64,000 bases of DNA from Solirubrobacter deserti (GCF_027587175.1 NZ_JAPCID010000003.1:62001-126000), one strand, 5' to 3'. Positions 1-64,000 are shown, counted from the stretch's first letter. Notes: a model not told the origin generated them from the letters alone. Numbers and translations: made by a program.

Positions 1-292
1 CCTCGATCGCCGTGTGCGGCGACTGCCAGCCGTGCTGCTCGAACGTCGGGTTGTACGCGCGCACGCGCGGCTCGCCCGGGGCGCGATCCTTCCCGAACGC
101 CCAGTGCGCCAGCGCGGCGCCGTACAGGTCGACCGGCTCGCGGCCCTTCAGGTCGGCCGCGGGGGCGCGGCGGTAGTACTGGCGGACGAACGCTTCGGCT
201 TCGGCGACCTCCTCCGGGGCCACCCGCTCGCGAACCCGTTCACAGACCGATTCGATGAGCGCCGACTCGACGTCCTGCGCTGGAGTGGACAT
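1..292 (-). CDS. gdh: NAD-specific glutamate dehydrogenase, N-terminal fragment
   Basis: Only the first 97 codons are inside the window; the gene runs off the left edge. The start is the ATG whose complement is at 290-292. The translation has an 'FVRQYYRRAP' stretch, then 'DLYGAALAHWAFG', a 'VRAYNPTFEQHGWQSPHT' stretch and 'AIE' at the cut. This is the conserved beginning of the large (about 1,600-residue) bacterial NAD-glutamate dehydrogenases, which deaminate glutamate to 2-oxoglutarate and ammonia in the cytoplasm. The catalytic part is not visible. Family assignment rests on these N-terminal motifs alone. Confidence 0.75.
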   Translation of the reverse strand, partial: MSTPAQDVESALIESVCERVRERVAPEEVAEAEAFVRQYYRRAPAADLKGREPVDLYGAALAHWAFGKDRAPGEPRVRAYNPTFEQHGWQSPHTAIE

Positions 293-302
293 GTCACGGA
301 CG

Positions 303-704
303 CTACGCCTTTCCGTCGAGCTCAGCCACTTTGAGCCGCAGCGCGCGCAACCGGTCGGCGACCGCCAAGCGCATCGTCAGCTGGTTGCGGTCCAGCGGCT
401 TATTGAGGAAGTCGTCGGCGCCGGCCTCGATCGCGGTCCGGATCTCGTTGTCGCCGCTGAGCGCGGTCAACATGATCACGTAGCAATCAGGCCCGTAGGC
501 GGCGCGCACGTGGCGGCACAGGTCCGGGCCCGCCATGCCCGGCATCATCCAGTCGGTGATGAGCACGTCGGGGACCGCGGCCTTGAAGTGCGCCCACGCG
601 GATTCGCCGTCCTCGGCGGACTCGCACTCGTGGCCCATCCGGTTCAGCACTGCTTCGAGCACGCGGCGCGAAACCGGATCGTCCTCCGCGACAATGATCT
701 TCAC
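303..704 (-). CDS. Single-domain response regulator (receiver only)
   Basis: The protein is 133 residues and consists of a CheY-type receiver domain with no output domain. The acidic pocket is 'AEDDP' near residues 6-10, the phosphoacceptor is D51 in 'LITDWMMPG', the conserved Thr is in 'IMLTAL' near 80 and the Lys in 'LNKPLD' near 102. The gene overlaps the end of... rather, its ATG at 704 overlaps the stop of the upstream hybrid kinase (701) by 4 nt, so the two are translationally coupled. It probably receives phosphate from the Hpt domain of that kinase or signals by protein contact. No target is visible. Confidence 0.9.
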
Positions 705-3700
705 TGAGTTGACGGTTTACCCAGCGCCGCGCGGGTCAACCGCACCGCGTCCGAGAGACGGCTGAGCGGCGCCTGCACCGCGTCGAGCTCTCCCGCCTTG
801 GCCAGCCGCTCGAGCTCGGCGGCCGCGCCGGACACCGCGACGGCACCGATGTTCGACGCGCTGCCCTTGAGCTGGTGCGCTCCGCGGCGCAGCGACTCGG
901 CGTCCCCGTCCTCGGCGGCGCGCCGGAGCTCGTCCATGCGCGGGTCGATGTCGGACAGGAAGAGGTCGCAGATCTCGGCCACGACGTCCTCCCCGCCGAT
1001 GTCGCGGGCCAGCGAGGCGAGAAAGCCGCGGTCCATCACGGTCGGGTTGGGCGCATCGATCCAGCGCCGGAGCACCTCGTCGAGCGCGTCCGCGTGCAGC
1101 GGCTTGCTCAGGTAGTCGTCCATCCCGGCGGCCAGACAGCGCTCGCGCGCGCCCTCCATCGCGTGCGCGGTCATGGCGATGATCGGCGTGTGGCGCTCCT
1201 CGCCCTCGATCTCGCGGATCTCCGCCGTGGCCGCGTAGCCGTCGAGCACGGGCATCTGGCAGTCCATCAGCACCGCCGCGAACGGCTCGCGCCGGATCGC
1301 CTCCACGGCCTCGGCGCCGTTGTCGACGACCTGCACGCGGAAGCCCCGCCGGCGCAGGACGTTGAGCGCGACGGCCTGGTTGGTCGGGTTGTCCTCGGCG
1401 AGCAGGATCGGCGCGCCGTCGCGGGCCGGCGCCGACGCCGGCGGCTGGGCGGCCGGTGCCTTGGGCGTGGGGGCGCGGCCCACCATCGTGTTCGCGATCG
1501 TGTCGTATAGGCGCGACTCGCGCACGGGCTTGGTGAGCGTCGCGTTGATGCCCGGGCCGCCGCGCGTGCGGCCCGCGGAGCTGAGCAGGATCACGCGCGG
1601 GCCGCCCTCGTCGAGCGCGGCCGCGACGCCGAGCCCGTCCAGGCCGGGCATGTGATGGTCGAGCAGCACGAGGTCGTACGGCTCGCCGGCGGCACGCGCC
1701 TTGCGGATGCAGGCCAGGCCGGCGTGCCCGTCGTCGGCGCTTCCGGCGTTCATCCGCCACGAGTTCAGCCGGCGCTCGAGGATCTCGCGGTTGGTCGCGT
1801 TGTCGTCGACGATCAGGACCTTCAGCCCGGCCAGCTCGCGCGCCGGTGTCCGCTCGCGCGTCTGCGCCGTGGCCATGCGGACGGTGAACCAGAACGTGCT
1901 CCCCTGGCCCGGGACGGACTCGGCGCCGATCCGGCCGCCCATCATCTCCACCAGCTGGCGCGAGATCGCGAGGCCCAGTCCGGTGCCGCCGTACCGGCGC
2001 GTAGTCGAGGCGTCGGCCTGGCTGAAGGAGTCGAAGAGCCCGTCGAGCTTGGCCGGGTCGATGCCGATGCCGGTGTCGCGCACCGCGACCCGCAACCCGC
2101 CGGTCTCGGCCGTCACGGTCACGACGACCTCGCCCTCGTGCGTGAACTTGAGCGCGTTGCCGACGAGGTTGGTGAGGACCTGACGCAGCCGGACCTCGTC
2201 GCCGGTCACCGTCCGCGGGACGTCCTCCGAGATCTGCGCAACGAGCTCGACGTCGTCGCGGGCGCGTCCCGCGAGGAGGTCGCAGACGTCGGCGACGGCC
2301 TCGCGGATGTCGAAGTCCACCGGGTCCAGGTCGAGCTTGCCGGCCTCGATCTTGGAGAAGTCGAGGATGTCGTTGATGATCGACAGCAGCGCGCCGCCCG
2401 AGCTCTTGACGGTCTCGGCGAACGAGCGCTGCTCGTCGTCGAGCGGCGTGTCCAGCAGCAGGTCGGCCATGCCGAGGACGCCGTTCATCGGGGTGCGGAT
2501 CTCGTGGCTGACGTTGGCCACGAACTCCGACTTCAGGCGCGCCGCCTCCAGTGCCTCGTCGCGCGCCACCACGAGCTCGGCCTCCGCCCGCCGGCGCTGC
2601 ATGAACTGGCCGAGATAGACGGCGATCGAGGTCATCGTGGACTCGACATCGCCGTCGCGCGGGTGCACCGCGTCGTCGAAGAACTCGAGCACGCCGAGGC
2701 ACGTGCCGTCGCTGATGACCGGAACGGCGAGGCCCCCGCGGAGCCCGAGCGCCCGCGCGTGCGCGAAGCGCTCGTCCTGCTGCGCGTCCACGATCCAGGC
2801 CGGCTCTCGCGCCGCCCACGCCTGCCCCGCGAGCCCTTCACCGCGTCTGAGCGAAAGATCGCCGGCTCGGGCCCGGATCTCCTCGGCCGTCTCGGCATTC
2901 GACGACCAATGCGCCGCCAGCCGGAGCTCGCCGCCGTCCACGAGCCAGACCGCGCCGACCTTCCAGCGCAGCGCCGTGCAGACGAGCTCGGCGAGCCGCG
3001 GAGCCGCCTCGCCGAAGTTGCCGGCACCGGCCAGCACGCGTGTGGCGGCGTGCTCGGCATCGGTGCGGCGCTGCTTTCGGACCCGATCGGATACGTCGCG
3101 GAAGACCGACGCCACACCGACGACCCGGTCGCGACGGCGCAGCCCGCTCAATGTGTACGACAGGACCCGCTCGACGCCGTCGCCACCTTGCACGACCTCA
3201 CCCTCCACGTAGCGGGTCTTGCCGTCCCGCAGCGTCGCGAGCGGGAGTGAGCTGGAACCCTCCGCGACCGAGTGTCCGCGCAGATCGTCGGCGCCGAGCA
3301 ACTCGTGCGCCGCCGGGTTGGCGTACGTGATGATCCCGTCGGCGTCGGTGGTGATGATGCCGTCACCGACCGAACGCAGGATGCCTTCGTGCTGGCGCGC
3401 CTGCAGCGCCAGCTTCAGACGCGCGCGACGCAGCGCGAAGCCCGCCCCGGCGAACAGCGCCACGACCAACGCCCCGAGGATGAGCGCCAGCCGCAACAGC
3501 CAGTCCTCGTCCGCGTGCCGGCGCGCCTCGATCGCCGCGACGGTCCGGTCACGTTCGCGCAGCAGCCGGCCGAACACGACGTCGTCGCGCGGCGTCGCCC
3601 GCAGCAACACCACCTGGCGGCAGAGCGTGTTGGCGGCGCTGCGCACGCCGTCGTCCCCGCGCGCACGCAGCCGATCGCACGCGTCCAGGGCGGCGGCCAG

Positions 3701-3934
3701 CGGCGTGTCCACATCCGCGTCGGGGAAACCGGCCGCCCGTCGCTCGGCGGCGAGCCGGCCGAGCGAAGCCTCGTTGCGGATCGTCGCCACATACTCGCGC
3801 CATTGCGACGTGTGCTCGAGCGTGTTCCGCGACAGCTGGTGGTTGGCGAACACCGCGGCGATGGCGGCGAGCACCGCCACCGCGAGCAGGATGCTGGCCC
3901 CCGGCGCGCGGACTGGCGACCGCCGTGACGTCAC
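701..3934 (-). CDS. Hybrid sensor histidine kinase with PAS, GAF, two receivers and Hpt
   Basis: This 1,077-residue protein is a complete BarA-like phosphorelay on one chain. It has an N-terminal membrane segment (about 13-31) and a second near 145-167, bracketing an extracytoplasmic or periplasm-like region. These are followed by a PAS domain (about 180-290), a GAF domain (about 305-450), HisKA with '[12 protein letters not shown]' (phospho-His H477), HATPase with 'DTGIGI' and 'GTGLGLAI', receiver 1 ('LLDHHMPG'), receiver 2 ('LMDCQMPV') and a C-terminal Hpt ('[13 protein letters not shown]'). The downstream receiver protein overlaps it by 4 nt. The signal sensed is not evident. The start ATG at 3934 gives a basic N-terminus before the first membrane helix. 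Confidence 0.92.
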
Positions 3935-3976
3935 CCGAGGAGGTGTTTCCTCCGCCCGGTGGAGATAAACGGAGGA

Positions 3977-4876
3977 CTACCGGACCAAAGTTGACGCCTC
4001 GCGCGGAAAACTCACGCCGGTGAGGCGTTCGGACTCGGCCCACAGCCGCGCGGCTGCCTCGGCGTCCTGCGCGGCGGCGCTGCGCCCGACGACGGTCGGG
4101 TACCCGCGCATCTCCCCACGCCCGTCCGGCCCGATGTAGGTGTCCCCGGGGATGTCCTGCGTGGCGGCGAACAGCGTCGGCAGCGCGCCCATGTCCCCGC
4201 TCTGCGCCCACAGCCGGTTACCGATGGTGTGCACCAGCAGGTGCTCGATCGGGTTACCGGAGTTGCGCTGCAGGTTCGTCGCCGCCCATCCCGGGTGCGC
4301 GCCGACCGCTCTGACCGACGAGCCGGCCGCCTCCAGCTCGCGCTGCAGCTCGGACATGAACAGCAGGTTCGACAGCTTGGCCTGCCCGTAGGCGCGGTGG
4401 CGCTGGTAGCCCTGCTCCCAGTTGAGATCGTCGAAGCGCATCTTGCCGAAGCGGTGCGCGCCGGAGGCCACGACCACCACCCGGTCGGTGATGCGCGGCA
4501 GCAGCAGGTTCGTGAGAGCGAAGTGCCCGAGATGGTTGGTGCCGAACTGCATCTCGAACCCGTCGGCCGTGCGCGCCAGCGGGATGTTCATCACGCCCGC
4601 GTTGTTGACCAGCACGGCGACGTCCTCGTCCACGGCCTGCGCGAACGCGCGCACCGAGCTCAGGTCGGCGAGGTCCAGCGCGCGTACCTCCGTCTCACCC
4701 GGCATGCCACGCGCCGCCTCCTCACCCTTGGCGGTGTTGCGGACCGCGAGGATCACGCGCGCGCCCTTGCGCACCACCTCGCGCGCGGCGGCGAGACCGA
4801 TGCCGCTGTTGGCGCCGGTGATGACGTAGGTGCGGCCGGTCTGATCGGGGATGTCGGTGGCGGTCCAGGGGCTCAT
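3977..4876 (-). CDS. Short-chain dehydrogenase/reductase (retinol dehydrogenase-like)
   Basis: The protein is 299 residues, counted from the ATG at 4876; an upstream in-frame start at 4921 would run into the regulatory palindrome. The NAD(P)-binding motif 'TGANSGIG' lies at about residues 20-27, 'NNAG' follows near 85, and the active-site Tyr/Lys pair is in 'YGQAKLS'. This is the extended SDR type that includes light-dependent protochlorophyllide reductase-like and retinol dehydrogenase-like oxidoreductases. The substrate cannot be told from sequence. It is divergent from a TetR regulator with a shared 60-bp control region, so it is likely the regulator's target. Confidence 0.85.
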   Translation of the reverse strand: MSPWTATDIPDQTGRTYVITGANSGIGLAAAREVVRKGARVILAVRNTAKGEEAARGMPGETEVRALDLADLSSVRAFAQAVDEDVAVLVNNAGVMNIPLARTADGFEMQFGTNHLGHFALTNLLLPRITDRVVVVASGAHRFGKMRFDDLNWEQGYQRHRAYGQAKLSNLLFMSELQRELEAAGSSVRAVGAHPGWAATNLQRNSGNPIEHLLVHTIGNRLWAQSGDMGALPTLFAATQDIPGDTYIGPDGRGEMRGYPTVVGRSAAAQDAEAAARLWAESERLTGVSFPREASTLVR

Positions 4877-4894
4877 GCGCTCTAAAGTAGACGA

Positions 4895-4911
4895 TGACAA
4901 CAATGATGTCA
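4895..4911. promoter_or_regulatory. Candidate TetR operator between SDR and tetR
   Basis: A 17-bp near-palindrome, TGACAACAATGATGTCA, has one mismatched pair around a central base. It sits in the 61-bp gap between the SDR start (4876) and the TetR start (4938). Its position and symmetry are what is expected for an autoregulatory TetR site controlling both genes. Binding is inferred. Confidence 0.5.
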
Positions 4912-4937
4912 ATGGCAACATCCTAAGCTGTCCGTAA

Positions 4938-5465
4938 GTGCCTCCGGTCCGGACCTACCACCACGGGAACCTGCGCGCGGCGCTGCTCGAGAGCGCCGAG
5001 CAGACGCTTGCCGAGGGCGGCGAGATCTCGCTGCGCGAGCTCGCGCGCAAGGTGGGCGTCAGCCACGCCGCGCCCCGCCGCCACTTCTTCGACAAGCAGG
5101 AGCTGCTCGACGAGCTCGCGCTCGACGGCTTCCGGCGCCTGGGCGCGCAGCTCGCCGAGGCGCTCGCGGGCGAGGACCCGCTGGCCGCATGGGCGCGGAC
5201 CTATGTCCGCTTCGCCACCGAGCACGCCGCGCTGCTGGAGCTGATGTTCGCGGGCAAGCACCGCTCGCGCGAGCTCATGGCCGCCTCCCACCGCTGCTTC
5301 TCGCCCGCGTTCGCGCTGTTCGAGTCCGAGCGCACGGGCGTGGTCGCCTTCGCGACGCTGCACGGCCTGGCCGGGCTGATCAACAGCGGCATGCTCGCGG
5401 CCGAGCGCTTGGACGAGCACGTGTCCGACGCCATCGAGCAGATCCGTCGGGGGCTCGTGGTGTGA
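4938..5465 (+). CDS. TetR/AcrR family transcriptional regulator
   Basis: The protein is 175 residues from a GTG start. The N-terminal helix-turn-helix is typical ('ISLRELARKVGVSHAAPRRHFFDKQ' region, about residues 32-56) and the C-terminal half resembles the WHG-type ligand domain ('WARTYVRFATEHAALLELMF'). It is divergent from the SDR gene, and a palindrome lies between them. It probably represses itself and the SDR and is released by a small hydrophobic molecule. The effector is unknown. Confidence 0.88.
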   Translation: MPPVRTYHHGNLRAALLESAEQTLAEGGEISLRELARKVGVSHAAPRRHFFDKQELLDELALDGFRRLGAQLAEALAGEDPLAAWARTYVRFATEHAALLELMFAGKHRSRELMAASHRCFSPAFALFESERTGVVAFATLHGLAGLINSGMLAAERLDEHVSDAIEQIRRGLVV

Positions 5466-5472
5466 TGGCGAG

Positions 5473-6414
5473 ATGGAGCGAGATCTTGCGAGCGTCGAGC
5501 TGTGGGAGCGTTCGCTGGAGCGCTCGCGCCGCCGCCGGGCGCAGAGCAAGCACCGTGTGACGGGCGTGCAGGTGTCGGCCGCGCTGCTCGCGGCGACGGT
5601 CGCGGTGCCGTCGGCCCCCGCCGCGGCGCAGGAGCTCGAGCGCGGCAACACCGGCGACGACGTGCGCGCCGTCCAGCGCGCGCTGGGCATCGTGGCCGAC
5701 GGCGTCTTCGGCCCGGTCACACGCCGCGCGGTGCGGGACTTCCAGGCCCGCAGCGGGCTCGTCGTGGACGGCATCGTCGGCCCGGCCACCAAGCGCGCGC
5801 TCGGGCTCGCGGGCGCGCCTGCGCCCGCGTCCCCGCGCGGGTCGTCGAACGCGGCGACGGTCATGGCCATCCAGCGCGCGCTCGGCATCTCCGCCGACGG
5901 CGTGTACGGGCCGATCACGCGCCAGGCCGTGCGGGACTTCCAGCGCAGCCGCGGGCTCCTCGTGGACGGCATCGCCGGTCCGGCGACGCTCGGCGCGCTC
6001 GGCGTGTCCGGCAACACCCAGGGTTCCTCCGGCTCCGGTTCCGTCTCTGCCCCTTCCGGCTCCGGCATGTCGGCGGTCGGCGCCGCGCAGTCCAAGCTCG
6101 GTGCGCCCTACGAGCTCGGCGGCGAGGGTCCGGCCTGGGACTGCTCGGGCCTGACGCAGTGGGCGATGGCCCAGGCCGGCGTCACGATCCCGCGCACGAG
6201 CTTCGACCAGTTCAACGTCGGCACGCCCGTCGCGCGCGAGAACATCCAGGCCGGCGACCTCGTGTTCTTCGACGCCAACGGCCCGGGCGCGTCGCACGTC
6301 GGCATCGCCACCAGCGCGACGACCGTGATCTCCGCCACCACGCACGGCGTGCGCGAGCACCCGATCGGCGGCGACTACTGGGGCAGGCACTTCCACGGCG
6401 CCCGCCGCTTCTGA
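5473..6414 (+). CDS. Secreted NlpC/P60 endopeptidase with two peptidoglycan-binding domains
   Basis: The protein is 313 residues. A basic N-terminus (RSRRRRAQSKHR) precedes a hydrophobic segment ending 'APAAAQE' near residue 55, consistent with a Sec signal with a long n-region. Two PG_binding_1 repeats follow (about 57-110 and 128-180; both contain 'VQRALGI..DGVFGP/DGVYGP' and 'AVRDFQ'), then a Ser/Gly-rich linker. The NlpC/P60 domain has Cys224 in 'WDCSGL' and His275 in 'ASHVGIA'. Enzymes of this kind cut peptide cross-links in the cell wall. It starts 8 nt after tetR but is probably not functionally linked to it. Confidence 0.92.
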   Translation: MERDLASVELWERSLERSRRRRAQSKHRVTGVQVSAALLAATVAVPSAPAAAQELERGNTGDDVRAVQRALGIVADGVFGPVTRRAVRDFQARSGLVVDGIVGPATKRALGLAGAPAPASPRGSSNAATVMAIQRALGISADGVYGPITRQAVRDFQRSRGLLVDGIAGPATLGALGVSGNTQGSSGSGSVSAPSGSGMSAVGAAQSKLGAPYELGGEGPAWDCSGLTQWAMAQAGVTIPRTSFDQFNVGTPVARENIQAGDLVFFDANGPGASHVGIATSATTVISATTHGVREHPIGGDYWGRHFHGARRF

Positions 6415-6509
6415 CTTGCGCACGGTCTGCGCCGATTCTGCACCGACTCTGTGACGACTCACGCGCCCCGACGCTGATCCGTCCGGCCGACCGCTAGGTT
6501 CAGCGAGCC

Positions 6510-8654
6510 ATGGAGGATGCGCCCGGCACCCCGTTCGAGGATGAGATCGTCATCCGCCGCATCCGCTTCTCCAGCGAGGACACGGGCTTCGCGGTCATAG
6601 ACGCCGACCGCGGCGGCGACGAGCTCGTGCTGGTCGGCCCGCTGGCGCACCTGGAGGAGCGCGAGCACGTGCGCATCAGCGGCGTCTGGCACGAGGATCG
6701 CCGCTACGGCCCGCAGGTCAAGGTATCCATGGCCGAGTCGGTGCCGCCGTCGGGCGACGAGGCGCTGCTCGCCTACCTCAAACGCGTCCGCCACGTCGGC
6801 GGCGTGCGCGCCGCGCGGCTGCTCGAGCGCTACGGCGAACGCGTGCTGGAGATCGTCGATGAGGACCCCGGCCTCGCCTTCCGCCGCGCCGGCCTCTCCC
6901 ACGCCCGCTCCAAGGAGGCCGCGAAGTCCTGGCAGGCGCTGCGCTCCACCCGCGCCCTGCACCTGCTGCTCGCCCCGCACGGCCTCGCCTGGCTCGTCCC
7001 GCGCATCGCCGCCGAGTACGGCGAGCGCGCGCACGACACGGTTCGCAAGCGCCCGTACGAGCTCACCAACGTGTTCGGCGTCGGCTTCCAGATCGCCGAC
7101 ACGATCGCCCGCGCGGCCGGGGTCCCGCGCGACTCGCCCGGCCGCCGCCGCGCCGCGGTCGTCCACGTCCTGATCGAGGCCGAGCGCGACGGTTCGACGT
7201 GCCTCCCCGTGCCGGAGCTCACGGCCAAGGCCGGCACGCTGCTCAACGGCCCGCCGCCCGACGCCCAGCTGCTGCACGACATGGTCGAGCACGAAGACCT
7301 CGTGCTGGAGGCCGACCCGCCCGCACGCACGCCCGCGCCCGCGCCGGACTCGCCGGCCCTGTGGGCGTATCGGCCCGTCACCGCCCGGCTCGAGGCCGAG
7401 CTCGCCGCGCTCGTCAACGGGCTGGCGAACGCGCAGCCGACCCTCGAGCCGGCCGTCGTCGCCACCGACGACCTCGTGCCCGCGCCCGAGCAGGCCGGCG
7501 CGGTGACGGCCGCGTTCACGTCGCGGCTGTCGATCGTCACCGGCGGTCCCGGCACCGGCAAGACCGCGACGATCCGGCTCATCTGCGCGGCGGCCAAGGC
7601 GCAGAAGGCGTCGATCGCGCTCGTCGCGCCCACCGGCCGCGCGGCACGGCGCATGGCCGAGTCCACGGACATGGAGGCGTCGACGATCCACTCCGCGCTC
7701 GGCTGGATTCCCGGCCAGGGCCCGACGCGCGACGAGATCGAGGCCGACCTGCTGGTCGTGGACGAGACGTCGATGGCGAACCTCGAGCTGCTCGTCACGT
7801 TGCTGCGGGCGGTCGGGGATCAGATGCACGTCGTGCTCGTCGGCGACGCCGACCAGCTCGCCCCGGTCGGCGCGGGCAAGCCGTTCGCGGAGCTGGTGGC
7901 GACCAAGGCGGTGCCGGTCGCCGAGCTCACGCACATCTTCCGGCAGGCGGCGGGGTCGATGATCGTGCGCGGCGCGCACGCCGTGCGCCAGGGCCAGCCG
8001 CCCGACTTCACGCCTCACGAGGGGTTGCAGCGCGACCTGTTCCTGATCGAGCGCAGCGATCCCGCGGCGGCGCTGGACGAGATCGAGTCGCTCGTGAGCG
8101 CGCGGCTGCCCAAGCACTACGGCGTGGACCCGCTGACCGACGTGCAGGTGTTCGCGCCCGTCTATCGCGGCGCGCTCGGGATCGAAGCGATCAACCAGCG
8201 CCTGCGCCAAGCGCTCAACGCCGGCGGGCGCCCGGTGATGGGCGGGCGGCTGCGGATCGGCGACAAGCTGATGCTCTCCGGGCGCAACCTGCACGAGCTG
8301 GGCCTCATGAACGGGACGATCCTGCGCCTGCTCGACCACCAGGACGAGAAGCTCGTCGTGAGCGCGGACGGCGTCGTCGTCGAGCTGCCCGACGAGGAGG
8401 CGCCGCGCCTGCAGCTCGCGTACGCGTGCTCGATCCACAAGGGGCAGGGGATCGAGCTGCCGGTGGCGATCGTCGTCGCGCACCCCGCCGCCGGTCCGTA
8501 CTTCCTGCGCCGCGAGATGCTCTACACGGCGATGACCCGCGCGCGAAAGGCGACGCTGGTCGTCGGCACGCGCGCCGTCGTGACGCGCGCGGCGGCCACG
8601 CCGGACACGTCGCGTCGGTATTCGCGCCTGGCGGTTAGGCTTGCCGAGGATTGA
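6510..8654 (+). CDS. recD2: RecD2-type ATP-dependent DNA helicase
   Basis: The protein is 714 residues, close to the family length. An OB-like N-terminal domain (about 10-75) and a tandem HhH region ('VRHVGGVRAARLLERYG', then 'NVFGVGFQIADTIA') precede the motor. Walker A 'GGPGTGKT' is at about 345-352, the DExx box is D418/E419 in 'VVDETSM', and the UvrD-C-like end contains 'CSIHKGQGIELP'. RecD2 is a 5'-3' superfamily 1B helicase that works outside RecBCD in repair and replication-fork processing. Its stop overlaps the TTG of the next gene. Confidence 0.9.
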   Translation: MEDAPGTPFEDEIVIRRIRFSSEDTGFAVIDADRGGDELVLVGPLAHLEEREHVRISGVWHEDRRYGPQVKVSMAESVPPSGDEALLAYLKRVRHVGGVRAARLLERYGERVLEIVDEDPGLAFRRAGLSHARSKEAAKSWQALRSTRALHLLLAPHGLAWLVPRIAAEYGERAHDTVRKRPYELTNVFGVGFQIADTIARAAGVPRDSPGRRRAAVVHVLIEAERDGSTCLPVPELTAKAGTLLNGPPPDAQLLHDMVEHEDLVLEADPPARTPAPAPDSPALWAYRPVTARLEAELAALVNGLANAQPTLEPAVVATDDLVPAPEQAGAVTAAFTSRLSIVTGGPGTGKTATIRLICAAAKAQKASIALVAPTGRAARRMAESTDMEASTIHSALGWIPGQGPTRDEIEADLLVVDETSMANLELLVTLLRAVGDQMHVVLVGDADQLAPVGAGKPFAELVATKAVPVAELTHIFRQAAGSMIVRGAHAVRQGQPPDFTPHEGLQRDLFLIERSDPAAALDEIESLVSARLPKHYGVDPLTDVQVFAPVYRGALGIEAINQRLRQALNAGGRPVMGGRLRIGDKLMLSGRNLHELGLMNGTILRLLDHQDEKLVVSADGVVVELPDEEAPRLQLAYACSIHKGQGIELPVAIVVAHPAAGPYFLRREMLYTAMTRARKATLVVGTRAVVTRAAATPDTSRRYSRLAVRLAED

Positions 8655-8896
8655 CGGTTCGGGTCCGTCTCGGCGCTGGGCTCGCGCGCCTCTCGGTCGC
8701 GCCGCTCAAGTCTGTCCAGCTCGCTGAGGGCGCCACCGTGCGCGACCTCTTCGCCCGGCTCGCGGAGGACGAGCCGGACCTCGCGCCCGCGCTGCGATCG
8801 GTGCTCCCGGTCGTCGCAGGCGCGCACGTGACCCGCGACCATCACCTGGTCTCAGGTGAAGAGGTCGCCCTGCTGCTGCCCGTCTCGGGCGGCTGA
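8651..8896 (+). CDS. MoaD/ThiS-like ubiquitin-fold sulfur carrier
   Basis: The protein is 81 residues and starts at a TTG overlapping the recD2 stop (TTGA). It has the beta-grasp pattern of MoaD ('VQLAEGATVRDLFARLAEDEP', then 'VSGEEVALLLPVSGG') and the essential C-terminal Gly-Gly used for thiocarboxylation. Such carriers supply sulfur for molybdopterin or other cofactors. No moaE, thiF or other partner is nearby, so the pathway is open. It lies between a helicase and an amidase and could be co-transcribed with both. Confidence 0.8.
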   Translation: MTVRVRLGAGLARLSVAPLKSVQLAEGATVRDLFARLAEDEPDLAPALRSVLPVVAGAHVTRDHHLVSGEEVALLLPVSGG

Positions 8897-8909
8897 ACAA
8901 GGAGTGGAT

Positions 8910-10220
8910 ATGGCGATTCAGGACACGACCACCCGCCGCACCGTCATCGTCGACACGTTCACCGACGGCGTGCTCGGCCCGGACGTGCAGCAGCTCGGCC
9001 CGGTCGCCGACGGCGGGCACATCGTGTGGAACTCCACCCCGGGCTGCTGGGGCCCGATGATCACGCCCGCGATCCGCGGCGGGCACGAGGTGTGCACGCC
9101 GGTCGCCGTCGAGGGCGCTGAGCCGGGCGACGCGATCGCGATCCGCATCAAGGAGATCGCGGTCACCTCACGCGCGACCTCGTCGGGCAACGACCAGGCG
9201 ATGGAGGGCCGCTTCAACGGTGACCCGTACTGCGCCGCGGTCTGTCCCGGGTGCGGCGCGCAGTGGCCCGAGACCCGGCTGGACGGGATCGGCGAGACCG
9301 CCGTGCGCTGCGCCGCGTGCGGTGCGGACGCGACGCCGTTCACGTTCACCAACGGCTACACGATGGCCTTCGACGGCCGCCTGGGCGTGACGGTGGACGA
9401 GCGCCGCGCGCACGAGATCGCCGCCGACGCGGCCGCCTACGCCGCGCTTCCCGACAACAGCGTTCAGAACCCGATCCTGACGTTCGCGCCGAGCCACCTG
9501 GTCGGCGTCGTCAGCCGCATGCGCCCGTTCCTCGGCCAGCTCGGCACGACGCCCAGCGCGACAATGCCCGATTCCCACAACGCGGGCGACTTCGGCGCGT
9601 TCCTGGTCGGCGCGCCGCACCGGTTCGCGATGGACGCGCAGGACCTGCAGCAGCACAAGACGGACGGGCACCTGGACATCGACGCCGTCCGCGCCGGCGC
9701 GATCATCGTGTGCCCGGTGAAGGTGCCGGGCGGCGGCGTGTACCTGGGCGACATGCACGCGATGCAGGGCGACGGCGAGATCGCCGGGCACACCGCGGAC
9801 GTCGCCGGCACAGTCACCTTGCAGGTCGAAGTGCTCAAGGGCCTGGGCATCGACGGCCCGGTGCTCTTCCCGCTGGAGGAGGACCTGCCCTTCCTGGCCA
9901 AGCCGCTCACCGCGGAGGAGCGTGCTCGCGCCGCCGCGCTGGCCGAGCGCGAGGGCGGGGTCGCGATCGAGGAGTCGCTGCCGATCTCGGTCATCGGCAC
10001 CGGCCCCGACCTCAACTCCGCGACCGACAACGGTCTGCGCCGCGCCGCCGCGCTGCTGGAGATGAGCGTCCCGGAGGTCATGAACCGCGCGACCATCACG
10101 GGCGCGATCGAGATCGGCCGCGCGCCGGGCGTGGTGCAGGTCACATTCCGCGCGCCGGTGGCCGCGCTGGAGGCCGCGGGCCTGCTCGGCTACGCGATGG
10201 AGCAGTACGGCACCGTTTAA
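8910..10220 (+). CDS. fmdA: Acetamidase/formamidase family protein
   Basis: The protein is 436 residues. The chosen ATG at 8910 follows AAGGAG with good spacing; an upstream in-frame start would lie inside the MoaD-like gene. The FmdA/AmdA family pattern is clear: 'GPMITPAIRGGHEV', 'VEGAEPGDAIAIRI', 'MPDSHNAGDFGAF' and 'GGGVYLGDMHAMQGDGEI'. The family hydrolyses short-chain amides to ammonia and the acid. A 'CPGCG...CAACG' insertion around residues 110-142 forms a candidate zinc knuckle, which many short members lack. A strong hairpin follows the stop. Confidence 0.88.
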   Translation: MAIQDTTTRRTVIVDTFTDGVLGPDVQQLGPVADGGHIVWNSTPGCWGPMITPAIRGGHEVCTPVAVEGAEPGDAIAIRIKEIAVTSRATSSGNDQAMEGRFNGDPYCAAVCPGCGAQWPETRLDGIGETAVRCAACGADATPFTFTNGYTMAFDGRLGVTVDERRAHEIAADAAAYAALPDNSVQNPILTFAPSHLVGVVSRMRPFLGQLGTTPSATMPDSHNAGDFGAFLVGAPHRFAMDAQDLQQHKTDGHLDIDAVRAGAIIVCPVKVPGGGVYLGDMHAMQGDGEIAGHTADVAGTVTLQVEVLKGLGIDGPVLFPLEEDLPFLAKPLTAEERARAAALAEREGGVAIEESLPISVIGTGPDLNSATDNGLRRAAALLEMSVPEVMNRATITGAIEIGRAPGVVQVTFRAPVAALEAAGLLGYAMEQYGTV

Positions 10221-10225
10221 CGAGC

Positions 10226-10251
10226 GAAGGGGCGCCTCGCGGCGCCCCTTC
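10226..10251. terminator. Bidirectional hairpin terminator between fmdA and rsr
   Basis: An 11-bp perfect stem (GAAGGGGCGCC paired with GGCGCCCCTTC, loop TCGC) fills the 33-bp gap between the convergent fmdA and rsr genes. There is no long T-tract on either side, as is usual in this group of organisms. Confidence 0.7.
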
Positions 10252-10253
10252 AC

Positions 10254-12092
10254 CTACACCACCCCGCGCGCGAAGCCGGAGACCACTTCCGGCGTCGCGG
10301 CGTCGAACCCGACGATGTCGAGCATCCCCGGGTCCTCGGGGTCGGCGATCGTGAACCGGTTCGCGACCATGCCGACGACCACGAGCCGCGCGGCGATCCC
10401 GGTCCGCTCGCGGTACTCGCGCAGCGCCTGCACCGGGAGGATGTCGCCGTACCACGTCTCGCTGTCGGTGTAGATCACGAACGTGTCGATCTCGTACCCC
10501 TTGGCGAGCGCGTAGCGCATCGGCAGCGCGCAGTCGGTCGAGCCGAACGGCAGGTCCGACACGGCCTTCACCGCGTCGGTCAGCCGCTGCCGCGGGCTGA
10601 TCGCCAGCGGCGTGAGGCTGCCGGTGAAGCCCACGATCTCGTAGCGCGGCTCCGTCGCCGCGGTCACGAGCGCAAGCGCCGCGGACGCATCCCGCGGCGT
10701 CAGCCCCGGCACGCCGGCGATCTCACCGAACGTCATCGAGCCCGACACGTCGAGCGCGAGCATCATGCGTGCGTTCGCCGGCTCCACGTTGCCGAACGCC
10801 GTGTAGAACGCGGCGTCGAGCGCGTCGACGATCCGCCCCACCGGCGCCCACGTGTGCCGGCCGCGCACGCCTCGCCCGCTCGCGTAGGTCCGCATCGCCG
10901 ACAGCACCGCGATCGGGTGCACCCGCGCCTTGCGCAAGCGCTCCGCGTCCGCGAGCTGCTCGGCCGCGTAGTCGGTCCCGTACGAGCCGGGCGCGATGAC
11001 CCCGACACGCGTGAGCGTGGCGAGGTTGCGCAGCAGCGCCGTCATCGGCATCCGCTCGAGCAGCGCCGCCCACACCTCGGCATCGTCGAGGTGCTCGGGC
11101 TTGACCGCCTCACGCGGCAGCCCGTGCTCGCGCACGAGCCGCGCCGTCTCGGCCGTGGTGCCCGCCGCCTGCGCGGCGGTGAACGCGGCGACGAGGGCCG
11201 GGAGACGGCCATCCGTGGCCTCACCGACCGCAACGCCGTCACCGGCGCCGGCCGAAGCCGCGCCGCGCACCGCGTCACCGCGCACCGCGTCACCGCGCGG
11301 CACGTCGCCGCGCGCCGTGATCTCGTCGCCACGGGCCGCGGGCCCCCCGCCGCCCACCACGTCGCCGCGAGCCGCGTCCTCGCCGCCACGAGCCGCGACC
11401 TCGCCGCGCGCCGCGTCATCGCCGCCGCCCGCCGCGGCCGCGCCGCCGCGCACGATCCACTCGAACAGCCGCGCCTGCTCGTCCGTGACGGCCAGGCGCG
11501 GGTTGCCCGCGCGGGTCTTCGCGCCCGGGTGGGCGAGGCGGAGCACGTCGCGGTGGCTGACGCCGTCGCGCTGGCGGTACTTGATGGCCTGGTAGGCGAG
11601 CCGGTCCGGGGACTGGTCGACGTACCAGGCGCCGACAGCGCGGCGCAGGCCGCGGCCCCAGCCGCGGAACTGCTCGACGTAGCGGGTGAACGCGAACAGG
11701 TGCGTGCCGGTGCGACACACGGCCGGCAGCGCGTCGAGGGCGAGCTTGCGCGTCGCCTCGTCCTCGGCCGCCGCGGCGAGCGCGAGGGCGAAGATCGCGG
11801 GGTCGTTCTTCGGGGCGCGGCCCTCGCGGGAGATCGTCACGATCTCGCGGACGGCGCGCGGACCGTCGGCCGCGATCGCCCGGCTGACGGCCAGCGCGTT
11901 CTCGCGCGTCAGCGTCTGCTCACGCGCGTAGTACGAGCCGCCCTCGCTGCCGAGGATCAGGAAGCGGCGCAGCCGCGTCCAGTCGTCGACGGCCCACGCG
12001 TAGCCGCCGGCCGAGTTGCGCACCTGGGCGGTGCCGGGGATCGGCTCGCTCTGGCGCGTGCGCCGGAGGCCGAAGCGGGTGAGGTAGTTCAT
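10254..12092 (-). CDS. rsr: Ro60/Rsr-type TROVE RNA-binding protein with unusual repeat insertion
   Basis: The protein is 612 residues. The N-terminal TROVE domain is recognisable ('RRFLILGSEGGSYYARE', 'GTHLFAFTRYVEQFRGWGRG', 'AYQAIKYRQRDGVSHRDVL'), and the C-terminal vWA-like domain has a MIDAS motif 'LDVSGSM'. Bacterial Ro60 (Rsr) is a ring protein that binds Y RNAs and works with nucleases in RNA turnover and stress responses. Residues about 213-290 form a Gly/Ala/Arg/Asp-rich insertion built on a 5-residue unit (RGDAV/ARGDE) that breaks the HEAT-like TROVE repeats; ordinary Rsr proteins are about 520-540 residues without it. tRNA-like RNAs lie directly upstream (12,131-12,570). Confidence 0.92.
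   Translation of the reverse strand: MNYLTRFGLRRTRQSEPIPGTAQVRNSAGGYAWAVDDWTRLRRFLILGSEGGSYYAREQTLTRENALAVSRAIAADGPRAVREIVTISREGRAPKNDPAIFALALAAAAEDEATRKLALDALPAVCRTGTHLFAFTRYVEQFRGWGRGLRRAVGAWYVDQSPDRLAYQAIKYRQRDGVSHRDVLRLAHPGAKTRAGNPRLAVTDEQARLFEWIVRGGAAAAGGGDDAARGEVAARGGEDAARGDVVGGGGPAARGDEITARGDVPRGDAVRGDAVRGAASAGAGDGVAVGEATDGRLPALVAAFTAAQAAGTTAETARLVREHGLPREAVKPEHLDDAEVWAALLERMPMTALLRNLATLTRVGVIAPGSYGTDYAAEQLADAERLRKARVHPIAVLSAMRTYASGRGVRGRHTWAPVGRIVDALDAAFYTAFGNVEPANARMMLALDVSGSMTFGEIAGVPGLTPRDASAALALVTAATEPRYEIVGFTGSLTPLAISPRQRLTDAVKAVSDLPFGSTDCALPMRYALAKGYEIDTFVIYTDSETWYGDILPVQALREYRERTGIAARLVVVGMVANRFTIADPEDPGMLDIVGFDAATPEVVSGFARGVV
11225..11455 (-). repeat. 15-nt tandem repeat encoding RGD-rich insertion in Rsr
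   Basis: Within rsr the DNA is built of 15-nt units (CGCGCACCGCGTCAC twice, then degenerating copies) that encode five-residue units rich in Arg-Gly-Asp and Ala. The reading frame stays open throughout. The tract is likely disordered and evolved by unit duplication. Confidence 0.8.
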
Positions 12093-12130
12093 GGGATCGA
12101 CCTCCTTTCGGGTCAGGTGTGATCAAGACA

Positions 12131-12243
12131 TCACCGCGGTCGTGGTGTGGGCATCGGAACCCGGCGTCGAGCAGACGCCGGGGCAGGGGTTTCGAGTCCC
12201 TGCGCGTGACAGGCGATAACCGGCACCCTCCGGCCCGCGGTGA
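12131..12243 (+). ncRNA. Candidate Y RNA (YrlA-like) with tRNA-like module
   Basis: Read on the plus strand, TCACCGCG (12131-12138) pairs perfectly with CGCGGTGA (12236-12243). Directly inside lies a 72-nt tRNA-sized module (12139-12210). Its ends GTCGTG/CGTGAC pair, it has a perfect 9-bp hairpin CCCGGCGTC/GACGCCGGG, and it has a T-arm-like hairpin around 'GTTTCGAGTC' near its 3' end. Bacterial YrlA RNAs are known to pair their ends into the Ro-binding stem and to carry a tRNA-mimic module, and they are usually encoded next to rsr. The location just upstream of rsr therefore supports the call. The exact ends, strand and Ro-binding bases are inferred. Confidence 0.5.
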
Positions 12244-12245
12244 AA

Positions 12246-12320
12246 CACGCCCGGCTGGATTCGAACCAGCGGCCTCCGCCGTCGCAGGGCGGTGCTCTCA
12301 GTCCACTGAGCTACGAGCGT
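12246..12320 (-). tRNA. tRNA-Arg (anticodon GCG)
   Basis: On the minus strand a complete 75-nt cloverleaf is present: acceptor ACGCTCG/CGGGCGT (one G-U pair), D-arm GCTC/GAGC with G18G19 and an A at position 20, anticodon arm CCGCC/GGCGG with loop CTGCGAC, and T-arm GCTGG/CCAGC with loop TTCGAAT. The discriminator is G; CCA is not encoded. Anticodon GCG would read CGC/CGU. A20 and G73 agree with arginine identity. GCG is unusual because bacteria normally use ACG (inosine). The flanks can also pair (GAACACGC with GCGTGTTTC), which competes with the acceptor stem, so a tRNA-mimic role is an alternative. Confidence 0.75.
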
Positions 12321-12350
12321 CTGTGTTGCGTGTTCAGTTGTCAAAGAACG

Positions 12351-12376
12351 AAAAAGGGCGGCCCGCCGGGCCGCCC
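12351..12376 (-). terminator. Rho-independent terminator, minus strand
   Basis: A perfect 9-bp stem (GGGCGGCCC/GGGCCGCCC, 3-nt loop) is followed on the minus strand by TTTTTCGTTCTTT. It would end transcripts arriving from the zinc-knuckle gene at 12,572-12,853 and insulate the tRNA-Arg/rsr side. T-tracts of this quality are rare in the window. Confidence 0.8.
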
Positions 12377-12497
12377 TCGTGTAGCGATGCGTCTACGTGT
12401 CCGAGCACGGCTCAGGCGTGGACGCACCTCCGGACGAGGGCGTGGAACAGATTCAGTTCTCGGCGGCTGCTTGTCATGCGGTGACGGAAGGTAGGAG

Positions 12498-12570
12498 GTC
12501 GTGGCGGGTGTCGCAAGCGGCTCGGCGGTTCGAGTCCGCGGCGCGGCGGGTTCGAGTCCGCGCCCGCGAC
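12498..12570 (+). ncRNA. Second tRNA-like element with duplicated T-arm
   Basis: This 73-nt plus-strand stretch begins GTCGTGG and ends CCGCGAC, which pair over 7 bp (one G-U). The candidate Y-RNA module at 12139 has the same GTCGTGG start and a matching CGTGAC end. Near its 3' end there are two copies, 22 nt apart, of a T-arm-like sequence (GGTTCGAGTCCGCG); the first has a regular stem and 7-nt TTCGAGT loop. No anticodon arm can be placed, so it is not a normal tRNA. It ends 1 nt before the stop complement of the next minus-strand gene. The remaining part of the 12,093-12,571 gap shows no coding pattern. Confidence 0.4.
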
Positions 12571-12571
12571 G

Positions 12572-12853
12572 TCAGCGTGCGCGGCTTCTGGCGAACAGCC
12601 GCGCCAAGCGACCCGGGCGCTGCGGCTGCGTCGCGAGCCACTGATCGCGCGACGGCAGCCGCCCGGCGCGGCTCTCGGCCAGCGCGCACTCCGTGTGCGC
12701 GTGCCGGCGCCGACGGGTGTCGCCTTCAGGCAGCACGAGCACGTGCTCCATCAGCGCCGGGAGGTGCTCCTTGCAGAACGGGCAGCGATAGGTGACCGGC
12801 TTGAGGTTCGCCGCCGGCCGCACCGTCCACCATCTCGGTGCCTCAGCGCTCAA
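12572..12853 (-). CDS. Small zinc-knuckle hypothetical protein
   Basis: The protein is 93 residues from a TTG start; a later GTG near 12,820 is also possible. It contains 'YRCPFCKEHLPALMEHV' and 'HAHTECALAE', a C-x2-C...H...C arrangement that probably binds zinc, and ends in a basic Arg-rich tail (GRLARLFARSRAR). The gene sits between the tRNA-like cluster and the DUF7218-like gene. The function is unknown; the zinc and basic features would suit nucleic-acid binding, but that is inference. Confidence 0.6.
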   Translation of the reverse strand: MSAEAPRWWTVRPAANLKPVTYRCPFCKEHLPALMEHVLVLPEGDTRRRRHAHTECALAESRAGRLPSRDQWLATQPQRPGRLARLFARSRAR

Positions 12854-12863
12854 GCCCGCAACG

Positions 12864-13118
12864 CTAGTGGTTGCGCAGCGCCTTGATCAACTCGTCCTTG
12901 TTCATGTCCGAGCGTCCCTCGATGCCGATCTCCTTGGCCCGCTGCTCGAGGTCGTCCTTCGTCCAGTCCTCGTACGAGGGCGACTTCCCACCCTTCTCCG
13001 CCGTCGACTGGGTTTTGGAGTTGGCGATCCGCGCCGCCTTCTCCTTGCTCTCGCCCTTCTCGCGCAGTGCCTCGTACTGCTCGTCGTCCTTCACGGACGG
13101 ACCGTGATTCTTGGCCAT
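12864..13118 (-). CDS. DUF7218-like small protein with C-terminal SAP/Rho-N-like motif
   Basis: The protein is 84 residues. It begins 'MAKNHGPSVKDDEQYEALR', continues 'GESKEKAARIANSK' and ends 'WTKDDLEQRAKEIGIEG' and 'DELIKALRNH'. The second half has the helix-extension-helix shape of Rho N-terminal/SAP-type nucleic-acid binding motifs. The same architecture is widespread in actinobacteria as a short stress- or DNA-associated protein without known function. Its ATG overlaps the start of the plus-strand gene at 13,117. Confidence 0.75.
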   Translation of the reverse strand: MAKNHGPSVKDDEQYEALREKGESKEKAARIANSKTQSTAEKGGKSPSYEDWTKDDLEQRAKEIGIEGRSDMNKDELIKALRNH

Positions 13119-13593
13119 GCCCGCGCCTTACCCGCTGCGCGTCTATCTCGACCAGAACTACCTGTCCGGCTTCGCCAAGCGCAAGCCGGCGCTCGTCGAG
13201 CTCGAGCCGGTCCTGCGCGCCGCCGTCACGTGCCGCGCCGTCGCGGTCGTCGAGTCGCCCGTGCACGAACGCGAGTCCGCCCCACGCCCAGACCTCGGGC
13301 TGCTCGAGCAGCTGCGCTCCCTCTCGGGCGGCCGGCGGCTGCCCGACGCGCCCGACCCCACGCTGCGCCACCGGATGCAGTGGACGATCGCGCACGAGCT
13401 GCCCGAGCGCGCGTGCGCCGCCGCGACCGCCTCGCGGAGCTTGCGGGGAACCGAACTGGCGCATGACGCCAGTTCCGTTCCCCCTCAACTCCAGCGCCCG
13501 ACGCCCTCCCCGCCGACCGGGTCCGCGCGCGGCAGCGCCACCGCGTCGATCCTCGCGATCGCCGCCTCGTCGGCCTCGCGCAGCAGGTCGTAG
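13117..13593 (+). CDS. PIN-like hypothetical protein, C-terminus probably eroded
   Basis: The first about 105 residues look genuine ('LRVYLDQNYLSGFAKRKPA', 'VAVVESPVHERES', 'LLEQLRSLSGGRRLPDAPD', 'MQWTIAHELPERA'). The 'YLDQN' start resembles PIN-like folds, in which an early Asp binds metal. After about residue 110 the reading frame runs antisense into the cupin gene with low-complexity sequence, so the original C-terminus (where further catalytic Asp residues would be) seems lost. The start overlaps the divergent DUF7218-like gene. It is either a decaying gene or a shortened relative. Confidence 0.4.
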   Translation: MPAPYPLRVYLDQNYLSGFAKRKPALVELEPVLRAAVTCRAVAVVESPVHERESAPRPDLGLLEQLRSLSGGRRLPDAPDPTLRHRMQWTIAHELPERACAAATASRSLRGTELAHDASSVPPQLQRPTPSPPTGSARGSATASILAIAASSASRSRS

Positions 13594-13952
13594 TCCTCTT
13601 GGCCCTCCGGGTACGCGCCGACCACCCGGAAGTCGGCGGACGCCTCGGCGCGCCGATGCCCGGTCCCCGCCGGAAGCACGATCACGTCACCCGCCGCGAC
13701 GACGAACGTGTCGCCCTGCGGGCCGCCCAGCTCGAGCCGCGCGTTGCCCGCGATCACTGCGAGCACCTCGTGCGAGGTCGAGTGGAAGTGGTGGTAGTCG
13801 AACACCCCGTTCACCCACGACCCGCCCCACCCGTGCTCGGCGAACAGCGCCTGCACGTCGGACACGTCTACGCCGCGGTAGAGGAGCACCTCGTAGCGCG
13901 GGTGGTTCGGGATCGTCTCGCCGGGCGGCGCGGCCCAGGTCTCGAGCTCCAT
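13485..13952 (-). CDS. Cupin-domain protein
   Basis: The protein is 155 residues from the ATG at 13,952. The double-stranded beta-helix motifs are clear: 'FDYHHFHSTSHEVLAVIAG' carries His ligands and Glu, and 'DVIVLPAGTGHRRAEAS' provides the last His. It resembles YjlB-like small cupins of unknown substrate. Its ATG overlaps the stop of the upstream VOC gene (ATGA), so the pair is one operon. Confidence 0.82.
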   Translation of the reverse strand: MELETWAAPPGETIPNHPRYEVLLYRGVDVSDVQALFAEHGWGGSWVNGVFDYHHFHSTSHEVLAVIAGNARLELGGPQGDTFVVAAGDVIVLPAGTGHRRAEASADFRVVGAYPEGQEDYDLLREADEAAIARIDAVALPRADPVGGEGVGRWS

Positions 13953-14704
13953 CAGTCGTCGTAGTCGTCGGACTGCAGCACGCCGAACGCGGCGCCCTGC
14001 GGATCGGTGAGGATCGCGAACTTGCCGCCGGGCACCTCGATCGGCCCGGCCACGATCCGCACGCCGAGCTCGTCCACCCGCGCGACGACGCCATCGACGT
14101 CCTCGTGTCCGAAGTAGGGGATCCACCCCGGCCGCGCGCCCTCCATCGGGAAGACGCCACCGTTCTTGGCCTCGCCGTTCTGGATCGACCGGTAGCCCTG
14201 AGCCCCCGGGATCTCCTGGAACGTCCACCCGAACAGCGCGCCGTAGAACGCCGCCGCCGCGTCCGGGTCGGGCGTGACCAAGTCGTTCCAGGCCATCGCG
14301 CCGGGCGCGTTGACGTAGTACGCGCCGATGTTGTCGCCCGGCTCCCACAGGAAGAACACCGCGCCGCTCGGGTCGCTGATCACGGCGGAGCGACCCGCGG
14401 TCATGACGTCGAACGGGTCACCGATCACCGACCCGCCGAGATCGGCCACCCGCGCGCACGTGTCCTCGACCGACTCGACCGTCACGTAGCAGTTCCAGTG
14501 CGGGTGCTCGTCGGCCCGGTACAGCGCTGCGACGCTCTTGCCCTCCAGCTGCGCCATCGAGTAGACCATGTCCTCGCCGACCGGCCGGTCGTCGTACGTC
14601 CAGCCGAACAGGTCCGTGTAGAACCCCTTCGCCGCTTCGGCGTCGCTCGTCACCAGTTCCGCCCAGGACACCGTCCCGGGCGCGTAGCTCGTTCGATCTC
14701 CCAT
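13952..14704 (-). CDS. Two-domain VOC (glyoxalase/bleomycin-resistance fold) protein
   Basis: The protein is 250 residues. The chosen start (ATG at 14,704) begins just before 'TVSWAELVTSDAEAAKGFY'; the upstream alternative adds a poor extension overlapping the terminator. Two tandem VOC modules are visible, each with 'W.(E/D)L.T.D...A..FY..LFGW' (about residues 10-120 and 125-245). Related proteins bind small ligands or act as metal-dependent lyases/dioxygenases; no specific substrate is indicated. It is co-transcribed with the cupin gene. Confidence 0.85.
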   Translation of the reverse strand: MGDRTSYAPGTVSWAELVTSDAEAAKGFYTDLFGWTYDDRPVGEDMVYSMAQLEGKSVAALYRADEHPHWNCYVTVESVEDTCARVADLGGSVIGDPFDVMTAGRSAVISDPSGAVFFLWEPGDNIGAYYVNAPGAMAWNDLVTPDPDAAAAFYGALFGWTFQEIPGAQGYRSIQNGEAKNGGVFPMEGARPGWIPYFGHEDVDGVVARVDELGVRIVAGPIEVPGGKFAILTDPQGAAFGVLQSDDYDD

Positions 14705-14713
14705 CGCCGGATC

Positions 14714-14739
14714 GTATGCCCGCGCGGCCGCGGGCATAC
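14714..14739. terminator. Perfect 11-bp hairpin between icd and VOC genes
   Basis: GTATGCCCGCG and CGCGGGCATAC form an uninterrupted stem with a CGGC loop in the 54-nt gap between the icd stop and the VOC start. Both genes point leftward, so it most likely ends the icd transcript. A regulatory role for the VOC gene is possible. Confidence 0.65.
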
Positions 14740-14758
14740 GCCAGCCGGCTCCGGAGAG

Positions 14759-16984
<2,226 letters not shown>

Positions 16985-17051
16985 CGCCTGCTCTTCGCGT
17001 TCGGGAGACCTAGGGCGACGAGGGTATCCATCGGCGATACTCGGACCGGGC

Positions 17052-17486
17052 ATGGCGTACGTCTCACCCGCACGGCACCTGTTGAAGGCCAAGGACCTCG
17101 CGGACCTGCGGTACAGCGAGCGGCTCGGCGTCGACGACATGGCCGCGGCCGCCGGCCTCTCCCGAGCGCACTTCTCGCGCGCGTTCCGGCGCGAGTTCGG
17201 TGAGTCCCCGCACGTGTACCTGCTCACGCGCCGGCTGGAACGCGCCGCCGCGCTGCTGCGCAACACGGACCGCTCGATCGCCGAGATCTGCTTCGACGTC
17301 GGCCTCACGAGCGTCGGCTCGTTCACCACGAGCTTCAAGCGCATGTTCGGCGCCACCCCGACCGAGTACCGGGCGCAGTTCCCGCCGGCGGCCGCGCGCG
17401 TCGTCGTCCCGAGCTGCGTCGTCCGCGCGCACGGCCGGCCACAACACCGCACGTTTCGAGAAGACAGCCCGGACGGCCAGCCGTAA
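17052..17486 (+). CDS. AraC-family regulator (DNA-binding domain only)
   Basis: The protein is 144 residues, about half the usual AraC length. It contains the two helix-turn-helix motifs ('[20 protein letters not shown]' and '[20 protein letters not shown]') and the family end 'FGATPTEYR', but no effector domain. It precedes a VOC gene by 12 nt in the same direction and probably controls it. The signal input is not visible. Confidence 0.88.
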
Positions 17487-17497
17487 CTTGCCGCCCC

Positions 17498-17923
17498 ATG
17501 AAGATCGCCACGACACAGATCTGGGTTCACGACCAGGACGAAGCCCTCGCCTTCTACACGGAGAAGCTCGGCTTCGAGGTCCGTGAGGATGTCACCATGG
17601 CCGAGCTCGGCAACTTCCGCTGGCTGACCGTCGCGCCCGCCGGCTCCGAGGTCGCGCTCGTGCTGATGGCCATTCCCGGCGCCCCGATGTTCGACGAGGA
17701 GCGCTGGAAGCTCGCCAACGAGGCCATGAGCAAGGGCGTCGCGACCGCCGTCTTCTTCACCACCGAGGACGTGCGCGCCGACTACGAGACGCTCAGCGCC
17801 CGCGGCGTCGAGTTCACCGAGCCGCCCGAGGAGCGCCCGTACGGCATCGACTGCGGCTTCCGGGACCCCTCCGGCAACCACTTCCGGTTGTCCCAGCTGA
17901 CGCAGGTCGCAAACCCCGCGTAG
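17498..17923 (+). CDS. Single-domain VOC family protein (glyoxalase-like)
   Basis: The protein is 141 residues, one VOC domain made of two beta-alpha-beta3 units. Features are '[23 protein letters not shown]' at the N-terminus, '[21 protein letters not shown]' in the middle and '[13 protein letters not shown]' at the C-terminus, carrying the usual Glu/His metal positions in part. It lies 12 nt downstream of the AraC regulator, a common arrangement for antibiotic- or aldehyde-responsive VOC proteins. The substrate is unknown. Confidence 0.85.
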
Positions 17924-17970
17924 CGATGTGCCTCTACGAACCGCCGCACGCACACCCGGCGCGCGGCGAG

Positions 17971-18240
17971 TCAGTTCCCCAGGACCGCATCGGCGACCGC
18001 GGCCCCACCGCCGGCGACGGGCAGGATCTCGAAGTCCGCGACGTCCTCCCAGCTGGCGACCCACCGCTGGAGCAGCGTGACGTCGTCGCACTCCATCACC
18101 TGGAACACGCGGCCTAGGTCCGCGGTCACCCAGCTCGCCACGAACTCGAGCCCGTCCGGCATCAGGCGCCCCTGCTCCCCGAAGCGCTCGTAGACCGGAC
18201 GGGCGCCGGCCCGGAAGCGTTCGATCACCATGAATTGCAT
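17971..18240 (-). CDS. DUF3303-like small protein
   Basis: The protein is 89 residues. The pattern '[38 protein letters not shown]', then '[32 protein letters not shown]', matches the DUF3303 family, a ferredoxin-like alpha/beta fold of unknown function. It lies just downstream of the gene at 18,253-18,603 on the same strand and may share its transcript. Confidence 0.75.
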
Positions 18241-18252
18241 GCGCCGACCCTC

Positions 18253-18603
18253 TCACGACGCCGCCCTCCGGCGCAGGCGTTCGAGCTCGGCCCGCGCGGC
18301 CTCGTCGGGTTCAGGCGACAGCCCTTCCCACTCCTCGAAGACCTGCTCGAGCGCCCGCCGACGGTCCGCGACGCGGTAGCGGAACCGCCCGACGAGCTCG
18401 AACAACCGGCCGTCCTCCCCGATGTAGAGGTACTGCCGCGTCGCCGCGTGCTTGTAGGCGTGCGCGTGCACACCGTCGACCTCGAACTCGCTCATCCACA
18501 TGAAGAAGCGGACGAGGTGCGCGCCCACGAGGTCGAGCAGCGGGTCCCAGTTGGGCCGCTCGAAGTTCCTCAGCTCCGCTGCGAACGTCTGTTCGTATCT
18601 CAT
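18253..18603 (-). CDS. Hypothetical protein, 116 residues
   Basis: I do not recognise the family. The chosen ATG at 18,603 starts '[17 protein letters not shown]'; upstream codons are AT-richer and not protein-like. The middle has '[31 protein letters not shown]', suggesting beta strands, and the end is a charged helix. It is followed by the DUF3303-like gene 12 nt downstream. Confidence 0.6.
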
Positions 18604-18710
18604 GCCCGGAGCATGCGCGAAGGCGCTGCAACGGAACAAGACGTAATTGCAACAAAAGTGTGCCAATTCGCCGGGGGGGCGAAGAACCGCTGCCCAGCCC
18701 TACAAGCACC

Positions 18711-19076
18711 ATGGAAGAACTCGCCCTGCCCCAGGCTCACACCGAGCTCATCGACGCGCTGCTCGAGCTCGCCACCTCCACCAGCGGCATCCTCGACGAC
18801 CTCACGCGCGCGCACGACGTCGCTGATCGCGGCGCCGCCGTCGAGTTCCTGCGCGAAGCGTTCCACGAGCTGCTCGCTCCGCTGTCGCTGCTGCTCGGCC
18901 CGCGCGAGCTGCGCGCCGCCACCGCCGCCGTCGAGGCCGCCGCGAACATCACAGCGACGCGCTTCGACTTCGCCCCCTGCGACGTCGAGGCCGAGGTGCC
19001 CCGCCGCGACCCGCGCACGGCCCACCGCCGTCTCCAGCGTCCCGCCATCCCGCGCAAGCGCGGCACGCGATACTGA
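18711..19076 (+). CDS. Hypothetical helical protein, 121 residues
   Basis: The ATG at 18,711 starts an all-helical-looking N-terminal domain (residues 1-85, rich in Leu/Ala heptads: 'ELIDALLELATSTSGILDDL', 'FLREAFHELLAPLSLLL') with a basic tail (RTAHRRLQRPAIPRKRG). It resembles in size and style the protein at 22,072-22,392, but clear homology is not established. It ends 6 nt before the HD hydrolase and is probably co-transcribed with it. Confidence 0.55.
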   Translation: MEELALPQAHTELIDALLELATSTSGILDDLTRAHDVADRGAAVEFLREAFHELLAPLSLLLGPRELRAATAAVEAAANITATRFDFAPCDVEAEVPRRDPRTAHRRLQRPAIPRKRGTRY

Positions 19077-19082
19077 AGGCGC

Positions 19083-19694
19083 GTGCCCGAGACCTACACG
19101 GACAGCCCGCTGCTCAGCGACGCGTTCGACCGCGCGCTGCTGCTCGTCACCGAGCACCACCGCCGGCAGCTGCGCAAGGGCACCGACGTGCCGTACGTCA
19201 GCCACCTGCTGAGCGTCTCCGCGCTCACGCTCGAGATGGGCGGCAGCGAGACGGAGGCGATCGCCGCGCTGTTACACGACGCCGTCGAGGACGGCGGCGG
19301 CCCACCCATGCTCGCGCGCCTGGAGGCCGACTTCGGCCCCGACGTCGCCCGCATGGTGCTCGCCAACTCCGACAGCGACACCGAGCCGAAGCCGCCCTGG
19401 AGCGAGCGCAAGCGCGCGTACATCGCCTCGATCGCCCACAAGCAGCCGGACGAGCTGCGCGTCTCGCTCGCGGACAAGCTCCACAACGCCCGCGCGATCC
19501 TGCTCGACCTCCGCACGCACGGCGACACGATCTGGACCCGGTTCCAGGCCGGCGAGAGCGGCGCCGTCCGCGCCTATTACCGCGGCCTCTACGACGCCTT
19601 CGACGCCCGCCGCGACGCGCTCGGGCCGCGCGCCGTGCCCGCGCTCGAAGAGCTGGGCCGGACCATCGACGAGATCGACCGGCTCGCCGGCTAG
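19083..19694 (+). CDS. HD-domain phosphohydrolase (RelA/SpoT-hydrolase-like)
   Basis: The protein is 203 residues from a GTG start. It has the SpoT-type metal-binding pattern: 'YVSHLLSVS' with the first His, 'AALLHDAVEDGG' with the HD pair, and 'SLADKLHNARAILLDL' with the distal Asp. No synthetase, TGS or ACT domain follows, so it is a small alarmone-type hydrolase or a related metal-dependent phosphohydrolase. The 3' end overlaps the convergent permease gene by 4 nt. Confidence 0.85.
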   Translation: MPETYTDSPLLSDAFDRALLLVTEHHRRQLRKGTDVPYVSHLLSVSALTLEMGGSETEAIAALLHDAVEDGGGPPMLARLEADFGPDVARMVLANSDSDTEPKPPWSERKRAYIASIAHKQPDELRVSLADKLHNARAILLDLRTHGDTIWTRFQAGESGAVRAYYRGLYDAFDARRDALGPRAVPALEELGRTIDEIDRLAG

Positions 19695-20896
19695 ACCGGC
19701 GTCGCCACCGACGCGCGGACGAAGCGCCGCGCGACACTGGCGACCACGATGAAGGCCAGCGGCAGGAGGATGTACGCGCCGGAGAAGGCGAACACCACCA
19801 GGACCGCGACGAACGCGACGCGGGCCGCGGCGCGCCCCGCTCCCTCCAGCAGCTTGCTGCCGGCAGCGGTGGCGGTGACGTAGACGGCCACGAACAGGGC
19901 GCTGGTCGCCCGCAACAGCGCATCGACGTCCATCAACTCGACCGCGAGGCCGAGCAGCAGGGTGCCCGAGATGGCGGCCATCGCGGCGAGCGCGTGCTTG
20001 GGCGTGACGAGGAACGACGGCGCGTTGCGCTCCTCGGCCAGCGCACCCGCCAGGCGGGTGGCGGCCGCGACGTAGGTGTTCATCGTGCCCATCGTGAGCA
20101 GCACCGCCAGCAGGGCCGTGAGCGTCCGGCCGGCTTCACCCAGACCCGCCCCCATCAGGTCGGCGAGCGGGACATCAGAGGTCGTGCCGACGCCGATCGT
20201 CGCCGCCGCGAGCCCGAGGTAGAGGACGATGACGATCGCGACCGCGGCGCCGATCGCGCGCGGCAGCTGCCTCGCCGGGTCCTTGAGCTCACCCGCGAGG
20301 TGGGAGCCGGCCTCCCAGCCGACGAACGAGAACATCAGCACGCTCGCGGCACCGCCGATCGCGAGCCAGCCGTTGGGCGCGAACGGCGTCCAGTTGTCGG
20401 CCTGACCGTGCGGCAGCGCGGTGACGACGGCGACCAGCAGCAGCGCACCGAGCACCGCGGCCAGCCCGAGCTGCAGCCGCGCCGTGGTGTGCAGGCTCGC
20501 GGCGTTCGCGGCCAGCACGATCGCGATCATCGCCACGGCCGCCGCGACGGCCGCGCCGCGTCCCGCGTCCAGCAGCTCGGCGACGTAGAAGCCGCCCACC
20601 AGCGCGACGGCGGGCGCCCCGATCATGACTCCGCCGAGAAACCACCAGCCCGTCGTCGCACCGGCGCGCCGGCCGAATGCCCGGCGGACGTAGGCCGCCG
20701 TGCCGCCCGCTTCGGGCTGGCGCGTACCGAGCGCCGCGAACGTCGCCGCGAGCGGCACCGACAGCGCGAGCAGCGCCGCCCACGCGAGCACCGACGCCGG
20801 CCCCGCCTCCCGCGCGGCGACGGCCGGGATGAACAGCACGCCTGGCCCGAGCACGGCGCCGACATAGAGGGCGATGGCCGTCCGCGTGGTGAGCAT
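19691..20896 (-). CDS. APC-superfamily amino acid permease
   Basis: The protein is 401 residues with about 12 hydrophobic segments. The N-terminal 'VGAVLGPGVLFIPAVAAREAGPAS' matches the unwound TM1 substrate site of APC transporters, and 'FVGWEAGSHLAGELKDPARQLPRA' is the conserved TM6/loop signature. It imports or exchanges amino acids or amines at the cytoplasmic membrane. It is divergent from an Lrp/AsnC regulator with a 106-bp gap, which suggests amino-acid-dependent control. Confidence 0.88.
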   Translation of the reverse strand: MLTTRTAIALYVGAVLGPGVLFIPAVAAREAGPASVLAWAALLALSVPLAATFAALGTRQPEAGGTAAYVRRAFGRRAGATTGWWFLGGVMIGAPAVALVGGFYVAELLDAGRGAAVAAAVAMIAIVLAANAASLHTTARLQLGLAAVLGALLLVAVVTALPHGQADNWTPFAPNGWLAIGGAASVLMFSFVGWEAGSHLAGELKDPARQLPRAIGAAVAIVIVLYLGLAAATIGVGTTSDVPLADLMGAGLGEAGRTLTALLAVLLTMGTMNTYVAAATRLAGALAEERNAPSFLVTPKHALAAMAAISGTLLLGLAVELMDVDALLRATSALFVAVYVTATAAGSKLLEGAGRAAARVAFVAVLVVFAFSGAYILLPLAFIVVASVARRFVRASVATPV

Positions 20897-21002
20897 GCAG
20901 GCAGTTTCTCGCCGATCCTGGGGCAGATGGTGCCGACTTGTGCGGTGCTAGCCACACCTTTCGGCAACAATCTGCTCCGCACTTCACCCGAGGAGGACGA
21001 TC

Positions 21003-21461
21003 ATGCCCCTGGACCGCGTCGACCGCGAGATGCTGGCCATTCTGCAGAGCGACGGCCGGATCTCCAACGCCGCCCTGGCCGAGCGGCTGCACATGTCGCC
21101 GTCACCCTGCCTTCGCCGCCTGCGCGCCCTGGAGAGCTCCGGCGTGATCACGGGCTACGCCGCCATCCTGGACCGCCCGCGGCTCGGCCTCGGCCTCACC
21201 GTCTTCGTCGACCTGAAGGTCGACCGGCATTCCGACCAGTCCGCCGCGGAGATCTCGCGCGCCCTCACCGCGGCGCCCGAGGTCATCTCGGCGCACATCG
21301 TCTCCGGCGTGGCCGACTTCCGGCTGGAAGTGGTTGTCAAGGACCTCGTCGAGTACGAGCGGCTGCTCTTCGACACGCTGCTCAAGCTCCCGCACGTGAC
21401 CGACGTGCGGTCGGACTTCGCGCTGCGCACGGTGAAGTCCGAGAGCCCGCTCCCGCTGTAG
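21003..21461 (+). CDS. Lrp/AsnC family transcriptional regulator
   Basis: The protein is 152 residues, the normal length. The N-terminal HTH ('LQSDGRISNAALAERLHMSPSPCLRRLRALE') and the C-terminal RAM ligand domain ('VFVDLKVDRH', 'VISAHIVSGVADFRLEVVVKD', 'RSDFALRTVK') are complete. An AGGAGG site precedes the ATG. It is divergent from the amino acid permease and is likely to control it in response to the transported amino acid. Confidence 0.92.
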   Translation: MPLDRVDREMLAILQSDGRISNAALAERLHMSPSPCLRRLRALESSGVITGYAAILDRPRLGLGLTVFVDLKVDRHSDQSAAEISRALTAAPEVISAHIVSGVADFRLEVVVKDLVEYERLLFDTLLKLPHVTDVRSDFALRTVKSESPLPL

Positions 21462-21950
21462 CTACGCCGGCTCCTCGATCCCCTCGTAGATGTTCCGGTA
21501 CGGCACGACAGCACCGCTGACGCCGTCGATCACCGTGCGTTCCTGGAGCGGGCGCTGAAGCTCCAGGTAGGCGGGGCAGTCGATCGGCTCGCCGTCCTCG
21601 CCCGCGACCGACATGCAGACCGTGCCGAACACGACGACGGTCTCGTCGTCCTCGGCGAGCGAGATGGCGTCCACGTGCTGTGCGCCCTGGACGACGTACC
21701 GGAGCTGCAGCATGCCCGGCTCACGTTCGAGGTACCCGACGCACGCGCGCGGACGCAGCTGGCGCGGCGTGTCGCCGGCGACCCACACGTGCACCGCGTC
21801 CCCCAGCACCTCGCCGACCCGCTTGCGCACCCGCTCCTCGTCCCGGCCGGAGACGCACACGTGCATCCCGCGCGCGTCGCTCTCGACCGTGAGCACCGTG
21901 ATGCCGTCCTTGAGCAGCGTCACTCGATCCTGCGGGCTGATGTCATGCAT
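21462..21950 (-). CDS. Hypothetical protein, 162 residues
   Basis: I do not recognise the family. The sequence is soluble and beta-rich ('VTLLKDGITVLTVESDARGMHVCVSG', 'AISLAEDDETVVVFGTVCMSV') with several Cys residues (C49, C69, C112, C126 region). It converges on the Lrp gene, ending 1 nt after its stop. Nothing links it to a pathway. Confidence 0.6.
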   Translation of the reverse strand: MHDISPQDRVTLLKDGITVLTVESDARGMHVCVSGRDEERVRKRVGEVLGDAVHVWVAGDTPRQLRPRACVGYLEREPGMLQLRYVVQGAQHVDAISLAEDDETVVVFGTVCMSVAGEDGEPIDCPAYLELQRPLQERTVIDGVSGAVVPYRNIYEGIEEPA

Positions 21951-22071
21951 GGCCGGACGGTCTCACGGGGCGACCGCAGTCGGGCCTCGCGCGCGTGACT
22001 TTTCACAGAGTTGATGCAGTTCCGTTGCAGTGCGCGGGGGCGAGTCCGCGAAGCGCCGTCCTAGGACGAGC

Positions 22072-22392
22072 ATGGAATCCGTTCAAGCGTTCATGCTCGC
22101 CCTGCTCGACGTCGGCGATCGGCTCACCCGGCTCGTCGACAACCTGATCGAGGGCTACGTCGAATCCGCCGGCTGCTCCGAGGACGAGGCCACCGCGGAG
22201 ATCCTGACGATGATCTTCGGCACGACGAGCGTCCGCCTCGCCACGGTCCCGCCGGCGGACTTCGAGCGCGCGACCGAGTTGCTCCGCCGCGCGTTCACGG
22301 TCGTCCTCGCCGACGTGGAGGCGGCCGCCGAGCTCGCACGGCGGCGCGAGCTGCCGAACCACGCGACGTCGACGCACGGGCGGCCGCTCTAG
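22072..22392 (+). CDS. Hypothetical helical protein, 106 residues
   Basis: The ATG at 22,072 starts an all-alpha sequence ('VQAFMLALLDVGDRLTRLVDNLIEGYVESAGCSEDEATAEILTMI' region, then 'FERATELLRRAFTVVLADVEAAAELARRREL'). The family is not recognised. It converges with the two-helix membrane protein, overlapping its stop by 4 nt. Confidence 0.55.
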   Translation: MESVQAFMLALLDVGDRLTRLVDNLIEGYVESAGCSEDEATAEILTMIFGTTSVRLATVPPADFERATELLRRAFTVVLADVEAAAELARRRELPNHATSTHGRPL

Positions 22393-22652
22393 ATCTCGTC
22401 GCGCCGCGGCCAGCGGCCATGCTCGTCGAAGAACCGCCGGCGTGCCTCCTCCCGCTCGCGGTCCGCGTTGCTCTGCAGCCCGAGCCGCATGTACGCGTTC
22501 GCGAGCGCGCCGAGCACCGCCGAGCCGATCAGGAAGATGCCCGCGCCCTGCGCCACCTCCCCACCGACGATGATCAGGATCACGCCGACGACGAAGACCG
22601 TGACCGGCAAGGTCACCCGCACGAGCAGGAGCTTGAGGCGGTCGTCCTTCAT
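22389..22652 (-). CDS. Small membrane protein with two transmembrane helices
   Basis: The protein is 87 residues from the ATG at 22,652. Two hydrophobic segments ('LPVTVFVVGVILIIVGG', about 15-31, and 'AGIFLIGSAVLGALANAYM', about 37-55) are joined by a short loop, followed by a charged tail (REREEARRRFFDEHGRWP). This looks like an integral inner-membrane protein of unknown role. The long open frame upstream of the chosen start has no protein-like character. Confidence 0.6.
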   Translation of the reverse strand: MKDDRLKLLLVRVTLPVTVFVVGVILIIVGGEVAQGAGIFLIGSAVLGALANAYMRLGLQSNADREREEARRRFFDEHGRWPRRDEI

Positions 22653-22707
22653 GCCTGCAGTCTGCCCGTCGGCGCGCGGGCGCTCGCGCGGCGGGTAGCC
22701 CGATGAC

Positions 22708-22920
22708 ATGGCCGAAGAGTTCAAGAAGGGCGACAAGGTCGTGTGGAGCTCACACGGCAAGGACGACACGCCCGGCGTCGTCGAGCGCAAGATCACGTCG
22801 GACACCGAGGCGGGGGGCCGGAAGGTCAAGGCCTCCAAGGACGAGCCGCAGTATCTGGTCAAGAGCGAGAAGGGCGGCGGCGAGGCCGTACACAAGCCGG
22901 ACGCGCTCAAGCGGCGATGA
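22708..22920 (+). CDS. DUF2945 (HVA1/Tudor-like) small protein
   Basis: The protein is 70 residues. 'FKKGDKVVWSSHGKDDTPGVVERKITSDTE' and 'QYLVKSEKGGGEAVHKPDAL' are the DUF2945 pattern, a small barrel annotated as hypervirulence-associated Tudor-like. Its TGA overlaps the ATG of the next gene, a DUF3140 protein, and these two families are commonly adjacent in actinobacteria. Confidence 0.85.
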   Translation: MAEEFKKGDKVVWSSHGKDDTPGVVERKITSDTEAGGRKVKASKDEPQYLVKSEKGGGEAVHKPDALKRR

Positions 22921-23234
22921 GCGACGACGTCCGCGGGGACTTCGACGACGCGGTCAACATGACGCCGAAGGAGCTCGAGGACTGGCTGCAGACCGACGAG
23001 TCCAAGGAGGTCGGCTGGGGCGAAGGTGAGTCCCTCGGACACCAGTCCGGGCGGCGGATCGTCGAGATCAAGCGCAAGAAGAAGGACGAGCTGACCGACG
23101 ACGACCTCGCCCACATGAAGAAGGTCGTCGGCTACGTGCACCGGCACCTCGCGCAGGGCGGTCCCAAGGAGGACAAGGAGCACTCCAGGTGGCGCTACTC
23201 GCTCATGAACTGGGGCCACGATCCGCTGAAGTAG
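22917..23234 (+). CDS. DUF3140 family protein
   Basis: The protein is 105 residues. The start ATG at 22,917 overlaps the DUF2945 stop. Family features are 'AVNMTPKELEDWLQTDESKEVGW', 'ESLGHQSGRRIVEI', 'LAHMKKVVGYVHRHLAQ' and 'SRWRYSLMNWGHDPLK'. The protein is highly charged and soluble. It is often found with stress-resistance small proteins; DNA binding has been guessed but is not shown by this sequence. Confidence 0.85.
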   Translation: MSDDVRGDFDDAVNMTPKELEDWLQTDESKEVGWGEGESLGHQSGRRIVEIKRKKKDELTDDDLAHMKKVVGYVHRHLAQGGPKEDKEHSRWRYSLMNWGHDPLK

Positions 23235-23268
23235 GAATGTTCGCGGCGGCAACGGCGTCGTCACCGCC

Positions 23269-23751
23269 ATGAACATCAAGAAGAGGTTCCTCTCCCTCGC
23301 GGTCGCGGGTGTCGCGCTCGCCGCCCCGATGACCGCTGACGCCGCCGTCGTCAAGCTCGGCGTATCCGGCAGCAACGAGTTCCTGACGTACAACCCGACC
23401 GTCGGGTTCCCCACGATGAAGCCGACGACGTCCGCGACCCCGAGCCAGCAGCGCTGGGACCAGATCAAGGGCCCGGGGCCGACGAGCTACTTCCGCCACG
23501 TCAGCTCGGGGCTGTGCATGCGCGCCAGCGCCTCCAACAACGCGTTCCTGCGCATGTCGACGTGCAACTTCTCCGACAACGCGGCCTCGCGCGAGCAGCA
23601 GTGGATCCTGTCCGCCGGCCGCCTCGCCAACCGCGCGCGCCTCATCGCCGGCAATCCCGCCAGCCATGCGATCGCCGACTTCAACAACATCAACCACGTC
23701 GTCAAGATGGGGCCGTTCGACAACCGCAACTGGTTCTCGATCCCGGCCTAG
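23269..23751 (+). CDS. Secreted protein, possibly ricin-B-like lectin fold
   Basis: The protein is 160 residues with a clear Sec signal (MNIKKRFLSLAVAGVALA, cleavage near 'ADA-AV', about residue 27). The mature part has 'YFRHVSSGLCMRASASNN', 'FLRMSTCNFSDNAASREQQWIL' and a final 'NWFSIPA', with a likely disulfide between the two Cys. The 'C-x(n)-Q-W' style is that of a single ricin-B-type beta-trefoil repeat, but only one or two repeats are visible, so the fold call is tentative. Confidence 0.65.
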   Translation: MNIKKRFLSLAVAGVALAAPMTADAAVVKLGVSGSNEFLTYNPTVGFPTMKPTTSATPSQQRWDQIKGPGPTSYFRHVSSGLCMRASASNNAFLRMSTCNFSDNAASREQQWILSAGRLANRARLIAGNPASHAIADFNNINHVVKMGPFDNRNWFSIPA

Positions 23752-23771
23752 GAATTGGGTAGTGCCCGTGC

Positions 23772-23951
23772 ATGTCCACTGACGAGCAGCACGTGGGCGA
23801 CTCCCACGAGCACGAAGAGGAGCTCAAGCAGCGCAATCCGGACGAGCGTTCGCCCGAGGAGCGCCGCGACGAGCAGCCCGATGAGAGCGTGACCGAGGAG
23901 GGCATCCTCGGAAGCGTCCCGGGCGCGCGGGCCAACAAGCCCACCGGATGA
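23772..23951 (+). CDS. Small acidic hypothetical protein (59 residues)
   Basis: An ATG at 23,772 opens 60 codons to TGA at 23,949. The product is highly charged and hydrophilic, with 'HEHEEELKQRNPDERSPEER' and a C-terminal 'GILGSVPGARANKPTG'. It is probably disordered. Strong third-position GC and a plausible length support a real gene. Function unknown. Confidence 0.5.
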   Translation: MSTDEQHVGDSHEHEEELKQRNPDERSPEERRDEQPDESVTEEGILGSVPGARANKPTG

Positions 23952-23995
23952 GTCGCCGGCCGGCTCCTTGCGAGCCGTCCGACTCCGTTGTTGTC

Positions 23996-25345
23996 CTAGC
24001 GAGCGAGGAGGAGCGCCGTGGCGGCGGGGCTCGGCGCGCGGTCCTGCCGGTCCTGCTCGAACAGCCAGTCGAGCATGACGTCGTTGAGGTAGGTCGGGAC
24101 CCACGACCAGTGCGCGTTCACCGGCGTCGTGCCGGCGCTGAACGCGGTGAGGAGCGCGTGGCTGTCGTTGGCCTCCGCCTGCGCCCACTGGTTGAGCGCG
24201 TTCGCCTCGGCCTGGAGCTCCGGCAGGTTGCCGGCCCACTGGGCGCGCGTGGTGAGCGTGCCGGCGGCATCGAGCGCGTTGAAGAGCGCGAGCGTGCCGT
24301 TGGTGTAGGAGACGACCGGGTCGTCGATCGAGTGCGTCGCCCAGATCGGGACGTGCTTGATCAGCGGCATCCTTGTGGGGTCACCGGCGGCGGCGATCGG
24401 CAAGGCCGCCGCGAACTTGCCCGGGTTGTTCTGGAGGATGTCGAACGTGCCGATGCCGCCGAGGGACATGCCCGTGACGTAGATGCGATCGGTGTCGATC
24501 GGGTTGGACGCGGTGAGCGTGTCGATCAGCTCGATCAGCGCGCGTTGCTGGGTGGGCGTCGTCCAGGTCTGGCCGGCCGGGACCTGGGCGGCGAGCACGT
24601 AGGCCGGGTCGCTGGCCTGGCGCTCGGGCCTGGCGAACGCGACGGCGCCCTGGTTGGCCGTGATCTGCGTGAGGTTGGAGGCGCCGCGTTCGCCGCCGCC
24701 GTGCAGGAAGACGACGAGCGGGAAGCCGTCCTTCCGGTGGGCCGGCTGCGCTTGCGGCTGGAGGAGGCGGAAGTTGATCGTCGTGTTCGCGCTGTCGGTG
24801 AAGTTCGCGCTGATGAAGTCGTCGACGAGCGGATTGATCTGGCCCTGGTTCGTGAGAGCGTACGGGGCTGCGGGCAGCCGTGTCCGGCCGCGATCGTCGG
24901 TGATCGGCTGGGTCTGGCGGACGGCGTAGGCGCCCGTGAGCGGGATCGGCTCGTTGCGGCCCTGGGCGTAGACGAGCGCGCCCGCGTTGGGATCGTTCTG
25001 GTCGAGCTCGATGATGATCAAGCGGCCGGGCGTGCCCTTGGGCCCGCGCGTGTCCAGCTCCGGCGCGTCGCTCGTGTAGACGGCGGTGACGGTGCGCGGC
25101 GCGGTGGTGCCGTTGATCGTCGCCGTGACCGTGAAGGCTTGGTTCGGGATCTGCGCGGTGCCGAGGTTGATCGGCTTGCGGTACTCGATGGCGACGGCCG
25201 CCACGCGCCAGCCGAGCGGGTTGACCTCCGTGATGACGTCGGTCCTGACGACCGTGTTCGGCGGTGCGGGTGCGGGCGCCGCTTGGGCGACCGCCGTCGG
25301 CACGAGTCCTGCCAGCGCGACGAGCGCGAGCACGATGAAACGCAC
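23996..25345 (-). CDS. Secreted esterase/depolymerase-like alpha/beta hydrolase
   Basis: The protein is 449 residues from the GTG at 25,345, which follows a GGGAGGAGAG ribosome site. A signal peptide (VLALVALAGLVPTAVAQAAPA, in part residues 4-22) leads into an N-terminal beta domain ('VVRTDVITEVNPLGWRVAAV', Ig-like) and then a lipase/feruloyl-esterase-type domain: oxyanion 'FPLVVFLHGGGERG', nucleophile Ser in 'VTGMSLGGIGTF', Asp in 'THSIDDPVV', and a late His. It resembles LpqC/PHB-depolymerase-like secreted esterases. The natural substrate is unknown. Confidence 0.82.
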   Translation of the reverse strand: MRFIVLALVALAGLVPTAVAQAAPAPAPPNTVVRTDVITEVNPLGWRVAAVAIEYRKPINLGTAQIPNQAFTVTATINGTTAPRTVTAVYTSDAPELDTRGPKGTPGRLIIIELDQNDPNAGALVYAQGRNEPIPLTGAYAVRQTQPITDDRGRTRLPAAPYALTNQGQINPLVDDFISANFTDSANTTINFRLLQPQAQPAHRKDGFPLVVFLHGGGERGASNLTQITANQGAVAFARPERQASDPAYVLAAQVPAGQTWTTPTQQRALIELIDTLTASNPIDTDRIYVTGMSLGGIGTFDILQNNPGKFAAALPIAAAGDPTRMPLIKHVPIWATHSIDDPVVSYTNGTLALFNALDAAGTLTTRAQWAGNLPELQAEANALNQWAQAEANDSHALLTAFSAGTTPVNAHWSWVPTYLNDVMLDWLFEQDRQDRAPSPAATALLLAR

Positions 25346-25443
25346 GGGTCTCTCCTCCCTGTATGCGCCGGCCGCGACCCCCTGCCGCGCCGGCTTGCCG
25401 GAGCGTCGCGGGTGAGATGTGCGTTGTCCAGCGCGCGTGTTTG

Positions 25444-25465
25444 GCCGGTGACACGAGTCACCGGC
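25444..25465. promoter_or_regulatory. Perfect inverted repeat in divergent promoter
   Basis: GCCGGTGAC and GTCACCGGC form a 9-bp perfect palindrome with an ACGA centre, placed in the 121-bp gap between the divergent esterase and DUF2461 genes, 1 nt before the first ATG of the latter. It could be an operator for an unknown regulator or a 5'-UTR hairpin. Confidence 0.45.
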
Positions 25466-25466
25466 G

Positions 25467-26162
25467 ATGATGGTCACCGTGACTGTTGCTGAAGCGCCCT
25501 CCTTCGGACCTGAGCTCTTCGCGTTCCTGCGCGAGTTGGCCGCGAACAACGATCGAACGTGGTTCGCGGAGAACAAGGATCGGTACGTGGCGAACGTCCA
25601 GGAGCCCGCACTGGCCTTCGTCGAGGACGTCGGGATGCGGATGCCCGAGATCAGCCGCCACATCGTCGCGGACGCGCGCACGACGGGCGGGTCCTTGTTC
25701 CGCATCTACCGGGACACGCGCTTCTCGAAGGACAAGACGCCCTACAAGACCCACTGCGGCGTGCAGTTCCGACACGCGCGGACGCGTGACGTCCACGCGC
25801 CCGGCTTCTATTTGCACCTGGAGCCGGGGTCGGTGTTCATGGCGTGCGGGGTCTGGCACCCGGAGCGCGAGACGCTGCACGCGATCCGCTCGGCGATCGC
25901 GGCCAAGCCCGCGCGGTGGACCGCGGTCAGCGACATCCCCGGCTTTCGGCTCGGCGGCGAGTCCCTGAAGCGCCCGCCGGCGGGCTTCGACCGCGATCAC
26001 CCGCTGATCGAGGAGCTCAAGCGCAAGGACTTCATGGCGATCTCGGAGTTCTCCGAGGACGAGGCCGTGTCGGGCGAGTTCCTCGACGAGTTCATCGCTC
26101 GCTGTGCGCGGGCGAGCGACTTCATGCGGTTCCTGTGCGACGCGACGCGGGTCGAGTACTAG
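25467..26162 (+). CDS. DUF2461 family protein
   Basis: The protein is 231 residues. The family core is clear: 'LFAFLRELAANNDRTWFAENKDRY', 'GSLFRIYRDTRFSKDKTPYKTHCGVQF', 'PGFYLHLEPGSVFMACGVWHPE' and a C-terminal 'FMRFLCDA'. DUF2461 proteins occur across bacteria and fungi without an established function. Either of two adjacent ATGs could be used. The 3' end overlaps the convergent PhoX-like gene by 4 nt. Confidence 0.85.
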   Translation: MMVTVTVAEAPSFGPELFAFLRELAANNDRTWFAENKDRYVANVQEPALAFVEDVGMRMPEISRHIVADARTTGGSLFRIYRDTRFSKDKTPYKTHCGVQFRHARTRDVHAPGFYLHLEPGSVFMACGVWHPERETLHAIRSAIAAKPARWTAVSDIPGFRLGGESLKRPPAGFDRDHPLIEELKRKDFMAISEFSEDEAVSGEFLDEFIARCARASDFMRFLCDATRVEY

Positions 26163-27700
26163 AGCGGGCCTCGGTGCCAGGGGCCGGTGACGGCGCAGGT
26201 CATCCCCTCGACCGGCGCCTCGGTGAACTCCGCCCGGCCGAACAGGTTGAAGAACATCGTCCGCCCGCTCGGGCTGAACGAGACGCCCGCGAGCTCGGAG
26301 CCGTTGAGCACGTTGACCGCGAGCTCGAAGGCCTCGCCGCGTTGCGTGATCCCGATCAGGCGGTTGACGTTCTCGATGCCCGGCGCGAGCGGGTGCGTGT
26401 CCACGGTGGCCGAGGACGCGTCGTCCTCGCACGCGACCAGGCCGCCCCGCGGCGTGACGGTGAGGTTGTCCGGCGAGTCGAGCTCGGTCGCGGAGCTGGA
26501 CTCGTACACGAGCGTTAGGGTTCCGCCGCTGCGGTGATGGCCGGGCCGGTACGCCCAGACCTGCCCGAAGCCCTCGCGGTAGCCGTCGTCGTTGACGTCC
26601 CCGTTCTTGGCGTTGCCGCCGCTCGTGGAGACGAAGAAGATCGTGCTGTCGTCCTCCCAGCACCCCTCGAGGCGGTTGAACTTCGCGCCGCCCTTGGCCC
26701 AGCCCTGGTTGAAGGTGCTGCGCGGGTCGCCGACCGCCGCGAGCTCCGGATCGGGCTCGTCGATCCGCACCCAGCTCACCGGCAGCCGCATCCCGCGGCG
26801 CTGGCCTTCGCGCAGGTCGACGTTCGGGCGGCCGGCGATCGCCAGCATCTCGAGTGTCCCGCCGCGCGTCAGATCGTCGGGGTTGACCGGCGTATAGCGA
26901 TAGAACCCCGCGCCGACGCCCGAGCCCGGGTCCTCGGTCTCGTAGACGATGCCGGTGCGCTGATCGACGGCGGCGGCCTCGTGGCTGAACCGCCCGGCGG
27001 CCGTGATCGGGACGCCCGGTTCGAGCTCGTGCGCGTCGCGGTCGACCGGCGTCTGGAAGAGGTAGCCGTGGCGCTTGGCGAAGCGGGCCTCCGGGTCTGC
27101 AGAATCGGGTCCGCCGACCGTCTCCTCCCCCGTCAGCCAGTACCGCCGCCGGAAGGCAATCCCGCCCGCGCAGTTGACCGTCGTGCCATTGAGGCTCACG
27201 AAGTCCTGCACGAGCCGGCGGCGATGCTCGTCATAGACGAGGGTCGTCGTGCCGCCGTACGCCGTCGCGTCGTACGCCTGGCTGCGATCGCCGAGGAGGC
27301 CGCCCGGCGTGCCGGCCGGGTTGCGATCCTCGCTGTTGCGGACGAGACGGACGAGGTGATCGCCGTGGCCGTGCCCGTGGCCGTGGCCCGGGTGCCGGCG
27401 GTGCCTCGGGTTCGCGAACGAGCCCATGCCGTCCAGCGCGAGCGGCGTCGGGTACCCGTCCGACATCGTGCTGCCCGTGTGGCTGAACGTGACGTAGCTG
27501 AAGCCGGCCGGAAGCGCGAGCACCTCGACGCCCCGCTGATCCTTCGTTCGTCTCAGCGGCCCGTACGGCTGAGGGCGATGGCCGTGATTGGCTCTCGCGT
27601 TGGCGGCTGTGAGCCGTTCGAGCGCGCCCAGGCTCGCCAAACCGCCGCCCGCCGCGGCGGCGCGCGCCAGAAACGTCCGCCGATCAAGTCCTGTCTGCAT
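26159..27700 (-). CDS. PhoX-like (DUF839) phosphatase with Tat signal
   Basis: The protein is 513 residues. The N-terminus 'LDRRTFLARAAAAGGGLA' is a twin-arginine signal, so export is in the folded state. The body is a DUF839/PhoX beta-propeller: 'FGTNHLG'-type loops are absent, but 'NCAGGIAFRRRYWLTGEETVGG', 'AVDQRTGIVYETEDPGSGVGAGFYRY', 'LEGCWEDDSTIFFVSTSGG' and 'GLVACEDDASS' supply the acidic residues that bind Ca2+/Fe in PhoX. The likely role is extracellular phosphate release from organic esters. No Pho box was identified upstream. Confidence 0.85.
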   Translation of the reverse strand: MQTGLDRRTFLARAAAAGGGLASLGALERLTAANARANHGHRPQPYGPLRRTKDQRGVEVLALPAGFSYVTFSHTGSTMSDGYPTPLALDGMGSFANPRHRRHPGHGHGHGHGDHLVRLVRNSEDRNPAGTPGGLLGDRSQAYDATAYGGTTTLVYDEHRRRLVQDFVSLNGTTVNCAGGIAFRRRYWLTGEETVGGPDSADPEARFAKRHGYLFQTPVDRDAHELEPGVPITAAGRFSHEAAAVDQRTGIVYETEDPGSGVGAGFYRYTPVNPDDLTRGGTLEMLAIAGRPNVDLREGQRRGMRLPVSWVRIDEPDPELAAVGDPRSTFNQGWAKGGAKFNRLEGCWEDDSTIFFVSTSGGNAKNGDVNDDGYREGFGQVWAYRPGHHRSGGTLTLVYESSSATELDSPDNLTVTPRGGLVACEDDASSATVDTHPLAPGIENVNRLIGITQRGEAFELAVNVLNGSELAGVSFSPSGRTMFFNLFGRAEFTEAPVEGMTCAVTGPWHRGPL

Positions 27701-27799
27701 GTCTCTCCTCTCCCGCTTTGCAGGACTCGGGGGACACTACGCCTCTCGGAGAGGAAGAACTCCACGGTCAACGTCGGTTGCCGCCATCATGCGCGTTCT

Positions 27800-28627
27800 A
27801 TGACCTCGGTTGTCGGTGCGGGCGAGCGATTCGCCTCCGTGGGCGAAGTGGAGCTGTGCTACGAGACGTTCGGCTCACCGAGCGATCCGGCGCTGCTGCT
27901 GATCATGGGCATGGGGTTCCAGCTCGTGCACTGGCCGGATGCGTTCTGCGCCTCGCTGGCCGGCCACGGGTTCTTCGTGGTCCGCTTCGACAACCGCGAT
28001 GCGGGGCGCTCGACGCACGTGGACGCGCCGTACGGGCTGGAGGACATGGCCGACGACGCCGTCGGCCTCCTCGACGCGCTGGGCGTCAGCGCCGCGCACG
28101 TGGCCGGCGCCTCGTTGGGCGCGATGATCGCGCAGGTCGTCGCCGTGCGGCATCCGTCGCGCGTGCTGTCTCTGGCGTCGCTGATGTCCACGACCGGCGC
28201 GCGCGGCGTCGGCCGCACGTCACCGCGCGTCTTCCTGGCCGCGCTGCGCCGCTCTCGCGATGCGGGCGAGCGGCGCGTGCGGATGTTCTCCGTGATCGGC
28301 TCGACCAGGTTCGAGCAGGACGTCGACTGGATCCGCCGCGTCTCGCGAGTGGCAGCTGCGCGCGATCCGCAGGGTCGCGCGGGGCGGCGCCGTCAGCACC
28401 GCGCCGTTCGCCGCGCCGGCGATCGGACGGGCTCGCTGCGCGCCATTTCGTGCCCGACGGTCGTCATCCACGGATCCGCGGACGTCATGTGCGCGCCGAG
28501 CGGCGGCCGCGCGACCGCCGACGCCATCCCGGGCGCTCGGTTCGAGCTGATCGACGGACTCGGCCACGACCTCCCGCCGGGAGCGTGGCCGCGGATCATC
28601 GAGGCGATCGTCGCGAACGCTCGTTAG
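27800..28627 (+). CDS. Alpha/beta hydrolase
   Basis: The protein is 275 residues from the ATG at 27,800. 'ALLLIMGMGFQLVHWPD' is the oxyanion region, 'FFVVRFDNRDAGRST' follows, the nucleophile elbow is 'VAGASLGAMIAQ', the acid is in 'VIHGSADVMCAP' and the His in 'GLGHDLPPG'. A segment near residues 185-215 is unusually Arg-rich (RAGRRRQHRAVRRAGDRT) where relatives are more hydrophobic, but the frame is intact. It is divergent from phoX. The substrate is unknown. Confidence 0.85.
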   Translation: MTSVVGAGERFASVGEVELCYETFGSPSDPALLLIMGMGFQLVHWPDAFCASLAGHGFFVVRFDNRDAGRSTHVDAPYGLEDMADDAVGLLDALGVSAAHVAGASLGAMIAQVVAVRHPSRVLSLASLMSTTGARGVGRTSPRVFLAALRRSRDAGERRVRMFSVIGSTRFEQDVDWIRRVSRVAAARDPQGRAGRRRQHRAVRRAGDRTGSLRAISCPTVVIHGSADVMCAPSGGRATADAIPGARFELIDGLGHDLPPGAWPRIIEAIVANAR

Positions 28628-28868
28628 CCGCGGCGCGCGCGGCCTTCGCAGCCAGCTTCCCGAGCCGGCGCGCCTCGAGCTTCGTGAGGTTTCTCGGGCG
28701 CCCCTTCGACTTCGTGACGAGCTTGCGCGCCTCTTCGCGCTCCTGTGGCGTGAGCGCCGTCCAGCCGGCCTGCAGCATGAGGAAGACCGTCGTCGCCTGC
28801 TTGCGAAACTCCGGCCACGGGACGTTGCGGACGGTCGCCGGGAGGCGGCGCTTGGACGGCTCGGCCAT
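28596..28868 (-). CDS. Small basic hypothetical protein (90 residues)
   Basis: The sequence 'MAEPSKRRLPATVRNVP', 'ALTPQEREEARKLVTKSKGRPRNLTKLEARRLGKLAAKAARAA' (region) is strongly basic and helical, as in small nucleic-acid-associated proteins. Its 3' end overlaps the convergent hydrolase by 32 nt. It is the last chromosomal gene before the element's left attachment site. Function unknown. Confidence 0.6.
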   Translation of the reverse strand: MAEPSKRRLPATVRNVPWPEFRKQATTVFLMLQAGWTALTPQEREEARKLVTKSKGRPRNLTKLEARRLGKLAAKAARAAANERSRRSPR

Positions 28869-29010
28869 TCCCTCGAGGGTACCGGCGCACGATCCTGACG
28901 AGCGAAAGACCGGCGCGCTTTGAGCACCGCCTTCGGCACTCCGGCGGCGCTGGCGGTGGGACGTTGGCGTGGGCGCGCTGACGGCCCGCGATTCAGGGAC
29001 GAGCGAAGGC

Positions 29011-29056
29011 CAGAGCCCTCTGCCGGACTCGAACCGGCGACCCCTTCCTTACCATG
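29011..29056. repeat. Left attachment site (46-bp tRNA-Thr fragment)
   Basis: These 46 bases are identical to 50,759-50,804 and contain only the 3' half of tRNA-Thr from the anticodon loop onward. Sequence identity stops sharply at both ends. This is the att copy generated by integration. Confidence 0.95.
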
Positions 29057-29246
29057 CTGGCCTGGATCGACTTGGCGTCCGGCGTCGAGGTGCGTCTTGC
29101 CTGCAAACGCGGGGTTTTCGCCTTGACCGGGTAAGCGGTCGGTTGCGTCCGTTCCGCACATGTGTGTCATGGGTGCGGGACGCTGGTCGAGATCTCTTTG
29201 TTCCCCGGGCCGGCTCGGCGGGCTTAAGGGATGTGCGGGTGATCTC
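29057..29246 (+). other. Left-end leader of the ICE, no gene seen
   Basis: Together with 28,869-29,010 outside the element this gives a 378-nt stretch without a convincing gene. It holds the left att site, a TTGACC hexamer at 29,123 inside a small inverted repeat (GACCG..CGGTC), and no clear -10. It probably contains the promoter of the transfer operon and the left integrase arm sites, but I cannot assign them. Confidence 0.4.
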
Positions 29247-29420
29247 GTGAGGGCGACCGAGCTGCGGGTCGCGTTGATCGTACGCGAGTGCGCCGGCCGC
29301 TTCGAGGCCGAGGTGGAGGGCTACCCGTTGCTGCGCGAGTCGGGGCGCACGCCGTGGGAAGCGGTGAACCGTCTGGTGGGTGCGCATCGGGCGCTGCTGG
29401 AGCGGCGGTGGTCGGCATGA
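29247..29420 (+). CDS. HicB-like small protein (57 residues)
   Basis: From a GTG at 29,247 the product reads 'MRATELRVALIVRECAGRFEA', then 'ESGRTPWEAVNRLVGAHRALLE', a shortened HicB-type antitoxin fold (beta-strand pair, then 'G.TP.EA...L' helix) without a DNA-binding tail or a toxin partner. Its stop overlaps the next ATG (ATGA). Being first in the transfer operon, it may be a regulator. The family assignment is weak. Confidence 0.45.
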   Translation: MRATELRVALIVRECAGRFEAEVEGYPLLRESGRTPWEAVNRLVGAHRALLERRWSA

Positions 29421-29581
29421 GGGCCGATGTTGTCAGAGTCAAAACTTCCTGCTCAGAGGATGTTTCTGAGTTGTTGCGAATCAGCCCGGCGAAGGTCGAT
29501 GACATCCGGCCCAGGTGCAACGGTCGGGTTCGTCGTCTGTCGATCGACGGGGAGGTGTGGCTGTGGCCCACCTGCGAGTAG
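29417..29581 (+). CDS. Hypothetical 54-residue protein
   Basis: The ATG at 29,417 overlaps the upstream stop. The product contains 'VSELLRISPAKVDDIRPRCNG' and 'RRLSIDGEVWLWPTC', which suggests a small winged-helix or excisionase-like unit. It overlaps the start of the TcpC-like gene by 19 nt, so translation is likely coupled. Function unknown. Confidence 0.45.
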   Translation: MRADVVRVKTSCSEDVSELLRISPAKVDDIRPRCNGRVRRLSIDGEVWLWPTCE

Positions 29582-30459
29582 GCGCGGTCTCGCGCGGTCC
29601 GCGTCGCGGTGTTGTGCGGACTCCTGGCGGGCTGGTCAAACGGCTCGGACGGGCGGTGTTGTGGCTGCTCGTGCTGGTGCTGTTGCTGCGTGGCGTGGCG
29701 AGCGTGATGGAGCCGCGCAGGCCGGGCGCCGTCGCCGCGACGGCTAAGCCCGCGGTTGCATCGTGGCCGGACGACGAGGTCCGGGCGTTCGCGTCGGATT
29801 TCGCGCGTGCGTATCTGACGTACAACGCGAAGGACCCGGAGGCGTCTGAGTCGGCGATCCGGGCGTTCGTGGGGCCGGAGCTGGCGAGCTCGGTCGTGCC
29901 GGAGTACGGCGAGGATGCGCCGCGGCGGGCGGTCGGGTCGGTTTCGGTGGCGCGCGTGCTCCGGGTCGATGACTCGCGGGCGTTGGTGACGGTGGCGGCC
30001 GCGGCGACCGGCGGTACGCGATATCTGACGGTTCCGGTGGCGCGGGATGCGCGCGGCGGTCTGGTGGTCTCGGATCTGCCGTCGCTGGCGGCGCCGCCCA
30101 CGTTGGCGTCGGCGCCGCAGATGTCGGGCGAGTCGCTGCCGGCGAGTGAGCGCGCGCCGATCGAGGACGTGGTCTCGAGGTTCCTGACGGCCTACCTCGC
30201 CGGTGATGCGGGGGAGCTGTCGTTTTTCACGCCGACCGGCGTGCGGATCGGTGCGCTCGCGGCCGAGCACGAGCTGGTCGACGTGACGTCGTTGGCCTTG
30301 GTGGCGCCCGCGCAGGGACGCGTGCGCGAGGTGATGGCGACCGTCCGCGCCAAGGACGCGGCGACGGGCGCGACCTACGGGCTGCGCTACCGGCTGCAGC
30401 TCGTTCGCGAAGACCGCTGGCTGGTCGCGGCGGTCAATTCTTCGAAGAAGGCGGGATGA
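29563..30459 (+). CDS. TcpC/VirB8-like conjugation channel protein
   Basis: The protein is 298 residues. I chose the GTG at 29,563 because GGGGAGG ends about 7 nt upstream. A basic N-terminus and one membrane helix ('AVLWLLVLVLLLRGVASVM', about 31-50) precede two NTF2-like modules (about 70-165 and 190-290), the tandem arrangement of TcpC from clostridial and Tn916-type elements. TcpC anchors the transfer channel at the membrane and is VirB8-like. It is the first recognisable gene of the transfer operon, overlapping the next by 4 nt. Confidence 0.78.
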   Translation: MAHLRVGAVSRGPRRGVVRTPGGLVKRLGRAVLWLLVLVLLLRGVASVMEPRRPGAVAATAKPAVASWPDDEVRAFASDFARAYLTYNAKDPEASESAIRAFVGPELASSVVPEYGEDAPRRAVGSVSVARVLRVDDSRALVTVAAAATGGTRYLTVPVARDARGGLVVSDLPSLAAPPTLASAPQMSGESLPASERAPIEDVVSRFLTAYLAGDAGELSFFTPTGVRIGALAAEHELVDVTSLALVAPAQGRVREVMATVRAKDAATGATYGLRYRLQLVREDRWLVAAVNSSKKAG

Positions 30460-30764
30460 GAACGATGCGCAAGTTGATGACGGGCGCGGCGGTGACCGCG
30501 TGCGCTTGGTCGGTGGCGGCCTCGGCCTATGCCCAGGGCGACGGCGAGAAGGTCGGCGAGAACATCGGCAACCTGCTCGGCGGCTGGGCCCAGAGCCTGT
30601 ACGTCGGCATCGCCGCTGTCGTGGCGCTGATGTTCCTGCTGAACCGGCGGTTCGCGGACTTGGCGGTCTTCATGGTCGCGGCGCTGATCGTGGGCGGCTT
30701 CGTGATGGCCCCGAACGATGTTGCCGGCACGGTCCAGGACATCTGGAAGACGATCACGGGCTGA
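30456..30764 (+). CDS. TcpD-like small membrane protein of the transfer channel
   Basis: The protein is 102 residues. A signal-like N-terminus (MRKLMTGAAVTACAWSVAASAYA) is followed by 'VGENIGNLLGGWAQSLYVGIA' and two membrane segments (about 48-66 and 70-88). Position between TcpC and TcpE and the two-helix form match TcpD/VirB2-like components of Gram-positive ICEs. Overlaps of 4 nt upstream and 1 nt downstream show tight coupling. Confidence 0.65.
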   Translation: MRTMRKLMTGAAVTACAWSVAASAYAQGDGEKVGENIGNLLGGWAQSLYVGIAAVVALMFLLNRRFADLAVFMVAALIVGGFVMAPNDVAGTVQDIWKTITG

Positions 30765-31279
30765 TGTCCGAGCGGTTCGTCATCCGCTCCTACCGGCGCG
30801 TGTTCGAGGTCGACCGGCGCATCTACCGCGTAGACCGCTGGGCGCTTCCCGTGCCCGGCGGCGTGCCGCTGCGGGCGGTCGGCTACTTCGCCGCGACGGT
30901 GCTGCTGGTCGTGCTGCTCGGCGACCTGCTGGCGTTCCTGTCGCCGCCGCTGCGCTACGTGGTGCTGCCGCTCGCGGTCGCGGTGCTCGGCGTCCAGGCC
31001 GCGCCGGATGGACGAACCGCTCATCGCTTCGCCTGGGACTGGCTGCGTTGTCGTGTGCGGGCGCATCGCCGCTCCGCCGGCCGTGTCGTGCCGCTCGACG
31101 GTGAGCCGGTGCGCTGGGACGGCGAGCTGGCGGTGCGCTGGGACGCTGACGCTCCCGCCCTGCATCCTGCGCGCGTGGTGGGGCCGGCGCGCGTGACGTT
31201 CAACGTGCCCACGACGCTCGGCGAGCCGGGCGGCGCCGTCGTGTTGTGCGCGCGGACTGAGATGGAGATCCGGCCATGA
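30764..31279 (+). CDS. TcpE family conjugal transfer protein
   Basis: The protein is 171 residues; its ATG shares a base with the upstream TGA. 'RSYRRVFEVDRRIYRVDRWALPVPGGVPLRAVGYF' is the N-terminal TcpE/PrgI-like pattern. Two adjacent membrane helices (about 43-75) follow, then 'APDGRTAHRFAWDWLRCRVR' and a C-terminal beta region. TcpE is a small membrane subunit working with the VirB4 ATPase next door. Confidence 0.8.
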   Translation: MSERFVIRSYRRVFEVDRRIYRVDRWALPVPGGVPLRAVGYFAATVLLVVLLGDLLAFLSPPLRYVVLPLAVAVLGVQAAPDGRTAHRFAWDWLRCRVRAHRRSAGRVVPLDGEPVRWDGELAVRWDADAPALHPARVVGPARVTFNVPTTLGEPGGAVVLCARTEMEIRP

Positions 31280-33687
31280 CGCGCTTCCCGCTGCGCTACG
31301 CGCATCAGAACATCCTCGTCGGCCAGGGTGACGCGCGGGCCGCGCTGTTTCGCGTGGACACGGTCTCGTATCCGTTCCTGGCGGTCGCGGACAAGCGCGA
31401 GTGGCTGCGGCGGCCGGCGCGGTTCGCGTTCGCGGTCGAGGCCGACTTCTCGCTGTGGCGGGTGTGCCGCGCCTATCCGGCCGCCGGCTACGCCGATCAG
31501 GCGATGGCGCTGCTCGACGAGCGCGGGCAGTCCGCGGCGGCGTGGCGCGCATACCTGAACGGGCACGAGGCGCACCTGCGCGAGCTGCGCTCGTTCACGC
31601 CCGAGGTCTACCTAGCGGTGTCCCTGCCGTCACAACGCTCGGCCGGTGTCGACCGGATGCGCCGGCGGATCGAGGGCCTGTTCGGCGTCGAGCATCCGGT
31701 ACCGATCCCGGCGTCAGACATCGACGCCCTGGTCGCCGCCGAGGAACGCGCCTTCCGCCGCGCCGAAGCGGCACTGCCCGTGCGCCGCGCCACGACGCGC
31801 GAGCTGCAGTGGCTGCTGCGCCGCGCCGCGAGCCGTGGCGTCGCCGAGCCCGCACTCGATGACCACTGGGAGCCGAGCGCGCTGATCGTTGAGACCGCGT
31901 ACGGCCAACCGGCCTACGAGCCGCTCGGCACCGACATCGTGCGTCACTGCAACGCGCCGGTGTTCGAGCAGGACCGCGCCCTGGTGGTTGACGCCGAAGC
32001 GGGCCGCACGCATCAGGCGATGCTCGGGATGGGCGCCTTGCCTGAGGAGTCCGAGTTTCCGGGCGGCGCGGAGCTGCTGTTCTCGCCGCTGGAGGCGCTG
32101 CCGTTCCCGGTCGACGTGGTGCTGCACGCGCGCTGGCTGGGCAACCGGGAGGCGATCTCGCGTGTGCGCCGGCGGATCGTCGACGCCGACGTGGCCTTCT
32201 CTGAGCAGCTGCAGTCCACGCACGGGCCGCTGTCGTACGTGGCCGAGGAGAACCGGGCGCTCGCGCGGGAGCTGGACGCCTACCTGCAGTCGCATGAGCG
32301 GCCGCCGCTGCTCAACGTCGCGATCTCGCTCGCGGTCGGCGCACCGTCGGAGGGGGAGCTGGAGCAGCGCGTCGAGGCACTCGTGCACCGATACGGCACC
32401 GTCGCGCTGCATCGCCCGCTCGGGCTGCAGCCCGCGCTGTTTCTCGATCACCTGCCACGCGCCGATGGCGGCACCGTGCGTGACTACGCCGACGTGCTGA
32501 CGATCGAACAGTTCGGCGCGTTGATGCCGATCGGCACCCACCAGGCCGGCTCCGAGCGCGGCGTGCTGATCGGCCGCACGCTCGCCGGCGGCGCACGACC
32601 TGTCCGCTTTGATGTGACCGAGGCGTCTCGCGCCGGACGGCCGCCGTCGATCCTGCTCGCCGGGACACTTGGGTCCGGGAAGACGATCGCGGCCGAGCTG
32701 CTCGCCTTCCAGGCCGAGCGTCGCGGCTCGCTGGTGGTCGACGTCGATCCCAAGCCCGACCACAACCTCGAAGGCCTGCCGGAGCTCGACGGTCGTGTCC
32801 ATGTGATCGAGCTTTCCGGGGATGACCGCTACCGCGGGCTGCTGGACCCGCTGTCCGTCGCGCCCGAGTCGCTGCGCGAGGACCTCGCGAGCTCCTACCT
32901 GGTCGATCTGCTGCCGCAGTCCCCACCGGCGTGGGAGACGCAGGTCCGCAAGGCCGTCCGCCAGGCGATCGAGTCGCCGGCTCCAAGCTGCCTGCGGGTG
33001 CTGGAGCTGCTGCTCGCTTCATCGGACTCCGATGCCCGGGCGGCCGGTGAGGCGCTGAGCGTGTGGGCCGACTCGGGCGTCGCCCGCCTCGGCTTCGGCG
33101 ACGGTGATCGCGCCCGGGTCGCCGCGCAGCGTCCGGTGACGACAATCAAAGCCCGCGGCCTCTCGCTCCCCGCTCCCGGGATCGCCCGCGGCGACTACGA
33201 CCAGGCCGAGCGGCTCGGCGTCGCGACCCTGAAGCTGATCGCCGCCTACGCGATGCGGCTCGTGGCCGGCGACCGCTCGGTGCACAAGGTCGTGCTCTTC
33301 GACGAGGCCTGGTTCCTGCTCGCGTCCCGCGACGGCCGGCGCCTGATCGACCGGCTCAACCGGCTCGGTCGCGCGGAGAACGCGACGCTGATCCTCGCCA
33401 CCCAGCAGCTCACCGACGTCGGCGAGATCGAGAACCTGATCGGCACGCGGTTCATCTTCGGCCAGGAGACCGCGGCCGAAGCGCGCCGCGCGCTGGAGCT
33501 GCTCGGGCTCGATCCCGAGGATCGCGCGCTGGTCGAGCGCGTCCGTTCCTACCGGCGCGGGCGGTGCCTGATGCGCGACATCGACGATCGCGTCGCCGAG
33601 CTGCAGATCGAGACCGTGCACGAGCACCTGCTGCGGATCCTGGACACCTCCCCAGGCGCCCGCCCGGTCCTGGAGGCCGCGGCATGA
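31276..33687 (+). CDS. VirB4-like conjugation ATPase (TcpF type)
   Basis: The protein is 803 residues. The N-terminal half is the VirB4/TraC-like module. The C-terminal AAA_10-type domain has Walker A 'GTLGSGKT' (463-470), 'VVDVDPKPDHN' just after it, Walker B 'VVLFDEAW' (D676/E677) and the 'ILATQQLTDVGEIENLIGTRFIFGQE' sensor region. VirB4 ATPases energise assembly of the transfer channel at the cytoplasmic membrane. It overlaps both neighbours by 4 nt, so the transfer genes form one unit. Confidence 0.93.
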   Translation: MTRFPLRYAHQNILVGQGDARAALFRVDTVSYPFLAVADKREWLRRPARFAFAVEADFSLWRVCRAYPAAGYADQAMALLDERGQSAAAWRAYLNGHEAHLRELRSFTPEVYLAVSLPSQRSAGVDRMRRRIEGLFGVEHPVPIPASDIDALVAAEERAFRRAEAALPVRRATTRELQWLLRRAASRGVAEPALDDHWEPSALIVETAYGQPAYEPLGTDIVRHCNAPVFEQDRALVVDAEAGRTHQAMLGMGALPEESEFPGGAELLFSPLEALPFPVDVVLHARWLGNREAISRVRRRIVDADVAFSEQLQSTHGPLSYVAEENRALARELDAYLQSHERPPLLNVAISLAVGAPSEGELEQRVEALVHRYGTVALHRPLGLQPALFLDHLPRADGGTVRDYADVLTIEQFGALMPIGTHQAGSERGVLIGRTLAGGARPVRFDVTEASRAGRPPSILLAGTLGSGKTIAAELLAFQAERRGSLVVDVDPKPDHNLEGLPELDGRVHVIELSGDDRYRGLLDPLSVAPESLREDLASSYLVDLLPQSPPAWETQVRKAVRQAIESPAPSCLRVLELLLASSDSDARAAGEALSVWADSGVARLGFGDGDRARVAAQRPVTTIKARGLSLPAPGIARGDYDQAERLGVATLKLIAAYAMRLVAGDRSVHKVVLFDEAWFLLASRDGRRLIDRLNRLGRAENATLILATQQLTDVGEIENLIGTRFIFGQETAAEARRALELLGLDPEDRALVERVRSYRRGRCLMRDIDDRVAELQIETVHEHLLRILDTSPGARPVLEAAA

Positions 33688-35651
33688 CCAAGGTGCTCGT
33701 CCTCGCGCTCGCCCTCGTGCTGCTCGCGTGGCCGGGGGCGAGCGCCGAGTACCGCGGCAGCGACCTGCTCGGGAACGTCTCGCCGCAGTCCCAGGTCGAC
33801 GGCGGGCTCGCCGATCGCTATCCGCTGTCGGCGTACGCGCTCGACTACCACGTCGACGTCGGCGTGACCGAGCCTGAGGGCATCCCGCCGATGATCGCCC
33901 AGTGGGCCGCCGCGCAGATCTGGAGCGCGACCTCGCTGCTGGTCAAGTGCACGATCGACCTGCTCACGTGGGCGTTCTCGCTCGACCTGCTCAACGGGGG
34001 CGACGGGGCGCTGAAGCCGATCGGCGACGCGATCACCAACCTCTACGAGAACGTCATCGGCCAGGCCTGGATCGTCGTCGCGATCCTCGTCGCCGGCATC
34101 TGGGCGATCTGGAAGGCGCTCGTGCAGCGCCGCTACACCGAGACCGCCGGCGCGCTCGCCGTCTCGGTGCTGTTCGTGCTGCTGGCGCTGTTCTTCGTCT
34201 ACCAGCCCGAGCGCACCGTCGGCCAGGCTTCCCAGTGGACGAACCAGCTCTCGAACGCGTTTCTCTCTGGCGCGAACTCCGGCTCTTTGGATGATCCGCA
34301 GGGCGCCAAGCGTCAGGTCGCCGATCACCTGTTCGAGACGCTGGTCGTGCAGCCGTGGGCGGTGCTGCAGTTTGGCGGGCTCACGCACTGTGTCGACACC
34401 GACCGGCTCGATGACGACGGCTTCCCGCGCCCGGTCAGCCCGCACGACCCGGCGCGCGACGTCTGCCGCGACCACCTCAAGCAGGGCAAGGACGGCCACG
34501 GCGGCTACGCGTCCCGCTACCTCGCTCAGCGCCCGGGCTCGGAGGAACGGAAGGCCGAGTACGACGCGCTGCGTGAAGGGCAGGCGCCCAACGATCCGCA
34601 GTTCCGCGGCTACCAGGTCGACAAGGCCGACGCGCCCGCCGTCGACGCCCAGCAGGCCGGCGGCGCCTACCAGCGCCTGACCTTCTCGGTCGTCGTGCTG
34701 ATCGGCGCGCTCGGGGCCGTCGCGCTGCTCGGCTTCCTCTCGCTGGCCGTGATCCTCGCCCAGGTCGTCGCGCTCGTGCTGCTCGGCTTCGCCCCGGTCG
34801 CGCTGATCGTCGGCATCTTCCCCGGCGCCGGCCACGCCTTCTTCAAGACGTGGCTGTCCAAGCTGGCGACCGCGATCTTCATCAAGGCGCTCTACTCGCT
34901 CGTGATCGCGATCGTCCTCGCCGTGAGCGCGGCGCTGACCGCGAGCACCGGCTCGCTGGGCTTCCTGCTGGCCTTCGGGCTGCAGACGATCTTCTTCTGG
35001 GCGATCTTCCTGTACCGCAAGCAGATCACCGGCCGGCTCGTCGCCGCCACCTCCGGCAGCCCGGACGCCCCGAAGGTCCCCCGCATGACCGTCGTGCAGA
35101 AGGGCGCGGTCGCCGCCAGCCATCCGTTCACGGCGCTCGCCGGCGTCACCGCGGGTCGCATGAGCCGCCAGGAGAGCGCGCTCGCCGGCTCCGAGAAGAC
35201 CCGCTCGGCGAAGACGCCCGAACCCGCACCGGCCGCGACGACCGATCACGCATCCGCCTCTGGCCCGAACGGCACGCTCGCGGCCACCGACGGCCACGTC
35301 TCCCGCGCCAACGACTCCGCGCCCGCCGCAAGCAAGGGCCACAGCGGCGGAGGCGTCGCCGTGCTCGCCCCGCCAAGCAAGCCCGCCGAGGCCCCCAGCG
35401 CAACCGCCACGGCGGCCCCGGCCGTCGTCCTCGGCGATCCGCTGCAGGCACCTGCGTCATCTGCAGACAGTGCGGCTGCCTCGTCGCCGGCTACGCCTCC
35501 GCGCTCCGCTCCGGCGACGCGTGAGCCGTCCGCTCCGGCTGCCGAGCCGACACCGCGCGACTCGCACGAGGACGTCATGCGTCGCGCCCGCGAGCTGCGC
35601 GAGCGCCCGCACGAGCCGATCAACCGCGGCGACACCTGGGACCGTGCTTGA
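33684..35651 (+). CDS. VirB6/TcpH-like polytopic membrane protein
   Basis: The protein is 655 residues. A signal peptide (ALALVLLAWPGASA) is followed by membrane helices at about 70-115, 135-180 and a five-helix bundle at about 330-455. The last about 200 residues are disordered and rich in Ala/Pro/Ser ('AATTDHASASGPNG', 'PASSADSAAASSPATPP'). This is the layout of TcpH and TrbL/VirB6 channel proteins in Gram-positive T4SS. It overlaps the VirB4 gene by 4 nt and the next gene by 8 nt. Confidence 0.82.
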   Translation: MTKVLVLALALVLLAWPGASAEYRGSDLLGNVSPQSQVDGGLADRYPLSAYALDYHVDVGVTEPEGIPPMIAQWAAAQIWSATSLLVKCTIDLLTWAFSLDLLNGGDGALKPIGDAITNLYENVIGQAWIVVAILVAGIWAIWKALVQRRYTETAGALAVSVLFVLLALFFVYQPERTVGQASQWTNQLSNAFLSGANSGSLDDPQGAKRQVADHLFETLVVQPWAVLQFGGLTHCVDTDRLDDDGFPRPVSPHDPARDVCRDHLKQGKDGHGGYASRYLAQRPGSEERKAEYDALREGQAPNDPQFRGYQVDKADAPAVDAQQAGGAYQRLTFSVVVLIGALGAVALLGFLSLAVILAQVVALVLLGFAPVALIVGIFPGAGHAFFKTWLSKLATAIFIKALYSLVIAIVLAVSAALTASTGSLGFLLAFGLQTIFFWAIFLYRKQITGRLVAATSGSPDAPKVPRMTVVQKGAVAASHPFTALAGVTAGRMSRQESALAGSEKTRSAKTPEPAPAATTDHASASGPNGTLAATDGHVSRANDSAPAASKGHSGGGVAVLAPPSKPAEAPSATATAAPAVVLGDPLQAPASSADSAAASSPATPPRSAPATREPSAPAAEPTPRDSHEDVMRRARELRERPHEPINRGDTWDRA

Positions 35652-36228
35652 CCGCCTGCGCCTGTTCGCGAACACGCCGATCGCCGACGGCGACCGCCCG
35701 CGGCTGTTCGCGATCGCGGTCGTCCTGATCCTCGGTGTCGTGGCCACGCTCGCGTTGCTCGACGACGCGGGCCCGTCACCACGTCCAGCCTCCGCCCCCG
35801 CTCCGCGCGACGGTGATGTGCAGCCGCCCGCACCGCTTCCGGTGCTCGCCCCGCCCGCCACGCCGCAGGTGCCGAGCGAGGAGAGCAACCCGCCGCCGAA
35901 CCTGCAGGCGCGCCCTGACGACATCGCCCGCGGCAAGCGCGCCGCTCGCCGCTTCCTGAAGGGCTACCTGGCACACACCTACGGCCGCGACTCCAAGCTC
36001 ACCGCGGCGACACCTGAGCTGCGTGCGCAGCTCCTCCGCGAGCGCCCGCGCGTCCCGGCCACCGAGCGCCGGCGCCGAGCGCGCGTCGAGCTGCTGCAGA
36101 GCGACAGCGTCACCCGCGAGCGCGCCGAGCTGCTCGCGGTCATCGACGACGACGCGCGCCGCTACTCGATCCACCTGCAGCTCGCGAACACGCCGACGGG
36201 CTGGCTCGTCACCGAGCTGGAGCGCTGA
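35644..36228 (+). CDS. Single-pass membrane protein with one NTF2-like domain
   Basis: The protein is 194 residues from a GTG at 35,644. There is one membrane helix (about 21-38), a Pro-rich linker (PAPLPVLAPPATPQVPSEE) and a C-terminal domain ('AARRFLKGYLAHTYGR', 'LLRERPRVPATERRRRARVE', 'YSIHLQLANTPTGWLVTELE') with the helix-plus-sheet pattern of an NTF2/VirB8-like fold. It may be a second VirB8-type subunit beside the TcpC-like protein. It starts inside the VirB6-like gene and ends 4 nt before the transglycosylase. Confidence 0.6.
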   Translation: MLDRLRLFANTPIADGDRPRLFAIAVVLILGVVATLALLDDAGPSPRPASAPAPRDGDVQPPAPLPVLAPPATPQVPSEESNPPPNLQARPDDIARGKRAARRFLKGYLAHTYGRDSKLTAATPELRAQLLRERPRVPATERRRRARVELLQSDSVTRERAELLAVIDDDARRYSIHLQLANTPTGWLVTELER

Positions 36229-36232
36229 CACG

Positions 36233-37240
36233 ATGGCCGCTGCGACGATCGCCATCGGCGTCGCCCGCTCACGCCGCGGCCGCAAGCTGATCATCGCGCT
36301 CCTGGTCTTCGGGTGCGTGTGGCTGATCGTCCTGGTCGGCGTCCTCGGCGCACTGTTCGGCCTCCAGGCGCCGCAGGGCAGCGGCTACGAGCCGTCGCGC
36401 ACGGCGCTCGCAGACATCCCGCACGCCTATCTCGAGCTCTACCAACAGGCCGGTGCGCGCTACGGCGTCGACCCGTGGATTCTTGCTGCCATCGGGCACA
36501 TCGAGACCAACCACGGCCGGCTCGCCGCGCCCGGCGTGCGGTCGGGCGTCAACGCCTTCGGTTGCTGTGCCGGCCCGATGCAGTTCTCGATCGTCGGCTC
36601 ACCGAGCACTTGGGACGCTTACGGCGTCGACGGCAACAACGACGGCCGCAAGTCCCCGTATGACCCGCAGGATGCGATCCCCGCGGCCGCCCGCTACCTG
36701 AAGGCCTCGGGCGCCCCGGCCGACTACCACCGCGCGATCTTCGCCTACAACCACGCCGAGTGGTACGTCGCCGACGTCCTGGCCCAGGCCGAGATTTATC
36801 GCGGCGCGGCCGCCGGCTCGACGAACACCTCACCGGCCGAACGCGCCACGGTCCGCGAGCTGCTCGACAACCGGCGCCTGATCTTCACGGTCGGCCAGCG
36901 CGCCGACCTTCGCGCCGGCGGCTTCGACGCTCGGCTGCTCTCCACGCTGGCCTGGATCGGCGAGCGCCGCTCGATCGTCGTCACTTCGCTCCGGGCCGAT
37001 CACTCGCCGGGAACCAACCACGAAGCCGGGCGCGCATTCGACATCGGCGCCGTCGACGGGGAGGTCTGCCGCGGTGGCCGGCGCGGTGCGTGCGCGGACC
37101 TGGTGCGCGAGCTCGCTGCGGTGACTGGCCCGACGCGCTCGACCGAGCTGATCTATTGCTGGGACCCGGACCCGGCTGACCCGGGCATGTTCGCCCGCGG
37201 CGACCACTGCGACCACATCCACTGGGGCATGGACGCGTGA
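36233..37240 (+). CDS. Conjugation-associated lytic transglycosylase with second peptidase-like domain
   Basis: The protein is 335 residues. One N-terminal membrane helix (about 19-43) anchors it. An SLT-type transglycosylase domain follows, with catalytic Glu in 'ILAAIGHIETNHGRL' and 'CCAGPMQFSIVGSPSTW', then 'AARYLKASGAP' and 'AIFAYNHAEWYV'. The C-terminal part contains 'LRADHSPGTNHEAGRAFDIGA' and 'HCDHIHWGMD', the His/Asp metal pattern of M15/VanY-like peptidases. Wall enzymes of this type open the peptidoglycan for the transfer channel. It closes the transfer operon. Confidence 0.85.
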   Translation: MAAATIAIGVARSRRGRKLIIALLVFGCVWLIVLVGVLGALFGLQAPQGSGYEPSRTALADIPHAYLELYQQAGARYGVDPWILAAIGHIETNHGRLAAPGVRSGVNAFGCCAGPMQFSIVGSPSTWDAYGVDGNNDGRKSPYDPQDAIPAAARYLKASGAPADYHRAIFAYNHAEWYVADVLAQAEIYRGAAAGSTNTSPAERATVRELLDNRRLIFTVGQRADLRAGGFDARLLSTLAWIGERRSIVVTSLRADHSPGTNHEAGRAFDIGAVDGEVCRGGRRGACADLVRELAAVTGPTRSTELIYCWDPDPADPGMFARGDHCDHIHWGMDA

Positions 37241-37257
37241 CTGGCGAGCTGCAGTCG

Positions 37258-37485
37258 CTACGCCGCGACCTTGACGTACGTGGCGGTCAGGTCGGAGGGC
37301 TCGGGGATCGGCTCGCCGGCTTGCTGCAGGCCTTCGAGGTGGAAGGCGATCACGTCGTGCATCTCGCGCTCGACGGTCTCTCGGGTCTTGCCGGCGGCCA
37401 CGCACCCGGGCAGGTCGGGCACGTAGGCGGAGAACCCGGCTTCGTCGTTGCCTTCGATCACGATCAGGTACTGGCGTTCGGTCAT
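37258..37485 (-). CDS. hicB: HicB family antitoxin
   Basis: The protein is 75 residues. 'YLIVIEGNDEAGFSAYVPDLPGCVAAGKTRETVEREMHDVIAFHLEGL' (in parts) is the HicB fold with the degenerate RNase H-like core, lacking a long DNA-binding tail. Its ATG overlaps the expected stop of hicA (ATGA). Because of a 1-nt change in hicA the hicB frame is open upstream, so a HicA-HicB fusion could also be made. Confidence 0.85.
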   Translation of the reverse strand: MTERQYLIVIEGNDEAGFSAYVPDLPGCVAAGKTRETVEREMHDVIAFHLEGLQQAGEPIPEPSDLTATYVKVAA

Positions 37486-37686
37486 CGGTCCTCGTCCTGG
37501 AGTCCTGCCTGTTTGATGATGCTCGCCCAGGGTCTTCGGATGCAAGGAGTCCGACGGCTTGCCCGCGATCGTGACCAAGCCTGGCCGCTCGGGGTGCCGG
37601 AACTGCCGATGGCTCCCGCGCGTGCGGGAGAGCTGCCACCCGGCGGCCTCGATGCGCCTGATCGCCTCTCGGACCTTCACCGGCAT
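37482..37686 (-). pseudogene. hicA: hicA toxin gene with frameshift
   Basis: From the ATG at 37,686 the frame reads 'MPVKVREAIRRIEAAGWQLS', 'RTRGSHRQFRHPERPGLVTI' and 'AGKPSDSLHPKTL', a normal HicA mRNA-interferase with its catalytic His. After 'KTL' the frame is shifted by one extra base in a run of three C (37,526-37,528, plus strand). Removing one base restores 'ASIIKQAGLQDEDR' and a TGA overlapping the hicB ATG, exactly as in ordinary hicAB pairs. As written, hicA reads on into hicB. This is either a real inactivating mutation or a sequencing error. Confidence 0.85.
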
Positions 37687-37755
37687 GCGTGCACCGTACG
37701 CCACGTCGCGGACCGTCCCGCCTCGCCGCCCCGTGGTTGTCGCCGTGCCTGAGCG

Positions 37756-37790
37756 CAGCGGATGGTCCGCTGTCAACCGGCGCAGCCGGT
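37756..37790. repeat. Two adjacent perfect hairpins
   Basis: CAGCGGA/TCCGCTG (loop TGG, 37,756-37,772) and ACCGGC/GCCGGT (loop GCA, 37,776-37,790) are separated by 3 nt. They lie in the 345-nt non-coding gap 37,687-38,031 between the hicA start and the HNH-like gene, just beyond the transfer operon. They may be part of an origin of transfer, a single-strand origin or terminators. The rest of the gap shows no coding pattern. Confidence 0.4.
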
Positions 37791-38031
37791 CCTCACCTGC
37801 ACAAGAGCGGAGGCGGCCGGCGGGGTCAAGATGAGCCCGTCAGGGCCGAGCGCAGCGAGCTGCGAAGCAGTCGTCTTGACGCCGACGGACGCCGTAGCTA
37901 CCTGTCGCGCCTGTCGGATGGCGCCGCAGCGAACGGATCACGGCGGTGCTCTGCTCACTACGATGCCAACGGCCGCGTCGCCGCTGCCCCGCGGTTCGAA
38001 TCTCTTGATCGCCAGGGCCTACATTGAGTGG

Positions 38032-38808
38032 GTGGCTTCGAAGGCGTGCATCTTCTGTGGCGGGACGCCCCTCACCCGCGAGCACCTGTGGCCGGACTGG
38101 CTGCGACGTGAGCTGGAGATCAAGGCTGGTTTCGACTGGCGGATGCAGCAGGAGTCGGACGGGACGACGACGCGAGACCAAGCGTGGACTGCCCCGCCGT
38201 TCAACCAGCAGGTCAAGGCGGTCTGCGCGCGATGCAACAACGGGTGGATGTCCGAGATCGAGTCCGCCGCGAAGCCGATCCTTCAAGCGCTCGTCCGGGC
38301 GGAAGGTCGGCAGCTGCATCGGCGGATGCAGAGGACCCTCGCGACCTGGGCCTTCTTGAAAGCGTGCATCTTCGACGAGCTCCATCCGGCGGAGCGAACC
38401 GTGCCGGAGGCGCACCGTCAATTTCTCTACGAGCACAAGGAGCCGCCACCCGACGGCGTCTGGATCCGCGTGGCGACCTACGAGGCGCGGGATATCGGCC
38501 ATTACGCGTATCAGGGGATACGGCTAGGGAAGCGTGGCGAGCCGGAGCCCGCCGAAGTCACCGTGTACTTCGTCACGATGACCGCCGTTGCGCTCGTCCT
38601 TCAGGTGACCGGAAGTCTGCTCGACGAGTGGCGTTTCAAGGATGTTCCGTACCCGGACGAATTCGCGGTTGCGGAGATTTGGCCGAGTTCTGCTCGTGTG
38701 GACTTCAAGCAACGGAATCTGCTGACGCATGAGACGCTGATCGGGTTCACGAAGGCGCTCTACAACGTCATGGGCAGCCTGACTGCGCCCGTGCCGAGGC
38801 CTCTCTAG
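38032..38808 (+). CDS. HNH-nuclease-like zinc protein
   Basis: The protein is 258 residues from the GTG at 38,032; an ATG at 37,960 would add a low-quality extension. It contains 'ACIFCGGTPLTREHLWPDWL' (C-x2-C plus the H of an HNH/His-Me finger) and 'VCARCNNGWMSEIESAAKPIL' (second C-x2-C and the Asn). The remaining part is alpha/beta with 'TLATWAFLKACIFDE'. Such HNH-like proteins are frequent in mobile accessory regions. Nuclease activity is not proven. The gene has lower GC than the transfer operon. Confidence 0.65.
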   Translation: MASKACIFCGGTPLTREHLWPDWLRRELEIKAGFDWRMQQESDGTTTRDQAWTAPPFNQQVKAVCARCNNGWMSEIESAAKPILQALVRAEGRQLHRRMQRTLATWAFLKACIFDELHPAERTVPEAHRQFLYEHKEPPPDGVWIRVATYEARDIGHYAYQGIRLGKRGEPEPAEVTVYFVTMTAVALVLQVTGSLLDEWRFKDVPYPDEFAVAEIWPSSARVDFKQRNLLTHETLIGFTKALYNVMGSLTAPVPRPL

Positions 38809-39183
38809 GGATCGTGGGCAGGGCGCGGGCCGTGTCGGTCCGGGTCCCGCATTCAGCCGAGTGCACGCCGGCGAGGACGGCCGCCTGCGGCCGCCCGCAG
38901 CCGGCGCGGCGGCGAGCGAAGCGAGCCGCCCTTGACAACGTAGTGAAGGTCCTCACGTACCGACGGGTAGCCCAGGCTGATACGGAAGAGGATGTCGCAG
39001 GCGCTGGTGGAGTACGCGCGGCCGTTTGCAGTGACGGCGGTGAAGAGAGGAGCCCGCTGACGAAGCAAAGCCTCGTCAGCGGTACCCGATCGGCGTCGGA
39101 GGAATCAGGCCGGAGAGACGAGATTCCAGCGAGTCGCCGGTTGCCGGGGCTCACCCCCTTTCGGCGCCAACGCGCCGGAAGTG
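38809..39183. other. Intergenic region between convergent accessory genes
   Basis: This 375-nt gap between the HNH-like gene and the minus-strand operon contains a stem (GGCGGC 38,908-38,913 with GCCGCC 38,925-38,930) that may terminate the HNH transcript. It also has a TTGACA at 38,932 and a 22-codon ATG frame at 38,993 that I do not consider a gene. No family-level protein similarity is visible. Confidence 0.4.
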
Positions 39184-40026
39184 CTACATCGCGGCCGCGT
39201 CAGCGTCGACGATGTCCTCCGAAACAATTTCGGCCTCGGTGAACTCTTCCGCCGAGGTATCCACGATTTGGGGGTTCAGGCCCCGGTGCTCAGCTGCTTG
39301 GGGCGCACCACAAGCAGGACAAGGCGCGTCAGCGTCTCCGAGGTCGCGTACGTTCTTCCACATCGTGCCGAAGCTCTCGATGATTGTGCGAACGTCACGG
39401 AGAGCGACCAGCCAGTCGGCGTCTGCTATTAGCCTCGGCTCGCCATTGGACACGCGAGCACGCTCTCGAATCAGGTGTGCGTCGATCGCAGCGACTGCAC
39501 CTCGAGCGTCCCACAGGGTCGCGATCATCCGTTGAAAGTCGGCGTTCGTCGCCTTGTCGCGTTCTGCCTGACGGGCCCGCTGACGAGCATCACTGTGTTG
39601 CTGCTTTAGGACCTTCTCCGCCTCGCGAACTGCGCGTCGCGACCCGGGCCCAGCCTTCGTAAGCTGCAGCACGAGTCGATTCACTGTCGGATCGCTCAAG
39701 GCCTCAACGATCCTGCGCGCCTCTTCCTCGGCGGAAGGTTTGGCGTTGCGGGTCTTTCGAGTCGCTGCGCGCTCTGCTACCTCCTTCTGCCGGTCCTGAT
39801 CGTCGACTCGACGCCAGCGAACGGTTTTTGGACGGTTCCGCAGAGCTGCGGTCCAGCCATCTTCGTTCTCGGGCTCGATGATCCCGTCCTGCCACATGCG
39901 AATGCGCTCGGGCGTTATGCGGCTCGAGCTGAACCCGGTTGCCGCCTTGATCTCGGTCTCGGTGGCGGCGCCGCTGCCGATCACCTCGAGGATCGCTTCC
40001 TTTGTGCTTGGTCTTGGCTCTGCCAT
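39184..40026 (-). CDS. Coiled-coil protein with HTH-like N-terminus and C-x2-C motif
   Basis: The protein is 280 residues from the ATG at 40,026. The N-terminus ('STKEAILEVIGSGAATETEIKAATGFSSSRITPERIRMW') looks like a winged helix of phage/MTase-linked type. A long charged helical region (about 85-190, 'AERAATRKTRNAKPSAEEEARRI' part) follows, then 'DAPCPACGAPQAAEHRG' near 245. It is the last gene of the five-gene operon, 64 nt after the endonuclease-like gene. A regulatory or specificity role for the restriction genes is conceivable. The family is not recognised. Confidence 0.6.
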   Translation of the reverse strand: MAEPRPSTKEAILEVIGSGAATETEIKAATGFSSSRITPERIRMWQDGIIEPENEDGWTAALRNRPKTVRWRRVDDQDRQKEVAERAATRKTRNAKPSAEEEARRIVEALSDPTVNRLVLQLTKAGPGSRRAVREAEKVLKQQHSDARQRARQAERDKATNADFQRMIATLWDARGAVAAIDAHLIRERARVSNGEPRLIADADWLVALRDVRTIIESFGTMWKNVRDLGDADAPCPACGAPQAAEHRGLNPQIVDTSAEEFTEAEIVSEDIVDADAAAM

Positions 40027-40090
40027 GGCGCTTGAGAGGAACCCGTCGCTGGCGCGCCCTCCGAAGCGAGGACGCACCAGCGGGCTGGGC

Positions 40091-40813
40091 CTAGGCCCCG
40101 AGCGCCTTCCGACCGTTCGATTCGCCCGATCCCAGCGTCGGAACTGGCAGAGTGGCGGACACCTCAATGAGCGCCCGCTCGATCGCAGCGCGCATCGGCG
40201 CGGCAAGCGCCGGAGACCGCTCGGCCGCCATCTCGAAGTCGACCTCGAGCGCCTCGGCGAGCTTTCGCATCTTCACGAGATGCGGCCCGATGAACTCACG
40301 CAGCACGACTTCCTCGTGAGTCGAGACGTAGATGCCATCCTTGATGGTGTTGCCGTTCCGGTACACCTTGCCGCGCACGAGGATGAGCTTGTCGGCGTCC
40401 AGCTTCTTCTGCACGCGACCGCGATCGCCGTTGGTCGCGGTGAGGTTCCAGATCAGCGAGTGGCACTTCTTCCAGATCGCGGCGTGAACCTCGTCATGCT
40501 CGATCTCGGCGGGAGTCGGGGCTTCGGTCACAACGACACGAGTCAGTTCCTCACGAGAGGAACTCGTGGCAGGGCTGAAGCGGTCGTCGTTCTCGCCGAT
40601 GTTGGAAACGTGCTTCGTCTTGATCTCGGCGTACACCTTGTCCGCGCACACGGACAGGTCGGGACCGCCGTCCTCGTTGGCCAGACCGGACTTGACGAGA
40701 ACGTCCTTGAAGCCTTCCTCCACGGCAGCGGCGAAGTCAAGGTCGGCAGCGTGCTTCGCTTCGGCGATCTCCGCAGCCGTGCGAGGCGTTTCGACGGTGC
40801 GCACTGGCACCAC
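40091..40813 (-). CDS. Putative type II restriction endonuclease, Eco47II/Sau96I-like PD-(D/E)XK
   Basis: The protein is 240 residues (GTG start at 40,813). Its clearest feature is 'GGPDLSVCADKVYAEIKTKH': P51-D52, then E63-x-K65, a textbook PD-(D/E)XK site. The 'AEIKTKH' wording followed by 'VSN' closely resembles the 'AEIKNKHNT' element of Eco47II-type enzymes, which cut GGWCC/GGNCC-type sites. It is encoded directly downstream (111 nt) of a C5-cytosine methyltransferase, as expected for a type II pair. The specificity is an inference from this partial motif likeness. Confidence 0.65.
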   Translation of the reverse strand: MVPVRTVETPRTAAEIAEAKHAADLDFAAAVEEGFKDVLVKSGLANEDGGPDLSVCADKVYAEIKTKHVSNIGENDDRFSPATSSSREELTRVVVTEAPTPAEIEHDEVHAAIWKKCHSLIWNLTATNGDRGRVQKKLDADKLILVRGKVYRNGNTIKDGIYVSTHEEVVLREFIGPHLVKMRKLAEALEVDFEMAAERSPALAAPMRAAIERALIEVSATLPVPTLGSGESNGRKALGA

Positions 40814-40924
40814 ACTCCTTTGCTTCGGAGAAATCAGGCCGATCCGCGGCGAGAAGTCAGGAAGCAGTCGATTGAAAGCGAAACCCTAGCACCTGGCTGA
40901 GACGTTCTCTAGCGGCATTGCCTA

Positions 40925-42229
40925 TTACCGCCGGACCGACTCCTCGGGCTGGTCAACTTGGTTCACATGCGGAAGCTGCACGATGTCAGGCGCGCCAATG
41001 GGTTCGATCGGCGTAGGGCGAGAACGCTCGGCTCGCTCCTTCGCGCCCGGCCCCTTCCCCTTGCCAGGATGATCGTCGTGGGGACGAGCGTGTTTCTTCC
41101 GAATCCAGCCCGGGACCGGCTGCGGCGGCAGAGGAGGAGGCATGCCGGCTCGTGCGCCGGGGATGAGGGTGAGCTCGCCAGACGGCGCCTTGTTCCCGAG
41201 GTAGTCGAGCGCGAGGCGACCGAGTAGTTCTCCGATGGCGGAAGGGACAGCATTGCCTAGCTGCCGATGAGCGGAAGTGTGGCTTCCTACGACCGTCACG
41301 TCGGACGGGAAGGTCTGAAGCCGCTGGAGTTCGCTTCGGGCCAATCTACGAGAATCCCAGTGGAACGGACCCGTCGATGGGCCGGGTGTCGCCGGCAGCG
41401 TCCACGATGGCATCGCCTTCGCCAACTTCAGAAGAAAGCTCCAATAGCGCGTCCTATAGCCGAAGAGCGATTCGCCTCCGCCCCGTCGCGTGTGCCACAA
41501 GTAGTTGTGGCCTTCCGGAATCGTGGGCAGAAGCTCCGCCCACTTTCCGGACGGCATGAGTTCCTCCACGTCATCCGGGATTTCATCCCCCAGGGCGTCC
41601 CAGGCTGTGCGGTAGGGATTCCGTCGGCCGGGTCCATGTGTGGGCTCGGGAAGCTGAAGCTCCGCGCCATCGATGCACGCGTACAGAAACAGCCGATCTC
41701 GACGCTGCGGAACGCCGTAGTCGGCCGAATTGAGTTCGAGAGCGCGCAGCACATAATTTGTGCCTCGTGTGTGATTTAGCGCGGCGAGGCGGCTCCGGAT
41801 CAGAGTGACCGCTTCGTCGCGATCGCGGTAAGCGAAGCCTCGAACGTTCTCCAGAAGCAGAATGCGCGGAAGCGTCTCCTCAAGAACGTCAAGAAGCATC
41901 CGGAGCGTGTCGGATCTCGGATCGGCGAGTCTACGGGCGTCCCGGTACCACCAGCCGGCTTTCGAGAAGGGCTGACAAGGCGGCCCCGCGGCGAGGACGT
42001 CGATCGCGCCTTCCTGAAGGGAGAACTCGTCGAGGAGCTCGCTTGGAGCGTAGCTCGCAATGTCTGGCCGCTCGGCAAGTCTCCAATCTCGACTCGCGCC
42101 GATGGTCGCACGTGCGTCCTTGTCGCGCTCGACACACGCCACGATGCGGAATCCCGCTGCCTCAAGGCCGTAGTCGAGACCACCCGCGCCCGTGTAAAGA
42201 GATAGCGCGGTGCGCGCGAGCTGAGGCAT
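40925..42229 (-). CDS. dcm: DNA (cytosine-5) methyltransferase
   Basis: The protein is 434 residues. The ordered C5 motifs are present: I 'LYTGAGGLDYGLEAAGF' (11-27), IV 'AGPPCQPFS' with nucleophile C85, VI 'LLLENVRGFA' (E127-N-V), VIII 'QRRDRLFLY', a target-recognition region containing 'LPATPGPSTGPFHWD', and X 'QLGNAVPSAIGELLG'. A Pro/basic tail (residues about 365-434) is extra. It methylates cytosine at C5, probably protecting the host from the endonuclease encoded next. It is the third gene of a five-gene operon. Confidence 0.92.
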   Translation of the reverse strand: MPQLARTALSLYTGAGGLDYGLEAAGFRIVACVERDKDARATIGASRDWRLAERPDIASYAPSELLDEFSLQEGAIDVLAAGPPCQPFSKAGWWYRDARRLADPRSDTLRMLLDVLEETLPRILLLENVRGFAYRDRDEAVTLIRSRLAALNHTRGTNYVLRALELNSADYGVPQRRDRLFLYACIDGAELQLPEPTHGPGRRNPYRTAWDALGDEIPDDVEELMPSGKWAELLPTIPEGHNYLWHTRRGGGESLFGYRTRYWSFLLKLAKAMPSWTLPATPGPSTGPFHWDSRRLARSELQRLQTFPSDVTVVGSHTSAHRQLGNAVPSAIGELLGRLALDYLGNKAPSGELTLIPGARAGMPPPLPPQPVPGWIRKKHARPHDDHPGKGKGPGAKERAERSRPTPIEPIGAPDIVQLPHVNQVDQPEESVRR

Positions 42230-42400
42230 TCTCAGACAGCCTACCTTCGCCGCCGGAAGCTACGGCCCCGACATGCCGGAGGCAACCCCAATTGGATTGG
42301 GCTGTGGCCGCCGACGGATGCGAGAAGTCGAGCGACTCACGATGACCGTCGGCCAGCGTCCCCTACGGCCGGGGCCGCGGGCGGAGGACCGGCGACTGAC

Positions 42401-43408
42401 TCAGTCGATGGGCAACTTGTCGAGCGATCTCTCGATCCAGTCCCTTAGACGAGCGATCAGTGCGCCAGGCAAATCTTCAACTGTGAGCAGGGAGGCAATT
42501 CGGAGCCGATCAAATGGGATGCTGGGCGAGGAGGCGACGTCGTGCCATCTATGAAGCTCCGAGTCCACTCGTGATGGCGTGTGCGGGAACGCGAGCGCAG
42601 CGATCGGCTCGACGGAGAATTGGATCACCTCACGCCATTTGCCGACTTGCATGCTCTTCGCCGCCCAGTCTTTCCCGATCCCGCACTGGCAAAGGACGAC
42701 GAGTTGCCCTGGCGTGGGCTGTTCCGGCGTGTCGTCCGCAAACGATCGCCAGGCCACGACGTCGAGCGTGTAGTCCTTCGCAGCGGGCGACACGTTTCGC
42801 ATCGCCCCCGGCAACTCACCCAGTCGCTTCGACAAACGTCGTGCCTTGGCGACGAAGTCCTCGATCGGCTCGCCATCCTTCTGCGGCCACCCGAACCGGT
42901 ATCCCGTTCCCCCGACGTAGCGAGCCAGGGCGCAAGCCACAATCTCCTCGAATAGCCAGGCCGGCTCGTGGAACGGAATATCAAGCCCAGACTCGAGGCG
43001 CGCGCCAACGAGTGCCAAGAAGGCGTAAAGCGGGTCGTCGTCCCAGAGGCGCAACAGCTCGATCCCGCCGCCGTCGACAGAAAGCGGGTAGGCGCCCCCG
43101 ACCACCTGCGCCCTGAAGCTCAGCTCTCGGAGAACATCGTCGGCTCGCCTGGAGGAGGGGGAGTCTCCAGCCGCCGCTGCGGCGCGAATGTCCTCACGTA
43201 GGGACCGCTCGTCGAACTCCATTTCGTCGTCAGTGAGCTGTTCCTGCTCAAGACGAAGCTCATCCGGCTCGTCGTCTCCGAAAGCGTTGGCAAAGAGCTG
43301 AGCGAGTTGCCCGGTGCCCATTCCGAGCGTGTCGCCGAACATGATCTCGAGCTCAGCCCAGTCGGCCAGCTCCTCAACTGTCGGATCTCCGGCTGGCAGC
43401 TCTATCAC
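42401..43408 (-). CDS. Unrecognised protein with nuclease-like acidic/Lys motif
   Basis: The protein is 335 residues. The N-terminal 80 residues are acidic and helical. The middle has 'VVGGAYPLSVDGGGIELL' and 'WLFEEIVACALARYVGGTGYRFGWP'; near the C-terminus 'YTLDVVAW' (D216) is followed by 'LVVLCQCGIGKDW' (Q241, K246). An E...D...(Q/E)-x-K order like this could be a divergent PD-(D/E)XK fold, but the spacing is not classical. It overlaps the ParB-like gene by 4 nt, so the two proteins are made together. Function is not assigned. Confidence 0.6.
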   Translation of the reverse strand: MIELPAGDPTVEELADWAELEIMFGDTLGMGTGQLAQLFANAFGDDEPDELRLEQEQLTDDEMEFDERSLREDIRAAAAAGDSPSSRRADDVLRELSFRAQVVGGAYPLSVDGGGIELLRLWDDDPLYAFLALVGARLESGLDIPFHEPAWLFEEIVACALARYVGGTGYRFGWPQKDGEPIEDFVAKARRLSKRLGELPGAMRNVSPAAKDYTLDVVAWRSFADDTPEQPTPGQLVVLCQCGIGKDWAAKSMQVGKWREVIQFSVEPIAALAFPHTPSRVDSELHRWHDVASSPSIPFDRLRIASLLTVEDLPGALIARLRDWIERSLDKLPID

Positions 43409-44601
43409 GTCTTGGGAGCCCCAGAAGCGGCGCTGTCTTTCTCAACGGTCCCAGTCGCTGGCGAGGTCTCGACGCTGTCAGCGCGGGGTTCGCCCAGGGT
43501 GCCGACGATCGCGTCCAGCACGCGCGCGACGTCGCGGGCGCGTGAGATGACCTCGGCGTCGCCAACAAAATTGAAGGCCAATCCGTTGGCTCGCACGAGC
43601 TCTGTGCGCGCCTTGTTGAGTGACGTTTGGATGCTGCTCTTGTCTGTATCGCTGAGAGCGAGGGCCCCCGCAAAGTCCCGCTCTTCTTGCAAAAGCACTA
43701 CTGCGTCGGGCGCCCGGAGGACCCGACCTAGATCGGTCAAGCGGCGAGAGTCCGTGAATAGCGGCTTGACATGCGCGCCGTCTCCGAATAGCCAGCTGGC
43801 GAGTTCGGCCACGCGCGGCTCGTTTCCGGGCGGAACCGGTGCTGGGTCGTACGCATCGAATTCGCGGTAGTCCGGGACCCCGACGAACTCGCGGATGCCT
43901 TGAGTCTGTAGGGCGCGATAGAAGACGCCGAAGAAACGCACGGCTCGCTCGACATCCTGGCCGTCATCTTGCGCTTGCCGTAGCGAGGCGTAGGTGATGA
44001 CCTGGCGCCGCACCGCGTCTTGGCGGCTGCCGATCTTTCGTGCCGCGTCTTTGAACGAGGCGCCGCCAGCCACCATCTCGGTCACGAACCGAGCCTTGGC
44101 TTCAGCGGTCCATTGCTCGATGCCCGTGACGTGCCGGAAGCCGAGATAGTCCTCGACTTCGCCACGCTCAGCGTACTGCTGAGTGGGAACGATCTCGAGC
44201 CGATCGCGTACCGCTTCGGCTCGCTCTCGAAGACCTCTCCAGTGTGCACTCCTCTCCACGTGGTTCTGCGCGTCCTCATCGAGCAGCAGCTTTAGCGTCG
44301 CGAGACGACGATTGCCCTCGACTACGACGCGCGCATGGCCGTCATGCTGAGGCCCTTCCGCGTCCTCGTTCGACATGTAGTCCGGCTTGAGAACGAGCAA
44401 GGGCTCCTGCGGAAAGAACCCTTTTTCAAGCATGGATTCGGCGAGTTCGTCGAGGTCGTAGCGCTTGTCGAAGAACTGGATGAGCGCGAACTGGTCGTCG
44501 CCGTCCAGATCTAGCGGAAGTCGGGGGTTTTTGGGATCAAGCAGGAGGTCACCGATAGGGCGACCCACTAGCTGCTTGATGGTTGGTCCGTCGCCGGGCA
44601 T
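43405..44601 (-). CDS. ParB/sulfiredoxin-fold protein
   Basis: The protein is 398 residues. The N-terminal ParB-like domain reads 'LLDPKNPRLPLD', 'ELAESMLEKGFFPQEPLLVL' and 'VVVEGNRRLATLKLLLDE' (residues about 92-109, the ParB box II equivalent). It is followed by helical segments with 'FKDAARKIGSRQDAVRRQVITYASLRQ', an HTH-like stretch. ParB-fold enzymes bind CTP or nucleotides and are used in partitioning and in several defence systems. It leads the minus-strand operon; its stop overlaps the next ATG. Confidence 0.8.
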   Translation of the reverse strand: MPGDGPTIKQLVGRPIGDLLLDPKNPRLPLDLDGDDQFALIQFFDKRYDLDELAESMLEKGFFPQEPLLVLKPDYMSNEDAEGPQHDGHARVVVEGNRRLATLKLLLDEDAQNHVERSAHWRGLRERAEAVRDRLEIVPTQQYAERGEVEDYLGFRHVTGIEQWTAEAKARFVTEMVAGGASFKDAARKIGSRQDAVRRQVITYASLRQAQDDGQDVERAVRFFGVFYRALQTQGIREFVGVPDYREFDAYDPAPVPPGNEPRVAELASWLFGDGAHVKPLFTDSRRLTDLGRVLRAPDAVVLLQEERDFAGALALSDTDKSSIQTSLNKARTELVRANGLAFNFVGDAEVISRARDVARVLDAIVGTLGEPRADSVETSPATGTVEKDSAASGAPKT

Positions 44602-44670
44602 CGGCGCATTATCGCGGCTGGAGGACGCGCCGATACACGGGACGCGGGCCGTCGATGGCCAGAGGTCTCG

Positions 44671-45033
44671 TTAGGGCTCCAGGCTGGTCCGACTTTCGCG
44701 GGCGTCCAAAGCGCTGCGGGTCTCCGAACGGATCCACGCTAAATAGGGCGAGTTGCCGGCGATCACCGGCAGCGCGGTCACGTTCGGAACTTCGTACGGA
44801 TGTCGCGGTACAACGAACTCGACAATGGCTGCCACGAGTGCCTGCCGGGTGCGCAGAAAGGCCCGAGCCTCGTTCGCCTGGTGCACCTCGCCTTTCCAAC
44901 GGTAGATGCTGGTCACTGGGTGAACCACGTGCGCAGACGAGGCGAGGCCCGCGGTTACCAGGTCGCGACAGAGATCCGTCAACCATTCGGGATCGGGCGC
45001 GGTGACTATCACCTCGCAAAGATCGTGCGTCAT
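44671..45033 (-). CDS. cutA: CutA1-family protein
   Basis: The protein is 120 residues, normal for CutA. 'CEVIVTAPDPEWLTDLCRDLVTAGLASSAHV' and 'SIYRWKGEVHQANEARAFLRTR' match the conserved trimer core (the 'WxGE' signature is seen as W-K-G-E), and 'HPYEVPNVTALPVIAGNSPYLAWI' is the typical C-terminal block. CutA1 is a very stable trimer linked to divalent-cation tolerance and, in some contexts, signalling. It overlaps the XRE regulator stop by 4 nt, an uncommon pairing on a mobile element. Confidence 0.9.
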   Translation of the reverse strand: MTHDLCEVIVTAPDPEWLTDLCRDLVTAGLASSAHVVHPVTSIYRWKGEVHQANEARAFLRTRQALVAAIVEFVVPRHPYEVPNVTALPVIAGNSPYLAWIRSETRSALDARESRTSLEP

Positions 45034-45668
45034 GTTGCAGCTCGTTCGGTTCGCTCGCGCACGACGCCTTGCGCCTCTTCGCGGGTTCGCGCCAAGGCGG
45101 CTCGGCCGCTGACGACGGGTCCGTCATAGGAGAGGCCGACCCAGCGGCCGTGCGCGTGTTCGCCTTGGGCGTGCAGCACGAAGTACATGGTGCCCTTTGA
45201 CCGCACGTTGCCGTCGGCCGCTGCGTAGTAGCCCATAAGGATCTGACCGTCCCAGAGGCGGAGTTCGCCGCGCCAGAGATAGCCCCCGCGCTCGTTCTCG
45301 GTGCTGCGCTCGAGCGCTTCGATCTGAATCGTTGAGCCGTGTTGCGACAGGCCGACTGGCTGGGTGGCGATGACTTCCTGGCCGTCGTTGAAGGTCTGCC
45401 AGGCGGCCCACCAGGTGCCTTCGAGCTTGATGCGGTCGCCAGGGGCCCCAGCCAGCTCGTCGAGCGAGACGCCGAGCGCCTGGGCGAGCCGCTGAGCGAC
45501 GCCGAGGACCGGCTGCTGCTCGCCGTTCTCGTACCGCGTGATCTGCCGAGTGTGGATGCCGACCGCGGCTGCGAGACCGGCCTGCGAGAGACCGGCTTCC
45601 TGGCGCAGGCGCTTGATGATCTCGCCGAAGTGGGGCTCGGTTTGGCTCGCTTCCACGGGTGAGGTCAT
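45030..45668 (-). CDS. XRE-family repressor with C-terminal sensing domain
   Basis: The protein is 212 residues. The HTH_XRE domain is at about 15-70 ('IIKRLRQEAGLSQAGLAAAVGIHTRQITRYENGEQQP' region). The C-terminal beta-rich domain ('LEGTWWAAWQTFNDGQEVIATQPV', 'YLWRGELRLWDGQILMGYYAA', 'GTMYFVLHAQGEHAHGRWVGLSYDG') is found in several actinobacterial repressors of unknown input. It is divergent from the replication/transfer module, and symmetric half-sites lie in the shared promoter region, so it is the likely master repressor of the ICE. Confidence 0.85.
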   Translation of the reverse strand: MTSPVEASQTEPHFGEIIKRLRQEAGLSQAGLAAAVGIHTRQITRYENGEQQPVLGVAQRLAQALGVSLDELAGAPGDRIKLEGTWWAAWQTFNDGQEVIATQPVGLSQHGSTIQIEALERSTENERGGYLWRGELRLWDGQILMGYYAAADGNVRSKGTMYFVLHAQGEHAHGRWVGLSYDGPVVSGRAALARTREEAQGVVRERTERAAT

Positions 45669-45682
45669 CGTACAGACCCATC

Positions 45683-45773
45683 AGTCGTTGACAAGACGAC
45701 TTATTAGTCGCTACCGTTGTGGACGTATTCGTCAGGTTCCGACTGACTAGGAGGTCTAGTGTCCGTCCAGTCG
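45683..45773 (+). promoter_or_regulatory. Promoter and XRE operator region of the ICE replication module
   Basis: TTGACA (45,688-45,693) and TACCGT (45,712-45,717) form a -35/-10 pair with an 18-nt spacer, pointing to the Pra-like/FtsK/Rep genes. A half-site AGTCG/CGACT occurs five times (45,683; 45,697; 45,706; 45,740; 45,769). CGACT-TATT-AGTCG forms a palindrome inside the spacer, where a bound repressor would block RNA polymerase. Confidence 0.6.
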
Positions 45774-45793
45774 ACAACGAAGCGGGGTCCGTC

Positions 45794-46141
45794 ATGAAGC
45801 TGCCAATCGACACGTCCGGCATGACATTCATGGCCGCAGCCGAGGCGAGACCGGTCACGGACTTCGAGACGCGTGTGCAGAGAGCCGACGAGAACGGCGA
45901 ACTGCTCTTCAACCTCCAGGTCGTCGCGCTCGATCCCGACGGCGCGCAAATCATCACGGTCAAGGTCGCGGGTGATCCTCAGGTCGCGCAGGGCGCGATG
46001 CTGGCGCTCGAAGGGCTCGTGGCGATGCCCTGGTCGATGAACGACCGATCGGGCGTCGCGTTCCGCGCGAGCGCCGTGAAAATCGTAGGAGTCGCCGGCG
46101 GGTCGCCTAACGGCAAGCCGAGCGAGAAGGCCGCGGCGTAG
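45794..46141 (+). CDS. Actinobacterial ICE activator-like protein (Pra-like)
   Basis: The protein is 115 residues from the ATG at 45,794; the earlier in-frame GTG lies inside the operator region. 'MKLPIDTSGMTFMAAAEARPVTDFETRVQR', 'ENGELLFNLQVVALDPDGAQ', and 'GLVAMPWSMNDRSGVAFRASAVKI' match the small protein that precedes the FtsK-type gene in Streptomyces AICEs (annotated replication, integration and excision activator). The fold looks OB/beta-rich. Role assigned from context and recall of that family. Confidence 0.65.
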   Translation: MKLPIDTSGMTFMAAAEARPVTDFETRVQRADENGELLFNLQVVALDPDGAQIITVKVAGDPQVAQGAMLALEGLVAMPWSMNDRSGVAFRASAVKIVGVAGGSPNGKPSEKAAA

Positions 46142-46150
46142 GTCTCGATC

Positions 46151-47524
46151 ATGTGGCGCCGGTCGTCAGTGGTCCACGTCGTCGATGAACTGGCCCGCGC
46201 GCAGCGGCGTGAGCGCTGGAGGGTCGAGGTCGAGGCGCTGCTCGTCGGGCTCGCGTGGGCCGTGTGGAGCGTGCGCCTGGAACTCGCCCTGGTGCTCGTG
46301 CTCGCGGTAATGCAGCGGCTCGTCGGTGGTGTGCTCGGCTGGATCGCTGTCGTGGCTTGCGTCGCGGGTGTGGTGGCGATCCCGAGGACGCGGCGTTTCC
46401 TGGGGCATCTGCTGCGGGCGATGCATGTCCGGCGGGCGTGGGCACGGGCGACGATCGACGCGGGTGTCGCGGCGGGTCCGTTCCGGTGTCCGGGGGTGTG
46501 GTCGGTCTCGCGGGTGCCTGCGGGTGACGTGCTCGACGTGCATGTGCGGCGTGGGCAGTCGGTCGCTGACCTGGACGCTCGCTCCGAGCACCTGGCGGCG
46601 TGCCTGCGTGCGCGCGAGGTTCGGGTGCTGCGTGATCGGCGGAATGCGGCGCGGGCGAGCGTGCTCGTGATCCGGCGTGATCCGTTCGAGGACGCGGCGC
46701 CTGTGACATGGCCATCGGTCACGACGGAGCGGCTGTCGCTGTGGGAGCCGGTGCCGCTCGGCGTGGACGAGCAGGGCGAGCACGTGGCGGTCTCGCTGGT
46801 CGAGCGCAATGTGCTGATCGGCGGCGAGCCCGGCGCTGGCAAGTCCGCGGCGCTCTCGGTTGTGATCGCTGCGGCCACGCTCGATCCGGAGACGCGCGTG
46901 TGGCTGCTGGACGGCAAGCTCGTGGAGCTGGCGGCGTGGGCGCCCCTCGCTCGGAAGGTCGCCGGCCCGAGCGGCGACGACGCGCTCGCGCTCTTGCGCG
47001 AAGTGCGGGACGTCATGGACGAGCGCTACCGCGAGCTGCTCGCCAAGGGGCAACGCAAGGTCCGTCGCGGCGACGGGCTGCCGCTGCACCTGGTGGTGTG
47101 CGACGAGCTGGCGTTCTACCTGACGGTGCCGGAGAGGGCCGTGCAGAAGGAATTCGCCGAGCTGCTGCGCGACCTGGTGGCCCGCGGCCGAGCGGCCGGC
47201 GTGATCGTCTGCGCCGCCACGCAGAAGCCCGGTGCCGACGTGGTGCCCTCGGCGCTGCGGGACCTGTTCGGGTTCCGGTTGGCGATGCGGTGCACGACGC
47301 CGCAGGCCTCGGACACGATTCTCGGGCAGGGCTGGGCCTCGGCCGGCGCAGACGCGTCCGACATCCCGGGCGCGCAGCGGGGCGTGGGGTATCTGCTCGC
47401 GGACGGCGATCGGCCGGTGCGGATGCGCGGCTACTACCTCAGTGACGAGGACGTGTCGGCGATCGCCGAGCGCGCGTCGGCTGCGCGGGCGGACAAGTGG
47501 CTCGCGGAGGGTGTGAGCGCATGA
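46151..47524 (+). CDS. FtsK/SpoIIIE-type DNA translocase (TraB/TcpA-like)
   Basis: The protein is 457 residues. Two membrane helices (about 35-75) precede a soluble part with Walker A 'GGEPGAGKSAAL', 'VWLLDGKLVELAAW', Walker B 'LHLVVCDELAFYL', and 'VIVCAATQKPGADVVPSALRDLFGFRLAMRC', the FtsK sensor region. In AICEs this protein (TraSA) alone moves double-stranded DNA; in T4SS-type ICEs a relative (TcpA) is the coupling protein. Both options are open here because a T4SS is also present. It overlaps rep by 4 nt. Confidence 0.9.
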   Translation: MWRRSSVVHVVDELARAQRRERWRVEVEALLVGLAWAVWSVRLELALVLVLAVMQRLVGGVLGWIAVVACVAGVVAIPRTRRFLGHLLRAMHVRRAWARATIDAGVAAGPFRCPGVWSVSRVPAGDVLDVHVRRGQSVADLDARSEHLAACLRAREVRVLRDRRNAARASVLVIRRDPFEDAAPVTWPSVTTERLSLWEPVPLGVDEQGEHVAVSLVERNVLIGGEPGAGKSAALSVVIAAATLDPETRVWLLDGKLVELAAWAPLARKVAGPSGDDALALLREVRDVMDERYRELLAKGQRKVRRGDGLPLHLVVCDELAFYLTVPERAVQKEFAELLRDLVARGRAAGVIVCAATQKPGADVVPSALRDLFGFRLAMRCTTPQASDTILGQGWASAGADASDIPGAQRGVGYLLADGDRPVRMRGYYLSDEDVSAIAERASAARADKWLAEGVSA

Positions 47525-48906
47525 CGGCCGTAGCGAGTCCGCTGCTGCAGGACGTGTTCGCGCGCGCGGCCGACCCGAACGAGTGCGAGCGCTTCGAGCG
47601 CCAGCTCAAGTCGGCGGGGTACTGCCGGCGGCCGGTGCGGCTGAAGGGCGGCGTGACGTCGATCGACTCGCAGACGGGCGAGGTCGTCGGCCGCTACTCG
47701 ACCGACGATGAGCCGGACGGGACGCTGCTCAAGTGCTGCGGCAACCGGCGCGAGGCCGTGTGCCCGTCGTGCGCTGAGGTCTACCGCGGTGACGCCTACC
47801 AGCTCGTCGTGAGCGGGATGCGCGGCGGCAAAGGCGTCCCCGAGACCGTCATCGAGCATCCGATGGTGTTCCTGACCCTCACGGCCCCGAGCTTCGGGCC
47901 GGTGCACTCGCGCCGCGTGATCGACGGCCAGGCGCGGCGCTGCCGCCCTCGGCGCGACGGCGGGATCTGCCCGCACGGTGTCCCGCTTGGCTGTTCGCTC
48001 GTCCATGACGAAGACGACGAGCGCCTCGGCGAGCCGCTGTGCACGGAGTGCTTCGAGTACGAGCATGCGGTGCTGTGGAACGCGCTGGCGCCCGAGCTGT
48101 GGCGGCGCACGGCGATCCAGTTCCCGCGCGAGCTCGCCCGGCTCACGGGCGTCAGCCAGAACAAGCTAAGCGCGCGCGTGTCCTACGTGAAAGTGGCCGA
48201 ATTCCAGCGCCGTGGCGCGCTGCATTTCCACTGCGTGCTGCGCCTGGACGTCCTGGACGATGACGGCGAGATCGTTGCGCCACCCGCGCGGTTCACCGAG
48301 CAGCTGCTCGTCGACGCGGCCACCGCGGCGGCCCAGCACGCGTCGTTCCTCTCCCCCGGCTCGCCAGCGCATCCCGGCCTGCCGATCGGTTGGGGCGCGC
48401 AGATCGAGGCGCGCCCGCTGGACGCGGACACGTCGAAGCTGACGGCGGGCTACATCGCCAAGTACGCGACCAAGTCGACCGAGGTCGTCGGCGGGCTGCT
48501 CTACCGGCTCGAGCCCGGCGACATCGACCGCCTGAAGGTCCGCCCGCACGTGCAGCGGTTGGTCAAGACGGCGTGGGACCTCGCGCTGCGCCGCGAGCTG
48601 CACCCGCTCAAGTTGCGCCGCTGGGCGCACCAGCTCGGGTTTCGTGGGCACTGCTTCACCAAGAGCCGCCGCTACTCCACGACCTTCACCGCGCTGCGCC
48701 AGGCTCGCCATGAACACGTGCTGCGCCGCCAGGGCCAGCTGCGCGACCGCAGCCGTGACGTGCGCTACTGGCGCTACAGCGGCGCGGGTTACAGGACCCC
48801 GGGCGATGCGTGGCTCGCCGAGTCCGGTCGCAGGCGGGCGGTACGGCAGCGGCGGGTGGCGCGCGAGGAACTTCGGTCCAGTCCAGTCGAAGGGAGACGA
48901 AGGTGA
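47521..48906 (+). CDS. Rolling-circle replication initiator (RepSA-like, HUH)
   Basis: The protein is 461 residues. An N-terminal zinc region ('LKCCGNRREAVCPSCAEVYR') is followed by 'FLTLTAPSFGPVHSRR', a second Cys/His cluster, and the HUH site 'GALHFHCVLRLD' (H235, H237). Later comes 'LTAGYIAKYATKSTE', which carries the Lys/Tyr region with the probable nicking Tyr Y455... rather, a Tyr in this block. RepSA proteins replicate excised AICEs by rolling circle. With no other relaxase in the element, it may also start transfer. Confidence 0.87.
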   Translation: MTAVASPLLQDVFARAADPNECERFERQLKSAGYCRRPVRLKGGVTSIDSQTGEVVGRYSTDDEPDGTLLKCCGNRREAVCPSCAEVYRGDAYQLVVSGMRGGKGVPETVIEHPMVFLTLTAPSFGPVHSRRVIDGQARRCRPRRDGGICPHGVPLGCSLVHDEDDERLGEPLCTECFEYEHAVLWNALAPELWRRTAIQFPRELARLTGVSQNKLSARVSYVKVAEFQRRGALHFHCVLRLDVLDDDGEIVAPPARFTEQLLVDAATAAAQHASFLSPGSPAHPGLPIGWGAQIEARPLDADTSKLTAGYIAKYATKSTEVVGGLLYRLEPGDIDRLKVRPHVQRLVKTAWDLALRRELHPLKLRRWAHQLGFRGHCFTKSRRYSTTFTALRQARHEHVLRRQGQLRDRSRDVRYWRYSGAGYRTPGDAWLAESGRRRAVRQRRVAREELRSSPVEGRRR

Positions 48907-49121
48907 GTAACGGCGAGCAACAGGCCGAGCGGTACATCACGGCGAAGGAGGTCGGCGATCGGGTCGGGCTGTCGCCGGAGACGATCCTGCGCTACTACCG
49001 CGAGGGCCGGATCCCGGGCCGGCGGCTGCCGGGGCAGGTGCGGCCGATCCGCTTCCTGTGGAGCGAGGTCCAGTCGGTGTGGGACTGCGACCGCCAGCTC
49101 GAGCTGGGTGATGCCGCATGA
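48903..49121 (+). CDS. xis: Excisionase-like HTH protein (Xis)
   Basis: The protein is 72 residues from a GTG overlapping the rep stop. 'YITAKEVGDRVGLSPETILRYYREGRIPGRRLPGQ' is a MerR/Xis-type winged helix (helix-turn-helix 'AKEVGDRVGLSPETIL'), and 'RFLWSEVQSVWD' completes the domain. Such proteins bend DNA at attachment sites to drive excision. It sits directly upstream of a second HTH protein and the integrase. Confidence 0.82.
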   Translation: MSNGEQQAERYITAKEVGDRVGLSPETILRYYREGRIPGRRLPGQVRPIRFLWSEVQSVWDCDRQLELGDAA

Positions 49122-49558
49122 CACCGCGGGCCGGCGCCCCTGAGCAGATCCGCGCGCTGGCGACGGTCACTCTCGACGCTCAGGCGCTCGACGAGCTCGG
49201 GCCGCAGACACTGGATCGGCTGGCCGATCTCGTTGCGCAGCGGCTGGCGGAGCGGCGGGCGGCCGGTGAGGCCCCGCTGCTGACCACGAACGACGTCGCC
49301 GAGATCGCCGGTGTGCACGCGCAGACGGTGCGACGGGCGATCCAGACGGGCGCGCTGCAGGTTGTGGGCTACGTCGGCCAGCGCCCGCGGATGCGGCGCG
49401 AGGACGTTGAAGCCTGGATCGCGAGCAACGAGCCTCCGGACGCGGCGGCGATCCCAGCGGGGCAGCCGCGGCCGGTGCGACGGCGTGCGGGGCGGCAGAG
49501 CTATCCGCGTCCGCTTGGTGACGTGATCCGGACGCTGGGTGTGGGAGCGGAGCGGTGA
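49118..49558 (+). CDS. Second HTH protein next to integrase
   Basis: The protein is 146 residues. A helical N-terminus (ALDELGPQTLDRLADLVAQRL) precedes an excisionase-type HTH ('LLTTNDVAEIAGVHAQTVRRAIQTGALQVVGYVGQRP', about 53-90) and a basic tail ('RPVRRRAGRQSYPRPLG'). It overlaps both xis and int by 4 nt. It may act with Xis in directionality control or regulate the module. Confidence 0.7.
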   Translation: MTPRAGAPEQIRALATVTLDAQALDELGPQTLDRLADLVAQRLAERRAAGEAPLLTTNDVAEIAGVHAQTVRRAIQTGALQVVGYVGQRPRMRREDVEAWIASNEPPDAAAIPAGQPRPVRRRAGRQSYPRPLGDVIRTLGVGAER

Positions 49559-50706
49559 GCCTGCACCGAGTCAAGCGCGAGGACGGCTCGGTCGTTTGGC
49601 GGGTGCGTTGGCGTGACGGCGGACGTGGTTCGGCGGAGCGCTCGCGAACGTTCACGCGCAAGTCGGACGCGCAGCACTTCGAGGACGAGCTGCGGCGGCG
49701 CCGACGGCTCGGTGAGCTGGGGCTGCTGATCGCGTCCAAGGAGACGCTTGACGAGTACGTGACCGGGACGTGGGCGCCGACGCATTTGCCGACGCTCGCG
49801 CCGGCGACGGCGAAGGTCTACGGGTCGTTGTACGACAAGCACATCTCGCCGTTCCTCGGACACCTGAAGCTGATCGAGATCACGCCGGAGGCGATCTCGC
49901 ACTGGCAGGCGGAGCGGCTCTCAGACGGCGCCGGTCGGGTTTCGATCCTGAAGGCGCTGTCGGTGCTGGGTTCGATCCTGCAGCGGGCGGTCGAGTCGGA
50001 GCGGCTCGCGCGCAACCCTGCTCGGCTGGTGCGCAAGGTCCGCCGGCCGCCGAAGGGCGAGGTCCGGCCGCTCGCGCCCAAGACCGTCGAGGCGATGCGC
50101 GCGGCGAGCACGCATCGGGACGCGACGCTGATCTCGGTCCTGGCCTACGCGGGATTGCGGCCGCAGGAGGCGCTCGCGCTGCGCTGGCGCGACATCGGCG
50201 AGCGGACGACCGTCATCAACGCGTCCAAGACCGGGCAGCGCCGCAACGTGCGGCTGCTCGAACCGCTCCGCGAGGACCTGGACGCGTGGCGCAAGGCGCA
50301 GCCCAACGTGCGCGAGGACGGGCTCGTGTTCCCCGGCGAGGACGGCGAGCGCTGGGCGCCGGACGCCTACAAGAGCTGGGCGCGCAAGAAGCCGCGCGGT
50401 CGCCGCAAGCCGGGCGAGAAGCAGCGCAGCGGCAGCCCGGGACCGTTCGCGCGGGCGGCGATCAAGGCCGGCGTTCCGGAGGCCACGCCGTACACGCTGC
50501 GGCACAGCTTCTGCTCGCTGCTGCTGCACGAGGGGCGCTCGGTGGTCTACGTCGCGCGCCAGCTCGGCCACGACGCGGCGCTCACTTTGGGCACCTACGG
50601 GCATGTGATCGACGAGCTCGACGAGGCGCCGAGAATCGGCGCTGAAGAGGCGATCCGGGCGGCCCGTGTGTCACGGGTGCGGGATGAGGCGAAATCTGAT
50701 GCTTGA
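49555..50706 (+). CDS. int: Tyrosine site-specific integrase
   Basis: The protein is 383 residues (GTG start). It has an N-terminal arm-binding region, a SAM-like core-binding domain (about 65-150) and a catalytic domain with R202 ('AGLRPQEALALRW'), R316 and H317 ('TPYTLRHSF'; the usual first His of HxxR is Tyr313), H339 ('LGHDAAL') and nucleophile Y348 ('TYGHV'). It lies 52 nt from the right attachment core and would recombine the 46-bp cores in tRNA-Thr. Arrangement rep-xis-int is the standard AICE order. Confidence 0.94.
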   Translation: MSLHRVKREDGSVVWRVRWRDGGRGSAERSRTFTRKSDAQHFEDELRRRRRLGELGLLIASKETLDEYVTGTWAPTHLPTLAPATAKVYGSLYDKHISPFLGHLKLIEITPEAISHWQAERLSDGAGRVSILKALSVLGSILQRAVESERLARNPARLVRKVRRPPKGEVRPLAPKTVEAMRAASTHRDATLISVLAYAGLRPQEALALRWRDIGERTTVINASKTGQRRNVRLLEPLREDLDAWRKAQPNVREDGLVFPGEDGERWAPDAYKSWARKKPRGRRKPGEKQRSGSPGPFARAAIKAGVPEATPYTLRHSFCSLLLHEGRSVVYVARQLGHDAALTLGTYGHVIDELDEAPRIGAEEAIRAARVSRVRDEAKSDA

Positions 50707-50758
50707 CGCACACCTCACCAAGAACGACGAAACCCCCGCAAAGGCGAGGGTTTCGTGG

Positions 50759-50834
<76 letters not shown>

Positions 50835-50856
50835 GTGCGCGAAAGCAGGGTAGCGC

Positions 50857-52059
50857 CTAGGCGGCCTCGAGGCGATTCGCGATCATCTTGGCGATTGCCA
50901 GGGACGAGGTCGCGGCCGGGGACGGGGCGTTGCGGACGTGCAGGACGCCCGGGCCGGAGGCGAAGGCGAAGTCGTCGAGCAAGGCGCCGGAGCGGTCGAC
51001 GGCTTGGGCGCGGATGCCGGCGGGGCCCGGCTCGACGTCGTCGGTGGTCAACGCCGGGACGTAGTCGGCGCACGCGCGCACGAAGGTGCTCTGGCGGGCG
51101 GCGAAGTTCATCTCGGACAGGCCCGTGCGCCAGAAGCGGCGGGCCATCCGCCAGGTGCCGGGCCAGCGCAAGGTCGCGCCGATGTCAAAGCGGTTCAGGG
51201 TCCGCAGTGAATACGCGGAGCGGCCGGGCGACAACAAGGCCGTGGGGCCGAGCCACACGTCGCCGGAGATCGTCTTGCTCAGGTGGACGCCGAGGAACGG
51301 CAGCGACGGATCCGGGACCGGGTAAATCAGGCCGCGGACGAGCTCACGGGCCGCGGGCTTCAGCTTCAGGTAGCCGCCGCGGAAGGGGACGATTCTCGGG
51401 TTCTCGTCTTCGCCGCTGCGTTCGGCGAGCCGGTCGGACCACAGGCCGGCGCAGGCCACAGCGCGCGCCGCCGGAATGTCGCCGGCGCTGGTGGAGACGA
51501 CCGTCGTCCCACCGGAGCGGGTGATCGCCCGCACCGACACGCCCGTCTGGATGGTCGCGCCCAGGGACTCGATCTCCGTCGCCATCACGCGGGCGACGGC
51601 GGCGAAGTCGACGATGCCCGTCTCAGGGCTGAGCAGGGCCGCGGCGCCCACCGCGTGGGGCTCGATCTCGGGGATCTCCGCGCCGGAAAGGCGGCGGAGG
51701 CCCGGGACGCCGTTCTCGATCCCTCGGCGCTCGAGCTCGTCGAGGGCGGGGAGCTCCGACGGGTTGCGGGCGATGATCAGCTTGCCGCACTTCTCGTAGG
51801 GCACCCCGTGGGCGTCGCAGTACCGGTAGAGCTCGTTGCGGCCCTCGGTGCAGAGCTGGGCCTTCAGCGATCCTGGCTTGTAGTAGATGCCCGCGTGCAC
51901 CACGCCGGAGTTGTGGCCGGTCTGGTGGGGGGCGATCTGCGGCTCGCGTTCCAACACCAACACGCGGGAGCCGGGCGAGCGCAGCAGCAGTTCGCGGGCC
52001 GTCGCGAGGCCGAGGATGCCCGCGCCGACGACGACCGTGTCCCAGGACGCGTCGCTCAA
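50857..52059 (-). CDS. lhgO: LhgO-like FAD-dependent L-2-hydroxyacid oxidase
   Basis: The protein is 400 residues from a TTG at 52,059 overlapping the upstream stop (TTGA). The N-terminal 'VVVGAGILGLATARELL' is a DAO-type Rossmann motif, with 'HQTGHNSGVVHAGIYYKPGSLKAQLC', 'LIIARNPSELPALDELERRG' and 'GAGGGYLK'-type 'VPFRGGYLKLKP', the L-2-hydroxyglutarate oxidase pattern. Such enzymes oxidise L-2-hydroxyglutarate to 2-oxoglutarate. Being coupled to a sugar-acid-type dehydratase, a related hydroxyacid is also possible. Confidence 0.87.
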   Translation of the reverse strand: MSDASWDTVVVGAGILGLATARELLLRSPGSRVLVLEREPQIAPHQTGHNSGVVHAGIYYKPGSLKAQLCTEGRNELYRYCDAHGVPYEKCGKLIIARNPSELPALDELERRGIENGVPGLRRLSGAEIPEIEPHAVGAAALLSPETGIVDFAAVARVMATEIESLGATIQTGVSVRAITRSGGTTVVSTSAGDIPAARAVACAGLWSDRLAERSGEDENPRIVPFRGGYLKLKPAARELVRGLIYPVPDPSLPFLGVHLSKTISGDVWLGPTALLSPGRSAYSLRTLNRFDIGATLRWPGTWRMARRFWRTGLSEMNFAARQSTFVRACADYVPALTTDDVEPGPAGIRAQAVDRSGALLDDFAFASGPGVLHVRNAPSPAATSSLAIAKMIANRLEAA

Positions 52060-53729
52060 TGGATCGCGGGCTCCGGGACCCCGCCGGCGCCGTGGAGGAA
52101 GTCGAAGTCGCAGCCCTGGTGGGCCTGGGTGACGTGCTGGGCGAACAGCTTCGCGTAGCCGCGCTCGGCGGGGAACGCTCGCGGGCGCCACGCGTCGCGG
52201 CGGGACGACAGCACCTCGGCGGACACCTCGAGGTCGAGGCGGCGGCCGGGCACGTCCAGGGTCACCCGATCACCGGTTTGGATCAAGGCGAGCGGGCCGC
52301 CCAGAAAGGACTCAGGACTGACGTGGAGCACGCACGTACCGTAAGCGGTGCCGGACATGCGCGCGTCGCTGATCCGCACCATGTCACGGACGCCGGCCGC
52401 CAGCAGCTTCTTGGGGATCGGCAGCATGCCCCACTCGGGCATCCCCGGGCCACCCAGCGGTCCGGAGCTGCGGAGCACCAGCACCGACTCGGGCCCCACA
52501 TCCAACGAGGGATCGTCGATGCGCGCGTTCATGTCGTCGTAGTCCTCGAAGACGACGGCCGGGCCGGTGTGCTGCAACAGCTCCGGAGAAGCTGCAGAGG
52601 CCTTGATGACGCAGCCGTCCGGCGCGAGCGAGCCGTGCAGGATGGCCAGCGCACCCTGCTGCTTGACCGGGTTCTCCAGCGGCCGGATGACGTCGTCGTC
52701 CCACACCTGCGCGCCCGCCAGCGTCTCGTGCAGAGAGTGGCCGGAGACGGTGGGGACGTCGTGCAACTGCAAGCGCGACATCAATCCGCGCAGGCCGCCG
52801 GCCTCGAAGAAGTCCTGCATCAGGTACTGCCCGCTGGGCCGCAGGTTCGCGAGCACGGGCACCTCGCGGGAGAGCTCGTCGAAGCGCCGCAACGACACGT
52901 CGATGCCGGCGCGCCCCGCCATGGCGATCAGGTGGATCACCGCGTTGGTGGAGCCGCCCAAGGCCAATACGACCTTGATCGCGTTCTCGAACGAGTCCAA
53001 CGACAGCGGCGGCGCAGGCAAGGACACGATGCGACGGCCGGACGCCACCGCCATACGCGGATGATCCGCATCGGCTGCCGGGATCGACGCCGCGCCCGGC
53101 AAGGACAACCCGAGCGCCTCCACGGCGGACGTCATGGTCGACGCCGTGCCCATCGTCATGCAGTGGCCGGGCGAACTCGCGATGCGTTCTTCCGCGGAGT
53201 GCCAATCGTCCTCCGTGATCGTCCCCGCGCGCAGCTCGTCCCAGTACTTCCAGACGTCGCTGCCGCTCCCCAGCGTCCGCCCGCGCCAGGACGCCCGCAG
53301 CATCGGGCCGGCGGGCACGAAGATGAACGGCAGCTGCGCGGACACGGCGCCCATGACCAGCGCGGGAGTCGTCTTGTCGCACCCGCCCAGCAACACGGCG
53401 CCGTCGAAGGGATACGAGCGCAGCAGCTCCTCGGTCTCCATCGCCAACAGGTTCCGATACAGCATCGTGGACGGCTTCATGAACGGCTCGCTCAACGACA
53501 GCGCCGGGACCTCCAACGGAAACCCACCCGCCTGCCAGACGCCGCGCTTGACGCTCTCGGCGCGATCGCGCAGATGCGTGTGACACGGGTTGATCTCGCT
53601 CCACGTGTTGACCACCGCGATCACGGGCTTGCCGCGGAAGTCCTCGCGGTCGAAGCCCATCTGCAACGTCCTCGAGCGGTGCCCGAACGACCGCAGGTCG
53701 TCGACGCCGAACCACCGGTGGCTGCGCAT
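52056..53729 (-). CDS. IlvD/Edd family dehydratase (sugar-acid type)
   Basis: The protein is 557 residues; starts at 53,738 (ATG) or 53,729 (ATG) are both possible. Family signatures are 'VNTWSEINPCHTHLR' (cluster Cys), 'PFDGAVLLGGCDKTTPA' (second Cys), 'GHCMTMGTASTMTS' (third Cys) and 'VRISDARMSGTAYGT'. The 'SEINPCH' and 'GCDKTTPA' wording matches L-arabinonate/D-xylonate-type dehydratases more than IlvD. It dehydrates a sugar acid or 2,3-dihydroxy acid with a [2Fe-2S] cluster. It is coupled to the LhgO-like gene. Confidence 0.85.
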   Translation of the reverse strand: MRSHRWFGVDDLRSFGHRSRTLQMGFDREDFRGKPVIAVVNTWSEINPCHTHLRDRAESVKRGVWQAGGFPLEVPALSLSEPFMKPSTMLYRNLLAMETEELLRSYPFDGAVLLGGCDKTTPALVMGAVSAQLPFIFVPAGPMLRASWRGRTLGSGSDVWKYWDELRAGTITEDDWHSAEERIASSPGHCMTMGTASTMTSAVEALGLSLPGAASIPAADADHPRMAVASGRRIVSLPAPPLSLDSFENAIKVVLALGGSTNAVIHLIAMAGRAGIDVSLRRFDELSREVPVLANLRPSGQYLMQDFFEAGGLRGLMSRLQLHDVPTVSGHSLHETLAGAQVWDDDVIRPLENPVKQQGALAILHGSLAPDGCVIKASAASPELLQHTGPAVVFEDYDDMNARIDDPSLDVGPESVLVLRSSGPLGGPGMPEWGMLPIPKKLLAAGVRDMVRISDARMSGTAYGTCVLHVSPESFLGGPLALIQTGDRVTLDVPGRRLDLEVSAEVLSSRRDAWRPRAFPAERGYAKLFAQHVTQAHQGCDFDFLHGAGGVPEPAIH

Positions 53730-53744
53730 CGTCACCATCCTCGC

Positions 53745-54440
53745 ATGGACGCCCGGACGCTCGACCTCCTCAAACAGGCCAGCACCGCCACCATCTCCAC
53801 GCAGTTGCTCAGCCGCGGGCTGCGCAACACCTTCCTGCACGGCGTCAAGCCGCTCACCGACCGCAGGATGGCCGGGCCCGCCTTCACGCTGCGCTACATC
53901 CCGGCGCGCGAGGACCTCGACGTGTTGTCCGTCTATCAGGACTACGACCACCCGCAGCGCAAGGCGGTCGAGACGGTGCCAGAAGGCCACGTCCTGGTCA
54001 TGGACTGCCGCGGGCAGGGCCGGGCGGCGTCCGCGGGCGCGATCCTCGCCAAGCGGCTCGAGGTGCGCGGAGCCGGAGGGCTCGTGACCGACGGCACCCT
54101 GAGAGACACGCCCGCGATCGAGACACTCGACCTGCCGGTCTACGCCCAGGGCGCGAGCCCGCTCACCAACCTGGCGCAGCACCACGCCGTGGACATCAAC
54201 GTGCCGATCGGCTGCGCCGAGGTCGCGATCTATCCGGGCGACATCCTGGTCGGCGACGGCGAGGGCGTCGTGTGTGTGCCGCAGGAGCTGGCGACCGAGG
54301 TCGCGGAGGCGGCGTACGAGCAGGAGCGGCTGGAGGAATGGATCGCCGCCGAGATCGCCACCGGCAAGCCGCTCCGAGGCACGTACCCGCCCGACCGAAC
54401 CACCCTGGAGCGCTACCACCAGCAGCGCACCTCGGGCTAG
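53745..54440 (+). CDS. RraA-like protein / HMG-CHA-type aldolase family
   Basis: The protein is 231 residues. 'ASTATISTQLLSRGLRNTFLHGVKPL', 'GHVLVMDCRGQGRAASAGAILAKRLEVRGAGGLVTDGTLRDTPAI' (in parts) and 'VPIGCAEVAIYPGDILVGDGEGVVCVP' fit the RraA-like fold; the 'R-D' and Gly-rich loop are the metal/pyruvate site of the class II aldolases in the family. With the divergent dehydratase it suggests a catabolic route for a sugar acid ending in retro-aldol cleavage. Its ATG is only 15 nt from the dehydratase start. Confidence 0.82.
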   Translation: MDARTLDLLKQASTATISTQLLSRGLRNTFLHGVKPLTDRRMAGPAFTLRYIPAREDLDVLSVYQDYDHPQRKAVETVPEGHVLVMDCRGQGRAASAGAILAKRLEVRGAGGLVTDGTLRDTPAIETLDLPVYAQGASPLTNLAQHHAVDINVPIGCAEVAIYPGDILVGDGEGVVCVPQELATEVAEAAYEQERLEEWIAAEIATGKPLRGTYPPDRTTLERYHQQRTSG

Positions 54441-54669
54441 CCGCACCCGAAGAGACGTGCGGGCATGAAGGCGGGCCGGGCCCCGGCGAGCGAAGCTACG
54501 TCTCGTGCTGAAGCGATCCTCCTCCCCGCTCAACAGCCACGCCGCGGCCGCCAATGCGCTTTCACCGGCGGTCGACGCGCGCGTTCCTGGCAGCGCAGCC
54601 AGCGACGCACCCAGCGCACAGCCTGACCAGCTGAGCGCGCTCATCTTCTAGACAGACTCCCCGCAGCGT

Positions 54670-54696
54670 GAGCTGAGCCCCCCAAGGGCTCAGCTC
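54670..54696. repeat. Perfect 11-bp hairpin upstream of GNAT gene
   Basis: GAGCTGAGCCC and GGGCTCAGCTC with a CCCAA loop lie 25 nt before the GNAT ATG. The 280-nt gap 54,441-54,720 has no other recognisable feature. The hairpin may end the RraA-like transcript; no T-tract follows. Confidence 0.5.
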
Positions 54697-54720
54697 CGCC
54701 GCTAGGGTCCCGCCATCACG

Positions 54721-55476
54721 ATGGATGACGCGGAGCTCAAACGGCGCCTGTGGGACGGCTTCGCCTCGCTGCAGACGCTGCTCGGGGGAAGTGCGAAGAA
54801 CGGGTTCGTCCTCGAGCGCGACGGCCTGATGGCGTCGGTGGTCCCGAGCGCGCCCGACTCCCCGGCGCTGAACGCCGCCGTGGCGCTCAAGCCGGACATG
54901 GCGCTGCACATGCTCGACGAGCTGGAGGTCCGCTACGGCGACGCCGGCGTGCGCCGCTGGGCGATCTGGGTCGACGGCAGCGCGCGCGGCGTCACGTCCG
55001 AGCTGCGGCACGCGGGCCTCGCCATCGCGTCCGCCTCCCCCGGCATGGGCGCGGCGCTGGAGGACCTCAAGATCGACCTCACGACGGCCAACCCGCGTCC
55101 GAATGCCGACCTGCGCACCGTCGGGCGGGTCAACGACCTCGCCTACGGGAACGTCGACAGCCGGCTGGAACGCACGCTCGCGACCTTGCACGAGGGCACG
55201 CTGCGCGGCTACAAGGCCGACCTCAACGGCGCGCCCGCCGCGGTCGCGCTCGCGCTGCACCACGGGCAGGACTGCGGCGTCTCGTTCGTGGCGACCGTCC
55301 CGAAGGCGAGACGCCAGGGCCTGGCGACGCAGGTGATGCGCAGCGCGCTCGCGGATGCCCAACGCTTCCAGCTCACCACTATCACGCTGCAGGCCACCGA
55401 GCTAGGGGAACGTCTGTACCAACAGCTGGGTCTAAGACGCCTCTGTCCGATGGAGTTGTGGGAACGGCGACGCTGA
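54721..55476 (+). CDS. GNAT-fold acetyltransferase-like protein
   Basis: The protein is 251 residues. The N-terminal half is less conserved; the C-terminal half has 'AAVALALHHGQDCGVSFVATVPKARRQGLATQVMRSALADA', including the acetyl-CoA pyrophosphate loop 'RRQGLAT', then 'ITLQATELGERLYQQLGLRR'. The substrate is unknown. It is 22 nt upstream of the membrane phosphoesterase and probably begins a long co-directional run into the biotin genes. Confidence 0.8.
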   Translation: MDDAELKRRLWDGFASLQTLLGGSAKNGFVLERDGLMASVVPSAPDSPALNAAVALKPDMALHMLDELEVRYGDAGVRRWAIWVDGSARGVTSELRHAGLAIASASPGMGAALEDLKIDLTTANPRPNADLRTVGRVNDLAYGNVDSRLERTLATLHEGTLRGYKADLNGAPAAVALALHHGQDCGVSFVATVPKARRQGLATQVMRSALADAQRFQLTTITLQATELGERLYQQLGLRRLCPMELWERRR

Positions 55477-55498
55477 CGTCGTACGTTAGTTGGGACGG

Positions 55499-57034
55499 AT
55501 GGCGAGTGTTGCCGAACGGCACGAACAGCACACCGGGAACGGCGGGCCCCCGCCGCGGCACCTGCGACCGGACCTCAAGAGCCGCCTGATCACCTCGGTC
55601 CGGCGCGCGCTGTCGATCCTGCTGGTGGTCGCCGCGACGTGCGGCGGCGCCTACCTCGCGCTGGTCGCCTACAACCAGAGCTCGACGCTGTCGGTGGGCG
55701 AGATCCGCATGTCCGTGTCACCCGGGCATCGCGGCGCGCTCGACGTCTACGTCCCGCTCGTGGACTGGGGTGCGCGCTTTGAGGCGATCCGGGCGCCGCT
55801 GCGCCTGCGGGTCGACCTGCAGACGATCAACCGCGGCGTCGCGACCGGGCTCGCGCAGGGGCAGTCGCTCGACATCGACCGGGTGCGGATCGAGGCGCAG
55901 GAGGCGCTCAGGAGCTTCATCATCCGGCTGATCCTGCTGACGGTCGGCGCGGGAGCGGCGCTCGGGCTGCTGACCGCGTTCGCCATCCGCAGCCGGGTCC
56001 TGCGGCTCAGATGGACAGCGCCGACGTCCGTCCTGACCGCGGTGGGGATCGGTGTCGCGATGGTGGCGCTGATCCCGCCGCGCGGCGAGATCTCCGACCC
56101 GCAGTACTACGCGCACGGCCCGGACATCCCGCGCGCGCTCGAGGCGGTGGAGGCCGCGCAGCGCACACCGGGGGTGCTCGACCAGGAGCTCGACGCCCAG
56201 CTCGTCGGCCTTGCGCGGCTCGTGATCGACCCGGGCCGGCGGCAGAGCCTGGCCGGCCAGCCGACCATCACCGTCGCCTCGGACCTGCACAACAACGCGG
56301 TGGCGCTGGACGTGCTCGAACGCGCCAGCGACGATGGTCCGCTGTTCTTCGTCGGCGACCTGACCGACCGCGGCTCGCCGCTGGAGACCGCCCTGGTCCG
56401 GCGCGTCGCGCACGCGGGTGACCCGTTCGTGTTCGTCTCCGGCAACCACGACTCCGACTACCTCTCGCGGGAGCTGGCGGAGGAGGGCGCGATCGTGCTC
56501 ACGCGCCGCGGGCGGCTGAAGGCGGACGGCTCCTACGGGCCCGTCATCAACAGGATCGCCGGCCTGCAGGTGGCGGGGTACGACGACCCGTTCGAGCGCC
56601 TGAGCTCGCAGTCGTTCCGCGACCGCTTCGACAACATCCCGCAGCCCGGCATGCCGGAGACGTTCGCCAACTGGCTGCGACCGCTGGTCGGGAAGGTCGA
56701 CGTCGTCATGGTCCACGAGCCGCAGCTGCTGAGCACCGCGCTCCAGGTCCTCAAGGACGACCCGCCGGAGCGCCCGCTCGTCTTTCTCGTCGGCCATACG
56801 CACGAGACCGACGTCGCCACCCAGCCGGGCGTCAGCGTGATCAACGGCGGCTCGATCGGCGCGGGCGGCACCGGCAACCTGACCGAGAGCACCGCGCTCA
56901 GCCTCGCCCGCTTCACGTTCACGCTCAAGCCTTCCTTCCAGCCGCTGGCGGCGGACCTGGTGTCGATCGACCCCGGCACGGGCAACTCCTCCGCACGGCG
57001 CGAGATCTTGGAGCCGGTAGGGTCGACGCCTTGA
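55499..57034 (+). CDS. Membrane-anchored calcineurin-like metallophosphoesterase
   Basis: The protein is 511 residues. Membrane helices are at about 39-57, 140-165 and 180-196; the catalytic part from about residue 255 has the ordered metallophosphoesterase motifs 'TVASDLHNN', '[11 protein letters not shown]', '[12 protein letters not shown]' and '[11 protein letters not shown]', with 'MVHEPQLL' between. The enzyme domain is probably outside the membrane. Its last codons overlap the TTG of bioA, so it is translationally coupled to the biotin operon although no biotin role is known for the family. Confidence 0.85.
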
Positions 57035-58233
57035 ACCTCGAGCTGGACCGGACGCGCATCTGGCACCCGTATGGCCCCATTCCCGCCACCACGGCGCCGC
57101 TGCCCGTGGTCTCGGCCGAGGGCGTGCGGCTCAGGCTCGAGGACGGGCGGGAGCTCGTGGACGGCATGGCCTCCTGGTGGTGCGCGATTCACGGGTATCG
57201 CCATCCGGTCATCGACGCTGCCGTCACCGACCAGCTCGGCCGGATGGCGCACGTGATGTTCGGCGGGCTCACGCACGAACCGGCGATCCGGCTCGCCCAG
57301 CGCCTGACGGACTGGACCGGGCTCGACCATGTGTTCTTCGCCGACTCGGGAAGCGTGAGCGTCGAGGTCGCGATCAAGCTCGTCCTGCAGTCCTGGCACG
57401 GTGAGCGCCGGCAGCTGCTGACCTGGCGCGGCGGCTATCACGGCGACACGTTCGGCGCGATGGCGGTCTGCGACCCGGACGGCGGGATGCACTCGATGTG
57501 GAAGGGATCGCTGGCCGAGCACGTGTTCGCGCCGCTGCCCGAGTGGACGCCGGAGTGGGAAGCCGAGGTCCGCCGCCTGTTCGACGCGCATGAGCTCGCC
57601 GGCGTGATCGTGGAGCCGGTCGTCCAGGGCGCGGGCGGCATGCGGTTCCACCCCCGCGAGTGCGTGCAGCTGCTGCGCGAGCTCTGCGACGAGCACGGCG
57701 TGCCGCTCATCCTGGACGAGATCGCGACCGGCTTCGGCCGCACCGGCACGCTGTTCGCCGCCGCCGAGCTGGCCGACGTGCTGTGCCTCGGCAAGGCGCT
57801 CACCGGCGGCTACATGACGCTCGCCGCCACGCTCTGCCGCGCGGAGCTCGCGGAACGGATTGACGGGCCGCTCATGCACGGCCCGACGTTCATGGCCAAC
57901 CCGCTGGCCGCGTCCGCGGCGCTCGCCTCCACCGGGCTGCTCGAGGACGGCGGCTGGAAGGACGACGTCGCACGGATCGAGCGCGGGCTGGCGCAGCTGC
58001 ACGACGCGCGCGAGCTGCCCGGAGTGAAAGACGTCCGCGTGAAGGGCGCGATCGGCGTCATCCAGCTCGACCACCCGATCGACGGGGTCGCGGCCACCCG
58101 GGCGGCGGTCGAGCACGGTGTGTGGCTGCGTCCGTTCCGGGACCTCGTGTACACGATGCCTCCCTACGTGACCGACGACGAGGACATCGCGCGCATCTGC
58201 GCCGCGGCCATCGCGGGAGCGGCGGCCGGATGA
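57031..58233 (+). CDS. bioA: Adenosylmethionine-8-amino-7-oxononanoate aminotransferase
   Basis: The protein is 400 residues from a TTG overlapping the upstream TGA. Class III aminotransferase motifs are clear: '[10 protein letters not shown]', '[14 protein letters not shown]', '[17 protein letters not shown]', '[17 protein letters not shown]' and PLP-Lys K255 in '[11 protein letters not shown]'. It makes 7,8-diaminononanoate from KAPA using SAM. First gene of bioA-D-B-bsaP-F. Confidence 0.95.
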
Positions 58234-58817
58234 GGGTCGTCGTGACCGGCACCGACACGGGGGTCGGCAAGACGTGGGTGAGCGCCGCCATCGCCCGCCC
58301 CGGCGACGCCTACGTCAAGGCCGCGCAGACCGGCGACGACGATGACGCGGCGACCGTGCGCGAGCTGAGCGGCGCCGAGGTGCACACGCTCGCGCGCTAC
58401 CCGGAGCCGCTCGCGCCCGCCACCGCGGCGCGGCGGGCCAAGATGCCGACCGTCCCCATGGCCGAGGTCGCGCACTTCGTGCAGCAGCTCGAGCACGAGC
58501 GCGTGATCATCGAGGGTGCCGGCGGGCTGCTCGTGCAGCTCGACGACCAGGGCGGGACGATCGCCGATGTCGCGCATGTGCTCGACGCGCCGCTGATCGT
58601 GGTCGCGCGCGCGGGCCTGGGCACGCTCAATCACACGGCGCTGACCGTCGAGGCGATCGAGCGGCGCGGGCTGCGCTGCCTCGGCCTCGTGATCGGCGCC
58701 TGGCCGCGCGACCCCGACCTCGCCGCGCAGTGCAACCTTGAAGACCTCACCCAGATCGCGCCCGTCCTCGGGAGGATCCCGGAGGGAGAATTCACGACCA
58801 TGGAGATCCCCGCATGA
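58230..58817 (+). CDS. bioD: Dethiobiotin synthetase
   Basis: The protein is 195 residues, slightly short for the family. The P-loop is '[19 protein letters not shown]', the substrate Lys lies in '[12 protein letters not shown]', and '[15 protein letters not shown]' is the second conserved block. It forms the ureido ring of dethiobiotin using ATP and CO2. Its ATG overlaps the bioA stop and its own stop overlaps the bioB ATG. Confidence 0.94.
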
Positions 58818-59803
58818 TTCTCGACATCGCCCGTGAGCAGGTCCTGGAGCGGGGCGTCGGCCTGGACGAGGCGCAGACGCTCGAGGTCCTGCGGCTCCCG
58901 GATGAGCGTGTCGATGACGCGCTCGAGCTCGCCCACGAGGTCCGCATGCGCCATTGCGGGCCGGAGGTGGAGGTCGAGGGCATCGTCTCCATCAAGACCG
59001 GCGGCTGCCCCGAGGACTGCCATTTCTGCAGCCAGTCCGGCCGCTTCGAGACGCCCGTGCGGGCCGTCCGGCTGGACATCCCCAGCCTCGTCGAAGCGGC
59101 CCGCCAGACCGCGGCCACCGGCGCGACCGAGTTCTGCATCGTCGCCGCCGTACGCGGCCCGGACGAGCGGTTGATGGCGCAGGTGCGCGAGGGCGTGAAG
59201 GCGATCCACGACAACGTCGAGATCAACGTCGCGTGCTCGCTCGGCATCCTCACCCGCGAGCAGGGCGAGGAGCTGCGCGACCTCGGCGTGCACCGCTACA
59301 ACCACAACCTCGAGACGGCCCGCAGCCACTTCGGCCACGTCGTCACCACGCACACGTGGGAAGAGCGCTGGGAGACGCTGCAGCTCGTGCGCGAGATGGG
59401 GATGGAGGTCTGCTGCGGCGGGATCATCGGCATGGGCGAGACGCTCGAGCAGCGCGCCGAGCTGGCCGCGCAGTTCGCCGCGCTGAACCCCGACGAGGTG
59501 CCGCTGAACTTCCTCGACCCCCGGCCGGGCACGCCGTTCGCCGGCCTCGAGCCGGTGCCGGCGATGGACGCGCTGCGGACGATCGCGGCCTTCCGCCTCG
59601 CGCTCCCGCGGACCATCCTGCGCTTCGCCGGCGGCCGGGAGCTGACGCTCGGCGACCTGGGCGCGCGCCAGGGCATGGTCGGCGGCATCAACGCCGTGAT
59701 CGTCGGCAACTACCTGACGACGCTCGGCCGTGACCCGCAGGAGGACCTGGACCTGCTGGCCGAGCTGTCGATGCCGGTGAAGGAGCTGAGCAAGACGCTG
59801 TGA
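58814..59803 (+). CDS. bioB: Biotin synthase
   Basis: The protein is 329 residues. The radical-SAM cluster is 'CPEDCHFC' (C65, C69, C72), followed by '[15 protein letters not shown]', '[19 protein letters not shown]' and '[14 protein letters not shown]'. It inserts sulfur into dethiobiotin. Members of this clade can use a [4Fe-5S] auxiliary cluster and depend on BsaP, which is encoded immediately downstream. Confidence 0.95.
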
Positions 59804-59958
59804 GCTTCTGTCCCGGATGCGGGAAGAGCGACGCGGGGCACGAGAGCTGCGTCCGCCCGCTCGATCCGCCGCGCTTCTGCATCCACTGCGGGCGCAAGCT
59901 GAAGGTCCAGGTGCTGCCGACGGGGTACGTGGCGACGTGCGTCCGCTGCCCGACGTAG
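59800..59958 (+). CDS. bsaP: Biotin synthase auxiliary protein BsaP
   Basis: The 52-residue product starts at a GTG overlapping the bioB stop. It reads '[17 protein letters not shown]', '[16 protein letters not shown]' and '[12 protein letters not shown]', with four Cys pairs/singletons in the order C-x2-C, C, C-x2-C, C-x2-C. This size, Cys layout and position after bioB match mycobacterial BsaP, which supports the iron-sulfur cluster of biotin synthase. It overlaps the bioF start by 22 nt. Confidence 0.85.
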
Positions 59959-61049
59959 AGCCGTCGCTGAGGCGGTTCCTGCGCGAGATCGAGTCCGCGC
60001 AGGGGCCGACGGTCACGCTCGACGGCCGCGAGGTGACGCTGCTGTGCTCGAACGACTACCTCGGGCTGGCGGGTGATCCGCGCGTGGCCGAGGCGGCCGC
60101 GGAGGCGGCGCTGCGCTGGGGCGCGGGCGCCGGCTCCTCGCAACTCGTCTCCGGCCATATGAGCATTCACCGCGAGCTGGAGGAGCGGCTCGCGGAGCTC
60201 AAGGGCACCGAGGCCTGCGTGCTGTTCGGCTCGGGCTATCTGGCCAACACGGGCGTCGTCGCGGCGCTCGCCAGCGACGGCGTGGTCGCGAGCGACGCGC
60301 TCAACCACGCGTCGATCATCGACGGCTGCCGGCTCGCGCGGGCGCGTACGCACGTGTACGCGCACGGGGACGTTCCTGTCGGCGCTGACGTGATCGTCAC
60401 CGACGCGGTGTTCTCCATGGACGGCGACGTCGCGGACCTGACCGCGCTGGTGGAGACGGGCGCGCGGGTGATCGTCGACGAGGCGCACGCGACCGGCGTG
60501 ATCGGGCGCGAGGGCCGGGGGCTGGTGCACGAGCTCGGGCTCCAGGACCACGTCATCACCGTGGGTACGTTGGGCAAGGCGCTGGGCTCCTACGGCGCGT
60601 TCGTGTGCTGCTCGCGCGAGGTCGCGGACTACCTGGTCAACCGAGCGCGGACGATGATCTACTCGACCGCGCTCCCCCCGCCGTCGATCGGGGCGGCGCT
60701 CAAGGCGCTGGACCTGATGGACGCGGAGCTCGTGAGCCGGCTGCACGCCAACGCGCGGGTGCTGCGGGACGCGCTGGGCGTGGAGGTGTCAGACATGCCG
60801 ATCGTGCCGCTGGTGATCGGCGAGGCCGACGAGGCGATGGCGCTGTGCGAGGCCGCGCTGGAGGACGGCGTGTTCGTCCAGGCCATCCGCCCACCCACCG
60901 TGCCGGACGGGACGTCCCGCTTGCGGGCGGTCGCCACGGCCGCTCACAACCCGGCAACACTGGCCGCATTGCGTGAGAACCTCATGAGCTATCGTGTCCG
61001 CCGAAGGGAAGTAGTCCCGACGGGTGGCGTTCGTCAGCACGGTCAATAG
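59937..61049 (+). CDS. bioF: 8-amino-7-oxononanoate synthase
   Basis: The protein is 370 residues from the GTG at 59,937, inside bsaP. Family blocks are 'LLCSNDYLGLAGDPRV', 'GAGSSQLVSGHMSIHRELEERLA', 'LFGSGYLANTGVVAALA', 'VIVDEAHATGVIG' and PLP-Lys K214 in 'TLGKALGSYGAF'. It condenses pimeloyl-ACP/CoA with alanine. The 3' end overlaps the riboswitch of the next gene, so the aptamer is partly coding. Confidence 0.94.
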   Translation: MRPLPDVEPSLRRFLREIESAQGPTVTLDGREVTLLCSNDYLGLAGDPRVAEAAAEAALRWGAGAGSSQLVSGHMSIHRELEERLAELKGTEACVLFGSGYLANTGVVAALASDGVVASDALNHASIIDGCRLARARTHVYAHGDVPVGADVIVTDAVFSMDGDVADLTALVETGARVIVDEAHATGVIGREGRGLVHELGLQDHVITVGTLGKALGSYGAFVCCSREVADYLVNRARTMIYSTALPPPSIGAALKALDLMDAELVSRLHANARVLRDALGVEVSDMPIVPLVIGEADEAMALCEAALEDGVFVQAIRPPTVPDGTSRLRAVATAAHNPATLAALRENLMSYRVRRREVVPTGGVRQHGQ

Positions 61050-61110
61050 GCCCGGCGCCATCGGCCGAAACCGGCGGACGAAACCTTCTCCCAACCATGC
61101 CTGGAGAAGG
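61003..61110 (+). promoter_or_regulatory. yybP-ykoY-type manganese riboswitch with RBS-sequestering platform
   Basis: The plus strand has the yybP-ykoY hallmarks: GGGAAGTAG at 61,006, CGTCAGCACGG near 61,032, and a 3' CGAAACCTTCTCCC block ending at 61,092, ahead of a TerC gene (a typical target). CCTTCTCC (61,084-61,091) is perfectly complementary to the ribosome site GGAGAAGG (61,103-61,110). The 3' aptamer strand can therefore either close the aptamer or hide the ribosome site, predicting a Mn2+-ON translational switch. Consensus match judged by eye. Confidence 0.7.
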
Positions 61111-61117
61111 ACCTTCG

Positions 61118-62083
61118 TTGTTTGCTGCTTCCTCTGCTGACGCGCTGAACCTGGACATCAACATTGCGACGTGGGCCGGGCTCGGCGGCCTGATCGTCGT
61201 GATGGCGATCTTCGACCTCGTGATCTATGCACGCGGGCACACCCCGAGCGTGCGCGAGAACACGATCTGGTCGATCGGCTGGATCGCGATCGCGCTGCTG
61301 TTCGGCGCCGTGTTCTGGGCCTGGCAGGGCTCGGACGCCGGCTCGCAGTTCTATGCCGGTTACCTGCTCGAGCGCTCGCTCTCGCTCGACAACATCTTCG
61401 TCTTCGCGGTGATCTTGAGCTACTTCGCCGTGCCCGGACTCCAGGCGCAGGCTCGCGTGTTGGCGTGGGGGATCATCCTCGCGCTCGTCCTGCGCCTGAT
61501 CTTCATCCTGCTCGGCGCGGCGTTGCTGAACGCGTTCCACATCACGTTCTACTTCTTCGGCCTGCTGCTGCTCTATACGGCCTGGAAGCTCGCGCGCCAC
61601 GACGACGCGGAAGTCGAGCCCGAGCACAACCCGGCGCTCAAGTTCATCCGCAAGCACGTGAAGATGACGCAGGAGTTCGACGGCAAGAAGGTCTTCACGC
61701 ACGTCGACGGCAAGCGGATCGCGACGCCGCTGCTCGCCGTCTTCGTCGTGATCGCGACGACGGACATCATCTTCGCCGTCGACTCGATCCCCGCGATCTT
61801 CGCCGTCACGCAGGAGTCGTTCATCGTGTTCGCGGCGAACGCGTTCGCGCTGATCGGCCTACGCGCGCTGTACTTCCTGCTCGTCGGCCTGATGGACAAG
61901 TTCGTCTATCTGACGCAGGGCCTGGCGTTCATCCTCGCGTTCATCGGCGTGAAGATGCTGCTGGTGGACATCTGGCACGTGCCGATCTGGTTGTCGCTGG
62001 CCGTGATCGTCGTGACGCTGGTGCTCACCGCGCTGCTGTCGATGCGAGCCGACCGGAAGAAGCACGCCGCGTCGGCAGCGTGA
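61118..62083 (+). CDS. TerC/Alx family membrane transporter
   Basis: The protein is 321 residues from a TTG at 61,118, 7 nt after GGAGAAGG. An ATG at 61,097 lies inside the riboswitch platform and has no ribosome site. Seven to nine membrane helices; the paired acidic motifs 'LERSLSLDNIFVFAVI' and 'FVVIATTDIIFAVDSIPAIFA' are the TerC signature. Members export Mn2+ or supply metals to secreted enzymes. The upstream Mn riboswitch supports manganese handling. The 3' end overlaps the convergent C45 gene by 59 nt. Confidence 0.9.
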   Translation: MFAASSADALNLDINIATWAGLGGLIVVMAIFDLVIYARGHTPSVRENTIWSIGWIAIALLFGAVFWAWQGSDAGSQFYAGYLLERSLSLDNIFVFAVILSYFAVPGLQAQARVLAWGIILALVLRLIFILLGAALLNAFHITFYFFGLLLLYTAWKLARHDDAEVEPEHNPALKFIRKHVKMTQEFDGKKVFTHVDGKRIATPLLAVFVVIATTDIIFAVDSIPAIFAVTQESFIVFAANAFALIGLRALYFLLVGLMDKFVYLTQGLAFILAFIGVKMLLVDIWHVPIWLSLAVIVVTLVLTALLSMRADRKKHAASAA

Positions 62084-63017
62084 CCTCCTGGTGCTCGTGC
62101 GTGCACGGCGGGCCGTCGGCCACGTGCAGGCGCAGCTTCTCGAGGTTCATCACCACTGACGCGACCGTCACGGTCTGCTCGACCCACGGGTCAGCCGGGT
62201 CGACGTGACGGCAGACGCCCTTCGGGTGGCCCGTATGGTCCCGAAGGGCGTCGAGCAGCGGTTGGGTCTTCACGACCTCCAGCCGCTGACGGGTCGTCGG
62301 GGACTCGGCGGCCATCACGTCGATGCCGCGCTTGGGGGGCTCGATGAAGTGGTTGGTGTGGGCGCCGACCGCGCCGCGGATGACGTTGGCGCCGCCCGGG
62401 TTGAGCTCCACGTGGGCGACGTCCCCGGGAGTGGCGACGGTCACGGCGGAGGAGGCGCTGACGGTGGCCGCGGTGAGCCGTGCGATCGCCTCGTCGACGG
62501 TGGCGGCAGTGCTCAGCGTCTGGTGGATCAGCAGGTGGATCGGGGTGCCGTCGGTGCCGCCGTCGGCGCTCGTGCGCAGGATGTTCAGGCAGACGCCCAG
62601 ACCGTGGCCGTTGAGCCCGATCTTGGCCAGGATGCCGGCCTCGGTGAGCGTGGCGAACCAGCCGTGGGGGTGCTCCACGATGTGGATGACGGTGGAGGCG
62701 GACAGGTCCGGATGCCAGTCCCAGTTCTGGGCGAGCAGGCCGCCGGCGCCCTGGACGCTGCATTCGTCCGCGCCGGCGAGGATCTCCGTGCGGGCGTTGA
62801 CCGCACGCAGGGCGTGGGGGTCGACGTTGGCCCCGCGCGCGATCGCGTCGATCTCGAGGTGCGGCGGGAGCTCGTCCGGGACGCGGGCGTTGCGCTCCGC
62901 GAACATGCGGCGGTAGACGGCGACCGTGTGCTGGACCTGGGTCGCCATGGCTCGTCCGAACGCCTCGCCCCGCTGCTCCGGCGTGGCCTCGTCCGAGCGG
63001 TGGACGGGGAACGTCAT
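62025..63017 (-). CDS. C45 (acyl-CoA:6-APA acyltransferase-like) Ntn-type hydrolase
   Basis: The protein is 330 residues. 'AFGRAMATQVQHTVAVYRRMF' leads to 'VNARTEILAGADECSVQ', where the Cys is the likely N-terminal nucleophile after self-cleavage, and 'LLAQNWDWHPD' carries the conserved Asn/Asp. 'IGLNGHGLGVCLNIL' and 'VAHVELNPGG' follow. The family cleaves or transfers acyl groups on amides. It is coupled to the deacetylase gene upstream by an ATGA overlap. Confidence 0.85.
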   Translation of the reverse strand: MTFPVHRSDEATPEQRGEAFGRAMATQVQHTVAVYRRMFAERNARVPDELPPHLEIDAIARGANVDPHALRAVNARTEILAGADECSVQGAGGLLAQNWDWHPDLSASTVIHIVEHPHGWFATLTEAGILAKIGLNGHGLGVCLNILRTSADGGTDGTPIHLLIHQTLSTAATVDEAIARLTAATVSASSAVTVATPGDVAHVELNPGGANVIRGAVGAHTNHFIEPPKRGIDVMAAESPTTRQRLEVVKTQPLLDALRDHTGHPKGVCRHVDPADPWVEQTVTVASVVMNLEKLRLHVADGPPCTHEHQEVTLPTRRASSGRLASTAAR

Positions 63018-63799
63018 GACACGACGAAGGCTGCCACATCCCCGTGGGTCGCGAACCATGCGTCGGCGCGGTCCTTGATGGCGGTGATGAGCTCTTCCAG
63101 CAGCTGCGCGCGGTATCCGCGGCCGATCACCTCGGGGTGCATCGTGAACGTGATGTGACGGCGGTCGCGGACGGCTGACTCGAACTCGCGCAGCCACGTG
63201 TCCAGGAAGGCCTGCGGGCTGGTGAACGCGTCGCCGCGGCCCGCCTTCCAGTGCAGGTGCGGCCAGTCGTCGAGGCTCCAGTGGACGGGGATCTCGAGCA
63301 GGCCGTTGTCCAACGTGTACGGGCGGTCGTCGCCCATCAGGCTGCTGTCGTACGTGAAGCCGTGGTCGTGCAGCAGCTGCAGGGTCGTCGGCGTCAGTTC
63401 CCAGGAGGGGGAGCGGTAGCCCGTGGGGGTCGCGAGCGGGGCAAGCGCCTCCAGGCCGCGCTCGATCTCCTCGCGCTGCTGGGCTTCCGTGGCCGTGTCC
63501 GAGCGCAGATGCATGTGGCCGTGGTGGCCGAGCTCGTGGCCTTCGTCGTGGATCCGCTTGATCGCCTCGGGGTGCAGCTCCGCCGTGTAGCCGGGCACGT
63601 AGAACGTGCCCTTGATGCCGTGGCGGTCGAGGATGTCGAGGATGCGCGGCAGGCCGCGCGTGATCCCGTAGCGGGCTTCGGACAGGGTGCTCAGCCGCTG
63701 CTCATACGCGGGGTCCTCGCCGAGCCAGCCGGATTCGGCGTCGACGTCGAAGGTCAGCGAGATAGCCACCGAAGCTCGATTTGGCCAGTCCGTTCGCAT
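63014..63799 (-). CDS. Polysaccharide deacetylase-family (NodB-like) hydrolase
   Basis: The protein is 261 residues. Metal motifs are 'SLTFDVDAESGWLG' (catalytic and binding Asp), 'GHELGHHGHMHL' (His pair) and 'PTGYRSPSWELTPTTLQLL'. 'GIKGTFYVPGYTAELHPEAI' is the usual core strand. The lack of a signal peptide and the resemblance to PuuE/allantoinase-type members suggest a cytoplasmic amide hydrolase rather than a wall enzyme. It shares an operon with the C45 protein. Confidence 0.87.
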   Translation of the reverse strand: MRTDWPNRASVAISLTFDVDAESGWLGEDPAYEQRLSTLSEARYGITRGLPRILDILDRHGIKGTFYVPGYTAELHPEAIKRIHDEGHELGHHGHMHLRSDTATEAQQREEIERGLEALAPLATPTGYRSPSWELTPTTLQLLHDHGFTYDSSLMGDDRPYTLDNGLLEIPVHWSLDDWPHLHWKAGRGDAFTSPQAFLDTWLREFESAVRDRRHITFTMHPEVIGRGYRAQLLEELITAIKDRADAWFATHGDVAAFVVS

Positions 63800-63829
63800 C
63801 TCGCGGAATTGTTGCCGATCACACGGTCA

Positions 63830-64000
63830 ATGACCGCGATCCTGTTCCAGGAGGCCGCCCGCACCGCTGAGCTCCGCTCGATCCTCGAGGCCGGCCTCGT
63901 CCGCTCCGTCTACCAGCCGATCGTCGACCTCGACACGCGTGAGGTCGTCGGCTATGAAGCGTTGGCGCGAGGCCCGGTCGGGTCGCCGCTCGAACGCCCC
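63830..64000 (+). CDS. EAL-domain protein, N-terminal fragment
   Basis: An ATG at 63,830 opens 57 codons to the window edge: 'MTAILFQEAARTAELRSIL', then 'VYQPIVDLDTREVVGYEALARGP'. 'YQPIVDL' and 'GYEALAR' are the opening of an EAL phosphodiesterase domain that hydrolyses cyclic di-GMP. The remainder lies outside the window. Confidence 0.85.
   Translation, partial: MTAILFQEAARTAELRSILEAGLVRSVYQPIVDLDTREVVGYEALARGPVGSPLERP

What the first reader, a model, noticed from the sequence alone, without database searches (positions are those of the whole stretch)
39184..44601. Five-gene operon around a type II restriction core: candidate new defence system
Minus-strand order is ParB-like, 335-aa protein, C5 methyltransferase, PD-(D/E)XK endonuclease-like protein, then coiled-coil/C-x2-C protein, with an overlap between the first two genes and short gaps after. 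The methyltransferase and endonuclease would form a normal restriction pair, but the ParB-fold and 335-aa partners are not standard parts. It lies on a conjugative element with lower GC. I do not recognise this five-gene combination as DISARM, BREX or another named system.
Basis: partly seen in the sequence, partly recalled or inferred. Interest (0 to 1): 0.75.

Follow-up and report, generated by a model that had tools for sequence, protein, structure and literature searches.

The report
ParB-type two-part restriction enzyme with methyltransferase
Three of the five genes form a widespread, uncharacterised DNA-defence unit in which a relative of the chromosome-partitioning protein ParB is always paired with a DNA-cutting enzyme, next to a DNA methylase that would mark the host's own DNA; one laboratory E. 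coli strain carries the same unit, so it can be tested directly.

Summary
The operon is real, but its conserved unit is three genes, not five: a ParB-like protein, the 335-aa protein and a DNA methyltransferase. The 335-aa protein is the nuclease: a winged helix plus a FokI/MspJI-like PD-(D/E)XK domain (AlphaFold pLDDT 88). The ParB-like protein models as KorB/Noc/ParB (NTP-binding domain plus HTH). Among 160 loci fetched by the ParB-like protein, all but contig-edge cases carry the nuclease directly downstream (168 pairs, median overlap 4 bp). Two Actinomycetota genomes of 396 carry this ParB family, and the same two carry the nuclease. Of 166 pairs, 140 have a methyltransferase within 1.5 kb (116 C5, 13 D12, 11 N6/N4), with at least eight exchanges of class on the ParB tree. 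This is the pattern of a two-subunit restriction enzyme with an exchangeable methylase. Curated libraries do not recognise the nuclease; the nearest named system, PD-lambda-5, shares only the ParB N-domain. Temperate phage Wphi and 140 of 5,426 E. coli genomes, including laboratory strain W, carry it. The 240-aa and 280-aa proteins have no detected relatives and are accessory or unrelated. The operon is low-GC cargo on a 21.8-kb conjugative element. No activity has been measured; NTP use and clamp loading are inference.

The parts
43405..44601 (-). ParB-like protein, 398 aa: Srx/ParB-fold NTP-binding domain (about 10-160), HTH domain (about 148-300), C-terminal helical domain (about 320-370); Box II-like EGNRR at 95-99
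42401..43408 (-). 335-aa nuclease: N-terminal winged helix (about 6-120) and PD-(D/E)XK domain (about 121-324); candidate catalytic residues E154, D216, Q241, K251; 4-bp overlap with the ParB-like gene
40925..42229 (-). C5-cytosine DNA methyltransferase, 434 aa, all core motifs present; nearest relatives found (37-51% identity) sit beside the same ParB-nuclease pair in L046, L030, L053, L077, L090
40091..40813 (-). 240-aa protein of unknown function, single PD-x10-EIK motif; no detected relatives; accessory or unrelated
39184..40026 (-). 280-aa protein, possible N-terminal winged helix, coiled coil, one CPAC motif; no detected relatives; accessory or unrelated
44671..45033 (-). CutA1-like protein, 120 aa, directly upstream; not shown to belong to the system
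45030..45668 (-). XRE-family regulator with C-terminal domain, 212 aa, overlaps the CutA1-like gene; possible regulator of the operon (not tested)
29011..50804 (.). Integrative conjugative element carrying the operon as low-GC cargo: 46-bp att-like repeats, tRNA-Thr at 50761-50834, integrase 49555-50706, RepSA 47497-48906, FtsK 46151-47524, T4SS genes 29515-33687

Best explanation
A three-gene restriction-modification system whose restriction enzyme is made of two subunits. The ParB-like protein binds DNA through its HTH and an NTP-binding ParB fold, and recruits or activates the winged-helix PD-(D/E)XK nuclease. The nuclease cuts DNA that lacks the mark placed by the neighbouring methyltransferase (5-methylcytosine in the window; N6/N4 in relatives). 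Shown here: the predicted folds, obligate pairing of the two restriction genes, their co-inheritance, and repeated association with exchangeable methyltransferases. Inferred: DNA cleavage, protection by methylation, that the two proteins form a complex, and phage or plasmid restriction. Speculative: NTP-gated, clamp-like loading as in ParB/KorB.
For: (1) Every ParB gene of this family with sequence downstream is followed on the same strand by the nuclease gene: 168 pairs, median overlap 4 bp; exceptions are contig ends, one larger overlap and ParB proteins of other families. (2) Searched separately, the two profiles hit the same two of 396 Actinomycetota genomes at adjacent places. (3) 140 of 166 pairs have a methyltransferase within 1.5 kb (116 C5, 13 D12, 11 N6/N4), and 11 more have a C5 gene further off, in at least one case as part of a C5/HATPase/Z1/DUF4420 operon. 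C5 genes occur at only about 40 per 100 actinobacterial genomes. (4) Methyltransferase class changes at least 8 times on the ParB tree, while ParB and nuclease distances correlate at 0.90 against 0.62 for ParB-C5. (5) Nuclease model pLDDT 88, top matches BspD6I, MspJI, FokI, AspBHI; candidate active-site D, Q and K 96-98% conserved in 155 sequences. (6) ParB model matches KorB Z 10.5 over 201 residues, including the HTH. (7) Three-gene loci with a window-like C5: L030, L053, L090; Vsr beside C5 in L046/L183. (8) Found at the gpA-gpQ defence hotspot of P2-like phages.
Against: No activity data. Nuclease fold matches are of middling Z (6-7) and the best Foldseek E is 2.7e-3, so the fold rests on several weak matches plus conserved residues. 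The usual (D/E/Q)-x-K spacing is not kept: Q241 is followed by C-G, and the conserved lysine is ten residues on. 15 of 166 pairs have no methyltransferase found in the fetched stretch (9 of them with at least 1.5 kb on both sides). ParB Box III is replaced (R-H-[IV]-[TN]-G in place of ENxxR), so nucleotide binding is uncertain.
Confidence: 0.75

Rival explanations
1. One reading: MTase plus 240-aa protein form an ordinary type II pair, and ParB plus the 335-aa protein are a separate or added module.
For: The 240-aa protein has a PD-x10-EIK motif and lies right after the MTase.
Against: No relative of the 240-aa protein in any of the other fetched loci, in 396 genomes, or in the viral, phage and plasmid sets. 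Window-like C5 genes elsewhere (L030, L053, L090) sit directly beside the ParB-nuclease pair with no 240-aa gene. The motif pattern arises in 3.4% of shuffles.
Confidence: 0.1
2. An abortive or toxin-like module: the ParB-nuclease pair damages host and phage DNA on a phage signal, and the methyltransferase acts as an antidote, in line with PD-lambda-5, described by its discoverers as a compacted RM+Abi system.
For: The ParB N-domain is related to PD-lambda-5_A, and PMC9519451 calls that system RM+Abi. Two loci (L067, L080) carry a PD-lambda-5-like protein next to the pair.
Against: The nuclease is of restriction-enzyme type, and association with different MTase classes is typical of restriction by sequence. 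The PD-lambda-5_A protein read here has no detectable relative of this nuclease.
Confidence: 0.12
3. The pair is a regulatory or partitioning device of mobile elements that happens to travel with methyltransferases.
For: ParB-like fold; carried on phages, plasmids and conjugative elements.
Against: No parA-like gene or ParA-binding motif in the window operon, an obligate nuclease partner, and far more methyltransferase neighbours than chance.
Confidence: 0.03

Closest known systems
PD-lambda-5 (Vassallo et al. 2022, PMC9519451)
   Same: ParB-like N-domain (PADLOC E 1.1e-14, residues 16-184; hhalign probability 97.9%) encoded next to a DNA methyltransferase
   Different: One fused protein of about 470 aa (ParB domain plus an unrelated C-terminal part) with a D12 adenine MTase in the example read here (L172); no relative of the 335-aa nuclease; here the effector is a separate PD-(D/E)XK protein and the MTase is C5
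Type II restriction-modification systems
   Same: C5 methyltransferase next to a predicted PD-(D/E)XK nuclease; Vsr repair gene beside the C5 gene in the family-level relative L183
   Different: Restriction needs, by gene linkage, a second ParB-like protein with an NTP-binding fold; no match to PADLOC's REase_II models
MspJI/AspBHI and FokI/BspD6I nucleases
   Same: Fold of the C-terminal nuclease domain (Z 6.0-7.1)
   Different: N-terminal winged helix and a ParB partner; MspJI and AspBHI cut modified DNA (own knowledge), whereas this nuclease sits with its own MTase
KorB, Noc, ParB
   Same: Two-domain NTP-binding plus HTH architecture (KorB Z 10.5 over 201 residues)
   Different: No ParA partner or ParA-binding motif, Box III replaced, partnered with a nuclease
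GmrSD/BrxU, SspE, DndB
   Same: ParB-superfamily NTP-binding domain used in DNA restriction or modification (BrxU Z 4.1, SspE Z 5.1)
   Different: Those are type IV or phosphorothioate systems with HNH or other effectors (PMC12839542, PMC12373910); no base methyltransferase partner of this kind

Membership tests
Type II restriction-modification | Cognate DNA methyltransferase encoded next to the nuclease | tested here: met
   C5 MTase in the window; MTase within 1.5 kb of 140/166 pairs. That it is cognate is inferred
Type II restriction-modification | Endonuclease of a restriction-enzyme fold | tested here: met
   Predicted PD-(D/E)XK domain, pLDDT 88, FokI/MspJI-type matches Z 6-7, conserved D/Q/K; prediction only
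Type II restriction-modification | Sequence-specific cleavage without NTP | not testable with these tools
   No enzymology; the ParB fold suggests possible NTP use, which would set it apart from type II
PD-lambda-5 | ParB-like N-domain | tested here: met
PD-lambda-5 | Full-length PD-Lambda-5_A protein including its C-terminal part | tested here: not met
   The best match covers only profile positions 9-168 of 466; the nuclease is not related to the L172 PD-lambda-5_A protein
PD-lambda-5 | Its own methyltransferase (D12 type in the example read) | tested here: not met
   The window MTase is C5; no PD-Lambda-5_B model among its best 25 PADLOC matches; the L172 neighbour is D12
GmrSD type IV | DUF262 domain with HNH/DUF1524 nuclease | tested here: not met
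   No such Pfam match in any of the five proteins
DISARM / BREX / Druantia | Their helicase, PglZ, BrxC or Drm/Dru core genes beside the MTase | tested here: not met
   Only generic C5 MTase models (DruM2, DrmMII, MTase_II) match; no core gene among nine neighbouring proteins
ParABS partition | ParA partner and ParA-binding motif (L/F/I)G(K/R)G(L/F/I) | tested here: not met
   No ParA among operon genes; motif absent from P0001 by reading the sequence; motif as defined in PMC12704722
ParB-CTPase fold | Box II GxxR P motif | tested here: met
   EGNRR 99-100% conserved in 155 sequences
ParB-CTPase fold | Box III ENxxR | tested here: not met
   Replaced by R-H-[IV]-[TN]-G (ENxxR consensus from own knowledge); PMC12704722 reports Box III often absent or divergent in orphan ParB proteins

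The most novel reading that the evidence does not exclude
A new class of NTP-dependent restriction enzyme: the ParB-like subunit loads on unmethylated target sites as an NTP-gated DNA clamp, as ParB/KorB do with CTP, slides, and licenses the winged-helix nuclease to cut. This would be the first restriction system built on the ParB clamp, with related ParB modules (PD-lambda-5) using other effectors.
Probability: 0.3. Interest if true: 0.85.

Novelty: new variant of a known kind. Interest (0 to 1): 0.62.

Why it matters
A large family (534 encoding stretches found in one capped scan of species genomes), present in a standard E. coli strain and at a known phage defence hotspot, still has its nuclease annotated 'hypothetical'. 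It links the ParB nucleotide-switch fold to restriction by methylation, offers a possible mechanism (clamp loading) for sensing unmodified DNA, and gives a common frame for PD-lambda-5. It also gives annotators a simple rule: an orphan 'ParB' followed by a 300-340-aa hypothetical protein near a methyltransferase is probably an RM system.

Tried and rejected
Pfam, NCBIfam and PADLOC scans of the 335-aa family: nothing; PDB sequence search: nothing. Relatives of the 240-aa and 280-aa genes: viral contigs, 396/199 genomes, phages (240-aa only) and plasmids gave none; one E. coli plasmid match (E 0.1) had no related context and was dropped. Idea that the 240-aa protein is an Eco47II-like enzyme: from memory of the motif only, no library match; not adopted. 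Fused ParB-nuclease proteins: none among 170 loci; PDC-M38A (715 aa) matches the ParB part, but its C-terminal part could not be examined. Idea that the MTase recognition domain is conserved across the family: rejected, the region varies over 65 non-redundant loci. Structure searches gave no full-length match for either protein beyond those quoted. Literature searches for a described ParB + PD-(D/E)XK + MTase system found none among open papers; subscription papers, supplementary tables and REBASE could not be searched, so a previous listing (for example in the hotspot tables of PMC9122126) is possible.

Full report
1. What is there. The window belongs to Solirubrobacter sp. CPCC 204708 (L010 matches at 100%). 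Five intact minus-strand genes lie at 44601-39184 as described. The ParB-like and 335-aa genes overlap by 4 bp. They are cargo of a 21.8-kb integrative conjugative element bounded by 46-bp direct repeats, one of them inside tRNA-Thr, with integrase, pSAM2-type RepSA, FtsK/Tra, TcpC and a T4SS ATPase. GC falls to about 0.64 over the cargo. An XRE regulator and a CutA1-like gene precede the ParB-like gene on the same strand.

2. Which genes belong together. Relatives of the ParB-like protein were fetched from phages, plasmids, species genomes (80 best of 534) and viral contigs (80 best of 149). A profile of the 335-aa protein finds a partner directly downstream on the same strand in 168 cases (median gap -4 bp). 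The 7 cases without a pair are contig ends, one larger overlap, and ParB proteins of other families. The reverse test agrees: among 396 Actinomycetota genomes the two profiles independently hit G000 and G272 at adjacent positions; three further weak ParB matches covered the N-domain only, in ORFs of 462-530 aa. The pairwise distances of the two proteins correlate at 0.90 over 65 non-redundant loci. The 240-aa and 280-aa proteins appear in none of the other loci and have no detected relatives in genomes, viral contigs or plasmids, nor (240-aa) in phages.

3. Methyltransferase partners. Of 166 pairs, 140 have a methyltransferase within 1.5 kb: 116 C5, 13 D12 and 11 N6/N4, assigned with local profiles whose seeds were checked against Pfam. 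Eleven more have a C5 gene further away, and in the example read (L019) it forms a C5/HATPase/Z1/DUF4420 operon. Of 139 pairs with at least 1.5 kb on both sides, 120 have a methyltransferase within 1.5 kb. Gene order and strand vary. On the ParB tree the methyltransferase class changes at least 8 times (least possible 2; classes assigned by motif; quick tree). The C5 background is about 40 matches in 100 actinobacterial genomes. The nearest C5 relatives of the window gene within the set (37-51%) sit beside the pair, and L030, L053 and L090 show a bare three-gene unit. In a Solirubrobacteraceae relative (L046/L183) a Vsr mismatch-repair gene lies beside the C5 gene, as expected of a true 5mC system (established knowledge of Vsr).

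4. The proteins. The 335-aa protein models well (pLDDT 88): residues 6-120 resemble winged helices and 121-324 a PD-(D/E)XK domain closest to BspD6I, MspJI, FokI and AspBHI (Z 6.0-7.1). These Z values alone would be weak; together with E154, D216, Q241 and K251 (78-98% conserved in 155 sequences) and a best Foldseek hit to MspJI they support a nuclease. The spacing Q-x9-K is unusual. The ParB-like protein (pLDDT 89) matches KorB, Noc and ParB over both NTP-binding and HTH domains (Z 10.5 over 201 residues). It keeps Box II (EGNRR, GxxR) but has R-H-x-x-G in place of Box III. [quoted passage not shown]

5. Mechanism. The most economical reading is a restriction enzyme of two subunits, ParB-like plus nuclease, with an exchangeable methyltransferase. 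Steps supported by sequence, models and statistics: folds, linkage, co-inheritance, exchange of MTase. Steps inferred: cleavage, protection, complex formation. The NTP-gated clamp is an attractive analogy only.

6. Known or new. PADLOC, Pfam, NCBIfam and PHROGs name neither the nuclease nor the trio; PHROGs has both proteins as families of unknown function. PD-lambda-5 shares the ParB N-domain but neither the nuclease nor the MTase type. The same trio sits at the gpA-gpQ hotspot of P2-like phages (Wphi gp98-gp96-mth), described as a defence hotspot in PMC9122126; in the passages read, the validated systems described there are other ones. It is in 140 of 5,426 E. coli genomes, including the complete unit in E. 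coli W, with the nuclease labelled hypothetical. No open paper found describes the system; subscription literature, supplementary tables and REBASE were out of reach.

7. Limits. Loci were chosen by resemblance to the ParB-like protein and the best 80 kept per collection, so frequencies describe this set; phage loci are redundant. 15 pairs show no methyltransferase in the fetched stretch, 9 of them with at least 1.5 kb of flank on both sides. No activity has been measured.

Noticed in passing
window 37258-37686 (-): One ORF carries a HicA toxin domain followed by a HicB-like antitoxin domain, at the edge of the low-GC cargo.
   Followed up: no
window 45668-44671 (-): XRE regulator with an unusual C-terminal domain overlapping a CutA1-like gene, just upstream of the ParB-like gene; a second copy of the C-terminal domain exists elsewhere in the genome (G000:C36) and one in another actinobacterium.
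   Followed up: partly
window 37762-38808 (+): HNH_5-like gene convergent with the operon, weak Pfam match, PHROG 38451 of unknown function (E 3e-11).
   Followed up: no
L067:11203-13212 and L080:1039-2583: PD-lambda-5-like ParB proteins with a different C-terminal part lie next to the ParB-nuclease pair and its methyltransferase, as if two effector arms share one methylase.
   Followed up: partly
L003 and L071: Two copies of the ParB-nuclease pair in one locus (opposite strands in the gut phage contig L003, same strand in Cellulomonas L071).
   Followed up: no
window 29011-29056 and 50759-50804: 46-bp att-like repeats define a 21.8-kb element combining TcpC-type (Tn916-like) transfer genes with pSAM2-type RepSA replication.
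   Followed up: partly
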